Assembly (NCBI GenBank): GCA_947383215.1
Contig: CANDCP010000018.1
Span: forward strand, 1-52,230
Direction: 5' to 3'
Source of the DNA: an uncultured Roseburia sp.
GTDB taxonomy: Bacteria; Bacillota; Clostridia; Lachnospirales; Lachnospiraceae
Length of the DNA: 52,230 nucleotides
The translations under genes and the position numbers were made by a program. The notes beneath the pieces are model-generated. The model saw only the letters and a list, made by a program, of their open reading frames with translations. It ran no database searches and had not been told where the DNA came from. Shown piece by piece: positions 1-52,230 of the stretch (the stretch's first letter is position 1; every line of letters begins with the position of its first letter).

Positions 1-1311
1 ATCGTAGATCCGACGGGCGAAAAGACGAGCACGACCGTTAAGAACATCGGAGACGAGTATGAGTATCGGATCGGAGACGGAGAGTGGACAGACGGAGACG
101 GAAGCGACGTAGAAGTTCCGGCCGGAGAGACGATAGAGATTCGAAAGAAAGCGACAGAGAGCGCGCCGGAGTCCGAGTCCGTTAAGATCAAGGCAGAGGA
201 TGTAATTACAAAGACACCGGAGGAAACGCCGAAAGCCGGAATTGATTATAAAGCCGAGCAGCTTACGGGTCTTGCGCCGAATGCGGAGTATGTCATTAAA
301 GTCGACGGCAAGACGGTTATCGTGAAAGCGGACGCTGCCGGGAAGACAGATTTAGGTGCATATTACGGCAAGACGATTTCTATCGTTAAGAAGGGCAACG
401 GAACCACGACAGAAGATTCCGCAGAGCAGAAGCTTACGATTTTGGCGAAAGAGACGGCTCCGTCCGACGATCAGTTTGACGTTATGCCGGATGAGAACGG
501 CGGAAATGTCGTAATTAAGAATGTTTCGGCGGATTATGAGTACAGCACGAACAACGGATTGTCCTGGACGACCGGAAGCGGTAAGGATGTGGTTGTACCG
601 GTCGGAACAATCGTTTTAATCCGCAGGAAGGCGACGGCAACTTCGCCTGCATCGGCTACCGTTGTAATTAAGACGACGGCATATCCGACGCTTGCTACGG
701 TGGATAAACAGATTACAGGCACGAACACGGATAAGGGCGACGTGGCGGGGTCTACGTTCGCACCGATCAGCCTGAAGGGGACCGGAAAGAGTAAATCCGT
801 TAAATTGACCTGGAAGAAGGTCAAAGACGCGACCGGTTATATTGTGTACGGTTCTGCCTGCGGTAAAGATAATAAGATGGTGAAGCTTACAACGTTGGGA
901 GCTTCCAAAAAATCTTATACCGTAAAGAAATTAAAAGGAAATACATACTACAAATATATGGTTGTAGCATATAAGACAATTGACGGAAAGGATTATGTTA
1001 TATCAAAATCTAAAGTTGCCCATGTGTCGACAACCCAGAAAGCGAAGTATGGAAATCCGAAAAAGATAAGCATAAAGAAAACGAAAGTAACGATTAAGAA
1101 GGGCAAGAAAAAGACAATTAAGCCGAAGCTTGTCCTTACAAAGAAAAAAATGCGCAAGCATATCGCAAAATTCCGTTACGAAAGCGCAGACCCGACAGTT
1201 GCAACGGTCACAAAGAAAGGCGTTGTCAAGGGAGTGAAAAAAGGAAAGACGTATGTATACGTATATGCGCAGAACGGGGTTTATAAAAAAATAAAAGTTA
1301 CGGTAAAGTAA
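1..1311 (+). CDS. Secreted/surface repeat protein, C-terminal part (5' end outside window)
   Basis: The frame is open from base 1, so the gene starts upstream; about 436 residues are visible. Two copies of a roughly 50-residue module are seen, one in the first 60 residues and one around residues 170-220. Both have a Tyr-Glu-Tyr-Ser/Arg strand, a Gly-Trp-Thr turn and a 'VPxGxxxxIRxKAT' ending. A fibronectin-III-like stretch follows (about residues 258-345, with 'VKLTWKKVKDATGYIVYG'). The last 85 residues are Lys-rich and Big_2/Ig-like, with 'SADPTVATVTKKGVVKG'. This architecture is typical of cell-wall-associated or secreted proteins of Clostridia. No LPxTG-type anchor is present at the C-terminus, so attachment may lie in the missing N-terminal part or be non-covalent. 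Enzymatic function cannot be judged. It is unrelated to the B12 operon downstream. Confidence 0.8.
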   Translation: MVDPTGEKTSTTVKNIGDEYEYRIGDGEWTDGDGSDVEVPAGETIEIRKKATESAPESESVKIKAEDVITKTPEETPKAGIDYKAEQLTGLAPNAEYVIKVDGKTVIVKADAAGKTDLGAYYGKTISIVKKGNGTTTEDSAEQKLTILAKETAPSDDQFDVMPDENGGNVVIKNVSADYEYSTNNGLSWTTGSGKDVVVPVGTIVLIRRKATATSPASATVVIKTTAYPTLATVDKQITGTNTDKGDVAGSTFAPISLKGTGKSKSVKLTWKKVKDATGYIVYGSACGKDNKMVKLTTLGASKKSYTVKKLKGNTYYKYMVVAYKTIDGKDYVISKSKVAHVSTTQKAKYGNPKKISIKKTKVTIKKGKKKTIKPKLVLTKKKMRKHIAKFRYESADPTVATVTKKGVVKGVKKGKTYVYVYAQNGVYKKIKVTVK

Positions 1312-1331
1312 CGGAAGGAACTTTTTGACAG

Positions 1332-1384
1332 GAGGGGGCCGTCGCTTTGGCAGATTTAATCTGCCGGGGCTGCGGCCTCTTTGT
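1332..1384 (+). terminator. Hairpin, probable terminator of the surface-protein gene
   Basis: A GC-rich outer stem (GAGG..GGCCG with CGGCCTC) encloses an inner stem GGCAGATT/AATCTGCC. It is followed by the short T-rich run CTCTTTGT. It lies 20 bases after the stop codon. The T-run is short, so termination strength is uncertain. A second small hairpin, AACCGG/CCGGTT (1400-1418), followed by GCGGTTTTT, lies just downstream and may assist. Confidence 0.5.
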
Positions 1385-1416
1385 CGGTGCGTATGGGGAA
1401 ACCGGAAATTAACCGG

Positions 1417-1445
1417 TTGCGGTTTTTGACAGATAATGTTATACT
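1417..1445 (+). promoter_or_regulatory. Promoter of the cobalamin operon (extended -10)
   Basis: TTGCGG at 1417-1422 is separated by 17 nt from TATACT at 1440-1445. The -10 is preceded by TG at the right place (TGTTATACT), giving an extended -10. Transcription would start around 1451-1453, about 12 nt before the riboswitch P1 helix. The -35 is weak, matching TTG only. The hairpin AACCGG/CCGGTT (1400-1418) overlaps the -35. Confidence 0.55.
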
Positions 1446-1463
1446 CATTTCAGAAAATTCAAA

Positions 1464-1638
1464 TAAAAAGGTGCCCAATGCGGTTTCGCCGTGGTTTGGG
1501 ATAATAGGGAACCGGGTGTGAGTCCCGGACGATCCCGTCGCTGTGTAAGCGGAGCATTTTTCTTGCCGGATGGCAGTCACTGTGAAAATGGGAAGACGAA
1601 AAATGTGTCGATGCGAAGTCAGAAGACCTGCCTTTTTA
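1464..1638 (+). ncRNA. Cobalamin (adenosylcobalamin-type) riboswitch aptamer
   Basis: The sequence carries the hallmarks of the cobalamin aptamer in order. These are the GGTGCC opening, the conserved block with AATAGGGAAxxxGGTG and GTCCCGGACGATCCCGTCGCTGT (about 1500-1544), the GTCACTGTGAAAATGGGAAG block (about 1576-1595), and the B12 box GCGAAGTCAGAAGACCTGCC (1614-1632). P1 closes by perfect pairing of TAAAAAGG (1464-1471) with CCTTTTTA (1631-1638). A 9-bp P13-like stem follows at 1643-1651/1661-1669 with loop TTTAAAAGG, the position of the kissing loop. It precedes the cobalt-uptake and B12 biosynthesis operon, as expected for feedback repression by cobalamin. Confidence 0.95.
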
Positions 1639-1642
1639 TGGG

Positions 1643-1669
1643 ACGCGTTCGTTTAAAAGGCGGATGCGT
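1643..1669 (+). promoter_or_regulatory. P13-like hairpin of the cobalamin riboswitch
   Basis: ACGCGTTCG (1643-1651) pairs with CGGATGCGT (1661-1669), with two G-U wobbles and a 9-nt loop at 1652-1660. In class I cobalamin riboswitches, a hairpin directly after the aptamer supplies the loop that kisses L5 and couples ligand binding to expression. The kissing partner was not resolved by eye. Confidence 0.6.
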
Positions 1670-1683
1670 GTATGATAAGGACT

Positions 1684-1793
1684 GCGGTGAACAGACACTT
1701 ATAAACGGGCTTTGAAAAAGGCTTGTTTTTGATACGATAAAGAGCAAGATCTGTCTGTTCGCTGCGGTGAGGCGATACAGACGGATCTTTTTT
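1684..1793 (+). terminator. Riboswitch expression platform: antiterminator versus intrinsic terminator
   Basis: The terminator stem runs from AAGATC (1746-1751) to GATCTT (1784-1789), with an inner GTCTGT/ACAGAC and TCGC/GCGA pairing, and ends in TTTTTT. A 13-bp alternative helix exists: 1684-1696 (GCGGTGAACAGAC) pairs without a bulge to 1753-1765 (GTCTGTTCGCTGC). It would consume the 5' arm of the terminator. The two structures are mutually exclusive, so the platform works by transcription attenuation. Cobalamin binding presumably favours the terminator. Confidence 0.85.
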
Positions 1794-1816
1794 ATTATGA
1801 ACGGATGAGGAGCAGT

Positions 1817-2584
1817 ATGCAGATAGATCGTTATGCTTATCGGTCAAATGTGAATAGCTGGAATGCAGGTTTTAAGGTACTGCTTTCCATAGGGACGCTG
1901 TGCATGGTAATTGCGTTCGATGAGGTAATGGTTTCTCTCTTTGTCATAATGTCTTTGGGGGCGTTTACGCTCGGCGTCGGAAAAACGCCGGTTCGTGTGT
2001 ATCTCCGTTTTATGAGCGTCCCGCTGGCATTTATGATTTGCAGCGGCATTGCGATTGCGGCGCAGTTTTCGTCCCTTCCTTCAGGCGAATGGAATATTTC
2101 GGCGCACTTTTTTTATCTGTGTCTGACAAAATCCGGCATAAAGCTTGCGGTTCAGGTTTCTGTCAAAGCGATCGCCGGCATGAGCGCCGTCTATATGATG
2201 GCGTTTTCCACACCGATGCATGAAATCATAGGCGTCATGCAGAAGATACGTTTGCCGGGGTTGTTAATTGAGTTAATGAACCTGATCTACCGCTACATAT
2301 TTATTTTATTTGACGTTGCAGCCGAAATGCAGACGGCGGCCAGGGCGAGATTAGGCTATCAGTCTTTTCGAAAGTCGCTCAGGACGTTTGCGTTAATTGC
2401 CGGGAGTTTGTTTGTCGTTTCGCTGAGAAAAGCGAACGCATATTATGACGCGCTTTTATCGAGAGGCTATGACGGGAAAATTGAATTTTTGACGGAGAAG
2501 AAACGCCTGAAAGCCTGGCAGGCTGCGGGAGGCGCGATTTATTTTACGGCGGTAATCCTGATTTGGCGGTTTTGCAAGAGATAG
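1817..2584 (+). CDS. cbiQ: Cobalt ECF transporter transmembrane (T) component CbiQ
   Basis: This 255-residue protein is a polytopic membrane protein with about five hydrophobic segments (about 19-60, 65-90, 110-140 and 235-255 are visible). It carries the family feature of short cytoplasmic charged helices, with 'ARARLGYQSFRKSLRTF' and 'ALLSRGYDGKIEF' around residues 175-220. These correspond to the Ala-Arg-Gly-like coupling motifs that contact the ATPase. The ATG at 1817 is preferred over the in-frame ATG at 1805, because GAGGA (1807-1811) sits at proper spacing before it. It couples CbiO ATP hydrolysis to the CbiM/N substrate module for Co2+ uptake. The gene order Q-O-M-N differs from the common M-N-Q-O. 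It is the first gene behind the riboswitch. Confidence 0.93.
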   Translation: MQIDRYAYRSNVNSWNAGFKVLLSIGTLCMVIAFDEVMVSLFVIMSLGAFTLGVGKTPVRVYLRFMSVPLAFMICSGIAIAAQFSSLPSGEWNISAHFFYLCLTKSGIKLAVQVSVKAIAGMSAVYMMAFSTPMHEIIGVMQKIRLPGLLIELMNLIYRYIFILFDVAAEMQTAARARLGYQSFRKSLRTFALIAGSLFVVSLRKANAYYDALLSRGYDGKIEFLTEKKRLKAWQAAGGAIYFTAVILIWRFCKR

Positions 2585-2624
2585 CCGGATGAGAGACGCC
2601 GGTTGGAGCGAGGCGGGAGGCAAT

Positions 2625-3467
2625 ATGAAACAGCCCTTGTTGTCAGTAAAAAATTTATATTATTCATATGGAGAGAAGGCGGCTTTAAGCAACGTAAGTT
2701 TAGAGATTTTTCAGGGAGAGAAGATTGCGGTTATGGGCTCGAACGGAGCCGGAAAATCTACGTTTTTTTTGAATTTGAACGGAGTGCTGAAGCCGGATGC
2801 GGGCGGGATTTTTTTTCAGGGAAAAAAGATTGAAAAAAAGGGGCTTAGAGAGCTGAGAAGGCGGGTCGGATTTGTGTTTCAGGATGCGGACAGCCAGATT
2901 ATCGCCCCAACGGTAGCGGCCGAGATCTCTTTTGGGCCAATGAATCTGAATCTTTCCGGGGCAGAGGTTGAAAAGAGAGTGGAAGATTCAATTGCGTATA
3001 TGGATCTGGGAGATTTAAGGGGTCGTCCGCCGCATTATTTAAGCGGAGGGGAGAAAAAACGTGTCAGTATTGCCGATATTCTGGCGATGGAGACGGAAAT
3101 TATGATTTTTGACGAGCCGATGGCCGCGTTAGATCCGGTAAATTCCGAAAACGTGGAGGAAATATTAAACCGTCTTCACAGAGACGGGAGAACGCTTTTG
3201 ATCGCGACGCACGACGTAAATTTTGCATACCGGTACGCGGACAGGATTGTCGTATTTTCGGAGGGACGAATCATTGCCGACGGAGCTCCGGTTGAAATTT
3301 TTCGGGAAGAAGAGGTTTTAGAGCGGGCGCATTTAAAGCAGCCCGGGGCAATGATAGTCTGGGACGCATTATGCGCGGCGGGGATTGTATCAAACCGGGA
3401 GGCTTATCCGGTTACATTTGAGCAGGCGGCAGAGGAGATTGCACGCATAGGAGAAGGGAGATCTTGA
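2625..3467 (+). CDS. cbiO: Cobalt ECF transporter ATPase CbiO
   Basis: This 280-residue ABC ATPase has Walker A GSNGAGKST (about residue 37), a Q-loop 'FVFQDADSQI', the signature LSGGEKKRVSIA, Walker B 'EIMIFDEPMAALDP' and a switch His in 'LIATHDVNFAYRYADRIVV'. The C-terminal tail after about residue 225 is the short extension usual in CbiO/EcfA proteins. The start at 2625 has GGGAGG about 8 nt upstream; an earlier in-frame ATG at 2589 lacks a binding site. It powers cobalt uptake at the inner face of the membrane with CbiQ (upstream) and CbiM/CbiN (downstream). Its stop is 3 nt before the cbiM start. Confidence 0.95.
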   Translation: MKQPLLSVKNLYYSYGEKAALSNVSLEIFQGEKIAVMGSNGAGKSTFFLNLNGVLKPDAGGIFFQGKKIEKKGLRELRRRVGFVFQDADSQIIAPTVAAEISFGPMNLNLSGAEVEKRVEDSIAYMDLGDLRGRPPHYLSGGEKKRVSIADILAMETEIMIFDEPMAALDPVNSENVEEILNRLHRDGRTLLIATHDVNFAYRYADRIVVFSEGRIIADGAPVEIFREEEVLERAHLKQPGAMIVWDALCAAGIVSNREAYPVTFEQAAEEIARIGEGRS

Positions 3468-3469
3468 TA

Positions 3470-4216
3470 ATGACAAAAACACAGAAAAGGATATTAAAGT
3501 TCAGTATCGCATTTGCGTTAGCGTTTTCCGTTTGCCCGACGGTCAGCGCAATGCATATTATGGAGGGTTATCTGCCGCCGGCTTTTTGTATTGCCTGGGG
3601 AGTTATCTGCGTTCCGTTTGTGGTAAAGGGATTTTATGTAATCAGGAAAATAATTACGGAAAACCGGAAGGCAGTTACGGTACTGGCAATGGCGGGCGCG
3701 TATATTTTTGTAATTTCCGCGCTTAAGATCCCGTCCGTAACCGGAAGCTGTTCGCATATGACGGGAACCGGACTGGGGGCAATTCTTTTCGGATCCTGTA
3801 CGGTCAGTATTCTTGGAATGATTGTTTTGATATTTCAGGCAATTTTGCTTGCGCACGGGGGATTGACAACGCTGGGGGCCAATATCTTTTCAATGGCGAT
3901 TGCGGGGCCGTTTGTGTCTTACGCGGTATACGCGATTTGTAAAAAATGCCGGATGAACCGGAATATGGGCGTGTTTCTGGCCGCAATGCTCGGCGATTTA
4001 TTTACCTACTGCGTGACGAGCGTCCAGCTGGCGCTTACGTATCAGAAAGAAGGCGGTTCCGTTTTATCGTCTGCGGCGGAATTTTTTGGAGTGTTTGTGC
4101 CGACGCAGCTGCCGCTTGCGGTTGTAGAGGGATTGTTGACCGTTATGATCATGATGGCATTGGAGAATTATGCGAAGCCGGAGCTAAAGGCAATCGGTTT
4201 TGAAAAGTCGGTATAG
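3470..4216 (+). CDS. cbiM: Cobalt ECF transporter substrate-binding membrane protein CbiM
   Basis: This 248-residue protein starts with a hydrophobic segment that looks like a cleavable signal peptide ending at 'TVSA'. The mature N-terminus would then be MHIMEGYLPP. In CbiM/NikM proteins this Met-His start places a conserved His2 as a metal ligand, so cleavage before it is expected. Further family motifs are 'SALKIPSVTGSCSHMTGTGLGAILFG' (residues about 80-105, with the conserved His), 'LLAHGGLTTLGANIFSMAIAGPF' and several transmembrane helices. It forms the S component for Co2+ with CbiN. A TTG six bases upstream (3464) could be an alternative start. Confidence 0.95.
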   Translation: MTKTQKRILKFSIAFALAFSVCPTVSAMHIMEGYLPPAFCIAWGVICVPFVVKGFYVIRKIITENRKAVTVLAMAGAYIFVISALKIPSVTGSCSHMTGTGLGAILFGSCTVSILGMIVLIFQAILLAHGGLTTLGANIFSMAIAGPFVSYAVYAICKKCRMNRNMGVFLAAMLGDLFTYCVTSVQLALTYQKEGGSVLSSAAEFFGVFVPTQLPLAVVEGLLTVMIMMALENYAKPELKAIGFEKSV

Positions 4217-4226
4217 GAGGAGCGAG

Positions 4227-4544
4227 ATGAAGAGAGAAGGAAAAATTGCCGTTATATTATTCGTCATGGTGATCGCAATTGTTGCGATTCCGCTGTTTGC
4301 GCTGAAAGGAGCCGAATTTGGCGGTTCGGACGATGCGGGGAGCCAAAAGGTGGAAGAATTGACAGGAGAGTATGAGCCGTGGTTTACGCCTGTATTTGAA
4401 ACTGCCCTAAACGGTGAAATACCGGGAGAGGTAGAGAGTCTTTTATTTTGCGTACAGACGGGAATCGGCGTTGGCGTTGTCGCGTTTTTAATGGGCAGAT
4501 TTGTGGAGCGTAAAAAGTATGAAAAGAGCGATTCTTCTTGTTAG
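4227..4544 (+). CDS. cbiN: Cobalt transport accessory protein CbiN
   Basis: This 105-residue protein has two transmembrane segments (about 6-28 and 78-97). The loop between them is extracytoplasmic and contains 'FGGSDDAGSQKVEEL' and 'YEPWFTPVFE', the CbiN pattern. It is needed together with CbiM for efficient Co2+ uptake. The start at 4227 follows AGGAGGAGCGAG. The end overlaps cbiK by 26 nt, which suggests translational coupling. Confidence 0.92.
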   Translation: MKREGKIAVILFVMVIAIVAIPLFALKGAEFGGSDDAGSQKVEELTGEYEPWFTPVFETALNGEIPGEVESLLFCVQTGIGVGVVAFLMGRFVERKKYEKSDSSC

Positions 4545-5286
4545 TTTTGGCACCAGCTACCGGGACGCAAGGGAGGGCAGTCTGGAAAATATCAGAAAAG
4601 ACTTGGAGCAAAGCGGAAAAATTCCGGTATATCAGGCTTATACAAGCGGAATGATTATTCGCAAGCTGTCTTCCCGCGGGGTTTTTATCGATACGGTGGA
4701 CGAGGCGTTGACGAGAATACTCGAAAATCACGTCAGGCGCCTGTATGTCCTTCCCACGCATATGATCCCCGGAATAGAGTACCGGAAAATGCTTGAGATT
4801 TTAAGCGGCTATAAAAAATATTTTGAAGAGATGAAGGTCGCAGGGCCGGTTCTGAATGAAAAAGAGGATTGCGCAAGGCTGCTTCCGTGTCTGCAGTCTG
4901 TTTTAAAATTTGAGCCGCAGTGCGAATATATTCTGATGGGACACGGGACGCGGGATCGCTCGAATATCCGTTATCTTCAGATGAATCGGGCGTTTGAGGA
5001 GGCGGGGCTTACAAACGTACATATTGCGTCGGTAGAGGGCGAGCCCGATTTGGCGGGCGCGCTGAAGTATTTGCAGAGCGCAGGGAAAACTGGTAAAGTA
5101 ATTGTACACCCCTTTATGGTAGTAGCGGGCGATCATGCGAGAAACGATATGGCGGGGGAGGAAAACTCTTACGTGACGGTATTAAAAAACGCGGGGTATC
5201 CGGTCGAGGCGATTGTAAAGGGGCTGGGCGAATATCCACAATTCCGAAGGATTTATGTGGATAAATTAGAGAAGCTGATGATATAA
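4519..5286 (+). CDS. cbiK: Anaerobic (class II) cobaltochelatase CbiK
   Basis: At 255 residues it has the usual CbiK length. It starts 'RAILLVSFGTSYRDAREGSLENI', the CbiK signature. It has the two expected catalytic His regions: 'LMGHGTRD' (His about 142) and 'VVAGDHARNDMAG' (His about 205). It inserts Co2+ into sirohydrochlorin/factor II without ATP, in the cytoplasm, at the entry of the early-cobalt (anaerobic) pathway. The position straight after the cobalt transporter fits this. There is no N-terminal export signal, so it is the cytoplasmic form rather than a periplasmic CbiKP. It overlaps cbiN. Confidence 0.93.
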   Translation: MKRAILLVSFGTSYRDAREGSLENIRKDLEQSGKIPVYQAYTSGMIIRKLSSRGVFIDTVDEALTRILENHVRRLYVLPTHMIPGIEYRKMLEILSGYKKYFEEMKVAGPVLNEKEDCARLLPCLQSVLKFEPQCEYILMGHGTRDRSNIRYLQMNRAFEEAGLTNVHIASVEGEPDLAGALKYLQSAGKTGKVIVHPFMVVAGDHARNDMAGEENSYVTVLKNAGYPVEAIVKGLGEYPQFRRIYVDKLEKLMI

Positions 5287-5312
5287 GTGGAGAAAGTGCG
5301 GCAGGGACAAAG

Positions 5313-6020
5313 ATGGCGGGAATTTTATATGGGGTCGGAGTGGGACCGGGAGATCCGGAGCTGCTTACCATCAAAGCGGCCAGAATTTTAAAGACGTGCG
5401 ATGTAATTGGGATTCCGACGGCGGATCGGACGCGCTGCGCGGCGTTTCGCATTGCGTGCAAGGCGGTGCCGGATATCGAAAAGAAGCCGGTAGCTGCGGT
5501 TTCGATTCCGATGACGACAGATATAGATAAATTGAATTTGGCCTATGACAGAGGCTGTGAAGTTTTGTCGAAGGAGTTAGACGCGGGAAAATCCGTTGCG
5601 TTTGTGAACCTGGGCGATCCGTCGGTTTACGGGACGTATATGGAGCTTCACGGGAGGATGGCGGCGCGCGGATATTGCGCGAGGCTGGTAAGCGGCGTGC
5701 CTTCTTTTTGCGCGGCGGCGTCCGCGCTTGGGATTCCTCTGGCGTCAAAAAAAGAACAGCTTCATATTCTGCCCGGCTGTTATGAGAGCCAGGAAGTGGA
5801 ATTGTATCCGGGAACGCGGGTTTTGATGAAGTCGGGCGGGAAAATTTCTCAGGTAAAACAAAAGCTTGTGGATTTGGAGGAATCGGGAAAGATAAACGCA
5901 GGCGCGGTTGTAAATTGCGGGATGGAAAACGAAGTGATTTGCCGTGATATCCGCGATTTGGATGAGGACGCCGGTTATTTCACGACGATCATTGTAAAGG
6001 AAACATGGAGCGATATATAA
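5313..6020 (+). CDS. cbiL: Cobalt-factor II C20-methyltransferase CbiL
   Basis: This 235-residue protein belongs to the tetrapyrrole methylase family. The N-terminal SAM loop is 'GILYGVGVGPGDPELLTIKAARIL', a second motif is 'VAFVNLGDPSVYGTYMEL' (about 95-110), and a third is 'SGVPSFCAAASALGIPLA' (about 128-145). This combination and the 'ADRTRCAAFRIA' region identify the C20 enzyme rather than the C11 or C17 ones found later in the operon. It adds the first corrin-specific methyl group. It overlaps cbiD by 16 nt. Confidence 0.93.
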   Translation: MAGILYGVGVGPGDPELLTIKAARILKTCDVIGIPTADRTRCAAFRIACKAVPDIEKKPVAAVSIPMTTDIDKLNLAYDRGCEVLSKELDAGKSVAFVNLGDPSVYGTYMELHGRMAARGYCARLVSGVPSFCAAASALGIPLASKKEQLHILPGCYESQEVELYPGTRVLMKSGGKISQVKQKLVDLEESGKINAGAVVNCGMENEVICRDIRDLDEDAGYFTTIIVKETWSDI

Positions 6021-7177
6021 AGAAAAATCAGAAAAATTTAAAGTGCGGCGTTACCACCGGGACATGCGCCGCCGCCGCGGCAAAGGCTGCGGCGTCTTGC
6101 CTTTTGCTCGGCATTTGTCCGGAGTATGTACAGATAGATACGCCTAAGGGAGTTACCGTAAAGCTTCCGGTCAGTCTTGTCCTTAAAAATGCGCGGGAAG
6201 CGGTTTACGCGGTGCAAAAAGAGAGCGGGGACGACCCTGACGTGACGAATCACTGTAAGATTTGCGTGTCCGTATTGAGGGTGAAGGACAAGACGAGGGA
6301 GAAAAATTCATTTTCAGACGGGCGGTATCCGAACCTGACGTTGGAAGGAGGCGCCGGCGTCGGAAGAGCGACAAGGGAAGGGCTCGAGCTTGAAGTCGGG
6401 CAGGCGGCGATTAACGTGACGCCGAGAAATATGATTTTTGGGGCGGTCGGGGAGATCTGTGATCTGGCGGAGTGCGCGGAGGAGCTTTTGATTACGGTCA
6501 GCGTGCCCGAGGGGGAGGCGCTGGCCAAAAGAACGTTTAATCCGAAGCTTGGAATCATCGGGGGTATTTCTATTTTGGGAACCAGCGGTATATTGGAGCC
6601 TATGAGTGAAAAGGCGATTCTTGATACCATAGAGCTTCAGATCCGGCAGTTATCCGCGCAGGGAAAAAGAAGCCTGCTTGTAACGCCCGGAAACTACGGG
6701 CAGAATTTTGCCGAGAGCTTCTTGAAGTTAGATTTGCGGGAGAGCGTTAAGTGCAGTAATTTCATCGGAGATACGCTTGACCTTGCGGTTTCCTACGGTA
6801 TGGAAAAGCTGCTTTTGGTGGGAAATATCGGTAAGCTGGTAAAGCTGGCGGCCAATATTATGAATACGCATTCGAAAACCGCGGACGCGAGGCGCGAGAT
6901 CCTGGCGCTGCATACGTGTCTGTGCGGCGGCAGCCGGGAGATGGCGCAAAAGATTATGTCCTGTACAGGCGCCGAGGAGATCCTTTTGTATCTTGAAGAG
7001 TGGCGGCTAAGGGACGAGGTAATGAAAAGCATCTGCCGCAAGATAGAGGAGAATGTAAGAAACAGGGTTGGCGGCGATATGAAGTTCGGCGTAATTTTGT
7101 TTTCAGAGAAATTCGGCCTGCTGGGACAGACGGCAGACGCACAGGAACTGTTATCGGAGAGAGTAAAGAGAGGGTAG
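6005..7177 (+). CDS. cbiD: Cobalt-precorrin-5B C1-methyltransferase CbiD
   Basis: This 390-residue protein has the typical CbiD start: 'LKCGVTTGTCAAAAAKAA', then 'VQIDTPKGVTVKLPV' and 'SGDDPDVTNH'. It also has 'GGAGVGRATREGLELEVGQAAINVTPRNMI', followed by the 'ISILGTSGILEPMSEKA' motif. It methylates C1 in the anaerobic route, after ring contraction and CbiG action. The last 30 residues carry 'GVILFSEKFGLLGQTADA', a C-terminal pattern seen in clostridial CbiD. It overlaps cbiL and is separated from cbiF by 4 nt. Confidence 0.95.
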   Translation: MERYIKKNQKNLKCGVTTGTCAAAAAKAAASCLLLGICPEYVQIDTPKGVTVKLPVSLVLKNAREAVYAVQKESGDDPDVTNHCKICVSVLRVKDKTREKNSFSDGRYPNLTLEGGAGVGRATREGLELEVGQAAINVTPRNMIFGAVGEICDLAECAEELLITVSVPEGEALAKRTFNPKLGIIGGISILGTSGILEPMSEKAILDTIELQIRQLSAQGKRSLLVTPGNYGQNFAESFLKLDLRESVKCSNFIGDTLDLAVSYGMEKLLLVGNIGKLVKLAANIMNTHSKTADARREILALHTCLCGGSREMAQKIMSCTGAEEILLYLEEWRLRDEVMKSICRKIEENVRNRVGGDMKFGVILFSEKFGLLGQTADAQELLSERVKRG

Positions 7178-7181
7178 AAAG

Positions 7182-7940
7182 ATGGTGCATTTTGTGGGAG
7201 CGGGCCCGGGGGCCGTGGATTTAATTACCGTACGCGGGCTTCATTATCTGGAGGAGGCGGATGTGATTATTTACGCGGGTTCGCTCGTCAATCCGAAGCT
7301 TTTGGAATATGCAAAGCCGTCCTGTGAAATCTATGACAGCGCCCGCATGAGTCTGGAGCAGATTGTCCGGGTTATGGAGGAGGCGGAGAAGAACAGAGAG
7401 ACGACGGTTCGGCTGCATACCGGCGACCCCTCGATTTACGGCGCGATACGCGAACAGATGGAGGAGTTGAAAAAAAGACAGATTGAATTTGATATTTGTC
7501 CGGGCGTCAGCGCAATGTCGGGGGCGGCGGCCTCCCTGCAGGCGGAGTACACGCTGCCCGGGGTATCCCAGAGTATTATTATATCCCGCGCCCAGGGCAG
7601 AACCGGCGTGCCGGAGACGGAGGCGCTTAGAGAACTGGCCGTTCACCAGACCACAATGATTCTGTTTTTGTCCTCGGGGCTTGCGGATAAGGCGAGGGAT
7701 GAACTTCTTTTGGGGGGATATGACCCCGCTACGCCCGTGGCCGTGGTCTATAAGGCAACCTGGCCGGAGGAGAAAATACTGCGCACAACTTTGGAGCGTG
7801 TTGCAGAAGATATGGAGCGGGAGGGGATCAGGAAGACGGCGTTGATAATTGTCGGAAATGTTCTGGGAGAGCAGTACGCCAGATCGAAATTGTACGACGC
7901 CGCGTTTACGACAGAGTTCCGGAGAGGAATAGAAGAATGA
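7182..7940 (+). CDS. cbiF: Cobalt-precorrin-4 C11-methyltransferase CbiF
   Basis: This 252-residue tetrapyrrole methylase has 'VHFVGAGPGAVDLITVRG' at its N-terminus. The C11-enzyme hallmark 'ADVIIYAGSLVNPKLLEYA' and 'VRLHTGDPSIYGAIREQMEEL' follow (about 75-95), then 'CPGVSAMSGAAASLQAEYTLPGVSQSIIISRAQGRT'. It methylates C11 after ring contraction. It overlaps cbiG by 4 nt (ATGA). The CobM name applies to the aerobic counterpart. Confidence 0.95.
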   Translation: MVHFVGAGPGAVDLITVRGLHYLEEADVIIYAGSLVNPKLLEYAKPSCEIYDSARMSLEQIVRVMEEAEKNRETTVRLHTGDPSIYGAIREQMEELKKRQIEFDICPGVSAMSGAAASLQAEYTLPGVSQSIIISRAQGRTGVPETEALRELAVHQTTMILFLSSGLADKARDELLLGGYDPATPVAVVYKATWPEEKILRTTLERVAEDMEREGIRKTALIIVGNVLGEQYARSKLYDAAFTTEFRRGIEE

Positions 7941-8989
7941 CGGTTCTTATGATTGCCTGCAGCGTTCCGGCATTCCGGATCATGCAGGAGTTAGAAAAAA
8001 AGTGGAAAGCCCTTCGGGCGGATATCACCTTTGTATGTAAAGTAAAGTGCAGCGGCCTGCCGGAGCTTTCGGAGAAAGGAAGCTTAAGGGACTGTGTGGG
8101 CGAGTGGTTTGGAGCGGGCGCAAAGAGGGCGGACGCAATCGTGTTTTTTGGCGCCGCGGGGATTGCGGTCCGCGCAATCGCGCCGTTTATCCGGCACAAA
8201 TCCTTAGATCCGGCGGTGCTTGTCGTTGACGAGAGAGGAAAATTTTGTATTTCCCTGCTGTCCGGCCATGCGGGCGGCGCCAATGAACTGACCGGGCAGG
8301 TGGCAGAAATGCTGGGCGCGCTTGCGGTGATCACTACGGCGACAGATCTGGAAGGAAAATTTGCGGTGGATGATTTTGCCCGAAAAAATGATCTTGTCGT
8401 CACGGATTGGGAGATGGCAAAAAAAATTTCGGTCCGCATTCTAAACGGAACAAAAGTGGGGATATCCTCCGAGCTTTTGTTTGCGAATCAGCCCTGCGGG
8501 GGCGTCTTTGCAGACGATTCCTCGGAAGATGCCGGAATTGTAATTTCATACCGCAGCACGGCTTCCTCTCCGTATCGGGAGACCTTACAGCTGGCGCCGA
8601 GAGTGCTTGCGCTTGGGATTGGCTGCAAAAAAAATACGCCGAAGGAAAAGATAGAGGAGGCGGTGAACGCCTGCCTGGCGGAAGAAAGTATAAGATGTGA
8701 GGCTGTGTTTGCCGCGGCAAGCATTGACCTGAAAATGCGTGAGCAGGGGATAACGGCATGGTGCAAAGAGAGAGGCATTCCGTTTTTTACGTATTCGGCG
8801 GAAGAATTAAGGGCGGTCGGCGGAGAATTTTCGGGTTCGCCTTTTGTAGAAAAGACGACGGGGGTATCGAACGTCTGTGAGCGCAGCGCCGTACTGGCGG
8901 CCGGAAACGGAACGCTTCTTGTGGGAAAAAAAATTTATGACGGCATAACGGTCGCAATTGCAGAGAAGAAAGGAAGGATCGCATTTTGA
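7937..8989 (+). CDS. cbiG: Cobalt-precorrin-5A hydrolase CbiG
   Basis: At 350 residues this has the normal full CbiG length. The N-terminal domain has 'IVFFGAAGIAVRAIAPFIRHKSLDPAVLVVDERGKFCISLLSGHAGGANELT' (about 68-120), the CbiG_N signature. The C-terminal domain (about 215-345) has 'VLALGIGCKKNTPKEKIEEAV' and 'SNVCERSAVLAAG'. It opens the delta-lactone, releasing the C2 unit as acetaldehyde, between the C11 and C1 methylations. Its stop overlaps the TTG start of cbiH. Confidence 0.94.
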   Translation: MTVLMIACSVPAFRIMQELEKKWKALRADITFVCKVKCSGLPELSEKGSLRDCVGEWFGAGAKRADAIVFFGAAGIAVRAIAPFIRHKSLDPAVLVVDERGKFCISLLSGHAGGANELTGQVAEMLGALAVITTATDLEGKFAVDDFARKNDLVVTDWEMAKKISVRILNGTKVGISSELLFANQPCGGVFADDSSEDAGIVISYRSTASSPYRETLQLAPRVLALGIGCKKNTPKEKIEEAVNACLAEESIRCEAVFAAASIDLKMREQGITAWCKERGIPFFTYSAEELRAVGGEFSGSPFVEKTTGVSNVCERSAVLAAGNGTLLVGKKIYDGITVAIAEKKGRIAF

Positions 8990-9738
8990 ATCCATTGTAC
9001 GTGGTGGGAATCGGACCGGGGGAGTACAAAAAAATGACGATAGAGGCGGCGGAAATTTTACAGGACTGCGACGTGATAGCCGGATACGCCGTATACGTTG
9101 ATCTTATGAGAAAAATTCCGGCCTTTGCGGACAAGGAGTACATTGTTACCGGGATGAGACAGGAGAAGGAGAGGTGCCGGCTGGCGCTTTTGTCGGCCCT
9201 GGAGGGGAAAAAAACGGCCCTTGTGTGCAGCGGCGACGCCGGCGTCTACGGAATGGCGGGAATTTTGATGGAATTGAAAGCGGATACTTTAAATCCGGAC
9301 GATATGAATCCGGAGATCCGTGTGGTTGCGGGGGTTACGGCCGCTTTATCCGGGGCCGCCGTCTTGGGCGCGCCTTTGGGACATGATTTCTCGGTAGTCA
9401 GTTTGAGCGATCTGCTCACTCCCTGGGAAAAAATTGAGAAGCGTCTGCGGTGCGCGGCAATGTCGGATTTCGTTATCTGTCTTTATAATCCCTCCAGCCG
9501 CAGCCGGAAAGAGTATTTGCGCAGGGCGTGCGAGCTGGCCGGCGAGTACCGGCGGCCGGACACTGTCTGCGGATACGTAAAAAATATAGGGCGGGCCGGG
9601 CAGAAATTTGAAATATTAACGCTGCGTGAGTTAAAAGAGGTTTCAGCAGATATGTTTACAACCGTATTTATCGGAAATTCAATGACAAAGCGGATTGGAG
9701 ATCAGATGGTGACGCCGAGAGGGTATTTGAAGGAGTAG
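8986..9738 (+). CDS. cbiH: Cobalt-factor III C17-methyltransferase (ring contraction) CbiH
   Basis: This 250-residue tetrapyrrole methylase starts 'LYVVGIGPGEYKKMTIEAAEILQDCDVIAGYAVYVDLM', then 'KEYIVTGMRQEKERC' and 'TALVCSGDAGVYGMAGILMEL'. 'FVICLYNPSSRSRKEYL' and 'GNSMTKRIGDQMVTPRGY' lie near the end; all are typical of CbiH/CobJ. The start is TTG at 8986, fused to the cbiG stop (TTGA). An ATG alternative does not occur nearby. It catalyses C17 methylation with ring contraction in the anaerobic pathway. Confidence 0.94.
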   Translation: MNPLYVVGIGPGEYKKMTIEAAEILQDCDVIAGYAVYVDLMRKIPAFADKEYIVTGMRQEKERCRLALLSALEGKKTALVCSGDAGVYGMAGILMELKADTLNPDDMNPEIRVVAGVTAALSGAAVLGAPLGHDFSVVSLSDLLTPWEKIEKRLRCAAMSDFVICLYNPSSRSRKEYLRRACELAGEYRRPDTVCGYVKNIGRAGQKFEILTLRELKEVSADMFTTVFIGNSMTKRIGDQMVTPRGYLKE

Positions 9739-9744
9739 GAAAAC

Positions 9745-11745
9745 ATGTCTTGTATCGTTATTTTTGGGGGGACTTTAGAGGGGCGGCAGCTTGCGGAGGC
9801 ATTTATGGACAGCGGTCTGCAATTACATATCTGCGTGGCTACGGAGTATGGGGCAGGGCTTTTGCCGCGGCATCCCAATGTCCATATTCATTTCGGGAGA
9901 ATGGATAAGGATGAGATGAAGCGTTTTTTAAGTGAACTTTCACCGGATTTTTGTCTGGACGCCACGCATCCCTACGCTGCGTTTGCTACGGAGAATATAT
10001 GCCGGGCCTGCGGGGAAACGGGCGTTCCCGCGATACGCCTGCTGCGGGGAGAGGAGCGGGATTTCGACTGCGCGGCTCAAAATGAGGCCGTGTTTTTGGA
10101 CAGCGTGCAAGAGGCGGCAGAATTTTTAGACGGCACGAGCGGAAATATTCTGATTACGACCGGGAGCAAAGACCTCGAAAAGTATACCTGTATCAGGGGT
10201 TATAAGGATCGGTGCACGGCGAGAGTGCTTCCGACGCAGCAGGTGATGGAGAAATGCAAAAAGCTTGGATTTGAGGGAAAAAATGTAATCGGTATGCAGG
10301 GCCCTTTTTGCGAAGAATTAAACTTTTGGATGTTAAAGCAGATAAACGCGGCGTGGATGGTGACAAAAAGCTCGGGGGACGGCGGCGGTTACCCGGAAAA
10401 ATGCAGCGCCGCGCGGCGCGCAAAGGTAAGGCTTGTCATAATTCGCCGCCCCCCGGAGCAAGACGGGGCGTTGACGCTGCCTCAGGCCATAAAATTTCTT
10501 GAAAATCATTATAAAATAGACAGGAGACGGACGGTATACTTGATCGGAGCCGGTCCCGGGGACGAAAGCTTTCTCAGCGGAAAGGCGAAGGAGTGCATAA
10601 GAAGCTGTGACGTGCGGATCGGGGCGAAGCGGGTTCTTGAGCCCTTTCAGGGAATCGGGCCGTATTACGGCTGTTACAGGAAGGATGAAATTCTCTCGTA
10701 TTTAAAGGAGCACCCCGAATTTCGTTCGGCGGCGGTGTTGTATTCCGGCGATATCGGGTTTTATTCCGGAGCGCGGGGGATGAAGGACATTTTGTCTGAG
10801 GAAGGATTTGAGGTTGTCCCGGTTTCCGGAATCGCCTCCCCGGTTTGTTTTTTAAATAAACTTGGAATCGGATGGGATGAGGTGCGCCTGGTAAGCTGCC
10901 ATGGACAGAGCGTAAATCTGATTTCAATCATCCGCCATGAGAGGAAAGTCTGTGCGTTAATCGGGGAGGGCGGCGCGATCGCGCAGGTCTGCCAGAGGCT
11001 TGTGGATTTTTGCATGGAGAATGTGAAGGTCACGGTTGGGGAGCGGCTTTCTTATCCAAACGAGCGGATTGTAAGCGGTTCGCCGGAGGAGATTTTACGG
11101 GAAGAATTTGACGCGCTGAGCGTTGCGCTGTTTGAGAATCCGGCGTGCGAACCTTTGAGGCTCGGTTTCGGGAGATCGGACGATAATTTTTTCAGGGGGA
11201 AGGTTCCGATGACGAAAGAGGAAATCCGTGTGATTTCACTTTCAAAGCTAAAGCTGCGCGGCGGTTTTGTGCTCTACGATATCGGGGCCGGAACGGGGTC
11301 CGTTTCTGTGGAAGCCGCGCTTTCCAGCGACAGCGGGGCTGTCTATGCCATTGAGAAAAATCCGCAGGCCGTCTCGCTTATCGTCCGAAATAAATATAAG
11401 TTTCGGGCAGAAAACCTCGAGGTAATAGAGGGGGAGGCGCCGGAGGCGTTTCGGGCGCTTCCCGCTCCCACGCACGTATTTATAGGGGGAAGCGGAAAAA
11501 AGCTGATAGAGATCATCCGGAGCGTGCGTGAAAAAAACAGACATGCGCGGTTTGTGCTGAATGCGGTTACGCTGGAGACAATCGCGCAGATAGAAGAGAT
11601 AGGAAGAACGTTTTGCGCGTATCGGAATCCGGAAGTGGTACAGGTCAATACGGCAAAAAGCAGGCCGCTTTTGGGATATCATCTGATGTCGGCGCAAAAC
11701 CCGGTCTATATCGTTTCGTTTGGAGGGAAAGATGAAGAAGAATAA
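9745..11745 (+). CDS. cbiJ-cbiE-cbiT: CbiJ-CbiE-CbiT trifunctional fusion (precorrin-6A reductase + C5 and C15 methyltransferase)
   Basis: One 666-residue chain carries three enzymes. Residues 1-255 are CbiJ-like: 'VIFGGTLEGRQLAEAF', 'DATHPYAAFATENI', 'ILITTGSKDLEKY', 'VIGMQGPFCEELN' and 'MVTKSSGDGGGYPEK'. Residues 261-465 are CbiE: 'VYLIGAGPGDESFLSGKA', 'AVLYSGDIGFYSGARGM', 'VPVSGIASPVCFLNKLG'. Residues 470-660 are CbiT: 'RSDDNFFRGKVPMTKEEIRV', SAM motif 'YDIGAGTGSVSVEAAL' (about 510), 'HVFIGGSGKKL'. CbiET (CobL-like) fusions are widespread; the addition of CbiJ at the front is less usual. It reduces the macrocycle and methylates C5 and C15 with decarboxylation. It overlaps the next gene by 14 nt. 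Confidence 0.93.
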   Translation: MSCIVIFGGTLEGRQLAEAFMDSGLQLHICVATEYGAGLLPRHPNVHIHFGRMDKDEMKRFLSELSPDFCLDATHPYAAFATENICRACGETGVPAIRLLRGEERDFDCAAQNEAVFLDSVQEAAEFLDGTSGNILITTGSKDLEKYTCIRGYKDRCTARVLPTQQVMEKCKKLGFEGKNVIGMQGPFCEELNFWMLKQINAAWMVTKSSGDGGGYPEKCSAARRAKVRLVIIRRPPEQDGALTLPQAIKFLENHYKIDRRRTVYLIGAGPGDESFLSGKAKECIRSCDVRIGAKRVLEPFQGIGPYYGCYRKDEILSYLKEHPEFRSAAVLYSGDIGFYSGARGMKDILSEEGFEVVPVSGIASPVCFLNKLGIGWDEVRLVSCHGQSVNLISIIRHERKVCALIGEGGAIAQVCQRLVDFCMENVKVTVGERLSYPNERIVSGSPEEILREEFDALSVALFENPACEPLRLGFGRSDDNFFRGKVPMTKEEIRVISLSKLKLRGGFVLYDIGAGTGSVSVEAALSSDSGAVYAIEKNPQAVSLIVRNKYKFRAENLEVIEGEAPEAFRALPAPTHVFIGGSGKKLIEIIRSVREKNRHARFVLNAVTLETIAQIEEIGRTFCAYRNPEVVQVNTAKSRPLLGYHLMSAQNPVYIVSFGGKDEEE

Positions 11746-14146
11746 GATGCCGCGTCTGATGTTTGCCGCCGCAGGAAGCGGAAGCGGCAAGACGACCGTT
11801 ACATGCGCGGTGATTGAACTGATGAAAAGGAAAAACTTAAAAGTCGCGTCGTTTAAATGCGGGCCGGATTACATTGACCCGATGTTTCACCGCAGCGTTT
11901 TGGGGATTTCGTCCGGAAATTTGGATACGTTTTTTACAGACCGTCATCTCACGCGATATCTTCTCGCGAAGGGCGCCGGGGACGCCGATATTACGGTGTT
12001 AGAGGGCGTTATGGGATATTATGACGGTCTGGGCGGGCAGAGCGAGCAGGCCAGCAGCTACGAGATTGCAAGGGTTACCGAAACGCCTGTGATATTAGTT
12101 GTGGATGCAAAGGGCGCGAGTGTCTCCCTTGCGGCGGTTATCCGCGGGATCATGGAGTACCGAAAGGACAGCCGTATCCGGGGAGTAATATTAAACCGCG
12201 TGTCTCCGTCGTACTATGAGCGCATAAAAGCGGTGATTGAAAAGGAATGCGGGGTGAAGGTGTTTGGCTGCCTGCCGCAAAGTGAAAAGATACGGGTGCC
12301 CTCCAGACATTTGGGGTTGATTGCGCCGGGAGAGATGGACGACTTTCACCAATGGATACAGGCTGTCGCAGACGAGGCGGAGAAAACGTTTGATATAAAC
12401 TCGCTGCTTGAGGCGGCGGGGGAAGCGGAATTTATTTCGGAGCGGGAGCCTGATATTCCGTGTCTGCCGTGCGAGGTCACGATTGCGGTGGCAAAGGACG
12501 AGGCATTTTCGTTTTTTTATGCGGAGAATTTAAAGCTGCTGGAAAAGATGGGCGCCAGGCTCGTTGAATTTTCTCCGATTCACGATAAGGCGCTTCCGAC
12601 GGATATCGACGGGCTTTTGCTTTTGGGCGGCTATCCGGAAAACTATGCGAAGGAGCTGGAGGAGGCGGTTTCGATGCGGGAGTCCGTGAGGCTGGCCTGT
12701 CAGGATAAGCTGCCCTGTCTGGCGGAGTGCGGCGGTTTTTTGTATTTGCAGCGGGAGCTTACGGGGAGCGACGGCGTCAAAAGAAAAATGGCGGGAGCGC
12801 TCGCGGGAAGCGCCGAACGGGCAAACGGACGGCGCAGATTCGGCTATGTCCTTGCAGAAAACAGAACATGCGGCGTTTTGGGGGATAAGGGTCAGGTGAT
12901 CCGGGGACATGAGTTTCACCGTTGGGACTGCAGTGAAAACGGGGAGGATTTTCTTGTGCAAAAGCCGCTTTTAAAAGAGCAGGGGGACCGCTATCCGGCT
13001 ATGGTGCATAACAGCCATATGGCGGCCGGTTTTTTGCATTTCTATTATTACAGCAATCCCGAAATGATTTACCGGTTTCTCTTATCGTGCGCGCGTTACC
13101 GTGCGGGCAGGCGCGCCAAGGAGCGCTGGGACGCGATTGCAAAGCCGATTGACAGTCTGGGAATTCTGGAAGATTATGTGGGAAAGCTCTGTCGGATTGC
13201 GGCGGATGAGAGACCGTATGATTTGCGGCGGCGCGCGCTCGTTGTTTTTTGCGGCGACCACGGAGTAGTCGGTGAGGGCGTGACGCAGACCGGCAGCGAG
13301 GTTACAAGGATTGTAAGCGAGAATTTTGCGAAGGGCTGTTCTACCGTAAATTATATGGCGAAGTCCGCGGGGGCGGATGTGTTTACCATAGATATGGGAA
13401 TAGACGCGCCGCCGTACCCCACAAAAGAACTGCGATGCGGCGCGGTGATAGACAGGAAGGTGGCAAGAGGGACGGACAGTCTTTTTTTGGGGCCTGCCAT
13501 GACGGGGGAGCAGTGCGTGAAGGCGGTTGAGACCGGAAAAAATCTTGTCGGCGAATTAAAAGCGATGGGATACCGGATACTTGCGACCGGGGAGATGGGG
13601 ATCGGAAATACGACGTGTACCAGCGTGCTTGCGGCGGCGCTTTTGAACCTGGAGGCCGACGAGGTTACCGGGAAAGGGGCCGGGCTTTCAGCGCAGGGAA
13701 TCAAAAAGAAGCGTTTGGTTGTCGGCAGGGCGGTCGATAGGATTCGACAAAAGCATTTGTCCGACCCCATGGACATTCTTGCCGAAGCCGGGGGCTATGA
13801 GGTCGCCGGGATGGTCGGAGCGTTTCTGGGCGCGGTGGCGCATGAGATCCCGATTGTCATCGACGGAGCAATTTCTTCGGTGGCGGCGCTTGTCGCAGCG
13901 AAAATCGATCCGCGCGTTGTTGACTTTGCGCTGGCGTCCCATGTATCGGAGGAAATCACAGGCAGACTGGCATTGAGGGAGCTGGGTCTGGAGGCGGCGC
14001 TGCACACGAGAATGTGCCTGGGAGAGGGAACCGGAGCGGTGGCGCTTTTTCCTCTTTTGGATATGGCGGTGGAGGTATACGGGAGTATGGGAACATTTTC
14101 GGAATATGAGATCGATCCGTACGCCAGATTTACGGCGCAGGAATGA
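11732..14146 (+). CDS. cbiA-cobT: CbiA-CobT fusion: cobyrinate a,c-diamide synthase + NaMN:DMB phosphoribosyltransferase
   Basis: This is an 804-residue fusion. Residues 1-455 are CbiA: P-loop 'AAGSGSGKTTVTCA', 'KCGPDYIDPMFH', 'LEGVMGYYDGL', then a class I amidotransferase domain with 'LLLLGGYPENYAKEL', nucleophile Cys in 'LAECGGFLYLQ' and His in 'VHNSHMAAGFLHFYY'. Residues about 460-800 are CobT: 'RWDAIAKPIDSLGILE', 'VVFCGDHGVVGEGVTQ', 'TGEMGIGNTTCTSVL', 'GAGLSAQGIKKK' and the catalytic Glu in 'LGEGTGAVALFPLLD' (about 762). The N-terminus of CobT is shortened where it joins. The start at 11732 is chosen for GGAGGGA upstream. The first half amidates side chains a and c; the second activates the lower ligand. 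These steps are far apart in the pathway, so the fusion is more likely about stoichiometry than channelling. Confidence 0.92.
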   Translation: MKKNKMPRLMFAAAGSGSGKTTVTCAVIELMKRKNLKVASFKCGPDYIDPMFHRSVLGISSGNLDTFFTDRHLTRYLLAKGAGDADITVLEGVMGYYDGLGGQSEQASSYEIARVTETPVILVVDAKGASVSLAAVIRGIMEYRKDSRIRGVILNRVSPSYYERIKAVIEKECGVKVFGCLPQSEKIRVPSRHLGLIAPGEMDDFHQWIQAVADEAEKTFDINSLLEAAGEAEFISEREPDIPCLPCEVTIAVAKDEAFSFFYAENLKLLEKMGARLVEFSPIHDKALPTDIDGLLLLGGYPENYAKELEEAVSMRESVRLACQDKLPCLAECGGFLYLQRELTGSDGVKRKMAGALAGSAERANGRRRFGYVLAENRTCGVLGDKGQVIRGHEFHRWDCSENGEDFLVQKPLLKEQGDRYPAMVHNSHMAAGFLHFYYYSNPEMIYRFLLSCARYRAGRRAKERWDAIAKPIDSLGILEDYVGKLCRIAADERPYDLRRRALVVFCGDHGVVGEGVTQTGSEVTRIVSENFAKGCSTVNYMAKSAGADVFTIDMGIDAPPYPTKELRCGAVIDRKVARGTDSLFLGPAMTGEQCVKAVETGKNLVGELKAMGYRILATGEMGIGNTTCTSVLAAALLNLEADEVTGKGAGLSAQGIKKKRLVVGRAVDRIRQKHLSDPMDILAEAGGYEVAGMVGAFLGAVAHEIPIVIDGAISSVAALVAAKIDPRVVDFALASHVSEEITGRLALRELGLEAALHTRMCLGEGTGAVALFPLLDMAVEVYGSMGTFSEYEIDPYARFTAQE

Positions 14147-14156
14147 GAGGAAAGAC

Positions 14157-14726
14157 ATGCTATATGTAATCACAGGGGGAAGCGGCAGCGGGAAGTCGAA
14201 ATACGCGGAGGATTTTGCGGTACAGGTGCGCGGGAAGCAGTTTTCATCCGGAAGGCTTTTTTATGTGGCGACGCTGTGCCCTTATCGGCCGTCGGGCGAG
14301 ACGGATCCGGAGTGTACGGCAAGGATAGAGAGGCATCGGCAGATGCGGAGAGATAAGGGATTCTCCACGGTCGAATGTTACTGCGGAATCGGCCGGATAG
14401 AGACAAAACCATGCGATGTGGTATTGTTGGAATGTATGTCGAATCTGCTTGCAAATGAGATGTATCAAAGCGAGGGACACATTCGAAGTTTCGGGGAGGA
14501 AGAGCGGAAACAGATGAGGGGAGCGATACTTTCTCCCCTTTTGGATATGGCAAAACGGGCAGGCTGTGTCATTGTTGTGACGAACGAGGTGTTTTCGGAC
14601 GGGACGGCTGCGGACGGGGAGACGGCGCGGTATCTTGGAATGCTTGCGGATATCAACAGAGAGCTTGCAAAGGCAGCCGACGGCGTCACAGAGGTGGTCT
14701 GCGGAATCCCGCTGGCAGTCGTCTGA
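14157..14726 (+). CDS. cobU: Adenosylcobinamide kinase / adenosylcobinamide-phosphate guanylyltransferase CobU
   Basis: This 189-residue protein has the CobU P-loop 'YVITGGSGSGKSKYAEDFA' and 'YVATLCP'. The 'ARIERHRQMRRDKGFSTVE' segment holds the His that carries GMP (about residue 60). It also has 'DVVLLECMSNLLANEMY' and the C-terminal 'VVTNEVFSDGTAADGETARYLGMLADINRELA'. The start at 14157 is preferred over 14106, because GAGAGGAAAG precedes it and because it avoids a 41-nt overlap with the CobT domain. It makes AdoCbi-GDP for the CobS step. Confidence 0.94.
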   Translation: MLYVITGGSGSGKSKYAEDFAVQVRGKQFSSGRLFYVATLCPYRPSGETDPECTARIERHRQMRRDKGFSTVECYCGIGRIETKPCDVVLLECMSNLLANEMYQSEGHIRSFGEEERKQMRGAILSPLLDMAKRAGCVIVVTNEVFSDGTAADGETARYLGMLADINRELAKAADGVTEVVCGIPLAVV

Positions 14727-14753
14727 TTTTGATTTACAGAGAGGAAATATAAG

Positions 14754-15506
14754 ATGTGGAAATCGTTTGTAATTGCATTCTCTACGTATTCGAAGATTCC
14801 GATGCCGAACGTGGAGTGGAATGAGAAGAGCATGAGGTACAGTATGTGTTTTTTTCCGCTCGTAGGGGCGGCGCTCGGGCTGCTTAGCATGGGATGTTTT
14901 TATGCATTGAGAGCGGCCGGTGTTGGAAGAGCGGCATCGGCGGCGGTTTTGTGCGCGCTTCCGGTTTTGGTCAGCGGAGGGATCCATATGGACGGTTTTT
15001 TGGATACCGTAGACGCCAAAAGCTCTTACCGTTCGGCGGCGGAGCGTCTTGAGATCCTGAAGGATCCGCATACGGGGGCGTTTGCAATTATTTGCGGGGC
15101 GTTATATTTTTTGGCATATTTTGGCGCGTTTACCGAGGTGGCGGAGACGGAGATTGCCTGTGTCGCCGTAGGTTACGTCTATTCGAGGGTGTTAAGCGCG
15201 CTTTCCGTCGTGACTTTTCGCAAAGCGAAGTGCGAGGGGATGGCGGCTGCCGCCGCGGATGCGGCCGAAAAAAAGGCAAAATGGATTCTGGGAGCGGAGC
15301 TTATTTTTGTAATAGCGCTGTTTCTTTACCTTGCGCCGGCGTCCGGGGGCGTCTGTATTTTGGCGGGTCTTATATGCTTTTGGCGTTACAGGGCGATGGC
15401 GTATCGGCTATTCGGCGGAATTACCGGAGATTTGGCGGGTTATTTTCTGCAGGTATGCGAGCTTGCGGTTTTAATTTCGGCGGCGGCAGTCTCAAAAATC
15501 GTGTAG
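14754..15506 (+). CDS. cobS: Adenosylcobinamide-GDP ribazoletransferase CobS
   Basis: This 250-residue polytopic membrane protein has 'AFSTYSKIPMP' near the N-terminus. The active-site segment is 'GGIHMDGFLDTVDAKSSYRSAAERLEILKDPHTGAFAII' (about 80-115), the acidic CobS signature. Hydrophobic helices follow, and 'FGGITGDLAGYFLQVCELAVLIS' is near the end. It joins AdoCbi-GDP with alpha-ribazole(-phosphate) to form the final nucleotide loop in the membrane. The start follows GAGAGGAAATATAAG. It sits directly after cobU, the enzyme that makes its substrate. Confidence 0.94.
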   Translation: MWKSFVIAFSTYSKIPMPNVEWNEKSMRYSMCFFPLVGAALGLLSMGCFYALRAAGVGRAASAAVLCALPVLVSGGIHMDGFLDTVDAKSSYRSAAERLEILKDPHTGAFAIICGALYFLAYFGAFTEVAETEIACVAVGYVYSRVLSALSVVTFRKAKCEGMAAAAADAAEKKAKWILGAELIFVIALFLYLAPASGGVCILAGLICFWRYRAMAYRLFGGITGDLAGYFLQVCELAVLISAAAVSKIV

Positions 15507-15530
15507 AGCAGTTTTAGAGAGGGAGGATTT

Positions 15531-15872
15531 ATGGTATTTATTGTAGGGGGCGCCCACCAGGGAAAAACAGATTACGCGAGAGAACATTTTAACGAGGGAT
15601 GCAAGCTGGTAAATCATTATCATCTGCGCGTAAGAGAGCAGCTGCGCGCGGGCCTTGACCCTCTGCGGGAGGCCAAAAAGCTGTTACGTTCAATGGAGGA
15701 GTTAAAGGGCGGGCTTGTGATTATCAGCGACGAGATCGGTTATGGCCTTGTCCCGGTCGATGTATTTGAACGGGAATACCGGGAAAAATCCGGCAGAGTA
15801 AACTGCTATTTGGCGGAAAAGGCCGATCAGGTCATTCGCGTGGTCTGCGGAATCGGGAGCCGGATAAAATGA
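15531..15872 (+). CDS. Short CobU-like P-loop protein
   Basis: This 113-residue protein has a P-loop 'VGGAHQGKTDYA' at the N-terminus. Its second half, 'GGLVIISDEIGYGLVPVDVFEREYREKSGRV' and 'AEKADQVIRVVCGIGS', parallels the CobU C-terminus (NEV..RELA..ADGVTEVVCGIP). It lacks the middle portion of CobU, including the guanylylated His region 'RIxxHRxxR'. It is a shortened paralogue of the gene 1 kb upstream and may keep kinase but not guanylyltransferase activity. It has a good SD (GAGGGAGG) and an intact frame, and it overlaps cobC, so it looks maintained rather than decaying. The function is an inference. Confidence 0.7.
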   Translation: MVFIVGGAHQGKTDYAREHFNEGCKLVNHYHLRVREQLRAGLDPLREAKKLLRSMEELKGGLVIISDEIGYGLVPVDVFEREYREKSGRVNCYLAEKADQVIRVVCGIGSRIK

Positions 15873-16447
15873 GGCTGTATATGATCCGCCACGGCGCGAC
15901 GAGGGGAAATCTGGAATCAAGATACGTCGGCTCTACCGACGAAGATCTTTTGGACGAGTCGAAACGGCTGCTTGCGGGAAGGAGCGCGCCAAAGGCGAAA
16001 CGAATCTATGTAAGCCCGATGAAAAGATGTCTCACAACCGCGGAACTATTGTATCCGGGCAAAACAAAGAAAATTATTCCGGGCTTTGCGGAGTGCCGTT
16101 TCGGCGTGTTTGAGTATAAAAATTATCAGGATCTAAAGGGGAATGAGGATTATCAGCGCTTTATCGACACTTTTGGAGAGTGCGCTATCCCGGGAGGGGA
16201 GAGCAGGAGCGCTTTTTGCGAGCGCTGCGTGCTTGCGATGGAGGCTGTTTTTGAGGAGCCGGAGGAGACGGATCTGGCGCTTGTGGTACATGGCGGTACG
16301 ATTATGGCGCTTTTGGATCATTATTCCGATCCGCACAGGGACTATTATGAGTGGCAGGTAGAAAACGGCGGCGGATTCGCGATGGAGGCGGTCCGGGAAA
16401 ACGGGAGCGTATGTTTTAAAAATATTGCGCGTCTCGATAACATGTGA
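15869..16447 (+). CDS. cobC: Alpha-ribazole-5'-phosphate phosphatase-like histidine phosphatase CobC
   Basis: This 192-residue protein belongs to the histidine phosphatase superfamily. The catalytic motif is 'LYMIRHGATRGN' (His about 8), followed by 'YVSPMKRCLTTAELL', 'EFxxCRFGVFEYKNYQDL' and the second His in 'ALVVHGGTIMALLDHY' (about 140). Context within the cobS/cobU block gives the CobC role: dephosphorylating ribazole phosphate or adenosylcobalamin phosphate. Family assignment is secure. The exact substrate rests on context. It overlaps the upstream gene by 4 nt. Confidence 0.85.
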   Translation: MRLYMIRHGATRGNLESRYVGSTDEDLLDESKRLLAGRSAPKAKRIYVSPMKRCLTTAELLYPGKTKKIIPGFAECRFGVFEYKNYQDLKGNEDYQRFIDTFGECAIPGGESRSAFCERCVLAMEAVFEEPEETDLALVVHGGTIMALLDHYSDPHRDYYEWQVENGGGFAMEAVRENGSVCFKNIARLDNM

Positions 16448-16470
16448 CAGGCGAAGCGGGATTGCGCAAC

Positions 16471-16486
16471 GGCGCCATTGGGCTAA
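16471..16486 (+). repeat. Short repeat, copy 1: GGCGCCATTG + G-rich/TAA tail
   Basis: The sequence GGCGCCATTGGGCTAA lies in the 56-nt gap before cbiB. An exact GGCGCCATTG with a similar tail (AGTTAA) recurs at 20697-20712, in the 50-nt gap before the PAS gene. In both places it stands about 20-30 nt upstream of a start codon. Nothing else in the gap resembles a promoter or a hairpin. The function is unknown. Confidence 0.4.
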
Positions 16487-16503
16487 GTAGAGGGAGGAAA
16501 TAA

Positions 16504-17487
16504 TTGAAAGAAAGAATGGTTATATTGTGCGCCGGATTTTTTCTGGATTTGCTGCTCGGAGATCCTCCCTGGCTCTATCATCCGGTCCGGGCGATCGGAA
16601 GGCTGATTGAGATTACGGAAAAGGCGCTGCAAAAAATTTTTAATTACGGTCCGGGAAGGGAGGAGGATGCGGCAGAAAAGCGCCTGGCAGGAATGATCCT
16701 TGCGATATTTGTCGTTCTGTTTTCGGCGGGGATTTCGGAGGCGCTTTTGTGTCTGGCCGGCAGTATTCATCCGAGAATAAAAACGGCGCTGTCTGTGGTT
16801 TTCTGCTACCAGATGCTTGCGGTAAAGTCGTTAAAGACAGAGAGTATGAAGGTGTTTCACGCGTTAAAATCCGGCGATATCCGGGAGGCGAGAGACGCCG
16901 TATCTATGATTGTGGGCCGCGATACGAATCATTTGTCGCGTGAGGGCGTTGCCAGGGCTGCTGTCGAGACGATTGCAGAAAATACGTCCGACGGCGCGGC
17001 GGCTCCGCTGTTTTATATGTTTTTGTTCGGCCCTGTGGGGGGAGTTGCGTATAAGGCGGTGAATACGATGGATTCTATGATCGGTTATAAAAATGACAGA
17101 TACGCTTATTTTGGAACGGCTGCGGCGCGGCTGGATGATTTTTTGAATTTTATTCCGGCAAGGCTTGCGGCCTGCGCGATGATTGCGGCGGCGTTTTTGC
17201 TGGGATATGACGGGAAGGGGGCGGCGCGGATTTATAAGCGCGACCGGTATATGCACGCGAGCCCCAATTCCGCCCACACGGAAGCGGCGTGCGCCGGGGC
17301 GCTTGGCCTAAAGCTTGCCGGGGACGCTCATTATTTCGGCAGGTTATGTAAAAAGCCGTTTATCGGGGATGCAAAAAGAGAGATAGAGCCGGAGGATATT
17401 ATTCGTGCTAACCGGCTGTTATACGCGACATCGGCGCTTGTCTGGCTTGCCGGGATCATTGTGTGCGCAGTGTGCGCGCTTGTATAA
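16504..17487 (+). CDS. cbiB: Adenosylcobinamide-phosphate synthase CbiB
   Basis: This 327-residue membrane protein has 'AGFFLDLLLGDPPWLYHPVRAIGRLI' (about 10-35), 'SMIVGRDTNHLSREGVARAAVETIAENTSDGAAAPLFYMFLFGPVGGVAYKAVNTMDSMIGYKNDRYAYFG' in the middle, and 'SPNSAHTEAACAGALGLKLAGDAHYFG'. All are CbiB hallmarks. It attaches (R)-1-amino-2-propanol phosphate (from CobD) to adenosylcobyric acid. The start is TTG at 16504, because AGGGAGG lies 7 nt upstream; an ATG at 16516 is the alternative. The next gene, cobD, makes the aminopropanol phosphate. Confidence 0.94.
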   Translation: MKERMVILCAGFFLDLLLGDPPWLYHPVRAIGRLIEITEKALQKIFNYGPGREEDAAEKRLAGMILAIFVVLFSAGISEALLCLAGSIHPRIKTALSVVFCYQMLAVKSLKTESMKVFHALKSGDIREARDAVSMIVGRDTNHLSREGVARAAVETIAENTSDGAAAPLFYMFLFGPVGGVAYKAVNTMDSMIGYKNDRYAYFGTAAARLDDFLNFIPARLAACAMIAAAFLLGYDGKGAARIYKRDRYMHASPNSAHTEAACAGALGLKLAGDAHYFGRLCKKPFIGDAKREIEPEDIIRANRLLYATSALVWLAGIIVCAVCALV

Positions 17488-17501
17488 AAAGGAGGGGCAG
17501 C

Positions 17502-18578
17502 ATGCATGGTGGAGATATTTATTCGAATGAAGTGGAGTATGATTTTTCTGTCAGCGTCAATCCGCTTGGAATGCCAAAGGGCAGTATAGAGGCCGCGCAG
17601 GAGGCTGTTTTGCGCTGCCGCTGCTATCCGGACTGCACAGGGGAGGCGCTGCGGCGCGCGATTGCAGAGCGCGAGGGGTGCGGCAGGGAAGACATTGTTT
17701 TGGGGAACGGCGCCGCGGAGCTGATTTATGCGCTGTGCTATGCGATACGGCCCAAGCTGGGATTCACGCTCTCGCCCGCCTTTTCGGAGTATGAGGCGGC
17801 GGTTGCGGCGTCAGGCGGCGCGTGCGAGTTTTTGAATCTGAGGGAGGAAGACGGATTCGCTTTAGACAGGAGGATTTTATCCCGGATAAAAAGGGAGACG
17901 GATCTTTTGTTTTTGTGTAATCCGAACAATCCGACCGGCAGTTTAATTTCAAAGGAGCTATTGACCGCGATTGCCGCAAAATGCGAAGATACGGAGACGT
18001 ATCTGTGTCTTGACGAGTGTTTTCTGCCGTTTCTTGAAAATGAAAAGGATTGTACCATGAAATATGAGATACAATGTTTTCCGCATTTGATTGTGCTGCG
18101 CGCCTTTACAAAAGTATTTGGAATGCCCGGTCTGCGCCTCGGATATCTGTTGACGGCAAACCGCCGTCTTACAGACCGGATCCGCCTTTGTATGCAGCCG
18201 TGGAGCGTTTCCGTTCCGGCGCAGGCCGCGGGGCTTGCGGCTCTTGACGATAAAGAATATCTGCCGCGCGCAAGAGCGCTTTTAAAAGAGGAAAAGGCGT
18301 ATCTGTCCCGCGCGCTTTGCGGCGGACTTGCGCAGAAGGTATACGGCTGCGCGGCCAATTTTCTTTTTTTCCGCGCCGGGTCGGATTTGGCCGATCGTTT
18401 GCTGGAGCGAAAAATCTTAATTCGCGCCTGCGGCGATTATCGGAATCTGTCGGGAAGCTATTTTCGCATCGGGATATGCACGCACGAGGAAAATAGGGAA
18501 CTGATTCGAAGATGGAAAGGATTGTACGAAGAGGAAAAGCATTATGGCGAAAATTATGATACAGGGCACGATGTCTAA
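17502..18578 (+). CDS. cobD: L-threonine-O-3-phosphate decarboxylase CobD
   Basis: This 358-residue PLP enzyme of fold type I (HisC-like) starts 'HGGDIY', then 'YDFSVSVNPLGMPKGSIEAA', the CobD pattern. It has 'DIVLGNGAAELIYAL', 'FLCNPNNPTGSLIS', 'YLCLDECFLPFLENE' and the PLP Lys in 'LRAFTKVFGMPGLRLGYLL'. It would decarboxylate phosphothreonine to (R)-1-amino-2-propanol O-2-phosphate, the CbiB substrate. The neighbouring cbiB supports CobD over histidinol-phosphate aminotransferase. The start at 17502 follows AAAGGAGGGGCAG. It overlaps the next gene by 35 nt. Confidence 0.92.
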   Translation: MHGGDIYSNEVEYDFSVSVNPLGMPKGSIEAAQEAVLRCRCYPDCTGEALRRAIAEREGCGREDIVLGNGAAELIYALCYAIRPKLGFTLSPAFSEYEAAVAASGGACEFLNLREEDGFALDRRILSRIKRETDLLFLCNPNNPTGSLISKELLTAIAAKCEDTETYLCLDECFLPFLENEKDCTMKYEIQCFPHLIVLRAFTKVFGMPGLRLGYLLTANRRLTDRIRLCMQPWSVSVPAQAAGLAALDDKEYLPRARALLKEEKAYLSRALCGGLAQKVYGCAANFLFFRAGSDLADRLLERKILIRACGDYRNLSGSYFRIGICTHEENRELIRRWKGLYEEEKHYGENYDTGHDV

Positions 18579-20685
18579 TGTGGGGAAAAGTCTGATAGCG
18601 GCGGGACTTTGCCGGATTTTCAGGCAGGACGGGTATCGGGTCGCGCCGTTTAAATCACAGAATATGGCGCTGAACTCTTATATCACGGCGGAGAATCTTG
18701 AGATGGGGCGCGCCCAGGCCGTGCAGGCCGAGGCGTGCGGTATCGAGCCGGAGGTATGTATGAATCCGATTCTGCTTAAGCCGACAACGGATATGGGTTC
18801 CCAGGTGATTGTCGGCGGTAAGGTGATTGGCGATATGCGGGCCGCGGATTATTTTAAGAAGAAAAAAGAGTTTCTGCCGGTGATAGAGGATTCCTATAAA
18901 AAGCTTGCGGATGCGTACGACATTGTTGTGATAGAAGGAGCCGGAAGCCCGGCGGAAATCAATTTAAAGCAGGATGATATTGTAAATATGGGAATGGCCG
19001 CTCTTGCAAACGCTCCGGTTCTCCTGGTGGGCGACATTGACAGGGGGGGAGTATTTGCGCAGCTGTACGGGACGCTCGCGCTGCTCGATAAAGCGGAGAG
19101 GGCGCGCGTGAAGGGTCTTATCGTTAACAAATTCCGCGGGGATAAGAAAATTTTGGAGCCAGGGCTTTCTATGTTAGAGGAAAAGTGCCGCAGAAAAGTT
19201 TTCGGGGTTGTACCTTATCTTGACGTCAATATAGAGGAGGAAGATTCGCTTGCGGAGAGTCTTGCGCAAAAGAGCGTCACAGCGGAAGCAGATATTGCCG
19301 TTATCCGCTTTCCGAAGCTTTCTAATTTTACGGACGTTTTAGCGCTTTCCATGGAGTCGTCCGTTTCCGTGCGCTATGTAAGCCGTGCGGGCGAGTTGGA
19401 GGAGCCGGATCTTATTCTGCTTCCCGGCACAAAAAATACAATTCGCGATATGAAGTGGCTGCGGGAGTCGGGGCTGGAGGCAGAGATTATCAGACTGGCG
19501 AGAAGAGGGACGGCGGTGTTTGGCATCTGCGGCGGATATCAGATTTTGGGGGAGAGCATCGCGGACGCCTGCGGCGCGGAGGGAGGCGGCAGTATTCGAG
19601 GGATGGGTCTGCTGTCGGTGGATACTTACTTTGAGCCGGAGAAGACAAGAGGGCGCATGGAGGGATATACCGGGGAGCTAAAGGGCTTTTTTGGCGCGCT
19701 CTCCGGCAAAAGAGTCTGCGGCTATGAGATTCATATGGGGCAGTCCAGGGTAAGAGACGAGTCTTTACAGGCGATTTATCTAAATGAAAGGTGGGACGGG
19801 TGCTGTTGCGGAAATGTATTCGGAACATATCTCCACGGCATTTTCGACGAAGCGGATTTTCGGGAGGCGTTAATTCGTCTTCTCTGTGAGAGAAAGGGAA
19901 TTTCATATGAAAATAAATCCGGGATGTCGTTTGCGGAGTATAAGGACAGGCAGTATGATAAGCTGGCAAAGGGGCTGCGGGAGAGTCTTGATATGGAGGA
20001 GATCTATCGTGTTATGGAAGAAAACGAGAGGCGGCCGACCATAACGCGGGAGAGGGCGTCTTTGCCCCGGGGGTTTGACTTGCTGCCGGAGGAGATTGAA
20101 AAGAGAAGTTTTGAGATCCTTACAACAGAGCTTGGCGGTGTACGGCTTGAGCGCGACAGGGAGCCTGTAATTAAGCGCGTAATTCATACGACCGCGGATT
20201 TTGATTATCTTGACAATCTCTGTTTTTCCGAAAATGCCGTAACAGAATTGCAAAACGCGCTCCGACGCGGGGCCTGTATAGTCACTGACACGCAGATGGC
20301 GAGGTCCGGGATCAACAAGCGCGAGTTAGAGAAATACGGCGGAGAGGTTTACTGCTTTATGAGTGATGAGGATGTGGCCCGGGCCGCGAAGGAGAATAAA
20401 AGTACCCGGGCCGCGGCAAGCGTCAACAAGGCGGCAGGGCTTAAAAGGGACGTTATTTTTGCCGTCGGCAACGCGCCGACCGCGTTGATTCGCCTGTATG
20501 AATTGATTCAGGAGGGAAAGCTTGCGCCGAAAGGAATCATAGGGACGCCGGTCGGGTTTGTCAATGTGGTGGAGGCAAAGGAGCTGGTTATGCGCTTAGA
20601 TGTTCCGTACATTGTGGCAAAAGGCAGAAAAGGCGGAAGCAATGTAGCCGCGGCGATTTGTAACGCTCTTTTGTATTCTTTATAA
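18544..20685 (+). CDS. cbiP-cbiC: CbiP-CbiC fusion: cobyric acid synthase + cobalt-precorrin-8 methylmutase
   Basis: This is a 713-residue fusion. Residues 1-490 are CbiP: 'IMIQGTMSNVGKSLIAAGLCRIF', 'VAPFKSQNMALNSYITAENLEMGRAQAVQAEA', 'GDIDRGGVFAQLYGT', amidotransferase Cys in 'VFGICGGYQILGESI' and His in 'GTYLHGIFD'. Residues about 497-713 are CbiC: 'LPEEIEKRSFEIL', the catalytic His in 'VIHTTADFDYLDNL', 'VTDTQMARSGIN', 'FAVGNAPTALIRLYEL', 'GIIGTPVGFVNVVEAKE'. CbiC acts before the CbiA amidation, while CbiP amidates b, d, e and g. This is the last gene of the riboswitch operon. Confidence 0.94.
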   Translation: MAKIMIQGTMSNVGKSLIAAGLCRIFRQDGYRVAPFKSQNMALNSYITAENLEMGRAQAVQAEACGIEPEVCMNPILLKPTTDMGSQVIVGGKVIGDMRAADYFKKKKEFLPVIEDSYKKLADAYDIVVIEGAGSPAEINLKQDDIVNMGMAALANAPVLLVGDIDRGGVFAQLYGTLALLDKAERARVKGLIVNKFRGDKKILEPGLSMLEEKCRRKVFGVVPYLDVNIEEEDSLAESLAQKSVTAEADIAVIRFPKLSNFTDVLALSMESSVSVRYVSRAGELEEPDLILLPGTKNTIRDMKWLRESGLEAEIIRLARRGTAVFGICGGYQILGESIADACGAEGGGSIRGMGLLSVDTYFEPEKTRGRMEGYTGELKGFFGALSGKRVCGYEIHMGQSRVRDESLQAIYLNERWDGCCCGNVFGTYLHGIFDEADFREALIRLLCERKGISYENKSGMSFAEYKDRQYDKLAKGLRESLDMEEIYRVMEENERRPTITRERASLPRGFDLLPEEIEKRSFEILTTELGGVRLERDREPVIKRVIHTTADFDYLDNLCFSENAVTELQNALRRGACIVTDTQMARSGINKRELEKYGGEVYCFMSDEDVARAAKENKSTRAAASVNKAAGLKRDVIFAVGNAPTALIRLYELIQEGKLAPKGIIGTPVGFVNVVEAKELVMRLDVPYIVAKGRKGGSNVAAAICNALLYSL

Positions 20686-20696
20686 GGGTTCAAATT

Positions 20697-20712
20697 GGCG
20701 CCATTGAGTTAA
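20697..20712 (+). repeat. Short repeat, copy 2: GGCGCCATTG + TAA tail
   Basis: GGCGCCATTGAGTTAA lies in the 50-nt gap between the cbiP-cbiC stop and the PAS gene. It shares its first ten bases exactly with 16471-16480. No terminator is visible between cbiP-cbiC and the PAS gene, so read-through from the B12 operon is possible. Confidence 0.4.
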
Positions 20713-20735
20713 CAAAAAATAATCAGGAGGATGAA

Positions 20736-21125
20736 ATGGAGTTATCAGCGTATTTTCAAAGTATCATCGAACAGGACAGATGTCCGGTTATCATTTGTAA
20801 TTTGCAGCACGAAATTATCTATATGAATCCGGCGGCGGTTTCAAAATATGCAAGGCGGGGCGGGCGCAAGCTTGTCGGGAAAAGCCTGTTAGACTGTCAT
20901 AATGCGGTTTCCGGCGGGCAGATAAAAAAGGTTGTCGCATGGTTTGAAGAGAGTCCGGAGCACAATATCATCTATACCTTTCACAATAAGAAAGAGAACC
21001 GGGATGTGTATATGGTCGCCCTCCGCGACGAATCGGGAGCGCTGATTGGGTATTATGAAAAGCACGAATACCGGAAGGCCGAGCAAAGCGAGCGATACGA
21101 TTTTTACGGGACAGAGTCATTATGA
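20736..21125 (+). CDS. Small single PAS-domain protein
   Basis: This 129-residue soluble protein is essentially one PAS fold (about residues 5-110): 'CPVIICNLQHEIIYMNPAAVSKYARRGGRKLVGKSLLDCHNA', then the strands 'HNIIYTFHNKKENRDVYMVALRDESGALIGYYEKHEYR'. It has no output domain. The single His of 'DCHN' is at the place where some PAS proteins bind ligand or heme, but that is not established here. SD AATCAGGAGGATGAA precedes the ATG. It may be transcribed with the B12 operon. No enzymatic role can be assigned. Confidence 0.8.
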   Translation: MELSAYFQSIIEQDRCPVIICNLQHEIIYMNPAAVSKYARRGGRKLVGKSLLDCHNAVSGGQIKKVVAWFEESPEHNIIYTFHNKKENRDVYMVALRDESGALIGYYEKHEYRKAEQSERYDFYGTESL

Positions 21126-21178
21126 GAAAAGTATCCCTCGAAACGCAGTCCCATTAGTAAGATGAATTTAGGAGGATT

Positions 21179-21220
21179 ATGAAGCGTTTTAGAGTCGGAT
21201 TCGACGTGCGGCAAGGATAA
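21179..21220 (+). pseudogene. Possible 5' remnant of a deleted ASKHA/activase-type gene (13 codons)
   Basis: A strong SD (TTTAGGAGGATT) precedes an ATG that encodes MKRFRVGFDV, then RQG and a stop. The first ten residues match the phosphate-1 start of ASKHA ATPases, such as 2-hydroxyacyl-CoA dehydratase activases, where GxDVGSTTVK normally follows. Here the Gly-Ser-Thr-Thr is absent and the frame ends at once. It reads as a gene head joined to unrelated or deleted sequence. It could also be a chance leader peptide. Only ten residues support the match. Confidence 0.35.
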
Positions 21221-21250
21221 AATTGCCAGAAAAAGCCTTGCGTTTTTATT
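21211..21250 (+). terminator. Possible intrinsic terminator after the PAS gene/remnant
   Basis: GCAAGG (21211-21216) pairs with CCTTGC (21236-21241), followed by GTTTTTATT. The loop is long (19 nt), and a competing small hairpin GGCAA/TTGCC (21210-21227) uses the same bases. It would end transcripts from the B12 operon/PAS gene before the glycan island. Confidence 0.45.
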
Positions 21251-21277
21251 GACTTTTTATGGATTTTATACTAAACT
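21249..21277 (+). promoter_or_regulatory. Candidate promoter of the glycan island
   Basis: TTGACT (21249-21254) is separated by 17 nt from TAAACT (21272-21277) in an AT-rich stretch. A start near 21284 would place the three leader hairpins in the transcript. TATACT at 21267-21272 is a better -10 by itself, but it stands only 12 nt from TTGACT. Confidence 0.4.
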
Positions 21278-21302
21278 AACAGGTAGTTATATTGCTTGCC
21301 TG

Positions 21303-21380
21303 AATTTCCTGAAACGTGTGTCTTTCTGGAAATTATGAGATCACTCATTAGCAGGACACTGTAATGGAAAAGCAATGTCT
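21303..21380 (+). promoter_or_regulatory. Two hairpins in the leader of the glycan island
   Basis: The first hairpin is AATTTCC-T-GAAA (21303-21314) with TTTC-T-GGAAATT (21323-21334). It has eleven base pairs around one T-T mismatch, and an 8-nt loop. The second is GACACTG (21355-21361) with CAATGTC (21373-21379), six pairs with one mismatch. They lie between the candidate promoter and the terminator at 21407. The first is also a DNA dyad that a regulator could bind. The rest of the 376-nt gap (21126-21501) holds no other gene that I can support. Confidence 0.45.
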
Positions 21381-21406
21381 CAGAATAAAATGATCGAAAA
21401 CAGATT

Positions 21407-21442
21407 GCGGGCGGGGCTTTAGCTGCCGTCCGCGTATTTTTT
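21407..21442 (+). terminator. Leader terminator upstream of the glycan island
   Basis: GCGGGCGG (21407-21414) pairs with CCGTCCGC (21426-21433), with one G-U pair and further partial pairing of GGC/GCT inside, followed by GTATTTTTT. It lies about 60 nt before the first island gene, after a candidate promoter. It would either insulate the island or act as an attenuator that must be read through. Confidence 0.7.
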
Positions 21443-21501
21443 CCGATTATTTCAGTTGGGCGTATTTTGTATAAGAAACGGAAAAAGAGGATGGTTGTCG
21501 T

Positions 21502-24042
21502 ATGAGGAAGGCACAGAAGAGACAGGCGGAGTCGTTCGTGCAACTGCTTGCGCGTGCGCATGAAAAGATTAAAAAGACAATAGAAGTGAAAAATACCGCT
21601 GCCGCGCTGGATCTTCTGGAACAGTGTCAGGAGGGGGCGATCGAGCTCGGCGGCCTGATTGAGGAGTCGGAGGGGGAAGACTTTGTGACCGTGCATATGC
21701 TGGAGGATTACTGTGAGCTGATTTATCAGCTTCATGAGGAAATTCGGCAGCAGGCAGTGGTAAATGCGGGCGGCTTTTATAAGAAGCTGCGCAGACTTTT
21801 GATTCAAATAGAGAACAGCATCAAAAACGACATTCGGGTGCATCTGGAAATTGCGTTTTTCCCATATAAAGCGTCTATGTGGGATTCTTTAGAGAGCGTC
21901 TGGATGGCGGCAAACGCCGATCCTGACTGTGAGGCGTATGTCGTTCCGATTCCGTACTATGAGAGAAATGCCGACGGCTCGCTTGGCGCTTTTCATTATG
22001 AGGGCGGCGAGATGCCGGACTATGTGCCGGTGACGCATTACAGTGAGTATCCGCTGCAAGAGCGTTTGCCGGACGCTATTTATATACATAATCCTTATGA
22101 TAATAACAATTATGTCACAAGCGTAGATCCGCAATTTTATTCCAGCGAGTTGAAAAAGTATACAAATTGTTTGGTTTATATTCCTTACTATACAACTTCC
22201 GGAGGAATGTCGCAGGCGCAGGCGCAGTGTATCGCATACTATTACGCGGATTATATTGTGATGCAGGCCGAGAATTTGCGGAAATACTTTGATCCTGCAT
22301 TGCCGCAGGAGAGACTGCTGCCGCTTGGCTCGCCAAAGTTTGACCGGGTGATTCGGATGTGCGAGAATCCGCCTGAGCCGCCGGAGTCATGGAGAGAGAA
22401 GATGGAAGGCCGCAAGGTCTGTTTTTATAATACGAGTATCAACGGAATGCTGGGCAATACAAAAAGCTTTTTGAGGAAGATGGAATATGTGTTCCGCTGT
22501 TTTAAAGGACGGGAGGACGTCTGTCTCGTTTGGCGTCCGCATCCGCTTTTAGAATCCACGTTTGATTCTTTAAGAAGCAATCTGCGCCCGATTTACGATG
22601 ATTTAAAGAGATATTTTATTGAGAATGAAATCGGTATTTATGACGATACGCCGGATATGACGGAGACAATTGCGCTTTGCGACGTCTATATCGGAGATGC
22701 CGGGACGTCGGTGACGTCTCTTTTTGGGATAGCGGGAAAACCGATGTTTATACTGAACAATGAAATTCATTCCGCACCGGAAAAAGACGACTGGCGCGGA
22801 GAGATTATCAGGGGATTTTGGGTAGACGGGCATGACGACTGGATGATTACGCAGGGGAATAAGCTGTATCACGCGTCGAATCATGATTATCATTATGAGT
22901 ATTATTGCGACTTGTCGGAATATGCGACCGGGAATTATTATTCGCGTGCGATGGAGTTTGACGGAAGGGTCTATGTGTGCCCGATGAACGCGCAGGAGAT
23001 TCTTGTGATAGAAGACCGGGAGATAAAAAAGCGCGTGAGCTTAGAGCATGTGCTGGAGCGGGAGGGCGCGTTTGTGGGGGCGTACTGTATCCGGAATTAT
23101 CTGTTTCTGGTACCGTTTCATTATCCTGCCGTTGTTCGATATGATATGAAAAACGATAAGGTGGAGTATATTCAGGGAAATAGCGAGATCTTAAAGGCAA
23201 ATGTGCAGGGAGTGTGGCGAATCGGGGGCTTTTGTACATGGCGGTCGTATTTGGTGCTGGCGTCGCCGGCGGACAACCGCGTTCTTATGATCGACGGCGA
23301 ATCCGGCGAGCAGAATGTTTTGTCTGTGCCGGCAGAGCATTTTAAAGGGTGCGTGGCAATTTTACCGGATCAAAACGGCGAGGAGCTTTGGATGCTGCCG
23401 TATACGGGGACATGCGTTGTTTGTTGGAATCCCAAGACGAATGAGGCGCGGGAGTATTCGGATGTTCCTGAGGGATTTAAATGCAAAAACAGGCCGCATG
23501 GATATGAGTGTGAAGACATACCGTTTGGCCATGTGGCGTTTGATAAAAATTTTGTTATTTTTCCGCCGTATTGGGGAAATATGTTTCTGCGGCTCGATCG
23601 GAATACCGGGACGTTTGAAGAGTGGAAGCCGCCGTTTGATGTGACCGAAGACGGAAAGAACGGATATTTTGTTTCCGGAAATATAGGAGCGTTTGTTCGG
23701 CGGACAGATACGCTTGGAGAAGGGACATACCGCTTTTTTTTGACGCCGGATCGAAAATTATATGACGTTAACGTAGAAACAGGGAGATATGAGGAGATCG
23801 ATATTGTATTCGACTGGGAGGAGCTGCGGGAACATGAGTCTGGATTTGACAATATTTCCGAATGGCTTCAGTATGCCTGTCTTGAAAATGCCTTCAATTC
23901 GCTGGAAGACTTTTTGGACGGGGATATAAGCGGAAAATTGTTCGACAGAAAAAGGCAGATTCAGACATATGAGGAGATTGCGGCGAATAACGATGGGACA
24001 AGCGGAGAGAAGATTCATCGTTTTGTGAGGGAAACATTATGA
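21502..24042 (+). CDS. CDP-glycerol glycerophosphotransferase-like protein with C-terminal propeller-like domain
   Basis: This is an 846-residue protein. Residues 1-112 are helical and charged. Residues about 114-450 resemble TagB/TagF-type polyol-phosphate transferases: 'IAFFPYKASMWDSLESVWMAA', 'VYIPYYTTSGGMSQA', 'LLPLGSPKFDRV', 'VCFYNTSINGML', 'VWRPHPLLEST' (about 342) and 'DVYIGDAGTSVTSLFGIAGKPMF' (about 395), the usual GT-B-like acidic/HP motifs. Residues about 452-830 form repeated strands with Trp/Tyr-rich turns ('GRVYVCPMNAQEILVIED', 'NKVEYIQGNSEI', 'LVLASPADNRVLMIDGESGE'), consistent with a beta-propeller. It probably transfers glycerol-phosphate or a similar group from a CDP donor onto a glycan. 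The cytidylyltransferase for the donor is the next gene, overlapping by ATGA. Confidence 0.75.
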   Translation: MRKAQKRQAESFVQLLARAHEKIKKTIEVKNTAAALDLLEQCQEGAIELGGLIEESEGEDFVTVHMLEDYCELIYQLHEEIRQQAVVNAGGFYKKLRRLLIQIENSIKNDIRVHLEIAFFPYKASMWDSLESVWMAANADPDCEAYVVPIPYYERNADGSLGAFHYEGGEMPDYVPVTHYSEYPLQERLPDAIYIHNPYDNNNYVTSVDPQFYSSELKKYTNCLVYIPYYTTSGGMSQAQAQCIAYYYADYIVMQAENLRKYFDPALPQERLLPLGSPKFDRVIRMCENPPEPPESWREKMEGRKVCFYNTSINGMLGNTKSFLRKMEYVFRCFKGREDVCLVWRPHPLLESTFDSLRSNLRPIYDDLKRYFIENEIGIYDDTPDMTETIALCDVYIGDAGTSVTSLFGIAGKPMFILNNEIHSAPEKDDWRGEIIRGFWVDGHDDWMITQGNKLYHASNHDYHYEYYCDLSEYATGNYYSRAMEFDGRVYVCPMNAQEILVIEDREIKKRVSLEHVLEREGAFVGAYCIRNYLFLVPFHYPAVVRYDMKNDKVEYIQGNSEILKANVQGVWRIGGFCTWRSYLVLASPADNRVLMIDGESGEQNVLSVPAEHFKGCVAILPDQNGEELWMLPYTGTCVVCWNPKTNEAREYSDVPEGFKCKNRPHGYECEDIPFGHVAFDKNFVIFPPYWGNMFLRLDRNTGTFEEWKPPFDVTEDGKNGYFVSGNIGAFVRRTDTLGEGTYRFFLTPDRKLYDVNVETGRYEEIDIVFDWEELREHESGFDNISEWLQYACLENAFNSLEDFLDGDISGKLFDRKRQIQTYEEIAANNDGTSGEKIHRFVRETL

Positions 24043-25379
24043 TAAAAGTGATTACATATGGCACGTTTGATCTTTTCCATGAAGGACATTACCGGCTGCT
24101 CCAGAGAGCGAAGGAGCTGGGGGATTATTTGATTGTCGGTGTGACGACGGAGGCATATGACAAGACGAGAGGAAAGTTAAATATTGTCGATTCCCTGATG
24201 ACAAGGATTGAAAATGTAAAAAAGACAGGATTTGCGGATGAAATTTTGATCGAGGAAGCTCCCGGGCAAAAGTTTAACGATATCAAAAGGTTACATATCG
24301 ATGTGTTTACGGTGGGTTCCGATTGGAGGGGGCAGTTCGATTATCTGAAGGATTACTGCAAAGTCGTATATCTGGAGCGGACGAAAAATATTTCCAGCAC
24401 AATGCTGCGGGAAAAGAACAGTCGGATTCAGAGGATCGGAATAATCGGCACAGGGCGGATTGCAGAGCGTTTTATTCCGGAAGTAAAGCTTGTCAGCGGG
24501 GTCAGTACGCAGGGCGTCTATAATCCGCGCTGGGAGAGCGCAAGGCGGTTTGCGGACAAGTGGGAAATTGACGCTTATGCGGATATCGAGTCATTTTTTT
24601 CGGCGGTCGACATTGTCTATGTGGCTTCCCCGCATGAGACGCATTATGAATATATGAAACAGGCGCTGGAGCATGGAAAGCATGTGATCTGCGAAAAGCC
24701 GATGACGCTCAAGAAAAAGCAGGCGGAAGAATTGTTCCGGTATGCGAGAGAGCGCGGATTAATTTTGTTTGAAGGAATTAAGACGGCGTACTGTCCGGGA
24801 TTCAATAAGCTGCTCGGAATTGCCTGCAGCGGAACGATAGGAAGCGTTCGGAATGTGGAAGCCTGTTTTACGAAACTGGAAAGCGCAGAGAGCAGGGAAC
24901 TGACAGACAGGAAATATGGAGGCAGCTTTACGGAGCTTGGAAGTTACGTTTTGCTTCCGATTCTGAAGATTTTAGGAGAAGATTTTACGGATGTCCGGTT
25001 CGATGCAATCAGGGGAGAAAACGGACTGGATGTTTTTACGAAGGTTTCCATTCGTTACCCCAATGCAGTTGCGACGGCGACCTGCGGGCTTGGAGTGAAA
25101 TCGGAGGGAAGGCTTTTGATTGCCGGAACGAAGGGATATATTATTGCGGAGGCGCCGTGGTGGAAAACGACGTATTTTGAAGTTCACTATGAAAATCCGC
25201 TGGAAATAGAAAAATATACGGAGCGGTTTTTGGGCGACGGGCTGCGCTATGAGATCAGCGATTTCCTGTCAATGATAAACGGAAGCAGCAACAGCGAGTT
25301 TAAGCTGACGCGCAGCGAATCGGTTGTTATGGCGGATATGATGGAACAGTTTTTAGAGATGGAGAACCGGAACGCATGA
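24039..25379 (+). CDS. Cytidylyltransferase (TagD-like) fused to a Gfo/Idh/MocA oxidoreductase
   Basis: This 446-residue protein has two parts. Residues 1-128 are a glycerol-3-phosphate cytidylyltransferase-type domain: 'TYGTFDLFHEGHYRLLQRAKELGDYLIVGV' with the HxGH motif at 14-17, and 'ISSTMLREK', corresponding to the family's RTxGISTT-type motif. Residues about 132-440 are a Gfo/Idh/MocA NAD(P)-dependent oxidoreductase: 'IGIIGTGRIAERFI', 'DIVYVASPHETHYEYMKQALEHGKHVICEKPM' (EKP at about 217) and 'YGGSFTELGSYVLLPILKILG'. The pairing recalls TarI/TarJ-type CDP-ribitol synthesis, where a reductase makes the polyol phosphate that is then cytidylylated. The product could therefore be CDP-glycerol or another CDP-polyol. 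It overlaps both neighbours by ATGA. Confidence 0.85.
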   Translation: MIKVITYGTFDLFHEGHYRLLQRAKELGDYLIVGVTTEAYDKTRGKLNIVDSLMTRIENVKKTGFADEILIEEAPGQKFNDIKRLHIDVFTVGSDWRGQFDYLKDYCKVVYLERTKNISSTMLREKNSRIQRIGIIGTGRIAERFIPEVKLVSGVSTQGVYNPRWESARRFADKWEIDAYADIESFFSAVDIVYVASPHETHYEYMKQALEHGKHVICEKPMTLKKKQAEELFRYARERGLILFEGIKTAYCPGFNKLLGIACSGTIGSVRNVEACFTKLESAESRELTDRKYGGSFTELGSYVLLPILKILGEDFTDVRFDAIRGENGLDVFTKVSIRYPNAVATATCGLGVKSEGRLLIAGTKGYIIAEAPWWKTTYFEVHYENPLEIEKYTERFLGDGLRYEISDFLSMINGSSNSEFKLTRSESVVMADMMEQFLEMENRNA

Positions 25380-26104
25380 AAATATGGGCACACAGGGGAT
25401 GCAGCCAGATGTATCCTGAAAATACGCTGCTGGCGTTTGAGAAAGCGGCACAGATAAAGGGGCTTACCGGAATTGAGTTAGATATCCAGTTGACAAAGGA
25501 CGGTTATCTAGTCGTATGCCATGATGAGCGGGTGGACCGGACGACAGACGGAATCGGCGAAGTCAGGGGATTTACGTTAGCGGAGCTTAAGAAGTTAAAA
25601 ATAGACGCAGGGAATGGAAGGCGGGAACAGATACCGACAATCGAAGAGGTATTTGATTTGCTTTGGGGAAGGCTGCGGGAGAATCTCAAGCTGAATATAG
25701 AGTTAAAGAACAGCGTTGTTTCGTATGACGGGATGGAGGAAGCGATCGTAGATCTGGTGCATAAAAGAGGGTTGGAAGACTGTGTGGTATATTCGTCATT
25801 TTATGCGTTGTCGCTTGAAAAGCTAAGAAAGCTGGATGCTTCGGCAGAGCTTGGGATTTTGGACGGTAAGGTGTCAGACTGTTTATACAAACAGAAAGGC
25901 GCATGCGGCGCAAATGCGCTTCATCCCTTTTGGCGGGGGATGGATCTGCCGAGAGAGAGGCTCGACGGGTTTACGGTGCGGGCGTACTTTTCCGGACATT
26001 TATATCCGGAGAAGCCGACGGGGAACCGCTTGGATTTAGAGATGTTAGAAAAGCAGGGAATTACGGACGTAATATTGAATGAGCCTGAAAAATACTGTCG
26101 GTAA
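25376..26104 (+). CDS. Glycerophosphodiester phosphodiesterase (GDPD), cytoplasmic
   Basis: This 242-residue GDPD-family TIM barrel has '[19 protein letters not shown]' (catalytic His-Arg at 5-6 and metal ligand Glu), '[28 protein letters not shown]' (Glu-Asp pair and second His) and 'LNIELKN'. It has no signal peptide, so it acts in the cytoplasm. It would hydrolyse glycerophosphodiesters to glycerol 3-phosphate plus an alcohol. Between a cytidylyltransferase and LicD, it could supply glycerol 3-phosphate and a head-group alcohol for activation, or remove wrong substituents. Which of these applies cannot be told from sequence. Confidence 0.88.
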
Positions 26105-26129
26105 TCCGCTGTCAGAACAGGAAAATAAT

Positions 26130-26966
26130 ATGGATGACAATAAGCAAGTATTTGAGTATACACCGGATATTATAAAGAGAATGCAGCAGATAGAGCTCGA
26201 TATGCTGGCGGAATTAGACAGGATCTGCAGAGAGAATCATATTCATTACGAGCTGGATGGAGGAACGCTTCTTGGAGCCGTCCGGCATAAGGGGTTTATC
26301 CCGTGGGACGACGATATAGACGTGAGAATGCTGCGTGAGGACTATGACCGGTTTTGCGGGATTTGCGAAACGCAGCTTAATACGGAAAAGTATTTTCTTC
26401 AGACCTATAAGACAGATCCGGGTTATCGCTGGGGATACGCCCGGATATTGAGAAAAGGTACCGTGTTTATGCGTAAAAACCAGGAAGTCTTGTCTATGAA
26501 ACGGGGCATTTTCATAGATATCTTCCCCTGCGACGGAATGCCGGAGATGCAGCCGTTTAAGGCAGCGTTTAATTTCCGATGCTTTCTGGTAAGAAAAATA
26601 TTATATTCTCCGGTGGGCGCGGCGCATGATAAGAACCCGGTAAAACGGGCCGCGTACAAAGTTTTGAGCAGGATACCGGCAGGCTTTGCATTTAAGGAGC
26701 TCGAGAGGCTTGCAGACAGATACAGAGGAAAAGATACCAGATTGATTCGGACAATCGGGTGGGGGGCTCCGGAGGAAAACAGAGGATTTCTCAGAGAATG
26801 GATGACGCGGTCGTGCGACATAGAGTTTGAAAATTTATCGGTGAGAGCTCCGATCGATTCAGACGGATTTCTCAGATTTATGTTTGGAGACGATTATATG
26901 ACGCCGCCGCCGAAGGAGCAGCAAAAACCCAAACACACGGCAACTTGTATTAAGTTTGAAGAATAG
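26130..26966 (+). CDS. licD: LicD family phosphotransferase
   Basis: This 278-residue protein has the LicD core: '[43 protein letters not shown]' (about 32-75), then '[15 protein letters not shown]' and a C-terminal '[12 protein letters not shown]'. In the LicD family this nucleotidyltransferase-fold core moves phosphocholine or related groups from a CDP donor onto sugars. The start at 26130 has AGGA 7 nt upstream and avoids the overlap with the GDPD gene that the ATG at 26079 would create. The next gene encodes a LicC-like nucleotidyltransferase, which fits as donor maker. The transferred group is unknown. The symbol denotes family only. Confidence 0.88.
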
Positions 26967-26988
26967 CGTTGAGAGGGAAGCGGATAAA

Positions 26989-28989
26989 ATGAAGGTTGAA
27001 GAATTTAATGTTTTATATGCGATTCACAGACAACAGGGCGATATTGTTTTGGAACAGATTGCGCAGAGAACGGGATATGAAATAGGGCAGGTCGCAGAAA
27101 TTGTTGACGAGTTGAAGAAAAAGGACTGGTTAAACGGGGGAATTACAGAATCGGGATATGCCAGTCTGAATGAATATAAAGTAGATAACGCGATCATAAT
27201 GGCGGCGGGTTTTGGCTTGAGAAGTCTTCCTTTATCGCGCATTGTGCCAAAAGGCCTTTACGTCGTAAAAGGAGAGGCGCTGATCGAGCGGCAGATCAGG
27301 CAGCTTATGGAGGCCGGCATAAAGGAAATTATTGTCGTCGTAGGATATTTGAAAGAACAGTTTCAATACCTGAAAGAAAAATACGGCGTGATCATCGTTG
27401 AAAACGACGATTACTACCGCTACAACAATATATCTTCCATCTATGCGGCAAAGGATTATCTAAAAAACAGTTTTATCTGCTGTTCTGATAATTACTTTAA
27501 TATAAATGTCTTTGAAGAATACGTTTACGATTCTTATTATTCCTGTAAATATACGGAGGAATATGCGGAAGAATACTGCGTTACCGGAATGGACGGGGAC
27601 TACATATCGGAGATCCATAAGGGGGGAAGCAACGCCTGGTATACGATCGGAGAGGCATATTTTTCAAAGCGGTTCAGCAAAACATTTTTAAAATATCTGG
27701 AGTCGGAATACGCTTATCCGGAAACAAAGAGAATGCTTTGGGATGACTTTCATATCAGGCATATCGAGGAGCTTCCGATTCTGTTGGTAAAATATTCCGA
27801 CGATATTGTACAGGAATTTGATACCGTCGAGGATGTGATCGAGTTTGACCCAAAGTTTCGGCAGTACCGGGACAGGCTGTTAGAGGAGGATGCGAAAGCC
27901 GGAAGGCGGATGCCGGATATTTTTGTAAAATACGATGATGTTGAGCGCTATAATTCTGCCGTGACAGACCAGCATACGGGGCGTCTGCACTTAAACGAGA
28001 ATACGTTTGGACCAAGCCGAAGGTGTCTGGATGTATTAAAGGATGTCAAAATACAGGATTTGTATGAATATGATATGGCGACGAAAGATTTTCTGGTAGA
28101 AGAGATATCATCTGCGTTTTCTATTCCGGAGGATGATATCTATATTCATAACGGTTCCGCAGAGTTGATAAAGTCGGTCTTTTCGATTGCACTGGAGCGG
28201 GGCGATTGCGTTTTGGTATCGGATCCGGGCTGGAGTTATTATGCAAGCCTGGCAAAAGAGAAGTTTTGCGACGTCTATTGCTATGATGTTTTGAAGGACG
28301 ACTATACATATTATATGGACGTTGAGGATATTGTAAAAAAAGCGAAAAAATATCGTCCTAAAATTATCGTGATCACCAGTCCCCACAATCCTACCGGATG
28401 CAAAATGGACGGACAGGCGGTCGAAATGATTGTAAAAGAAAATCCGGAGTCGCTTGTGTTGCTGGATGAGGCATATTGGGGATTTTCGGAGGAAGATATA
28501 GACGTTCGAAGATTAGTAGAGACATATTCCAATATTATTATCTCAAGAACCTTTTCAAAGTATTACGGATTGGCGAATATGCGTGTCGGATACGGATTTT
28601 GCAACGCAAAGGTAAAGCATATTTTCGGTTTGGATTTGCCGCTGTTCAGGGAAAGCTCCATATCGCGAAGGATGGCGGTTGCGGCCATACACGACAAGGA
28701 CTATTACGAAGAAATGAATCAGGAATTAAACGAAGTGAAGACGTGGTTTATGGACGAGCTGAATAAGATTCCTTCTGTGCGCGCGTTTCAGTCATGTTCT
28801 AATTTTGTGGCGGTAAAGGCGGAGCATGCGGATATGCAGCGTGTGAAAGAAATATTAAAGGAGAACGGAATCTTAATCCGGTTATTTAATGACAAAGAGG
28901 AGCCGGTTGCCAGAATTGCAATATCGGATAGAGAGACGATGGAAAAGACGGTTCAGTTGATGAAAAGCTGTATAGAAGGAGAAAAATAA
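26989..28989 (+). CDS. Winged-helix + LicC-like nucleotidyltransferase + HisC-like aminotransferase fusion
   Basis: This 666-residue protein has three parts. Residues 1-62 look like a small winged helix ('LEQIAQRTGYEIGQVAEIVDELKKKDWL', 'ITESGYASL'). Residues about 67-310 are a sugar-nucleotidyltransferase-fold domain: 'AIIMAAGFGLRSLPLSRIVPKGLYVVKGEALIERQIRQLMEAGI', 'SFICCSDNYF' and 'RMLWDDFHI', as in LicC phosphocholine cytidylyltransferases. Residues about 331-660 are a fold-I PLP enzyme near HisC/CobD: 'LHLNENTFGPSRR', 'SPHNPTG', 'LLDEAYWGF' and the PLP Lys in 'SRTFSKYYGLANMRVGYGF' (about 524). It may make an amino-alcohol phosphate or similar by the C-terminal domain and activate it with CTP by the middle one, for LicD. 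The start at 26989 follows GAGAGGGAAG. Confidence 0.8.
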   Translation: MKVEEFNVLYAIHRQQGDIVLEQIAQRTGYEIGQVAEIVDELKKKDWLNGGITESGYASLNEYKVDNAIIMAAGFGLRSLPLSRIVPKGLYVVKGEALIERQIRQLMEAGIKEIIVVVGYLKEQFQYLKEKYGVIIVENDDYYRYNNISSIYAAKDYLKNSFICCSDNYFNINVFEEYVYDSYYSCKYTEEYAEEYCVTGMDGDYISEIHKGGSNAWYTIGEAYFSKRFSKTFLKYLESEYAYPETKRMLWDDFHIRHIEELPILLVKYSDDIVQEFDTVEDVIEFDPKFRQYRDRLLEEDAKAGRRMPDIFVKYDDVERYNSAVTDQHTGRLHLNENTFGPSRRCLDVLKDVKIQDLYEYDMATKDFLVEEISSAFSIPEDDIYIHNGSAELIKSVFSIALERGDCVLVSDPGWSYYASLAKEKFCDVYCYDVLKDDYTYYMDVEDIVKKAKKYRPKIIVITSPHNPTGCKMDGQAVEMIVKENPESLVLLDEAYWGFSEEDIDVRRLVETYSNIIISRTFSKYYGLANMRVGYGFCNAKVKHIFGLDLPLFRESSISRRMAVAAIHDKDYYEEMNQELNEVKTWFMDELNKIPSVRAFQSCSNFVAVKAEHADMQRVKEILKENGILIRLFNDKEEPVARIAISDRETMEKTVQLMKSCIEGEK

Positions 28990-28993
28990 GATT

Positions 28994-30049
28994 ATGTTGA
29001 AAGTATTTGACGAATTCAGAGAACGGCTGGACCGCGTGATGATAAAGGCGTTTGGCCAGAGAGTGGCGCTGTGGGGGTACGGTTATACGGGGCGCTTTTT
29101 GGAGTGGTATGCCGAATATTATCACAGCATAGAGATGGATTTTGTCATCACGCAGGATTGGTCTGCAAGAATACCGTACCATTTTCCGCTGTTTCGGGAT
29201 ACCGTATTTGATTTTGATTATAAGGATATTAAGGATGCGATTGTGTGGCTGGCTATCCCGGAGGATGAGAGCGTACGGGAGAAGCTCCAGAAGGCGGGGT
29301 ATATAAAGAATAAAACGTATTTCAATTTTTTGGAAATTGTGTTTGGAGAAGGTTTCGTTTGTGAGGAACCGATAGAAGCGGACATTTTTGCAAAAAAGAA
29401 AACGGGGATACGGGATGTGCAGTTTATGGAATGGCTGGAGTATAAGTATGACTGCAATTTTGTTATGGCCATAGACCGTTCGGATTTTATAGATGAGATT
29501 AAGGGGGCGCATAACTATCGGCTGACTGCCCAAAAAGAAATCTTTCCGATTTTAGATCGGTGTCATTGTATTCCGGGGGAGCATGACGCGATTTTTGATT
29601 TTGGCTGTGGAAAGGGCGGAGCAATGATTTCGTTTCTGGACTACGGATTTCGGAATGTAGGAGGGGTAGAGTACGAGACAAAGATATACAAGGAATTGAT
29701 TTCCAATTTTCAAAAGCTGGGAATTAATTTGGAGGATAATAAAAACATTTCTTGTTTACATGGGGATGCGGCGGAGGTGAAAACGGAGCTGGACGCTTAC
29801 AATTGGTTTTATTATTTTGATCCGTTTGAAAAAGATATTTTTAGGAAAACAATCGAAAATATATGCGACAGTTTAAAGAGGAAGCCGAGAAGGGCCTATA
29901 TTATCAATATTAATCCTCAGTATCATGACATTGTCTTGGACAGCGGATATTTTGAATTGACGAATCAGTTTTGTATCGCCATGAGACAGAGAGTGGTAGA
30001 CGTTTTTATTACGAAAAGGGAATGTGAGGAATGTAAAGGTGCAATTTAA
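28994..30049 (+). CDS. Rossmann module + SAM-dependent methyltransferase
   Basis: This 351-residue protein has two parts. Residues about 20-115 are a Rossmann-like module ('VALWGYGYTGRFLEWYAEYYHSIEMDFVITQDW', 'DAIVWLAIPEDESVREKLQKAGY'). Residues about 130-350 are a class I methyltransferase: 'AIFDFGCGKGGAMISFLDYGFRNVGGVEYE' (SAM motif at about 200), 'CLHGDAAEVKTELDAYNWFYYFDPFEK'. The acceptor is unknown. The same type of N-terminal module is found in seven other proteins of the island. It starts 4 nt after the previous gene with AGAAGGAGAA upstream. Confidence 0.75.
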   Translation: MLKVFDEFRERLDRVMIKAFGQRVALWGYGYTGRFLEWYAEYYHSIEMDFVITQDWSARIPYHFPLFRDTVFDFDYKDIKDAIVWLAIPEDESVREKLQKAGYIKNKTYFNFLEIVFGEGFVCEEPIEADIFAKKKTGIRDVQFMEWLEYKYDCNFVMAIDRSDFIDEIKGAHNYRLTAQKEIFPILDRCHCIPGEHDAIFDFGCGKGGAMISFLDYGFRNVGGVEYETKIYKELISNFQKLGINLEDNKNISCLHGDAAEVKTELDAYNWFYYFDPFEKDIFRKTIENICDSLKRKPRRAYIININPQYHDIVLDSGYFELTNQFCIAMRQRVVDVFITKRECEECKGAI

Positions 30050-31124
30050 TTCTTTAGACGAATTTTTAAATGGCATAAAGGTTATAAGTGAAACCAATAA
30101 AATATATATCTGGGGAATCTGTGTATATGGGAATCTGTTGGGTAAGCTGCTGAATAAAAATCAAATATCCTGGAATGGATATTATGATAATTTTAACAGC
30201 GCCGACAAAGATCAATTGAATTTGAAACGCGTTTATAAAGGCGACGAGGTGAATCATTTTGAACATGCCTATTATATTTTGTCGATGCGGAATTATGAAG
30301 CTGTAAAAAAACAGCTGTTATCGGCGGGAGTAGATTCTGAACATATTATTTTCTTTGACAATGTAAAAATTTTAGACAGCATCGAAGAGAGATTGGACGG
30401 GTGTCCTGCGTCCGTGGGGCAGTTAAAGCGGCTTAACCGCGTACATAGCGGAGAGAGGTGTTTTATCATAGGAAACGGGCCGAGCTTGCGCGTTGAGGAT
30501 CTGGATGTTATTTATCATGCGAAAGCGGCGTCGTTTGCCTGCAATCGGATTTTCAGATGTTATGACAAATCGATGTGGAGGCCGGATTACTATTTTATTA
30601 CGGACGGCGTAGGAATAAGGGAAACGTTTCCGGATAAGGCGGTTTTGGATTTCGTATCGCAAAATTGTAAGTATATATTTAGCCGCAGCAACGGTGATTT
30701 GGCAAAGTATGCGAATGATATAGACAATCTGATTTTGTTTAAATATGTTTTTTCGGATTCTGAGGAGGAGTTTGATTTCTCTTCAGATTGCGCGGAAAAA
30801 GTATATATAGGACATACCGTGACGTATGTAATGCTGCAGATGGCGGTATATATGGGCTTTAAGGAGATATATCTTCTGGGGATGGATCACAATTTTTCAA
30901 TCGAGCATTGTGAAAATGGGGAAATTGCAAAAAACGCGGAGGTAGAAGATCATTCATCCATTTTAGGCAGCTATATGTGGGGGGTTGCAGATGGCATTAA
31001 GACGACGCGTACCTATGAAGCGGCAAAAAAATATGCAGATTCGCATGGAATCAAAATATATAACGCTACCCGCGGAGGGAAGTTAGAAGTATTCGAGCGG
31101 GTAGATTTTGATAAGTTATTTTAA
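30024..31124 (+). CDS. DUF115 protein with N-terminal Rossmann module (GT42/Maf-like glycosyltransferase candidate)
   Basis: This 366-residue protein has two parts. Residues about 22-110 are the Rossmann-like module ('IYIWGICVYGNLLGKLLNK'). Residues about 125-360 are DUF115: 'RCFIIGNGPSLRVEDLDVIYHAKAASFACNRIF', 'WRPDYYFITDG', 'VTYVMLQMAVYMGFKEIYLLGMDHNFS' and 'IKIYNATRGGKLEVFERVDFDKLF'. The order GNGPSL, CNxxF, then MGFKEIYLxGxD parallels GT42 sialyltransferases (CstII type), and the Maf flagellin transferases have a related core. A role transferring a CMP-activated ulosonic acid is inferred. It starts with GTG; GTG at 30039, preceded by GAGGA, is an equally good start. Confidence 0.75.
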   Translation: MRNVKVQFNSLDEFLNGIKVISETNKIYIWGICVYGNLLGKLLNKNQISWNGYYDNFNSADKDQLNLKRVYKGDEVNHFEHAYYILSMRNYEAVKKQLLSAGVDSEHIIFFDNVKILDSIEERLDGCPASVGQLKRLNRVHSGERCFIIGNGPSLRVEDLDVIYHAKAASFACNRIFRCYDKSMWRPDYYFITDGVGIRETFPDKAVLDFVSQNCKYIFSRSNGDLAKYANDIDNLILFKYVFSDSEEEFDFSSDCAEKVYIGHTVTYVMLQMAVYMGFKEIYLLGMDHNFSIEHCENGEIAKNAEVEDHSSILGSYMWGVADGIKTTRTYEAAKKYADSHGIKIYNATRGGKLEVFERVDFDKLF

Positions 31125-31181
31125 CATTAGTTTTCTTATAAGGAAGAATTTTTGTTTGAAAAAGTAGAGAAGGAGACTATC

Positions 31182-32201
31182 ATGAATAATTTGCAGGTAT
31201 TGGATTGTACATTGAGAGACGGCGCGCAGGTAAATGAGGCGAGATTTGGCGAGGAAGCGATTCGAAATATTATTGAAAATTTGACGCAGGCTAAATTGGA
31301 TATCATAGAGTGCGGGTTTTTGAAGGATTGTCAATTTGAACGCGGACGGACGTATTATCCGCAGCCGAGCTATGCCAGCCCGTATCTTCCGGAAAAAAAC
31401 GGGGACATCCTATATTCTGCGCTGGTAGATTATGGAAGATATGATGTCGATTCTCTGGAGCCTTATGATGGAAGCAGTTTTGATTTGATCCGGGTAAGCT
31501 TTTTTGAAAAGGATGTGGATCATGTAGGGGAATTTATACAGAAAGTCGCGCATAAGGGGTATCGCGTTTCGATACAGCCTATGGACACTTTTTCGTACAG
31601 TGAAGAGAATATTCAAAAAATTGTGAAGATGGCAAACGAAATTCAGCCGGAGGCATTGTCAATGGTCGACACATACTCGCTGGCGTCGGCCGTGGATATT
31701 GACAGAGTGTATGGCCTTTATGAAAAAAATCTCGATAAAAATATTAAAATCGGGTTTCATTCACACAATAACCAATTAAATTCGTTTGCGCTGGCACAGC
31801 ATTTTTTAGAGATAAGCGCGGGAGAGCGGAATCTGATTGTAGACGCCTCGCTGTATGGAATGGGAAGAGGCGGCGGAAATTTAAATACGGAGTTATTTAC
31901 GGAGTACTTAAACAGGCAGAATCTTAAGAGTTATCAGATGAAATATATTTTAGATCTGATTGACAATTATCTTGTAGAGTTCAAAAAGAAATTTGAGTGG
32001 GGATATTCCATGGATATGATGTATGCGGGGATCTACGGGGTACATGTATTTACAACCGCGTACTTAAAGAGCAAGCCGGGCGTTACGAGTTACGACTTAA
32101 AGTGTATGTTTGAAATGCTCGACGAGCATAAAAAGAAGCGGTATGACTACGATTATTTGGATTCTGTGTATGAGCAATATATGAAGAGTAAGGTGAAGTA
32201 G
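31182..32201 (+). CDS. DRE-TIM (HMG-CoA lyase-like) aldolase, copy 1
   Basis: This 339-residue protein belongs to the HMGL/DRE-TIM metallolyase superfamily. The N-terminal 'VLDCTLRDGAQVNEARFGEEAI' gives the Asp-Arg dyad and metal Asp. 'KIGFHSHNNQLNSFALAQHFLE' (about 187) gives the metal-binding His-x-His. 'DASLYGMGRGGGNLNTELF' closes the active site. It probably makes or breaks a C-C bond next to a 2-oxo acid. The next gene encodes an acylneuraminate-type cytidylyltransferase, so the product is probably a 2-ulosonic acid. A paralogue lies at 47757. The start at 31182 has GAAGGAG upstream. The earlier TTG at 31152 is less likely. The exact substrate is unknown. Confidence 0.8.
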   Translation: MNNLQVLDCTLRDGAQVNEARFGEEAIRNIIENLTQAKLDIIECGFLKDCQFERGRTYYPQPSYASPYLPEKNGDILYSALVDYGRYDVDSLEPYDGSSFDLIRVSFFEKDVDHVGEFIQKVAHKGYRVSIQPMDTFSYSEENIQKIVKMANEIQPEALSMVDTYSLASAVDIDRVYGLYEKNLDKNIKIGFHSHNNQLNSFALAQHFLEISAGERNLIVDASLYGMGRGGGNLNTELFTEYLNRQNLKSYQMKYILDLIDNYLVEFKKKFEWGYSMDMMYAGIYGVHVFTTAYLKSKPGVTSYDLKCMFEMLDEHKKKRYDYDYLDSVYEQYMKSKVK

Positions 32202-32202
32202 A

Positions 32203-32865
32203 ATGAAAAAAGTTGTTGCGTTAATTCCGATCAAACTGAACAATCAGAGGCTGCCGGGAAAAAATACGAAACCGCTGGGAGATAAAGTTCTGTGTCAATA
32301 TCTGTTTGATACGCTGCGGCAGGTTGAAATTATAGATGAAGCATACGTTTTTTGCAGCGATGATTCCATAAGGCAGTATATGCCGGATGAGATTCATTTT
32401 TTACAGAGGCCGAAACAGCTTGACACGGATAGCACAAAATCAAAAGATATCATTCAAAAGTTTATTGAGACGGTGGATTCGGATATCTACGCGTTAATGC
32501 ATGTCACACAGCCGTTTATTAAAGCCGGGACGATTGCGGATACGGTTTCTAAGGTAAAAGAGGAGGATTATGACTCGGCGTTTGTCGCGCATCAGATCCG
32601 GGAGTTTGCATGGTATGACGGAAAACCGATCAATTACAGCCTTACAAATGTTGTGCGCACGCAGGAGCTTGAGCCGGTATATGTGGAGGGCGAGCTTTTT
32701 GTGTTTGAGAAAAGCGTGTTTACCGAAAAGGGACGCAGAATCGGGGAACGACCATGGATTCAGCCGATTAGCTGGAAGGAAAGCATATGTATCGATGATA
32801 TGGAAGACTTTGAAATGGCGCAGGCCGTAGTGGAATTGGAGAAAAGAAATGAAAGATATAGTTAA
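32203..32865 (+). CDS. Acylneuraminate/ulosonate cytidylyltransferase-like, copy 1
   Basis: This 220-residue protein belongs to the NeuA/KdsB-type CMP-sugar synthetase family. The CTP-binding start is 'VVALIPIKLNNQRLPGKNTKPLGDKVLCQYLFDTL' (variant of the family's ARxxSKGxxxKN loop), with 'AYVFCSDDSIRQYM', 'DIYALMHVTQPFIKAGTI' and a C-terminal 'SICIDDMEDFEMAQA' metal-binding Asp. It would form a CMP-activated ulosonic acid, probably from the product of the aldolase gene that ends one base upstream. It overlaps the transketolase gene by 17 nt. A paralogue is at 48769. Confidence 0.82.
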   Translation: MKKVVALIPIKLNNQRLPGKNTKPLGDKVLCQYLFDTLRQVEIIDEAYVFCSDDSIRQYMPDEIHFLQRPKQLDTDSTKSKDIIQKFIETVDSDIYALMHVTQPFIKAGTIADTVSKVKEEDYDSAFVAHQIREFAWYDGKPINYSLTNVVRTQELEPVYVEGELFVFEKSVFTEKGRRIGERPWIQPISWKESICIDDMEDFEMAQAVVELEKRNERYS

Positions 32866-33679
32866 CGCTAATTTTGACGAGCTTCGTGTAACGGCAAACA
32901 GAAATCGCATTAAAATTCTCGATATGGTACACGGAGGGGCGTCCGGTCATATCGGGGGGGCTTTGTCAGCGGTAGATGTGATTACATATCTCGGGGAATG
33001 TGTCATTGATTATGGCGATAAGGAGCGCGACCGCTTCATTCTTTCGAAGGGACATGCGGTGACGGCGTTATATGCCGAGCTGCACGAGCTTGGATTTATA
33101 GAGGACGATGAATTAGTCACGTTTCGCAGGATTCATTCGAGGCTGCAGGGCCATACCAATCTTTTATATTTGCCGCAGACGGATTATACGTCGGGGCTGC
33201 TGGGACAGGGTCTATCCTACGGCGTCGGCATGGCGTTGGGGAAGAGGCTGAAAAAAAGCGCGGATACGGTTTACGTGATGATGGGAGACGGGGAGATGCA
33301 CGAGGGGCAGGTTTGGGAGGCGTTGATGGAGGCAAGTTATTACAGATTGGATAATCTTGTCCTTATCGTAGACCGAAACGGATTTTGTTCCCATCAGCCG
33401 GTAGAGAATGTGATCAGTATCGAGCCGTTAGCGGACAGGCTCGAGGCGTTCGGCTGGAATGTAAAAGAGATAGACGGACACAGCATGGAGCAGATACATT
33501 CCTGTTTGACGGGCTTGCGGTCACAGTACGGGAAGCCAAAATGCATTATATCCCATACGGTAAAGGGAAAGGGGATCAGCTTTATGGAGAATAACGGAAA
33601 ATGGCACCGAAGCATACCGACTGAAGAAGAATATCAACGGGCCAGAAAAGAATTGATTGAACGAGGAGGGGTGAACTGA
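32849..33679 (+). CDS. Split transketolase, N-terminal (ThDP-binding) subunit
   Basis: This 276-residue protein corresponds to the N-terminal third of transketolase. It has 'ILDMVHGGASGHIGGALSAVDVITYL' (His/Gly phosphate and substrate region), 'DRFILSKGHAVTALYAEL', and the ThDP diphosphate motif from 'MMGDGEMHEGQVWEAL' to 'DRN' (about 147-175, GDG...N). It is followed by 'KCIISHTVKGKGISFMENNGKWH'. With the next gene it would transfer a two-carbon ketol unit. Split transketolases are found both in central metabolism and in sugar-modification clusters; the setting favours the second here. It overlaps both neighbours. Confidence 0.9.
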   Translation: MKDIVNANFDELRVTANRNRIKILDMVHGGASGHIGGALSAVDVITYLGECVIDYGDKERDRFILSKGHAVTALYAELHELGFIEDDELVTFRRIHSRLQGHTNLLYLPQTDYTSGLLGQGLSYGVGMALGKRLKKSADTVYVMMGDGEMHEGQVWEALMEASYYRLDNLVLIVDRNGFCSHQPVENVISIEPLADRLEAFGWNVKEIDGHSMEQIHSCLTGLRSQYGKPKCIISHTVKGKGISFMENNGKWHRSIPTEEEYQRARKELIERGGVN

Positions 33680-34623
33680 TGGATCAGGAGCGCAGATGTA
33701 CAATCCCCAAGGATGCGATAGGTCCGACGCTGCTTGAGCTTGCGAAGGAGAACGATAAGATTGTGGTTATGTCAAGCGATGTTTCCGTATCCTGTAATAT
33801 AGAGATGTTTCATGAAAAGTGTCCCGACCGTTTTTTTGAGATGGGGATTTCCGAGCAGAGTACGATGAGCGCGTCCGGCGGTTTGGCGGCGGAAGGATTT
33901 ATTCCGGTCTATGTGGCGTTGGCCATTTTCTCGAACGGAATGACCTGGCCGCAGACCAGACAGGTTTGCAATGCAAACCTCAACGTTAAGATTATCGGAA
34001 CACATGCCGGCGTGGATGACGGTCAGGACGGGTCGGGCCATCACGCGACAGAGGATGTCGCAATTTCGAGGGCGCTTCCAAGGATGACGGTTTTGACGCC
34101 GTCGGATGAAAATGAGGTCAGAGCCGCCGTAAAGGCGATGGTTGAGTATGAGGGACCGGTTTACATGAGAGTCGCGCGTGAGCCGCAGCCGGTAATTCAT
34201 GAAAAAGAGTGTGAGTTTACGATCGGGAAGGCAGAATATTTGGGCGATGAGGGCGATGATTTTGCGATTGTTTTCGAAGGGACCGCATTAAAGCAGGCGC
34301 TTGAAGGCTGGGAGAAGTTAAAAAGTTTGGGGAAACGCGGGAAGTTAATTTCAATCAGATCCGTTAAGCCGTTGGATGTTTCGTGTATACGCGATATTGC
34401 GGCGAAGGTGAAGACTATCATTACAGTGGAAAATCATTCTGTCATAGGCGGGTTATACAGTGCGGTGTGCGAGTGTCTGGCGGAAAGAAAATATAAAGCG
34501 GTCGTGAAAGCCGTAGGATTTGGCGATGTGTTTGCGATGTCCGGAACGTCTGCTGAGATAAAGGAGACGTATCATGTATCCGGGCAGCGGATCTGTGAAG
34601 CCGCGCTGGAAGAGGACAGGTAA
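33679..34623 (+). CDS. Split transketolase, C-terminal (pyrimidine-binding) subunit
   Basis: This 314-residue protein contains the Pyr domain and C-terminal domain of transketolase/DXPS-like enzymes. It has 'TLLELAKENDKIVVMSSDVS', 'CPDRFFEMGISEQSTMSASGGLAAEGFIPVYVALAIF' with the Glu that activates ThDP (GISEQ), 'HAGVDDGQDGSGHHATEDVAISRALPRMTVLTPSDENEV', 'GPVYMRVAREPQP' and 'TVENHSVIGGLYSAVCE'. Its ATG overlaps the stop of the N-terminal subunit (TGATG), so the two are translated together. The probable role is in forming or extending a branched or higher-carbon sugar acid of the island. The acceptor is unknown. Confidence 0.9.
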   Translation: MDQERRCTIPKDAIGPTLLELAKENDKIVVMSSDVSVSCNIEMFHEKCPDRFFEMGISEQSTMSASGGLAAEGFIPVYVALAIFSNGMTWPQTRQVCNANLNVKIIGTHAGVDDGQDGSGHHATEDVAISRALPRMTVLTPSDENEVRAAVKAMVEYEGPVYMRVAREPQPVIHEKECEFTIGKAEYLGDEGDDFAIVFEGTALKQALEGWEKLKSLGKRGKLISIRSVKPLDVSCIRDIAAKVKTIITVENHSVIGGLYSAVCECLAERKYKAVVKAVGFGDVFAMSGTSAEIKETYHVSGQRICEAALEEDR

Positions 34624-34652
34624 AGAGTACAGATTATAGAGGGAAGTAAAAC

Positions 34653-35543
34653 ATGGAATGTAAATTGTGCAAAAGTAATCGGGTAAAAATATCGTACCAA
34701 GGTTTGATTCGAAACGGCGGCCTTGGCAAATATACAAACGATCCGGTGACAATGTGGCAGTGCGAGGACTGCGGCGTCATCTGGCATGAGAAGGTGATCG
34801 AAGATACAAAGCAATATTATCAAAGCAGGGAATACAGAAACTCCCTGGAGGGAAGCTCGGAGGAGGAAGTGTTTTACGCCCTTCATGACAGGGAAACATT
34901 TGATAAATTCCAGTATACGGGAACGGACATTTACCGGCATAAAACCGTGGCCGACATCGGGTGCGGGGCCGGCGCGTTTCTTGATTTTTTAAAGGGCGTT
35001 GCGAAGGATATCGTAGCGATCGAGCCGTCGGAAGCTTACAGGAAGAGTATGGACAAAAAAGGGTTTGCGACATATGCCTACGCAAAGGACGCGAAGACGG
35101 ATTGGAAAAACAAGGTCGATGTGATTACGTCCTTTGACGTGATCGAGCATGTGGATGATCCGAGAAAGTTTATGGAGGATGCGTTTGAGCTGCTGGCAGA
35201 AGGAGAAGGAAGGGCCGTAATCGGTACGCCGACCGACATGCCGATTATGAGGGGGCTTCTCGGCGAAATTTTTGAGAAAAAATTATTATTCAGCACGCAG
35301 CATATATGGGTATTCTCGGAAAAAAACCTCAGAATGCTGGCGGAGGAGGCCGGATTTAAGAAGATAGAAATAAAATATTTCCAGCGCTACGGGATTGGAA
35401 ATTTTTTGGGCTGGCTTAGGGAAAAAGAGCCGAAATCAGATATAAACGAAACATATATTACGGATACCTTAAACAGCGTATGGAAAAGCGAGTGCAATGC
35501 AAGGGCGCTGTCGGATTATATTGTGCTTTATGCGTATAAATAG
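34653..35543 (+). CDS. Zinc-ribbon class I SAM-dependent methyltransferase
   Basis: This 296-residue protein has an N-terminal four-Cys zinc ribbon ('CKLCKSNRV' and 'WQCEDCGVIWHE', residues 3-45). A class I methyltransferase follows, with 'VADIGCGAGAFLDFLKGVAKDIVAIEPSEAY' (SAM motif at about 93), 'DVITSFDVIEHVDDPRKFMEDAFELLAEG' and 'LFSTQHIWVFSEKNLRMLAEEAGF'. The zinc ribbon before the methyltransferase resembles sugar C-methyltransferases and related deoxysugar enzymes, so methylation of a sugar intermediate is likely. It follows the split transketolase by 29 nt. The acceptor atom is unknown. Confidence 0.8.
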   Translation: MECKLCKSNRVKISYQGLIRNGGLGKYTNDPVTMWQCEDCGVIWHEKVIEDTKQYYQSREYRNSLEGSSEEEVFYALHDRETFDKFQYTGTDIYRHKTVADIGCGAGAFLDFLKGVAKDIVAIEPSEAYRKSMDKKGFATYAYAKDAKTDWKNKVDVITSFDVIEHVDDPRKFMEDAFELLAEGEGRAVIGTPTDMPIMRGLLGEIFEKKLLFSTQHIWVFSEKNLRMLAEEAGFKKIEIKYFQRYGIGNFLGWLREKEPKSDINETYITDTLNSVWKSECNARALSDYIVLYAYK

Positions 35544-35560
35544 AAAGAATATGGGCTGAT

Positions 35561-36040
35561 ATGGGAGCGAGAATAAAAGTGTTTGTCATGGATGTCGACG
35601 GAACGATGACGGACGGAAAAATATATATGGGACCTTCGGGGGAAGCGTTTAAAGTATTTGACATAAAGGACGGATATGGGATACATGAGATCTTGTCGAG
35701 AAGGCGCGTAAAGACGGCAATCATAACGGGAAGAGCCTCTGATATTGTAGAAAAGCGCGCAAAAGAGCTGGAGATTGATTATGTGCTTCAGGGTGTAAAA
35801 GATAAAAATTCGGCGATGCTTAATCTGGCGAAAGAATTGCAGTGCGAATTGTCGGAGGCCGCGTATATCGGGGACGATACGATGGATATCCCGGCGATGC
35901 GGCTGTGCGCGGTAAAAGGATGTCCGGCGGACGCAGTATCGGAGGTAAAAGAAATTTGCGATTACGTTTCAACCAGAAGCGGCGGAAACGGGGCGGTACG
36001 GGATTTTATAGAATGGCTGGTAAAAGAGGGCCTGATTTAG
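35561..36040 (+). CDS. KdsC-like HAD phosphatase
   Basis: This 159-residue HAD phosphatase of the C0 (cap-less) KdsC type has 'VFVMDVDGTMTDGKIYMG' (catalytic DxDGT at 9-13), 'FDIKDGYGIHEILSRRRVKTAIITGRASDIVEKRAKEL', and 'AAYIGDDTMDIPAM' (acidic metal loop). In the Kdo and NeuNAc routes this enzyme removes the phosphate from the ulosonate phosphate before CMP activation. Its place among ulosonate-type genes supports the same step here. The ribosome binding site is weak (AGAAAGAATATGGG). Confidence 0.88.
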   Translation: MGARIKVFVMDVDGTMTDGKIYMGPSGEAFKVFDIKDGYGIHEILSRRRVKTAIITGRASDIVEKRAKELEIDYVLQGVKDKNSAMLNLAKELQCELSEAAYIGDDTMDIPAMRLCAVKGCPADAVSEVKEICDYVSTRSGGNGAVRDFIEWLVKEGLI

Positions 36041-36068
36041 AATATACGATAGATAGGCGGATAGAAAG

Positions 36069-37193
36069 ATGGAATACACACAGACAGACATGTATATCAA
36101 GGCGGTACAGTCGTTGAAAGGAAATAAAATATATATCGTCGGCGCCGGGAAGTATGGTGAGGTTTTAGGGGAGTATTTTGATAAACATGGAATTTTATGG
36201 GAGGGCTATGTAGACAAGAGATTGGATTTGCGGTCAATTAACGGAAAAAAGGTCTATTCCTACGAAGAGGTGGGCGAGGGATATTATATTGTGTCTACAT
36301 ATTTGTATAGAAAAGAGATTGTGGAAGAGTTAGAAAAACGAAATATCATGCCGGACAAAATCATTTTGTATGATAAGCAGGATATTTTCTATGATATTTA
36401 CCATGATTTGACACGCTGGAAGGATTGTACGGAAAAAATAAAGGCGTTCCGTGAAAAACACAGAGGAGAAGAATGTTTTGTGATAGGGAACGGTCCCAGC
36501 CTTCAGATAAAAGATTTAGAGCGATTAGAGGGAACGGTCACGTTTGCCTCAAATTCCATCTATGCATTATATAAGCATACGAACTGGAGACCGACGTATT
36601 ATTGCGCGACGGATTCCATTTTTTGCAGGCAGATGATGTCAGAGAGAGAAGATATGACAATGCTGATGGACGGGTGTGAGGCGGCGTTTACGTCTATTAT
36701 GGGCGAAGGGATAAAATACCGGGACGACGCCGATATGGCGCGGTTATATTATATGCGGCTGTCGGGCGATATGGCCGGTAACGGGGAGGTAAAATTTTCC
36801 GCGGATTGCAGCGAGCGGATATACGCGGCCGGAACGATTACCTATGACATATTACAGTTAGCGGTTTATATGGGATTTAAGAAAATATATTTGCTTGGAA
36901 TAGACTTTAACTATTCAGTTGAACGTCATAGGGATCATACGGTTACCAATAAAGACGTATGCAATCATATGAAAGAGATTGAGGAGGAAGAAAAGCGGTT
37001 TTATGAGCCGATATCCAGGCGGCACGGCACGCCTTATATGGCGGATGTAGATTTGCAGCTTGCCGGTTACCGGGCGGCGAAAGAGTATGCGGATACGCAT
37101 GGCGTTGCGATATATAATGCAACGCGCGGCGGAAAATTGGAAGTATTTCCGAGAGTAGATTTTGACAGTTTGTTTGGTTCGATATCACAGTGA
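36069..37193 (+). CDS. DUF115 protein with N-terminal Rossmann module, copy 2
   Basis: This 374-residue paralogue of the gene at 30024 has an N-terminal Rossmann-like module ('IYIVGAGKYGEVLGEYFDKHGILWEGYVDK', about 17-105). The DUF115 core follows: 'ECFVIGNGPSLQIKDLERLEGTVTFASNSIYALY', 'WRPTYYCATDS', 'ITYDILQLAVYMGFKKIYLLGIDFNYS', ending 'VAIYNATRGGKLEVFPRVDFDSLF'. As for the first copy, the GNGPSL and MGFKxIYLLGxD motifs match the GT42/Maf pattern. A transferase using a CMP-ulosonate is inferred. It stands just before the pseudaminate-like genes. Confidence 0.75.
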   Translation: MEYTQTDMYIKAVQSLKGNKIYIVGAGKYGEVLGEYFDKHGILWEGYVDKRLDLRSINGKKVYSYEEVGEGYYIVSTYLYRKEIVEELEKRNIMPDKIILYDKQDIFYDIYHDLTRWKDCTEKIKAFREKHRGEECFVIGNGPSLQIKDLERLEGTVTFASNSIYALYKHTNWRPTYYCATDSIFCRQMMSEREDMTMLMDGCEAAFTSIMGEGIKYRDDADMARLYYMRLSGDMAGNGEVKFSADCSERIYAAGTITYDILQLAVYMGFKKIYLLGIDFNYSVERHRDHTVTNKDVCNHMKEIEEEEKRFYEPISRRHGTPYMADVDLQLAGYRAAKEYADTHGVAIYNATRGGKLEVFPRVDFDSLFGSISQ

Positions 37194-37211
37194 TTGAGCG
37201 AGGAAGATAAG

Positions 37212-38411
37212 ATGGATAGAGTTGGGGAAAAAGAACGCGCGTATATTCAGGAGGTTTTGAACGGTCAGTTTTCATCATCAAATACATATCAAATGGTGAC
37301 AAGACTGGAGACGTCGTTTGCGGAGAAATTTCATGTAAAGCATGCGGTAGCTATGGTGAACGGTACGGCCACGCTTCATATGGCGTTAGAGGCGGCGGGG
37401 GTCGGACCGGGCGATGAAGTGATCTGTCCCCCGCTAACCATGAGCAGCACGTCAATTGCGGTTTTGCATGCAAATGCCGTGCCTGTGTTTGCGGACGTTG
37501 ACAGAGATACATTTTTAATTACCGCCGCCAACATAAAAAAGGTTATTACAAAAAAGACGAAGGCGATTATCACCGTTTCCCTCTATGGGCTCGCTCCGCA
37601 GATGGAAGAGATTATGGAGGTTGCCAGGAATCATCATCTGACCGTGATCGAGGACAATGCGGAGTGCTATGGCGCGTATCAGGAGGGAAAGCCGGTGGGG
37701 ACGTTCGGGGACATGGCGTCTTACAGTTTCCAGAGTTCAAAGCACCTTACGGCGGGCGAGGGCGGAATTGTGATTACGAACAGCGATGAACTGGCGGATA
37801 AACTAAGAAGGTATTCCGGTCTGGGATACGCGGGTATCAGCGGGAAGAAGGGCAGGATTACAAAGGACGATATACAAAGCCCTGATTATGAGAGGCATGT
37901 GATATTGGGATGGAATTATCGGATGGCGGATCTGTGCGCGGCGGTTGCGCTTGGACAGACAGAGCGCATGGAAGAGCTGGTGGAGGTACGGCGTAAGGCT
38001 GCCGCATATTACGAAGAGCAGGCGAGGGGATGCGAATGGCTGCATCCGCAGGTTGTCAGGGACGGAAACGTGCATTCCTATTGGACCTATGTTATGCGGC
38101 TGGATACGGAAAAAGTCGACTGGCATAGATTCCGGGACAAATATTTGGAGCTTGGCGGGGACGGGATATATGCGGCATGGAAATTGACGTATCAGGAGCC
38201 GATGTTCCGGGACAAGGCGTTTTTAAACAGAGAAAAGCTTGGAATTTATGATTCCTGTAATTACAATGACGTTCATTGCGTAAATGCGGAATTTCTGCAG
38301 CCGCGGTTATTGCAGTTTAAAACAAATTATTACAATTCCGAAGAGGCAAAGGAACAGGCAGAGATATTGGGAAAAACCATTCAATATTTTAATGAAGAAC
38401 AGGGGATGTGA
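37212..38411 (+). CDS. DegT/DnrJ/EryC1 (PseC-like) sugar aminotransferase
   Basis: This 399-residue PLP-dependent nucleotide-sugar aminotransferase has 'VNGTATLHMALEAAGVGPGDEVICPPLTMSSTSIAVLHANAVPVFADVDRDTFLI', 'VIEDNAECYGAYQEGKPVGTFGDMASYSFQSSKHLTAGEGG' with the PLP Lys at about 177, and 'GWNYRMADLCAAVALGQ'. With the PseB-like dehydratase at 39196, it would aminate the 4-keto-6-deoxy sugar at C4. The start at 37212 (GAGGAAG upstream) is preferred to the TTG at 37194. Confidence 0.87.
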   Translation: MDRVGEKERAYIQEVLNGQFSSSNTYQMVTRLETSFAEKFHVKHAVAMVNGTATLHMALEAAGVGPGDEVICPPLTMSSTSIAVLHANAVPVFADVDRDTFLITAANIKKVITKKTKAIITVSLYGLAPQMEEIMEVARNHHLTVIEDNAECYGAYQEGKPVGTFGDMASYSFQSSKHLTAGEGGIVITNSDELADKLRRYSGLGYAGISGKKGRITKDDIQSPDYERHVILGWNYRMADLCAAVALGQTERMEELVEVRRKAAAYYEEQARGCEWLHPQVVRDGNVHSYWTYVMRLDTEKVDWHRFRDKYLELGGDGIYAAWKLTYQEPMFRDKAFLNREKLGIYDSCNYNDVHCVNAEFLQPRLLQFKTNYYNSEEAKEQAEILGKTIQYFNEEQGM

Positions 38412-38414
38412 CAG

Positions 38415-39191
38415 ATGAAGTTTTTAGCGATGATACAGGCCAGATGCGGTTCTTCAAGACTTCCGTCGAAGGTCTTAAAGGATCTTTGCGGGAAGACGGC
38501 TTTAGAGCGCGTGATAGAGCGCGTGAGAAGCAGCAGGCATGTGGACGAGGTGATGGTAGTAACCACACTGAACAGGGAAGATATTCCGATTATACAGTTG
38601 GTTTCCGGTATGGGAATTAGAGTTTTTGCGGGCAGCGCGACAGATGTGCTCGATCGGTATTACCAGGCGGCGAGGCTGATCCGGCCGGAATATGTAATCC
38701 GGATTACGGCGGATTGCCCGGTTTTTGACGCTAAGATACTGGACGATGCAATCGAAAAGCTGGAGCCGCAGACAGACTATATGGCGGCGCTTTCCGAGAC
38801 ATTGGCGGACGGGCTTGATTTGGAGATTATGCGTTTCGAGACATTAAAGCGCGCGTGGAGCGAGGCCAGGCTTGCGTCTGAGAGGGAGCACGTCACAATG
38901 TATATAAAAAATCATAAGGACTTGTTTCAGATTCAAAATTATGAGAGCACGCTTGGGAATCTCCATGAAGAGCGCTGGACGATCGACGAGCCGGAAGATT
39001 ATCTGTTTATAAAAAATATTTACGAACATTTTCAGACAGCGGGAAAAGAGGATTTTGATTCGAGGGATATTTTGCAGTACCTGAATGATAACCCTGAGGT
39101 TCGAAAGATCAACAGTGGGTTCATAAGGAACGAGGGGCTGTTAATTTCACTTAAAAACGATAGGATCGTAGAAAGACCGATTGAGGAGTAG
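38415..39191 (+). CDS. SpsF/PseF-like cytidylyltransferase
   Basis: This 258-residue CMP-nonulosonate synthetase-like protein of the SpsF family begins 'FLAMIQARCGSSRLPSKVLKDLCGKTALERVIERVRSS'. It has 'GSATDVLDRYYQAARLIRPEYVIRITADCPVFD' and 'ERWTIDEPEDYLFI'. In SpsF/PseF families this enzyme CTP-activates pseudaminic or similar acids. It is separated from the NeuB-like synthase at 41170 by two dehydrogenase-type genes. It is the third CMP-sugar synthetase-like gene in the window and belongs to a different subfamily from those at 32203 and 48769. Confidence 0.85.
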   Translation: MKFLAMIQARCGSSRLPSKVLKDLCGKTALERVIERVRSSRHVDEVMVVTTLNREDIPIIQLVSGMGIRVFAGSATDVLDRYYQAARLIRPEYVIRITADCPVFDAKILDDAIEKLEPQTDYMAALSETLADGLDLEIMRFETLKRAWSEARLASEREHVTMYIKNHKDLFQIQNYESTLGNLHEERWTIDEPEDYLFIKNIYEHFQTAGKEDFDSRDILQYLNDNPEVRKINSGFIRNEGLLISLKNDRIVERPIEE

Positions 39192-39195
39192 AAAT

Positions 39196-40194
39196 ATGTA
39201 TAGAGATATCATTAACGGTAAGACCATTCTTGTAACAGGCGGGACGGGGTCCTTTGGAAACCATTTTACGGAATACGTGTTGAAGCATTACAAACCAAAG
39301 AAAATTATTATCTATTCCAGAGATGAATTTAAGCAATTCAATATGGCGAATAAATTCAGGCAGTATGAGGACGTCATGCGGTTTTTTATCGGGGATGTCC
39401 GCGATAAGGAGCGTATGCTTCGGGCTTTGGACGGCGTCGATTATGTTGTTCATGCGGCGGCGCTAAAGCAGGTTCCGGCATGTGAATATAACCCGATCGA
39501 GGCTGTGAAGACAAACATAGACGGCGCCATGAATGTGGTAAACGCGTCGCTGGATACGCCGAGTATCAAGCGGGTGGTCGCGCTGTCTACGGATAAGGCG
39601 GTAAACCCGGTAAATCTGTACGGCGGTACCAAGCTGGTTTCGGACAAGCTTTTTATTGCGGCGAACTCTTATTCCGGCACAAAAGATATTCGCTTTGCGG
39701 TTGTCCGGTACGGAAATGTGGCGGGCAGCAGGGGCTCGGTCATTCCGTTTTTTCATCAGATTATTGAAAGCGGCAAAAAGGAACTGCCGATTACGGATTA
39801 TCGCATGACAAGGTTCTGGATCAGCCTGGAACAGGGCGTGGAGCTGGTGATTAAGGCATTGGCGGAGTCGAACGGCGGGGAGACATTTATTTCCAAAATC
39901 CCTTCGTTTAAGATTACGGACCTGGCGCAGGCGATGCTGCCGGGATGCGAGATGCCGGAAGTCGGGATACGCGAAGGCGAAAAGCTGCACGAGGTGATGG
40001 TGACAAGGGAGGATTCCGCGACCACCTATGAATATGAAAAGCATTATATTATTTATCCGCACTATAACTGGTGGGGAGAGGAAAAGCTGATTCCGGGCGG
40101 GAAAGCGGTGGCGCCGGAATTTGAGTACAGTTCCGGGAATAATACGGAGTGGTTAGGCGTTGAAGAGATCAGAAGGCTGCTGAAGGGCATGTAG
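39196..40194 (+). CDS. pseB: PseB/FlaA1-like UDP-GlcNAc 4,6-dehydratase
   Basis: This 332-residue SDR has 'TILVTGGTGSFGNHFTEYVL' (NADP site, residues about 10-28), 'VDYVVHAAALKQVPACEYNPIEAVKTNIDGAMNVVNASL', 'LSTDKAVNPVNLYGGTKLVSDKLF' (YxxxK), 'RYGNVAGSRGSVIPFFHQII' and 'YRMTRFWISLEQGVELVIKAL'. These match the inverting PseB/FlaA1 type, not the membrane-bound Cps type. It makes the 4-keto-6-deoxy intermediate of pseudaminic acid-type pathways. The start at 39196 follows GAGGAG. Confidence 0.92.
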   Translation: MYRDIINGKTILVTGGTGSFGNHFTEYVLKHYKPKKIIIYSRDEFKQFNMANKFRQYEDVMRFFIGDVRDKERMLRALDGVDYVVHAAALKQVPACEYNPIEAVKTNIDGAMNVVNASLDTPSIKRVVALSTDKAVNPVNLYGGTKLVSDKLFIAANSYSGTKDIRFAVVRYGNVAGSRGSVIPFFHQIIESGKKELPITDYRMTRFWISLEQGVELVIKALAESNGGETFISKIPSFKITDLAQAMLPGCEMPEVGIREGEKLHEVMVTREDSATTYEYEKHYIIYPHYNWWGEEKLIPGGKAVAPEFEYSSGNNTEWLGVEEIRRLLKGM

Positions 40195-40239
40195 AAAAAT
40201 TGTCGTATGCGAATGCATCCGGGAGGGGGGATAAAAACA

Positions 40240-41142
40240 GTGCGCCAGAAAATGAAAATATATGTTACGGGTGTGGCGGGAATGCTGGGATACGGGATTT
40301 ACCGCACCTTACATAGCAGGGCAGAGATAACCGGAATGGATCTTTTGGATATCAAAATACCGGGATTGTCATACCGGGTTTTGTCACTGTTTGATACGGA
40401 CGCAGTAGAGAAAAGCATTGTTGAAGCCGGGCCGGACGTTTTGATACATGCGGCGGCGTACGTCAACGTAGACGGCTGCGAGCAGGAGCCGGAGTATGCC
40501 AGACGGCTGAATACACAGGTGACGGAGCATCTTGCGGATATATGCGGCCGTCACGGAATAAAGATGGCGTATATCTCCACGGACGCTGTGTTTGACGGCG
40601 CGGATCCAAAGCTTTATACGGAGGACGACCCCGTAAATCCGATTAACGTATACGGGAGGACAAAACTGGACGGGGAGACGGCCGTTTTGAGATATCCGGG
40701 GAATCTTGTGTTTCGGACGAATATTTACGGGCTGAATATTCAGAAGAAACGAAGCTTCGGAGAGTGGGTTTATTGTTCTTTAAAACAGGGGGAGACGCTG
40801 AACATGTTTACCGACATTGATTTTTCCCCGATATTGGTGGATGAACTCGCCGAGCTGCTGTATGAGGCATGCGCAAAAGGGCTGGACGGGCGATTCCATG
40901 CCTGCGGGACAGGCTGTATCACGAAGTATGATTTTGGCATAAAGCTGAAAGAAATTTTTCAAATCGAATCCGGTGAAATTCGCCGGGCCGTAAGCAGCGA
41001 CGCAGGGTTAAAGGCGAAGCGTTCAAAGCATATGGGCATGTCAAATGAAAAGCTCACAAGCGCGTTACAGATTCCTGTTAGTACGCCGCAGGAGAGCATC
41101 GAAAAGTTTTATCAGCTGTGCAAACGCGAAGCGTTTTTATAA
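40240..41142 (+). CDS. RfbD-like NAD-dependent epimerase/4-keto reductase
   Basis: This 300-residue SDR resembles dTDP-4-dehydrorhamnose reductase. It has 'KIYVTGVAGMLGYGIYRTL', 'GPDVLIHAAAYVNVDGCEQEPEYARRLN', 'MAYISTDAVFDGADPKLYTEDDPVNPINVYGRTKLDGE' (YxxxK) and 'FRTNIYGLN'. A start at GTG 40240 is proposed, since GGGAGGGGGG ends 9 nt before it. ATG 40252 is internal to this frame and ATG 40207 lacks a binding site. No rhamnose genes (rmlABC) surround it. It may act on the same 4-keto sugar as the PseB/PseC genes or on another branch. Confidence 0.8.
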   Translation: MRQKMKIYVTGVAGMLGYGIYRTLHSRAEITGMDLLDIKIPGLSYRVLSLFDTDAVEKSIVEAGPDVLIHAAAYVNVDGCEQEPEYARRLNTQVTEHLADICGRHGIKMAYISTDAVFDGADPKLYTEDDPVNPINVYGRTKLDGETAVLRYPGNLVFRTNIYGLNIQKKRSFGEWVYCSLKQGETLNMFTDIDFSPILVDELAELLYEACAKGLDGRFHACGTGCITKYDFGIKLKEIFQIESGEIRRAVSSDAGLKAKRSKHMGMSNEKLTSALQIPVSTPQESIEKFYQLCKREAFL

Positions 41143-41169
41143 ATAGTTTCCGGGTAAGGAGGGAGCGGC

Positions 41170-42246
41170 ATGGAAATAAAAATTGGAAACAGGACGATAT
41201 CCGAGACATCAAGACCGTATTTTATCGCGGATATAGCGGCAAACCACGACGGAGATATTGACCGGGCATACCGTTTGATCGAGCTTGCAAAAGAGGCCGG
41301 GGCGGATGCCGCAAAATTTCAGAATTTTAAGGCGGAGACGATTGTGAGCAAAGGCGGTTTTGAAAGTCTCGGCGCGCAGCTGTCGCATCAGTCCTCGTGG
41401 AAAAAATCGGTATTTGACACGTATCAGGACGCGAGCCTGCCGGATGTCTGGTCAGAAAGGTTAAAGGCAAAATGTGACGAGGTCGGGATTGAATATATGA
41501 CCAGCCCGTATGATTTTGCGTCTGTGGATCTTGCGGATCGCTATGTGAACGCGTTTAAGATCGGGTCGGGAGATATTACATGGCCGGAAATTTTGGAGTA
41601 TATCGCAAAGAAAGAAAAGCCGGTGCTGCTGGCTACGGGGGCGTCGGAACTTTGCGATGTAAAGCGGGCGATGCAGGCCGTCTTAAAATATAACAAACAG
41701 GTTGTGCTCATGCAGTGCAATACAAATTATACGGCGTCGGACGATAATTTTTCATTTATAAATTTAAATGTGCTGCACGCCTATCATACGCTGTATCCCG
41801 ATTGTATTTTGGGCTTGTCGGACCACACGTTTGGACACACAACGGTCCTCGGCGCGTATGCGCTCGGCGCGCGTGTGTTTGAGAAGCATTTTACGGATGA
41901 CAATGACAGAGAAGGCCCGGATCATAAATTTTCTATGAACCCGGTCACATGGAAGCGGATGGTGCGCGCATGTGAGGAGCTTCGCGAGGCTATGGGAGAC
42001 GGGATAAAGAGAGTGGAAGACAATGAGCGGGATACGGTAAATATACAGAGAAGGGCGTTTTATCTGCAGAGGAACCTAAAGAAGGGCGATACGATTGAGG
42101 AAGAGGATATTTTCCCACTCAGGCCGGTTAAGGACGGGGCGGTCCTGCCGTTTGAGAGGTCAGAGGTGATCGGCAGGAGGGCTGCGAGGGATATACAGAG
42201 GGACGAATGTTTGCGCTGGGAGGATATTGAAGATGTTAAAGGGTAA
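41170..42246 (+). CDS. NeuB/PseI-like nonulosonic acid synthase
   Basis: This 358-residue protein has an N-terminal NeuB TIM barrel (about 1-285): 'YFIADIAANHDGDIDRAYRLIELAKEAGADAAKFQNFKAET', 'MTSPYDFASVDLADRYVNAFKIGSGDITWPEILEYIA', 'VVLMQCNTNYTASDDNFSFINLNVL' and 'GLSDHTFGHTTVLGAYALGARVFEKHFTDDNDREGPDHKFSM'. A C-terminal SAF (antifreeze-like) domain follows (about 290-355). It condenses a hexosamine-type sugar with PEP. The substrate preference (pseudaminic, legionaminic or other) cannot be read reliably; neighbouring pseB/pseC/pseH-like genes suggest the pseudaminic type. It overlaps the next gene by 14 nt. SD AAGGAGGGAGC is strong. Confidence 0.92.
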   Translation: MEIKIGNRTISETSRPYFIADIAANHDGDIDRAYRLIELAKEAGADAAKFQNFKAETIVSKGGFESLGAQLSHQSSWKKSVFDTYQDASLPDVWSERLKAKCDEVGIEYMTSPYDFASVDLADRYVNAFKIGSGDITWPEILEYIAKKEKPVLLATGASELCDVKRAMQAVLKYNKQVVLMQCNTNYTASDDNFSFINLNVLHAYHTLYPDCILGLSDHTFGHTTVLGAYALGARVFEKHFTDDNDREGPDHKFSMNPVTWKRMVRACEELREAMGDGIKRVEDNERDTVNIQRRAFYLQRNLKKGDTIEEEDIFPLRPVKDGAVLPFERSEVIGRRAARDIQRDECLRWEDIEDVKG

Positions 42247-42784
42247 GCAGGTATATTTGTGCGCGCTGGAGAGGGCGGATTTGCCCTATTTAATGGAGTG
42301 GAGAAACCGCGCCGGGTTTCGGAAGCATTTTCGCGAATATCGTGAGATTAATTCTGATATGCAAAACAGCTGGTATGAAAAAAAAGTTTTGGGCGACGCG
42401 GGAACCATAATGTTTGCGGTTCGGAGCACAGAGAACGACGAGCTGCTTGGGTGCTGCGGCCTTTGCTATATCAACTGGGTGCACCGCAATTCGGATCTTT
42501 CGCTTTATATCGGAAAGGATAACGCTTACATCGATGAGCTGGGGTATGCGAGAGAGAGCTGTAAGCTTTTGTTCGACTATGGATTTTTAGAGCTGGGTCT
42601 GGAAAAGATCTGGTCTGAGTTATATGAATTTGATGAGAAGAAGATTACTTTGTATCAGGAGCTTGGAATGCAGATTGACGGTACGCTGCGCAATCAGTAT
42701 TACTATGACGGCAGATGGTGGGATTCAAAGCTGCTGTCTATCTTGAGCGGCGAGTGGAAAAAAGGAAGGGATAACATTGGCTGA
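42233..42784 (+). CDS. GNAT acetyltransferase (PseH-like)
   Basis: This 183-residue GNAT family protein has 'VYLCALERADLPYLMEWRNRAGFRKHFREYREI', 'DELLGCCGLCYINWVHRNSDLSLYIGKDNAYIDELGYARESCKLLFDYGFLELGLEKIWSEL' (acetyl-CoA region) and 'FDEKKITLYQELGMQIDGTLRNQYYYDGRWWDSKLLSIL', the usual end of PseH-like proteins. It would N-acetylate the 4-amino group made by the DegT aminotransferase. The start at 42233 has GGAGGAT 8 nt upstream. It overlaps the NeuB-like gene (41170) and the next gene. Confidence 0.82.
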   Translation: MLKGKQVYLCALERADLPYLMEWRNRAGFRKHFREYREINSDMQNSWYEKKVLGDAGTIMFAVRSTENDELLGCCGLCYINWVHRNSDLSLYIGKDNAYIDELGYARESCKLLFDYGFLELGLEKIWSELYEFDEKKITLYQELGMQIDGTLRNQYYYDGRWWDSKLLSILSGEWKKGRDNIG

Positions 42785-43688
42785 ATTATGTCTTGGAACC
42801 GTACAGTTTGGAATGAAATACGGAATTAACAATCAGGGGGGACAGCCGTCGGAGGAAGCCTGCTTTGAAATGCTCGACGCAGCGCGCGAGAGCGGAATTT
42901 GTACGATTGATACGGCCCGGGCTTATGGGACGGCCGAAATTGTAGTTGGCAGGTATCTGCAGGATCGAAAGTGTCAGAGTAAAACAGATGTGATTTCAAA
43001 GCTGCGTCCAAACGTTATAGAAAAAGACGAGAGAGATGTGTATTCCGTGGTCCGAAGAGAGCTCGAGGGGAGTCTTGAGCGCCTTCACGTATCGTCGTTA
43101 AAAGGGTATTTGCTGCACACGCCGGAATATGTGTATGATGAGAGGATCATTCAGGCGCTGTTTCGGCTGAAGGAAGAAAGACTTGTTGAAAATATCGGCG
43201 TTTCGATATACGGAATGGAAGAAGGATATGAGGCGATCCGACAGCGCCTGGATTACGTGCAGTTGCCGTTTAGTATCCTCGATGAGCGGGGAATTCAGTC
43301 CGGATTTATGAAGAAGGCAAAAGAGGCCGGATTAACGATTTTTACAAGAAGCGCATTTTTGCAGGGCTTGTTCTTGATGGATCGGGATAAGGTTCCCCCG
43401 AATTTGGAGCATTCAAAGCCGTATTTGGATTATTTTGACACACTGGCCGAGCGGTATGAAAAAGGGAAGATAGAATTGCTGCTCCAATTTGTAAAGGCGT
43501 GCGGGGAGATCGATTATCTGGTGTTCGGCGTGGACAGCAAAGCGCAGCTCACGGAGGATATCAAGGCGTTTCGTACCGGTACGAAAATAGAAGCCCGTCT
43601 ATTGAGCGATATACAAAGTTACTATACGCAGGTGGACGACAGTATTATTTTGCCGAGTCTTTGGTCGAATGGGAGGAAGGCAGAATAG
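42777..43688 (+). CDS. Aldo/keto reductase
   Basis: This 303-residue AKR has 'LCLGTVQFGMKYGINNQGGQPSEEACFEMLDAARESGICTIDTARAYGTAE' (catalytic Asp and Tyr), 'LEGSLERLHVSSLKGYLLHTPEY' (catalytic His area) and 'VQLPFSILDERGIQSGFMKKAKEAGLTIFTRSAFLQGLF'. Similar AKR genes occur in nonulosonate clusters of Clostridia, where their step is not settled. It starts with TTG at 42777 (AAAGGAAGGG upstream), overlapping the PseH-like gene by 8 nt. There is no PseG homologue at this spot, where one might be expected. Confidence 0.85.
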   Translation: MAELCLGTVQFGMKYGINNQGGQPSEEACFEMLDAARESGICTIDTARAYGTAEIVVGRYLQDRKCQSKTDVISKLRPNVIEKDERDVYSVVRRELEGSLERLHVSSLKGYLLHTPEYVYDERIIQALFRLKEERLVENIGVSIYGMEEGYEAIRQRLDYVQLPFSILDERGIQSGFMKKAKEAGLTIFTRSAFLQGLFLMDRDKVPPNLEHSKPYLDYFDTLAERYEKGKIELLLQFVKACGEIDYLVFGVDSKAQLTEDIKAFRTGTKIEARLLSDIQSYYTQVDDSIILPSLWSNGRKAE

Positions 43689-43701
43689 GAGAAGAAATTT
43701 T

Positions 43702-44904
43702 ATGGAAGAGTTGATTAGCGTAATCGTGCCAATTTATAATGTAGCGCCGTATCTAAAAACGTGTGTTAACAGCATTTTAGGTCAAACGTATAAAAATATA
43801 GAAGTTATATTGGTTGACGACGGTTCCACGGATGGGAGCGCGAAGATATGCGATGATTTTAAGCAAAACGACGGCAGGGTTAAGGTGATCCACCAGAAAA
43901 ACGGAGGGCTTACCGTCACAAGAAGAGCCGGGGCGAATCTCGCACAGGGCGAATACATAGGTTTTGTAGATGGAGACGACTGGATTGAAAGAGATATGTA
44001 TCAAGTCTTATTTCACTACATTGATAGTGAGAAGACCGATATTGTGACATCGCGCGGTTACAGGGAATATGAATGGGGACGGGGCGGTCAGATACTTGGG
44101 GATACGGTTGCGAGCGGCAGATATGAAATCAGCGAAGAGAAGGATTATATATTAAGCTGTGTTTTTCCGGGAATTTACGGAAAGAAGGAATATATGAACG
44201 GAGCCGTATGGAACAAACTTTTTAGAGCCTCCATTATCAGGGAGGTTTTAAACGGAGTGGGTGATAACGTACATGGGTTTATGGACGATACCGTTTGTAT
44301 CGTGGGCTCCATTATAAAATCTAAGAGTATTTATGTGTCGCGCGATGTTTTGTATCATCACAGGGAAAGAGAGGGCGCGTTTACGCATTCCAAAAATCCA
44401 AGGGGACTCTTGCAGGTTAATTATGGTTACCTCGCTTTAAAGAAGATGATAGAAAATTCTGTGTATAAAGAAAAATTATTACCTGCATTATGCGAGTATG
44501 TTTCTCACTCGTTTTTTGACGCGTACAACAATTTTTTTGAAACAGATCAATGTGCAATCCCCGGTTATCTGTTTAGGAGTAAGAGGATACCGGAGGGTTC
44601 AAGCGTATTGATTTACGGCGCCGGAAAAGTGGGAAAGTCATATTGGAGGCAGTTAAAGGCAGAAGGCAGATATCGATTAATGGGGTTTGTTGATAAAAAT
44701 GCGGACAAAGCGGTTGATTTGGAAGAAGTATACAGAATAGATCAGGTTAGACGTTTAAAATTTGATTTTGTTGTGGTTGCAGTAAAAGATGAGGCTATTG
44801 TTGAGGAAATACGGAGCGATTTAGTGAAAAATGAAGTTAATTTAGAGAAAATCATTTGGGAACAGCCGCTTTCTATTATCGAATATTTCAGGCTTCCGAT
44901 GTGA
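43702..44904 (+). CDS. GT2 glycosyltransferase with C-terminal Rossmann module
   Basis: This 400-residue protein has a GT-A/GT2 domain (1 to about 250): 'ISVIVPIYNVAPYLKTCVNSILGQTYKNIEVILVDDGSTDGSAKICDDF' and 'GEYIGFVDGDDWIERDMYQVL' (DxD). A C-terminal Rossmann-like module follows at about 298-390 ('SVLIYGAGKVGKSYWRQL', 'MGFVDKNADK', 'FDFVVVAVKDEAI'). It would add a sugar from an NDP donor; the specific sugar cannot be told. The start at 43702 has AGGAG upstream and replaces an earlier in-frame ATG (43669) inside the AKR gene. Confidence 0.88.
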   Translation: MEELISVIVPIYNVAPYLKTCVNSILGQTYKNIEVILVDDGSTDGSAKICDDFKQNDGRVKVIHQKNGGLTVTRRAGANLAQGEYIGFVDGDDWIERDMYQVLFHYIDSEKTDIVTSRGYREYEWGRGGQILGDTVASGRYEISEEKDYILSCVFPGIYGKKEYMNGAVWNKLFRASIIREVLNGVGDNVHGFMDDTVCIVGSIIKSKSIYVSRDVLYHHREREGAFTHSKNPRGLLQVNYGYLALKKMIENSVYKEKLLPALCEYVSHSFFDAYNNFFETDQCAIPGYLFRSKRIPEGSSVLIYGAGKVGKSYWRQLKAEGRYRLMGFVDKNADKAVDLEEVYRIDQVRRLKFDFVVVAVKDEAIVEEIRSDLVKNEVNLEKIIWEQPLSIIEYFRLPM

Positions 44905-44933
44905 TGAGAGGAATATAGGGAAGGAAAATCAAA

Positions 44934-46112
44934 ATGGAAAAGCAAGGCTTAATTAGCGTGATAGTTCCCGTTTACAATGTTGAGAAATATCTGGAAACAT
45001 GTATCAAGTCTATTGTGAATCAAACGTATAAGCATCTGCAAATCATATTCGTGGACGATGGTTCGACCGATTCTTCCGGACAAATCTGCGATTTATATGC
45101 CAAAAGAGACGGGCGAATCCGTGTTATTCATCAAAAGAACGCCGGATTGGTCAGCGCAAGAAAGACCGGGTTGATGGCGGCGGACGGCGAATACGTAGGT
45201 TTTGTCGACAGCGACGACTATATTGACGCGGATATGTATCAGGATCTGCTGCAAGCCATTCGGGAGTCGCAGGCGGATTTTGTGCATACGGGATATTTTG
45301 ATGAGAGAAACGGAGTGGCGAAAGCGATTCTTCAGTATGAAGAGGCAATGTCTTATCTGGCAGATCAGAGAATAAAGTTTTTGCAGGATTATGTTCTGAA
45401 ATTTAATCGGAATCACAACATGCTGCATGGCGTTGTGGTGAAATTATTTAAGCGGGAATTGATTACGAAGTGCTATCAGAATGTGCCGGATTGCCAGTCT
45501 TATGGAGAAGATCTTCTGGCAACCTGTGCCTGTGTGTTGGAAAGCGGTTCTGTTTATATGAAAAAAAAGGCATATTACCATTATGTATACAGAATGGATT
45601 CCTTAAGCCGCAAAAATGACGAGGTCAGGATGGCGGTGTCGCTCGCGGAGTTATACAAGAGCCTTCAGGGACTGTTTAAACAGTACGGCTGTTCTGAGGC
45701 GTTAGAAGACGCTCTGAATTACTGGTTTAAAGAGAATTTGCAGGGAGTAATCGCAACATCAAAAGATTCCGGTATCTGTATACATCGCTATTTTTATCCA
45801 GACGTCTTAAAGCTTCAGAATAAACGAATTGTATTATACGGCGCCGGAATAGTGGGACAGGATTACTATGCCCAGCTTTGCAAATATCAGCAGTGCCGGA
45901 TTGTGGCCTGGGCGGATGGAAATGCGCAAAAGTATGATTTTGAATATATGCAGGTGGTCGGCATGGAGCGGATACGTGAGTTTGATTATGACATCGTAGT
46001 TCTTGCGGTGGCGGCTTTTGAAACCGCAGAAGCGATAAGAAGAGATCTGATAAAAAGCGGTGTGGAAGAGGAGAGAATCGTATGGATGGAACCAAGATCC
46101 GCACTATGGTAA
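44934..46112 (+). CDS. GT2 glycosyltransferase with C-terminal Rossmann module, second
   Basis: This 392-residue protein is laid out as the previous one. The GT2 domain has 'LISVIVPVYNVEKYLETCIKSIVNQTYKHLQIIFVDDGSTDSSGQICDLY' and 'GEYVGFVDSDDYIDADMYQDLL'. A C-terminal Rossmann-like module at about 296-390 has 'IVLYGAGIVGQDYYAQL', 'RIVAWADGN' and 'YDIVVLAVAAFETAEAIRRDLI'. The two adjacent genes are paralogues, probably from tandem duplication. Each may add a different sugar to the repeating unit. SD GGGAAGGAAAA precedes the ATG. Confidence 0.88.
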   Translation: MEKQGLISVIVPVYNVEKYLETCIKSIVNQTYKHLQIIFVDDGSTDSSGQICDLYAKRDGRIRVIHQKNAGLVSARKTGLMAADGEYVGFVDSDDYIDADMYQDLLQAIRESQADFVHTGYFDERNGVAKAILQYEEAMSYLADQRIKFLQDYVLKFNRNHNMLHGVVVKLFKRELITKCYQNVPDCQSYGEDLLATCACVLESGSVYMKKKAYYHYVYRMDSLSRKNDEVRMAVSLAELYKSLQGLFKQYGCSEALEDALNYWFKENLQGVIATSKDSGICIHRYFYPDVLKLQNKRIVLYGAGIVGQDYYAQLCKYQQCRIVAWADGNAQKYDFEYMQVVGMERIREFDYDIVVLAVAAFETAEAIRRDLIKSGVEEERIVWMEPRSALW

Positions 46113-46171
46113 GTAAAAAGGCATGCTTTCAATGACGGAGTATTTGCCGGTAATCATGTAGGAGGAATTGC

Positions 46172-47764
46172 ATGTTTATACAGAATGCCGATAAAAAAAT
46201 TGTTTATTGGGGGATTGGATTTATTTGTAAACTCTGTTTGGAGCAATATTATAACATACAGCCCGTTTTGTTTATTGATTCTCGTTCCGAACGTGATTTT
46301 TTCCACGGAAAGCCGGTAAAGCGTCCCGACGAAATCGAAGATTGGTCTTCCTATTACATTATTATCACGATTAAATCGGACGACGCGCTGGAGCATATTC
46401 GAGGCATATTAAAAGCAAAAGGGTTAAAAGAGGGGCGGGATTTCGGCTCTTATAAGGATGTTTTTGAGTGCAGCGTACCGTCTGTCCGGGAAAGTGTAAA
46501 TTTGCTTGGAAATTTTATGAATAAGCATACGGAGGCGGCCAATCCGATTATGCTGTTGCTGCCGTTTGAGATTATACGCGACAGTATAAATTTTGAATCG
46601 TTTATCTCAAGTTACATACGGGCAAGAAAGCCCACAGAGTGCCTGTTTTTTTCTTCTCTTTACGTGTTATCCGAGCAGGAAGCGTCTCTTCGGTTTGGCT
46701 GTCCGGTGTTTTGCCTTCCGGATCTGTCTGATGGAAAAACAGAGGACGGGGGGCGGCTAGAGAAGCTGTCGGATGAAGAGCGCGGCTGGATAAGGGAGAT
46801 GGAAGGGAGAAAGCGCTCATCGGATCAGGAAAAATCCATTGAAGAATCTGAGGCGTGGTATCGTTATTTTAAAACCGTCTTAGAGATTGTCCGCCCGTCG
46901 AAGATTATCTACTGGGGAAACTGGAGCAGAGAGAGTTACATACTGGGACATCTGGCCGGTATGTGCGGCGTGCCGTATGGATATATGGAGCACGGCTGGC
47001 TTCCGGGAACGTACCAGGTTGACCCGAGAGGGATTATGGGACAGAGCGAGTATGCCGTAAACCCCCGGATGTTTGACGCGGTGGCGGTGGATGCGGTTTA
47101 CGAGGTGGAGCGGATCAAAGCCTATATAAAAGAACGGAAATTAGACACCAGGGTCTTTGTGGAAACCGCTGAGGATAACGCGGCGCTTGCGGGCGTCGAT
47201 AAAACGAAGAAAACCGTTTTTTTGGTGGGGATGGACGATCATGGGATGGAGATGAACCCCGATTGCGAGTATTGGAAAACGTATATTTCCGGCGTTGTCA
47301 GATCCACGGAGGAGGCGTTGCTTGCGCTGGCTGCCGTCTGTGAGAAAAGGAACTGGAACCTGATTTTTAAGCCGCATCCGGGCAATCCCGCTCCGGAAAT
47401 TGCCGGCTGTAAAGAGCGCGTAACCTTCGTCCGTGAGACGGAAATCGACCGTCTGATTAAGATGGCAGACGTGGTGGTCAGCATCTGCTCGGCGGTCGAC
47501 TATAAGACGCTGATTTACGGCAAGCCGCTTGTCCAATTGGGGATCAACGGGCTTTTGGGAAAAGGCTGCTCTTACATTGTCGGCGAAGCCGCAGAACTGG
47601 AAGACCAGCTCGCGTTAGCGTTAAAAGAGGGGATGACGGGAAGGCAAAAGGAAAATTTTGACCGTCTGCTTCAGATTTTACTGCAAAGGTATCTCTGGGA
47701 TGACCGGTCCGAGAGGACGCTGCGGTATGGATTGACGGTAGAAAGGGATTTTATAGATGGATAA
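46172..47764 (+). CDS. Rossmann module + KpsC/KpsS-like capsule glycosyltransferase
   Basis: This 530-residue protein has an N-terminal Rossmann-like module (about 8-100: 'IVYWGIGFICKLCLEQYYNIQPVLFIDSR', 'SYYIIITIKSDDALEHI'). The rest is GT-B like: 'IIYWGNWSRESYILGHLAGMCGVPYGYMEHGWLPGTYQVD', 'KTVFLVGMDDHGMEM', 'NLIFKPHPGNPAPEI', 'IKMADVVVSICSAVDYKTLIYGKPLVQLG'. The HGWLPGT, KPHP and S-CSxxDYKTLxYGKP motifs resemble KpsC/KpsS capsule enzymes, whose members use CMP-Kdo. It could use a CMP-ulosonate from the neighbouring synthetase genes. SD AGGAGGAATTGC is strong. The exact family is uncertain. Confidence 0.7.
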   Translation: MFIQNADKKIVYWGIGFICKLCLEQYYNIQPVLFIDSRSERDFFHGKPVKRPDEIEDWSSYYIIITIKSDDALEHIRGILKAKGLKEGRDFGSYKDVFECSVPSVRESVNLLGNFMNKHTEAANPIMLLLPFEIIRDSINFESFISSYIRARKPTECLFFSSLYVLSEQEASLRFGCPVFCLPDLSDGKTEDGGRLEKLSDEERGWIREMEGRKRSSDQEKSIEESEAWYRYFKTVLEIVRPSKIIYWGNWSRESYILGHLAGMCGVPYGYMEHGWLPGTYQVDPRGIMGQSEYAVNPRMFDAVAVDAVYEVERIKAYIKERKLDTRVFVETAEDNAALAGVDKTKKTVFLVGMDDHGMEMNPDCEYWKTYISGVVRSTEEALLALAAVCEKRNWNLIFKPHPGNPAPEIAGCKERVTFVRETEIDRLIKMADVVVSICSAVDYKTLIYGKPLVQLGINGLLGKGCSYIVGEAAELEDQLALALKEGMTGRQKENFDRLLQILLQRYLWDDRSERTLRYGLTVERDFIDG

Positions 47765-48767
47765 ATATAATATATTAGATTGTACGCTTCGGGACGGCGG
47801 ATATATTAATAAGTGGAAGTTTCATGACGAGGCGATCTCGGATATCATAGAAAGGCTGATAAACGCGGGGCTGGATTTTGTCGAGGTCGGATATCTGAAC
47901 AATGCGGGGGCCGTGTGCGACACGACGCAGTTTCTGACGGTTCCGCAGATCAGACAATATCTGCCGAAGCAGAGGGGCAGCTGCATTCTGCTGGCAATGG
48001 CAGACGTGCAGCAATATAGGCCGGAGGATCTTACGCCGTGCACCGGGGACTCCATAGACGGGATACGCGTCGTGTTTTATAAGCGTCAGGTGGAAGAGGC
48101 GATGGTTCTTGCGAGGGCGGTGATTGAAAACGGTTACCGGCTGTTTATGCAGCCGATGGTTACCATCGACTATACGATAGACGAGTATGCCGCGCTGGTA
48201 AAACGGATTGCGGAGTTAAAGCCGTATGCCGTTTCCATCGTCGACAGCTTCGGCTATATGATAAAAGAGGACTTCCGGCGGTATTTTAAAGTGCTCGACA
48301 ATATTTTGCTGCCGGAAACGATGATTGGGTTTCATTCCCATAACAATATGAACCTTGCGTTCCTCACGGCGCAGGATTTGTTAGAATACAGCACGAACAG
48401 GCGTCTTATCATCGATTCGTCCCTGTACGGAATGGGCCGCGGGGCCGGGAACTTAAATACGGAGCTGATCACGAATTACTACAATATGGTGCTCGGGCAG
48501 AAATACGATGTGAATCAGATCTTATATTTAATCAGCCGCTATATCATGCCGATCTATCAGGAGCGGCAGTGGGGATATTCGCCGTATCTGTTTATCACCG
48601 GACTGTACCACTATCATCCGAATTATGCGTGTTATCTGTTGGAGGATTATGACGTGACCGTGTCAGAGTTCGAGAAATTTATCCATACGGTTCCGGAGGA
48701 GATGAAAACAAAGTGCCGGAAGGAGTATGTGATAGAGATGTATAGAAAGTATAAGGGAAGCTTATAG
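47757..48767 (+). CDS. DRE-TIM (HMG-CoA lyase-like) aldolase, copy 2
   Basis: This 336-residue paralogue of the gene at 31182 has 'NILDCTLRDGGYINKWKFHDEAI' at the N-terminus, 'MIGFHSHNNMNLAFLTAQDLLEY' (metal His-x-His, about 188) and 'IDSSLYGMGRGAGNLNTELI'. The C-terminal part, 'QWGYSPYLFITGLYHYHPNYACYLL', differs enough to suggest another substrate. As in the first copy, it is followed at once by a cytidylyltransferase gene (1 nt after the stop). It probably makes the ulosonate that is then CMP-activated. It overlaps the KpsC/S-like gene by 8 nt. Confidence 0.8.
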   Translation: MDKYNILDCTLRDGGYINKWKFHDEAISDIIERLINAGLDFVEVGYLNNAGAVCDTTQFLTVPQIRQYLPKQRGSCILLAMADVQQYRPEDLTPCTGDSIDGIRVVFYKRQVEEAMVLARAVIENGYRLFMQPMVTIDYTIDEYAALVKRIAELKPYAVSIVDSFGYMIKEDFRRYFKVLDNILLPETMIGFHSHNNMNLAFLTAQDLLEYSTNRRLIIDSSLYGMGRGAGNLNTELITNYYNMVLGQKYDVNQILYLISRYIMPIYQERQWGYSPYLFITGLYHYHPNYACYLLEDYDVTVSEFEKFIHTVPEEMKTKCRKEYVIEMYRKYKGSL

Positions 48768-48768
48768 T

Positions 48769-49416
48769 ATGGAAAAGATCATTGCAATTATGCCGATAAA
48801 ATTACAAAATGAACGTCTTCCGGGAAAAAATACAAAGCTTTTGGGGGGGAAACCGCTGCTGCAATATGAATTGGAATCGCTGCTGCAGATCAAAGAGCTT
48901 GCGGGCGTCTATGTTTACTGCAGCGACGAAGAGATCTGCAAGTATCTGCCGCAGGGCGCGTCGTTTGTCAAAAGGCCGGGGGAGCTGGATCTTGCGACGT
49001 CTAATTTTACACAGATCTTCTCCAGCTTTATGAGGGAAAAGGACGCGGATATTTATGTATACGCCCATGCTACGGCCCCTTACGTAAAGGTGGAGACAAT
49101 GCGGGAATGTATCGAGGCCGTGCGGTCCGGGGAGCACGATTCCGCGTTCTGCGCGGAAAAAATCCAGGACTACTTATGGGAGGACGGCGCGCCGCTAAAC
49201 TTTGACGCGTCCAATCTTCCGAGAAGTCAGGATTTAGGCGTGATTTACCGGGAGACGTCCGGGATCTATGTCTTCCGAAAAGAAGTGTTTATGAAATACA
49301 AAAGAAGGATCGGTGCGAATCCTTTTATAAAGGAGGTATCTTTTCGGGAACGGATTGATATTAATGGTCCCGAGGATTTTTCTCTGGCGGAAGCTTTTTT
49401 GAATATGGACTGTTAA
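48769..49416 (+). CDS. Acylneuraminate/ulosonate cytidylyltransferase-like, copy 2
   Basis: This 215-residue paralogue of the gene at 32203 has 'IIAIMPIKLQNERLPGKNTKLLGGKPLLQYELESLL' (CTP loop), 'VYVYCSDEEICKYLPQG', 'DADIYVYAHATAPYVKVETM' and 'RIDINGPEDFSLAEAFL'. It is coupled to the aldolase gene at 47757. Together the two pairs (31182/32203 and 47757/48769) repeat the same operon unit 16.6 kb apart within one island. Confidence 0.82.
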   Translation: MEKIIAIMPIKLQNERLPGKNTKLLGGKPLLQYELESLLQIKELAGVYVYCSDEEICKYLPQGASFVKRPGELDLATSNFTQIFSSFMREKDADIYVYAHATAPYVKVETMRECIEAVRSGEHDSAFCAEKIQDYLWEDGAPLNFDASNLPRSQDLGVIYRETSGIYVFRKEVFMKYKRRIGANPFIKEVSFRERIDINGPEDFSLAEAFLNMDC

Positions 49417-49426
49417 GGGGGTTTTT

Positions 49427-50758
49427 ATGTCTAAGATATCTGTGATTTTGCCGTGTCTGAATGTGGTAGAATATATCGTCCCGTGTCTGGACAGCGTCGT
49501 AGGGCAGACGTATCAGGATTTAGAGATTTTGGTTGTGGACGCGGGTTCAACCGACGGAACGCTTGCGCTTGTAGAAAAATATGCGGACAGGGATTCGCGT
49601 ATCCGGCTGATCCATTCGGAGAAAAAAAGCTATGGATATCAGGTGAATTTAGGGCTTAGCGCGGCGAGCGGGGAGTATATCGGATTTGTCGACACGGACG
49701 ATATGCTCGTATGCGACGCGTATGAAGTATTGTGCGGCGAGCTGGAAAAGAATGGGCTTGATTATGTCAAAGGGTATGCGAGAATGTTCTGGGAGATGCC
49801 GGATCGGACGCGCGGCGAATTTGATATCGCAAATTTTTTTCTGGAGGATGGGACTTTGGGCCGGGTGGTGGAGCCGTGCCGGATGCCGGAGCTGGTTGTG
49901 AAGGATCATTTTTTATGGCTTGGCTTGTATACCAAAAAGCTGTTGGAGCAGGTGCGGCTGAATGAGACGCCGGGGGCCGCGTTCCAGGACCAGGGCTTTT
50001 GCCTGCAGGTATTTTTGAATTCCCACAGGGCAATGTATATCGACAAGGCAGTGTATCTGTACCGCCAGGACAATGCGGCTTCTTCTACATATAACAGGAA
50101 CGGGATGCGGTATATCCGGGACGAGTACGGTTTGAACCTTCGTTTTCTGGATGGAAAAGGAAAACCCTGGTATTCCTGTTTTTATGAGCGGTTCTTGGAC
50201 CAGTGCCGGGGAAGGTTTGACGTCATGGCGTTATCGGGAGCGTTTTGGACCGAGGCGCATGCAGATATCATGGCGCTGCGTGAGATGGCGGAGGATGCGG
50301 TTGCGCAGGGGTATCTGTCCAAAGAGACGCTGTGCGCGGAAAAATGGAAGTGTCTGGAGTTGTTTTTAAGAGAGCCAGAGGAGCTCTATGCGTATGATAG
50401 AGAGCGCTGCGTACAGCGCGAGAATGCGCTTGATGCGTTTTGGGGCGCGATCGGGGAGGAGGAAGTTGTGATTGTCGGCTGTGGAAGATGGGGAAGCCTT
50501 CTCGTCTATTTATTAAAAAAACATGGATTGAAGGTGGCGGCATTCTGCGATAATAACGAAAAGCTGTGGGGACAGACGCGGGATAATCTAAACGTCTTGT
50601 CCCTTCGGGACGCGTTTGCACAGTATGGGGACGCGCAGTTTGTGATTGCCAGTAAATTCCATTCCGGGGAATTGGAGAGGCAGCTTATAGAGATGGGCGT
50701 CTCCAAAGAAAAGATACGGATTTATACGTTGGGGTCAAGTGCGGAATTATTAAGATAG
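49427..50758 (+). CDS. GT2 glycosyltransferase with C-terminal Rossmann module, third
   Basis: This 443-residue protein has a GT2 domain ('ISVILPCLNVVEYIVPCLDSVVGQTYQDLEILVVDAGSTDGTLALVEKY' and 'GEYIGFVDTDDMLVCDAYEVL'). A region at about 250-340 is specific to this type, and a C-terminal Rossmann-like module follows at about 344-440 ('EVVIVGCGRWGSLLVYLLKKHGLKVAAFCDNNEK', 'AQFVIASKFHSGELERQLIEMG'). The GT2 sequence with VDAGSTDG in place of VDDGSTDG is also seen in the truncated gene at the window end. SD AAGGGGGTTTTT precedes the ATG. It transfers an unknown sugar. Confidence 0.87.
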   Translation: MSKISVILPCLNVVEYIVPCLDSVVGQTYQDLEILVVDAGSTDGTLALVEKYADRDSRIRLIHSEKKSYGYQVNLGLSAASGEYIGFVDTDDMLVCDAYEVLCGELEKNGLDYVKGYARMFWEMPDRTRGEFDIANFFLEDGTLGRVVEPCRMPELVVKDHFLWLGLYTKKLLEQVRLNETPGAAFQDQGFCLQVFLNSHRAMYIDKAVYLYRQDNAASSTYNRNGMRYIRDEYGLNLRFLDGKGKPWYSCFYERFLDQCRGRFDVMALSGAFWTEAHADIMALREMAEDAVAQGYLSKETLCAEKWKCLELFLREPEELYAYDRERCVQRENALDAFWGAIGEEEVVIVGCGRWGSLLVYLLKKHGLKVAAFCDNNEKLWGQTRDNLNVLSLRDAFAQYGDAQFVIASKFHSGELERQLIEMGVSKEKIRIYTLGSSAELLR

Positions 50759-50786
50759 CATGTTTCTGGGAAAGAGAGTGTAGGAA

Positions 50787-52088
50787 ATGGCGGTTAAATT
50801 AGATGAGATATGGAGTGCGTGCGAAGGGAAAAAGCATATCTATATCTATGGAGCGGGAAAGAATGCCGGACAAATGTATTGTTTTTTAGAGCAAAATCAG
50901 GTTAAGGTGCAGGGGTTCGTCGTCTCGGACCTGTCGGGAAACCCGAAGGAACTGTTCGGGCGCTCGGTGGTGGATGTGGATTCCTTTTCGGATGAGGAGG
51001 AATTTCTGATTTTTGTTCCCGTATGGAGGGTCAGCAGGGCATATCGGGAGATTTTTGCGTGTCTGATCCGCAGGCAGATTCACAATGTATATTTCTTATC
51101 GGCTGAAATGCTGGAGTATATAAAGAAAGAGGATTTGTCTTACCGGAAAGAGCGCCTCTTTGGGACGGGGATGTATTTCCTGAGGAAGGATGTGCCGGTG
51201 GAGGCCGGCCACAATGTTTTTGCGATGCGGGGCGGGGGCAACGAGGAGTATCACTGGCGTTTTTCCCAGAAGATGCTGGATAAGCCGATTCCGGATTTTG
51301 CCTGCGATATGTTTGCGGGCCGATCCGCCCTCGAGGAGTTCGAGGAACAGTATGGGAAATACCATGTGTTACAGGGGAGGACGCCGGCGGCCGGCGATGA
51401 AAACGCCTCTTACGCCGTTTATATGGCCCGCAGCCATGTGGACCGGGCGGTTTTGCCCGGGGAGCTTCCGTCGTGGGTGATCCCGATACAGGTGGGGGCC
51501 GCGCTTACGGATGAGGATATCGCCGGGGTGAAGGACAATACCGGGGATCATATATCGGAGCGAAACGGAAATTATTCGGAGTGTACCGCCATTTACTGGA
51601 TGTGGAAAAATGCGCCGAAGACGGATTATATCGGGCTGTGTCATTACCGGCGGCATTTTGACTTGGAGGAAGCCGGGATTTTTGAGTTAGGACAAAGGGA
51701 GATCGACGTCCTTGTTACCTCGCCGAGCTTTGTGTATGAGACGGTCAAAGCCTTTTTTTCGGATATGGCGCCGAAAGAGGATATGGATGTTCTTTTGGAT
51801 GTGATAGAAGAGCGCCGGCCGCAATACCGTTCGTCGGCAAACGCGTTTTTTGCATCCAGGTTCTATCCGCCCTGCAACCTGTTTGTTATGAAATACGACC
51901 TTTTTATGGAATACTGTGAATTTTTGTTTTCCGTCACATTTGGAATAGAGGACTATTATAACCGTATTGGCTTTCACCGAACAGACCGCTATATGGGATA
52001 TCTCGTGGAATGTCTGCTGGGGATTTTTTTGATGAAAAACAAAGAGCGACTCAAGATTGCCTATACGGATATGCGTTTTTACATATAG
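50787..52088 (+). CDS. Rossmann module + DUF4422 glycosyltransferase-like protein
   Basis: This 433-residue protein has an N-terminal Rossmann-like module (about 12-110: 'HIYIYGAGKNAGQMYCFLEQNQVKVQGFVVSDL', 'EFLIFVPVWRVSRAYREIF'). From about residue 205 a DUF4422 domain follows: 'VYMARSHVDRAVLPGELPSWVIPIQVGAALT', 'DHISERNGNYSECTAIYWMWKNAPKTDYIGLCHYRRHFDL' and a Tyr/Phe-rich C-terminus. DUF4422 proteins are probable glycosyltransferases of capsule/LPS clusters; their donor is unknown. Between the two domains (about 115-205) is a segment with no recognised match. SD GTAGGAA is moderate. Confidence 0.72.
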   Translation: MAVKLDEIWSACEGKKHIYIYGAGKNAGQMYCFLEQNQVKVQGFVVSDLSGNPKELFGRSVVDVDSFSDEEEFLIFVPVWRVSRAYREIFACLIRRQIHNVYFLSAEMLEYIKKEDLSYRKERLFGTGMYFLRKDVPVEAGHNVFAMRGGGNEEYHWRFSQKMLDKPIPDFACDMFAGRSALEEFEEQYGKYHVLQGRTPAAGDENASYAVYMARSHVDRAVLPGELPSWVIPIQVGAALTDEDIAGVKDNTGDHISERNGNYSECTAIYWMWKNAPKTDYIGLCHYRRHFDLEEAGIFELGQREIDVLVTSPSFVYETVKAFFSDMAPKEDMDVLLDVIEERRPQYRSSANAFFASRFYPPCNLFVMKYDLFMEYCEFLFSVTFGIEDYYNRIGFHRTDRYMGYLVECLLGIFLMKNKERLKIAYTDMRFYI

Positions 52089-52100
52089 ATCGGAGGAACT

Positions 52101-52230
52101 ATGCCAAAAGTATCAATTCTAATGCCGTCCTTAAATGTCGCGCCCTATATCCGGGAGTGTATCGAGAGCGTGCTGTGCCAGACGCTGGAGGATATCGAGA
52201 TTTTATGCGTGGACGCGGGCTCGACGGACG
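52101..52230 (+). CDS. GT2 glycosyltransferase, 5' part only (runs off the window)
   Basis: The start ATG at 52101 is preceded by CGGAGGAACT. The visible 43 residues, 'PKVSILMPSLNVAPYIRECIESVL' then 'DIEILCVDAGSTDG', are the beginning of a GT2 family glycosyltransferase. The VDAGSTDG motif is shared with the gene at 49427, so these two look like close relatives. The island therefore continues past the window. Confidence 0.85.
   Translation, partial: MPKVSILMPSLNVAPYIRECIESVLCQTLEDIEILCVDAGSTD

Follow-up and report, generated by a model that had tools for sequence, protein, structure and literature searches.

The gut bacterium from which this DNA derives, judged by its gene content, probably makes a sialic-acid-like surface sugar by using a pyruvate aldolase rather than a PEP-dependent enzyme. 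The window (the whole stretch of 52,230 nucleotides that was analyzed) contains two genes, ALD1 and ALD2, for candidate metal-dependent pyruvate aldolases, placed in a DRE-TIM family branch that would be dedicated to glycans. We put at roughly 0.62 the probability that these enzymes replace the NeuB/KdsA step in the synthesis of a CMP-ulosonic acid and that the transketolase (TK) encoded in the same operon as ALD1 is a diverged extra copy, most likely supplying or trimming the aldose phosphate acceptor. In the proposed route, pyruvate as its enolate would add to the aldehyde of a sugar, with an aldose phosphate as the probable acceptor, to give a 4-hydroxy-2-oxo acid, which would be a 3-deoxy-2-ulosonic acid or its phosphate. 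A KdsC-like phosphatase would remove the phosphate, the cytidylyltransferase CMP1 would use CTP to activate the acid, and its transfer onto a surface glycan would fall to an MptE/GT42-like enzyme, so that the whole route would be a PEP-independent stand-in for the NeuB/KdsA step. No description of an aldolase-CMP pathway was found in the open-licence literature, a scope outside which most subscription papers fall; within it, the statement of an earlier note that no characterized pathway is known to join the three enzyme types still stood.

Gene content of the window

The aldolase-CMP-TK module occupies positions 31182 to 34623, and it and all of the genes described below with individual coordinates lie on the forward strand. 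ALD1 (31182..32201), which starts with an ATG at 31182 and could also start with a TTG at 31152 in the open frame, encodes a DRE-TIM (HMGL/DmpG-type) pyruvate-aldolase-like enzyme (HMGL-like, 75 bits; Pfam cut-off, 29) proposed to form the ulosonic acid. It is followed after a 1-nt gap by CMP1 (32203..32865), encoding an acylneuraminate/PseF-type cytidylyltransferase (PF02348, CTP_transf_3, 57 bits; cut-off, 22.6) that matches PpNeuA (9t4z, 8e-8) among solved structures and is the candidate for CMP activation. CMP1 overlaps by 17 nt the gene for the thiamine-binding half of a split, putatively accessory transketolase (TK-N, 32849..33679; PF00456, Transketolase_N, 140 bits; cut-off, 22), which in turn overlaps by 1 nt the gene for the pyrimidine-binding and C-terminal half (TK-C, 33679..34623; PF02779, Transket_pyr, 111 bits, and PF02780, Transketolase_C, 67 bits; cut-offs, 27 and 25.9). 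The positions of these four genes and their tight packing are as the earlier note gave them.

Downstream lies a gene for an S-adenosylmethionine (SAM) methyltransferase (34653..35543; PF13489, Methyltransf_23, 82 bits; cut-off, 27), which possibly methylates the sugar and has homologues near the aldolase in loci L073, L110, and L128. It had been called a zinc-ribbon methyltransferase; the second word stands, and the first corresponds to two N-terminal CxxC pairs in the reading frame, without profile support. The Pfam matches of all of these ORFs, from the aldolase to the methyltransferase, exceed the gathering score. The next gene encodes a HAD phosphatase (35561..36040) that passes the TIGR01670 cut-off for the KdsC subfamily (142 bits versus 106.95), as its earlier description as KdsC-like implied, and that would act on the ulosonic acid phosphate. 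The module is flanked by two genes for MptE-like proteins (30024..31124 and 36069..37193), both matching PF01973 and of the same Maf/GT42-related fold class, the first being a candidate CMP-sugar transferase.

CMP1 scores under the NCBIfam cut-offs for PseF (48 versus 205.7) and for Kdo cytidylyltransferases (at most 30.6 versus at least 193), and the phosphatase scores under the equivalog cut-offs for KdsC (151 versus 208) and KDN-9-P phosphatase (132 versus 180). No close relative of CMP1 was found in eight genomes of the genus Roseburia, and its best match outside its own genome had an E value of 9e-15 and 22% identity.

A second ALD-CMP pair, absent from the earlier sequence-only note, is located at 47757-49416. 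It consists of ALD2 (47757..48767; PF00682, 60 bits), 36% identical to ALD1, and, after a 1-nt gap, CMP2 (48769..49416; PF02348, 74 bits), 40% identical to CMP1. The ORF directly upstream of ALD2 (46172..47764) has weak capsule-synthesis similarity (PF05159, 17.7 bits, under the cut-off of 20) and possibly encodes a ulosonate transferase. The window also includes a PseB/DegT-class/CMP/NeuB set at 37194-42246 and hence a PEP-type nonulosonate gene, the distance from NeuB being 9 kb to ALD1 and 5.5 kb to ALD2. Neither this set nor the two MptE-like proteins had been pointed out in the earlier note.

Association of aldolases with cytidylyltransferases

The link between the aldolase and CMP-type cytidylyltransferases is real and general. 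In 80 genomes of the host's family, the Lachnospiraceae, a cytidylyltransferase lies within 1 kb of 39 of the 90 aldolase genes (chance, about 0.08). On contigs classed as viral, the two enzymes are encoded in one ORF in 39 of 61 loci. A KdsC-like HAD phosphatase is near the aldolase in 27 of 57 CMP loci versus none of 28 loci with only a TPP enzyme, and MptE-like genes are near it in 16 of 57 CMP loci versus none of 29 TPP loci; the 57 are a lower bound, as L053 and L073, at the least, lost their cytidylyltransferases from the count. Herbinix (L080) also has a CMP-ALD pair, with no gene labeled as a phosphatase in the stretch around it. These loci derive from a set of 98 aldolase genes kept by gene calling and labels from 100 loci plus the two window genes, a count that lost L032, L034, L056, and L079 and includes at least one duplicate pair (L035, L112). 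L049 and L050 were left out of the aldolase tree.

The aldolase and the PEP-dependent enzymes exclude each other. Among 144 cytidylyltransferase genes, 54 have NeuB or KdsA within 5 kb, 40 have the aldolase within 5 kb, and none has both; NeuB or an above-cut-off KdsA is thus found within 5 kb of 0 of the 40 aldolase-linked cytidylyltransferases. At 10 kb, four cytidylyltransferases are near both, three of them in this window. Three of the 83 rows in the NeuB list, which were weak and DAHP-synthase-like and appeared at the same places below the cut-off in the KdsA list, were dropped before this count. The adjacency in other genomes, the mutual exclusion, the shared ORFs, and the co-occurring phosphatases support the earlier suggestion that the aldolase is paired with the cytidylyltransferase and takes the usual place of NeuB/KdsA.

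The aldolase is carried by 95 of 397 Lachnospiraceae genomes, and relatives occur in records, many of them metagenome assembled, labeled Bacteroidota, Spirochaetota, Synergistota, Campylobacterota, Pseudomonadota, and Melainabacteria. Two further matches were set aside as evidence, one in Salmonella that sits in a catabolic cluster and one in Priestia that sits in no glycan locus.

The same aldolase family has a second context, consisting of CDP-dideoxysugar genes and a YerE-like enzyme. An acetolactate-synthase-class TPP enzyme is encoded within 5 kb of 29 of the 98 counted aldolase genes, only 1 of which also has a CMP-type cytidylyltransferase nearby; the 28 TPP-only loci include a glucose-1-phosphate cytidylyltransferase-type gene in 13 cases and a DegT-cluster gene in 14. 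For ErwE, which belongs to the YerE-like class, the reported substrates are 4-hydroxy-2-oxo acids, the type of compound expected as the ALD product. A broader reading, which we offer tentatively and hold less probable than the one above, is that a large family of pyruvate aldolases, spread across phyla and dedicated to glycans, supplies 4-hydroxy-2-oxo acids both for CMP activation, which would give sialic-acid/Kdo-like sugars independently of PEP, and for the YerE-like decarboxylating transfer that leads to long-branched CDP-sugars; the TK in the window would then be dedicated to making an unusual aldose phosphate acceptor, and the CMP-ulosonic acid would be an undescribed sugar.

The split transketolase

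The closest solved chains to TK-N and TK-C are 6yak (1.3e-66) and 6yaj (2e-61), respectively, both from split TKs. The idea that a split transketolase is unusual in itself was rejected: a match to the N-terminal half at an E value of 1e-45 or below is present in 306 of 397 genomes of the host's family, and every row among the matches listed in the survey of split TKs in that family is a half-size open frame. TK-C has the motif GQDG where three other TKs of the family have GEDG. Another split TK is encoded on contig C23 of the same genome, and the window copy is only 43% and 38% identical to it, a divergence that fits a dedicated role.

A TK lies near the aldolase for 6 of the 98 counted genes and for 2 of the 90 in the host-family sample, and aldolase, CMP, and TK genes occur together only in this window in both sets. 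The TK is therefore not part of the conserved module, and the copy studied here looks like a rare local extra. A search for co-occurring HMGL-like, NeuA-like, and split-transketolase genes, which the earlier note had proposed, found that the first two recur widely and that the trio does not, and the view of the transketolase as an integral part of the pathway was not sustained. The host-family count used 12 TK rows chosen by eye as sharing contigs with the aldolase, 4 of which (G000 C23, G384 C5, and G164 C8 and C1) are actually on aldolase-free contigs. No aldolase or cytidylyltransferase was found in the 1.5-kb flanks of the 29 best other split-TK loci (L197-L225).

These counts, together with the ordinariness of split TKs in the family, leave some weight for the possibility that the transketolase is an unrelated copy that entered the operon by chance and that ALD1, CMP1, and the phosphatase form the functional unit. 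We consider this less likely than not, as the overlaps on both sides of TK-N, the recurrence of ALD-TK pairs in several phyla, and the divergence from the other TK of the genome argue against it.

The ALD-TK neighbors are found in L047, L048, L074, L081, L087, a Desulfobaculum plasmid, and the viral-classed L141, and they bear on a different scheme, in which the TK would give a keto-sugar a hydroxyacetyl (C2) branch, the aldolase would extend or modify this branch, and CMP1 would activate the resulting branched ulosonic acid. L047 contains RfbH and a TPP enzyme, L074 and L087 contain a TPP enzyme, and the plasmid contains rfbH; in L081 the TPP enzyme is farther away (5.6 kb), and L048 has a gene assigned only as far as the DegT family. 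According to a review (PMC12247030), addition of such a branch has been proposed for the split TKs of miharamycin and amipurimycin; the review calls this TK function untested. No RfbH-type match was found beside the module in the ORFs scanned. The TK trees leave the window TK unplaced, with long branches and support of 95/46 and 75/6 for its grouping with L074, L081, and L087 (L047, L048, L141, and one L192 copy were left out of the TK-C tree). The scheme is accordingly given little credence here.

Aldolase fold and active site

The best match to ALD1 in both structure and sequence is PDB 3dxi, the putative aldolase BVU_2661 of Bacteroides vulgatus, after which the predicted fold is nearest to the DmpG-type aldolases. 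R12, D13, H193, and H195 are kept in 45 of 45 aligned aldolase rows and line up with DmpG, in which they form the Arg-Asp and two-His metal/pyruvate site; H288, Tyr127, and Tyr275 are likewise invariant. In DmpG the His after the Arg-Asp motif is catalytic, and the corresponding position is Gln in ALD1, Tyr in 36 of the 45 rows, and Arg in 8.

Most ALD relatives carry a C-terminal domain in addition to the 3dxi-like part, L128 and L051 being examples of loci with such a fusion. That this extension of about 200 residues might be a cytidylyltransferase was rejected, as no match of that kind came up by BLAST in the genome loci. Comparison of profiles linked the extension to MptE-like proteins, among them the 30024 protein (probability, 74), and a fold search returned Maf, CstII, and HPPK, indicating a Maf/GT42-type fold; phmmer against the PDB gave no match up to an E value of 1. 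CstII has a conserved catalytic His, and no alignment column of the fused domain has His in at least 20 of the 45 rows.

The Pfam family of ALD1 is HMGL-like, and profiles for isopropylmalate and homocitrate synthases match the aldolase weakly, so a Claisen-type enzyme resembling HMG-CoA lyase or isopropylmalate synthase might instead make a hydroxy acid that decorates the glycan, with CMP1 using NeuB-made acids from elsewhere, such as from the NeuB in the window. This is improbable in view of the DmpG-like fold, the lack of NeuB/KdsA within 5 kb of any of the 40 aldolase-linked cytidylyltransferases, the shared ORFs on viral-classed contigs, and the co-occurring KdsC-like phosphatases. That the aldolase cleaves a ulosonic acid instead of forming one is very improbable: DmpG-type aldolases, its best-known fold relatives, work in the cleavage direction in catabolism, but the genes of this family sit near those for cytidylyltransferases, glycosyltransferases, and the biosynthesis of CDP-sugars, and no acylating aldehyde dehydrogenase, the partner of DmpG, was found among the window ORFs scanned.

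Comparison with known pathways

Genome surveys usually score producers of sialic-acid-like sugars or Kdo by the presence of NeuB or KdsA. If the aldolase replaces that step, such surveys would overlook a large number of producers, both in the gut and in other habitats, given its frequency in the host's family and its relatives in other phyla. It would also provide a testable source of hydroxylated 2-oxo acids for ErwE-type enzymes.

In the CMP-nonulosonate and CMP-Kdo pathways (NeuB-NeuA, PseI-PseF, and KdsA-KdsC-KdsB), a 3-deoxy-2-ulosonic acid is formed, dephosphorylated by a KdsC-type HAD enzyme, and activated with CTP; the same phosphatase and cytidylyltransferase families are found here, whereas the condensing gene encodes a DRE-TIM pyruvate-aldolase-like protein. 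ALD1 shares its predicted fold, its putative metal ligands, and its putative pyruvate Arg with DmpG/BphI (4-hydroxy-2-oxovalerate aldolase). It differs in scoring under both NCBIfam cut-offs for that enzyme (67 and 80 bits versus 286 and 229), in the replaced catalytic His, in having no partner dehydrogenase among the scanned ORFs, and in its biosynthetic context. The title of the 3dxi entry describes the N-terminal domain of a putative aldolase and gives no function for BVU_2661. The resemblance to the yersiniose and erwiniose pathways (YerE/ErwE) lies in the loci where the same aldolase family is near an acetolactate-synthase-class TPP enzyme; no such enzyme was found among the window ORFs scanned. 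The split TK of Carboxydothermus hydrogenoformans (6yaj, 6yak) is the nearest solved relative of both transketolase halves, from which the window TK differs in being a diverged second copy situated in a glycan operon.

Gene content of the locus

All four open reading frames of the module were recovered at the positions originally reported, encoding the HMGL/DmpG-type aldolase ALD1 (31182-32201), the acylneuraminate-type cytidylyltransferase CMP1 (32203-32865), and the transketolase halves TK-N (32849-33679) and TK-C (33679-34623), and each product scored above the curated Pfam cut-off for its named family. ALD1 and CMP1 are separated by a 1-nt gap, CMP1 overlaps TK-N by 17 nt, and TK-N overlaps TK-C by 1 nt. 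The KdsC-like phosphatase downstream (35561-36040) passed the KdsC-subfamily cut-off. The earlier note had missed the two MptE-like proteins flanking the module and a second pair in the same locus, ALD2 (47757-48767) and CMP2 (48769-49416), that has no transketolase. It had also missed a row at 37194-42246 encoding a PseB-type dehydratase (534 bits versus a cut-off of 408), a DegT-class aminotransferase (under the equivalog cut-offs), a third cytidylyltransferase, and a NeuB-family synthase; the strain therefore also has a PEP-type gene.

The window is the entire contig C18 of its genome. Cobalamin synthesis genes make up most of its first 21 kb, and the glycan locus occupies everything from approximately 24 kb onward. 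Several fusions occur among the genes for cobalamin biosynthesis and cobalt transport (1805-20685), such as CbiJ with a tetrapyrrole methylase and a CbiA-type amidotransferase with CbiC. Between these genes and the glycan locus is an 846-residue open reading frame (21502-24042) with no Pfam match at an E value of ≤0.05. The glycan locus itself includes a Gfo/Idh/MocA oxidoreductase fused to a cytidylyltransferase-like domain (24039-25379) and an unusual gene of the head-group type that adjoins a LicD gene and combines a nucleotidyltransferase domain with a class I/II aminotransferase (26956-28989); its product has an N-terminal match to a winged-helix model just under the cut-off.

Aldolases and PEP-dependent synthases in Lachnospiraceae

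The aldolase was present at an E value of ≤1e-40 in 95 of 397 Lachnospiraceae genomes, 80 of which, with 90 aldolase genes, were sampled for co-occurrence. A same-strand CTP_transf_3 gene lay no more than 1 kb from 39/90 aldolase genes (37/88 without the window's own genome), compared with approximately 0.08 expected by chance if 3.0-Mb genomes are assumed. A transketolase was found within 10 kb of only two of the 90, in the window and in genome G021, and all three gene types occurred together only in the window. The earlier note had joined the three and held that rarity of the combination elsewhere would count against it; by this standard the aldolase-cytidylyltransferase pairing stands, but the inclusion of the transketolase is refuted.

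The same 80 genomes contained 144 cytidylyltransferase genes, of which 54 had NeuB or an above-cut-off KdsA within 5 kb, 40 had the aldolase within that distance, 50 had neither, and none had both (hypergeometric P of 9e-11, with genes treated as independent). At 10 kb, four genes were near both, three of them in the window. Among the 25 strongest CTP_transf_3 rows, 22 had the aldolase within 10 kb, two had NeuB or KdsA, and one had neither; KdsA was absent at its cut-off from 22 of these 25 genomes and exceeded it in only 3/80 overall. The neighbors of the cytidylyltransferases thus fit the pattern of an aldolase standing in for NeuB/KdsA. This replacement pattern supports, at the level of gene neighborhoods, the proposal that a ulosonic acid may be formed by a route other than PEP-dependent condensation.

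The best match among solved structures for both TK-N and TK-C was a split transketolase (6yak/6yaj). The window transketolase is 43% and 38% identical to the other split transketolase of its genome and carries the motif GQDG, versus GEDG in that second copy and at loci L197 and L204; the motif at this position is lost in the aldolase-adjacent transketolases of loci L074, L081, and L087. In trees, the window copy grouped with these last three, but the branches were long and the grouping was unsupported (N half, 95/46; C half, 75/6). The enzyme is taken as dedicated but locally acquired and, most simply, would supply an aldose phosphate acceptor; this assignment is the least secure element of the model.

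Two genomic contexts of the aldolase

A wider genome scan (alignment A1) confirmed 570 places, the best 80 of which came from Lachnospiraceae and other Bacillota, Prevotella, Treponema/Spirochaetia, Synergistales, Gastranaerophilales, Helicobacter, and others. Adding 20 longer stretches taken from relatives, together with the window, gave 102 aldolase genes, of which 98 were counted; partners were scored if they lay on the same strand no more than 5 kb away. A cytidylyltransferase was near 57 of the 98, an acetolactate-synthase-class TPP enzyme was near 29, both were near one (L078), and neither was near 13. A KdsC-like phosphatase accompanied 27/57 aldolase genes of the cytidylyltransferase class, 0/29 of the TPP class, and 5/13 of the neither class, and an MptE-like gene accompanied 16/57 of the cytidylyltransferase class versus 0/29 of the TPP class; a transketolase was near 6/98. 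The two contexts tracked a quick aldolase tree, requiring 3 changes when only these states were counted, and all four context labels required 12, versus 34.8 in shuffles. A sialyltransferase-type cluster (representative matching PF07388, with PF07922 under its cut-off) occurred in five cytidylyltransferase loci and three neither-class loci (L101, L105, and L109), the latter having a cytidylyltransferase more than 5 kb away. A Leisingera plasmid carried a consecutive aldolase, annotated Kdo cytidylyltransferase, and HAD gene, and a Desulfobaculum plasmid (L192) carried consecutive rfbH, both transketolase halves, and the aldolase. A second pair of transketolase-like fragments (12294-13335) lies approximately 2.3 kb downstream of the latter row.

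For each of glucose-1-phosphate cytidylyltransferase, CDP-glucose 4,6-dehydratase, and RfbH, one representative from the TPP context scored above the NCBIfam cut-off. Genes of the first type occurred in 13/28 TPP-only loci and a DegT cluster in 14/28; L043 had a dTDP-glucose dehydratase in place of the CDP-glucose type. The aldolase was found with an acetolactate-synthase-like TPP enzyme at L031 (5356-7158) and in cluster-4 loci (e.g., L038, L042, L060, and L074), many with CDP-dideoxyhexose genes. The best solved match to the TPP enzyme was 8rph (3e-119), and we infer that it is YerE-like. The aldolase-TPP clusters of gut Bacillota, Treponema, and Synergistales are candidate long-branched CDP-sugar pathways.

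Among IMG/VR sequences, 61 loci had an aldolase relative, and in 39 of these (28 distinct sequences) a single open reading frame matched both aldolase and cytidylyltransferase, an arrangement not seen at any of the genome loci examined (the best 80 of 570 places). These loci fall within L142 to L191 (e.g., L148, 4989-6692), on contigs of up to 270 kb that are classed as viral by the database. The cytidylyltransferase parts are mostly KdsB-like, that of L148 exceeding a KdsB-subfamily cut-off (269 versus 255), and the order of the two parts is reversed in L144. The L148 protein had nine matches to named phage records, none covering at least 80% of the protein. Of the viral-classed contigs, L152 had glycosyltransferases and nucleotide-sugar genes close by, and L156 had IMPDH and glutamyl-tRNA reductase.

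Proposed pathway

In the proposed mechanism, a pyruvate enolate at the metal site of ALD1 would attack a sugar aldehyde to give a 4-hydroxy-2-oxo acid, and the free acid would then be activated by CMP1. The presence of the phosphatase downstream suggests that the acceptor carries a phosphate. According to portions of a review (PMC12247030), ErwE couples a hydroxylated 2-oxo acid to CDP-4-keto-3,6-dideoxyglucose to form erwiniose, with a preference for chains such as 4-hydroxy-2-oxobutanoate, -pentanoate, or -hexanoate. By analogy with these reported substrates, the TPP/CDP-sugar context independently supports the predicted product class, and a single product type could therefore account for both contexts of the aldolase. 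No description of this pathway was found in searches of an open-licence literature library. The aldolase falls short of the DmpG cut-offs and does not have the catalytic-His feature, yet it is predicted to work as DmpG does. Likewise, the pathway differs from the known CMP-ulosonate pathways in the PEP-synthase feature, yet it would operate as they do.
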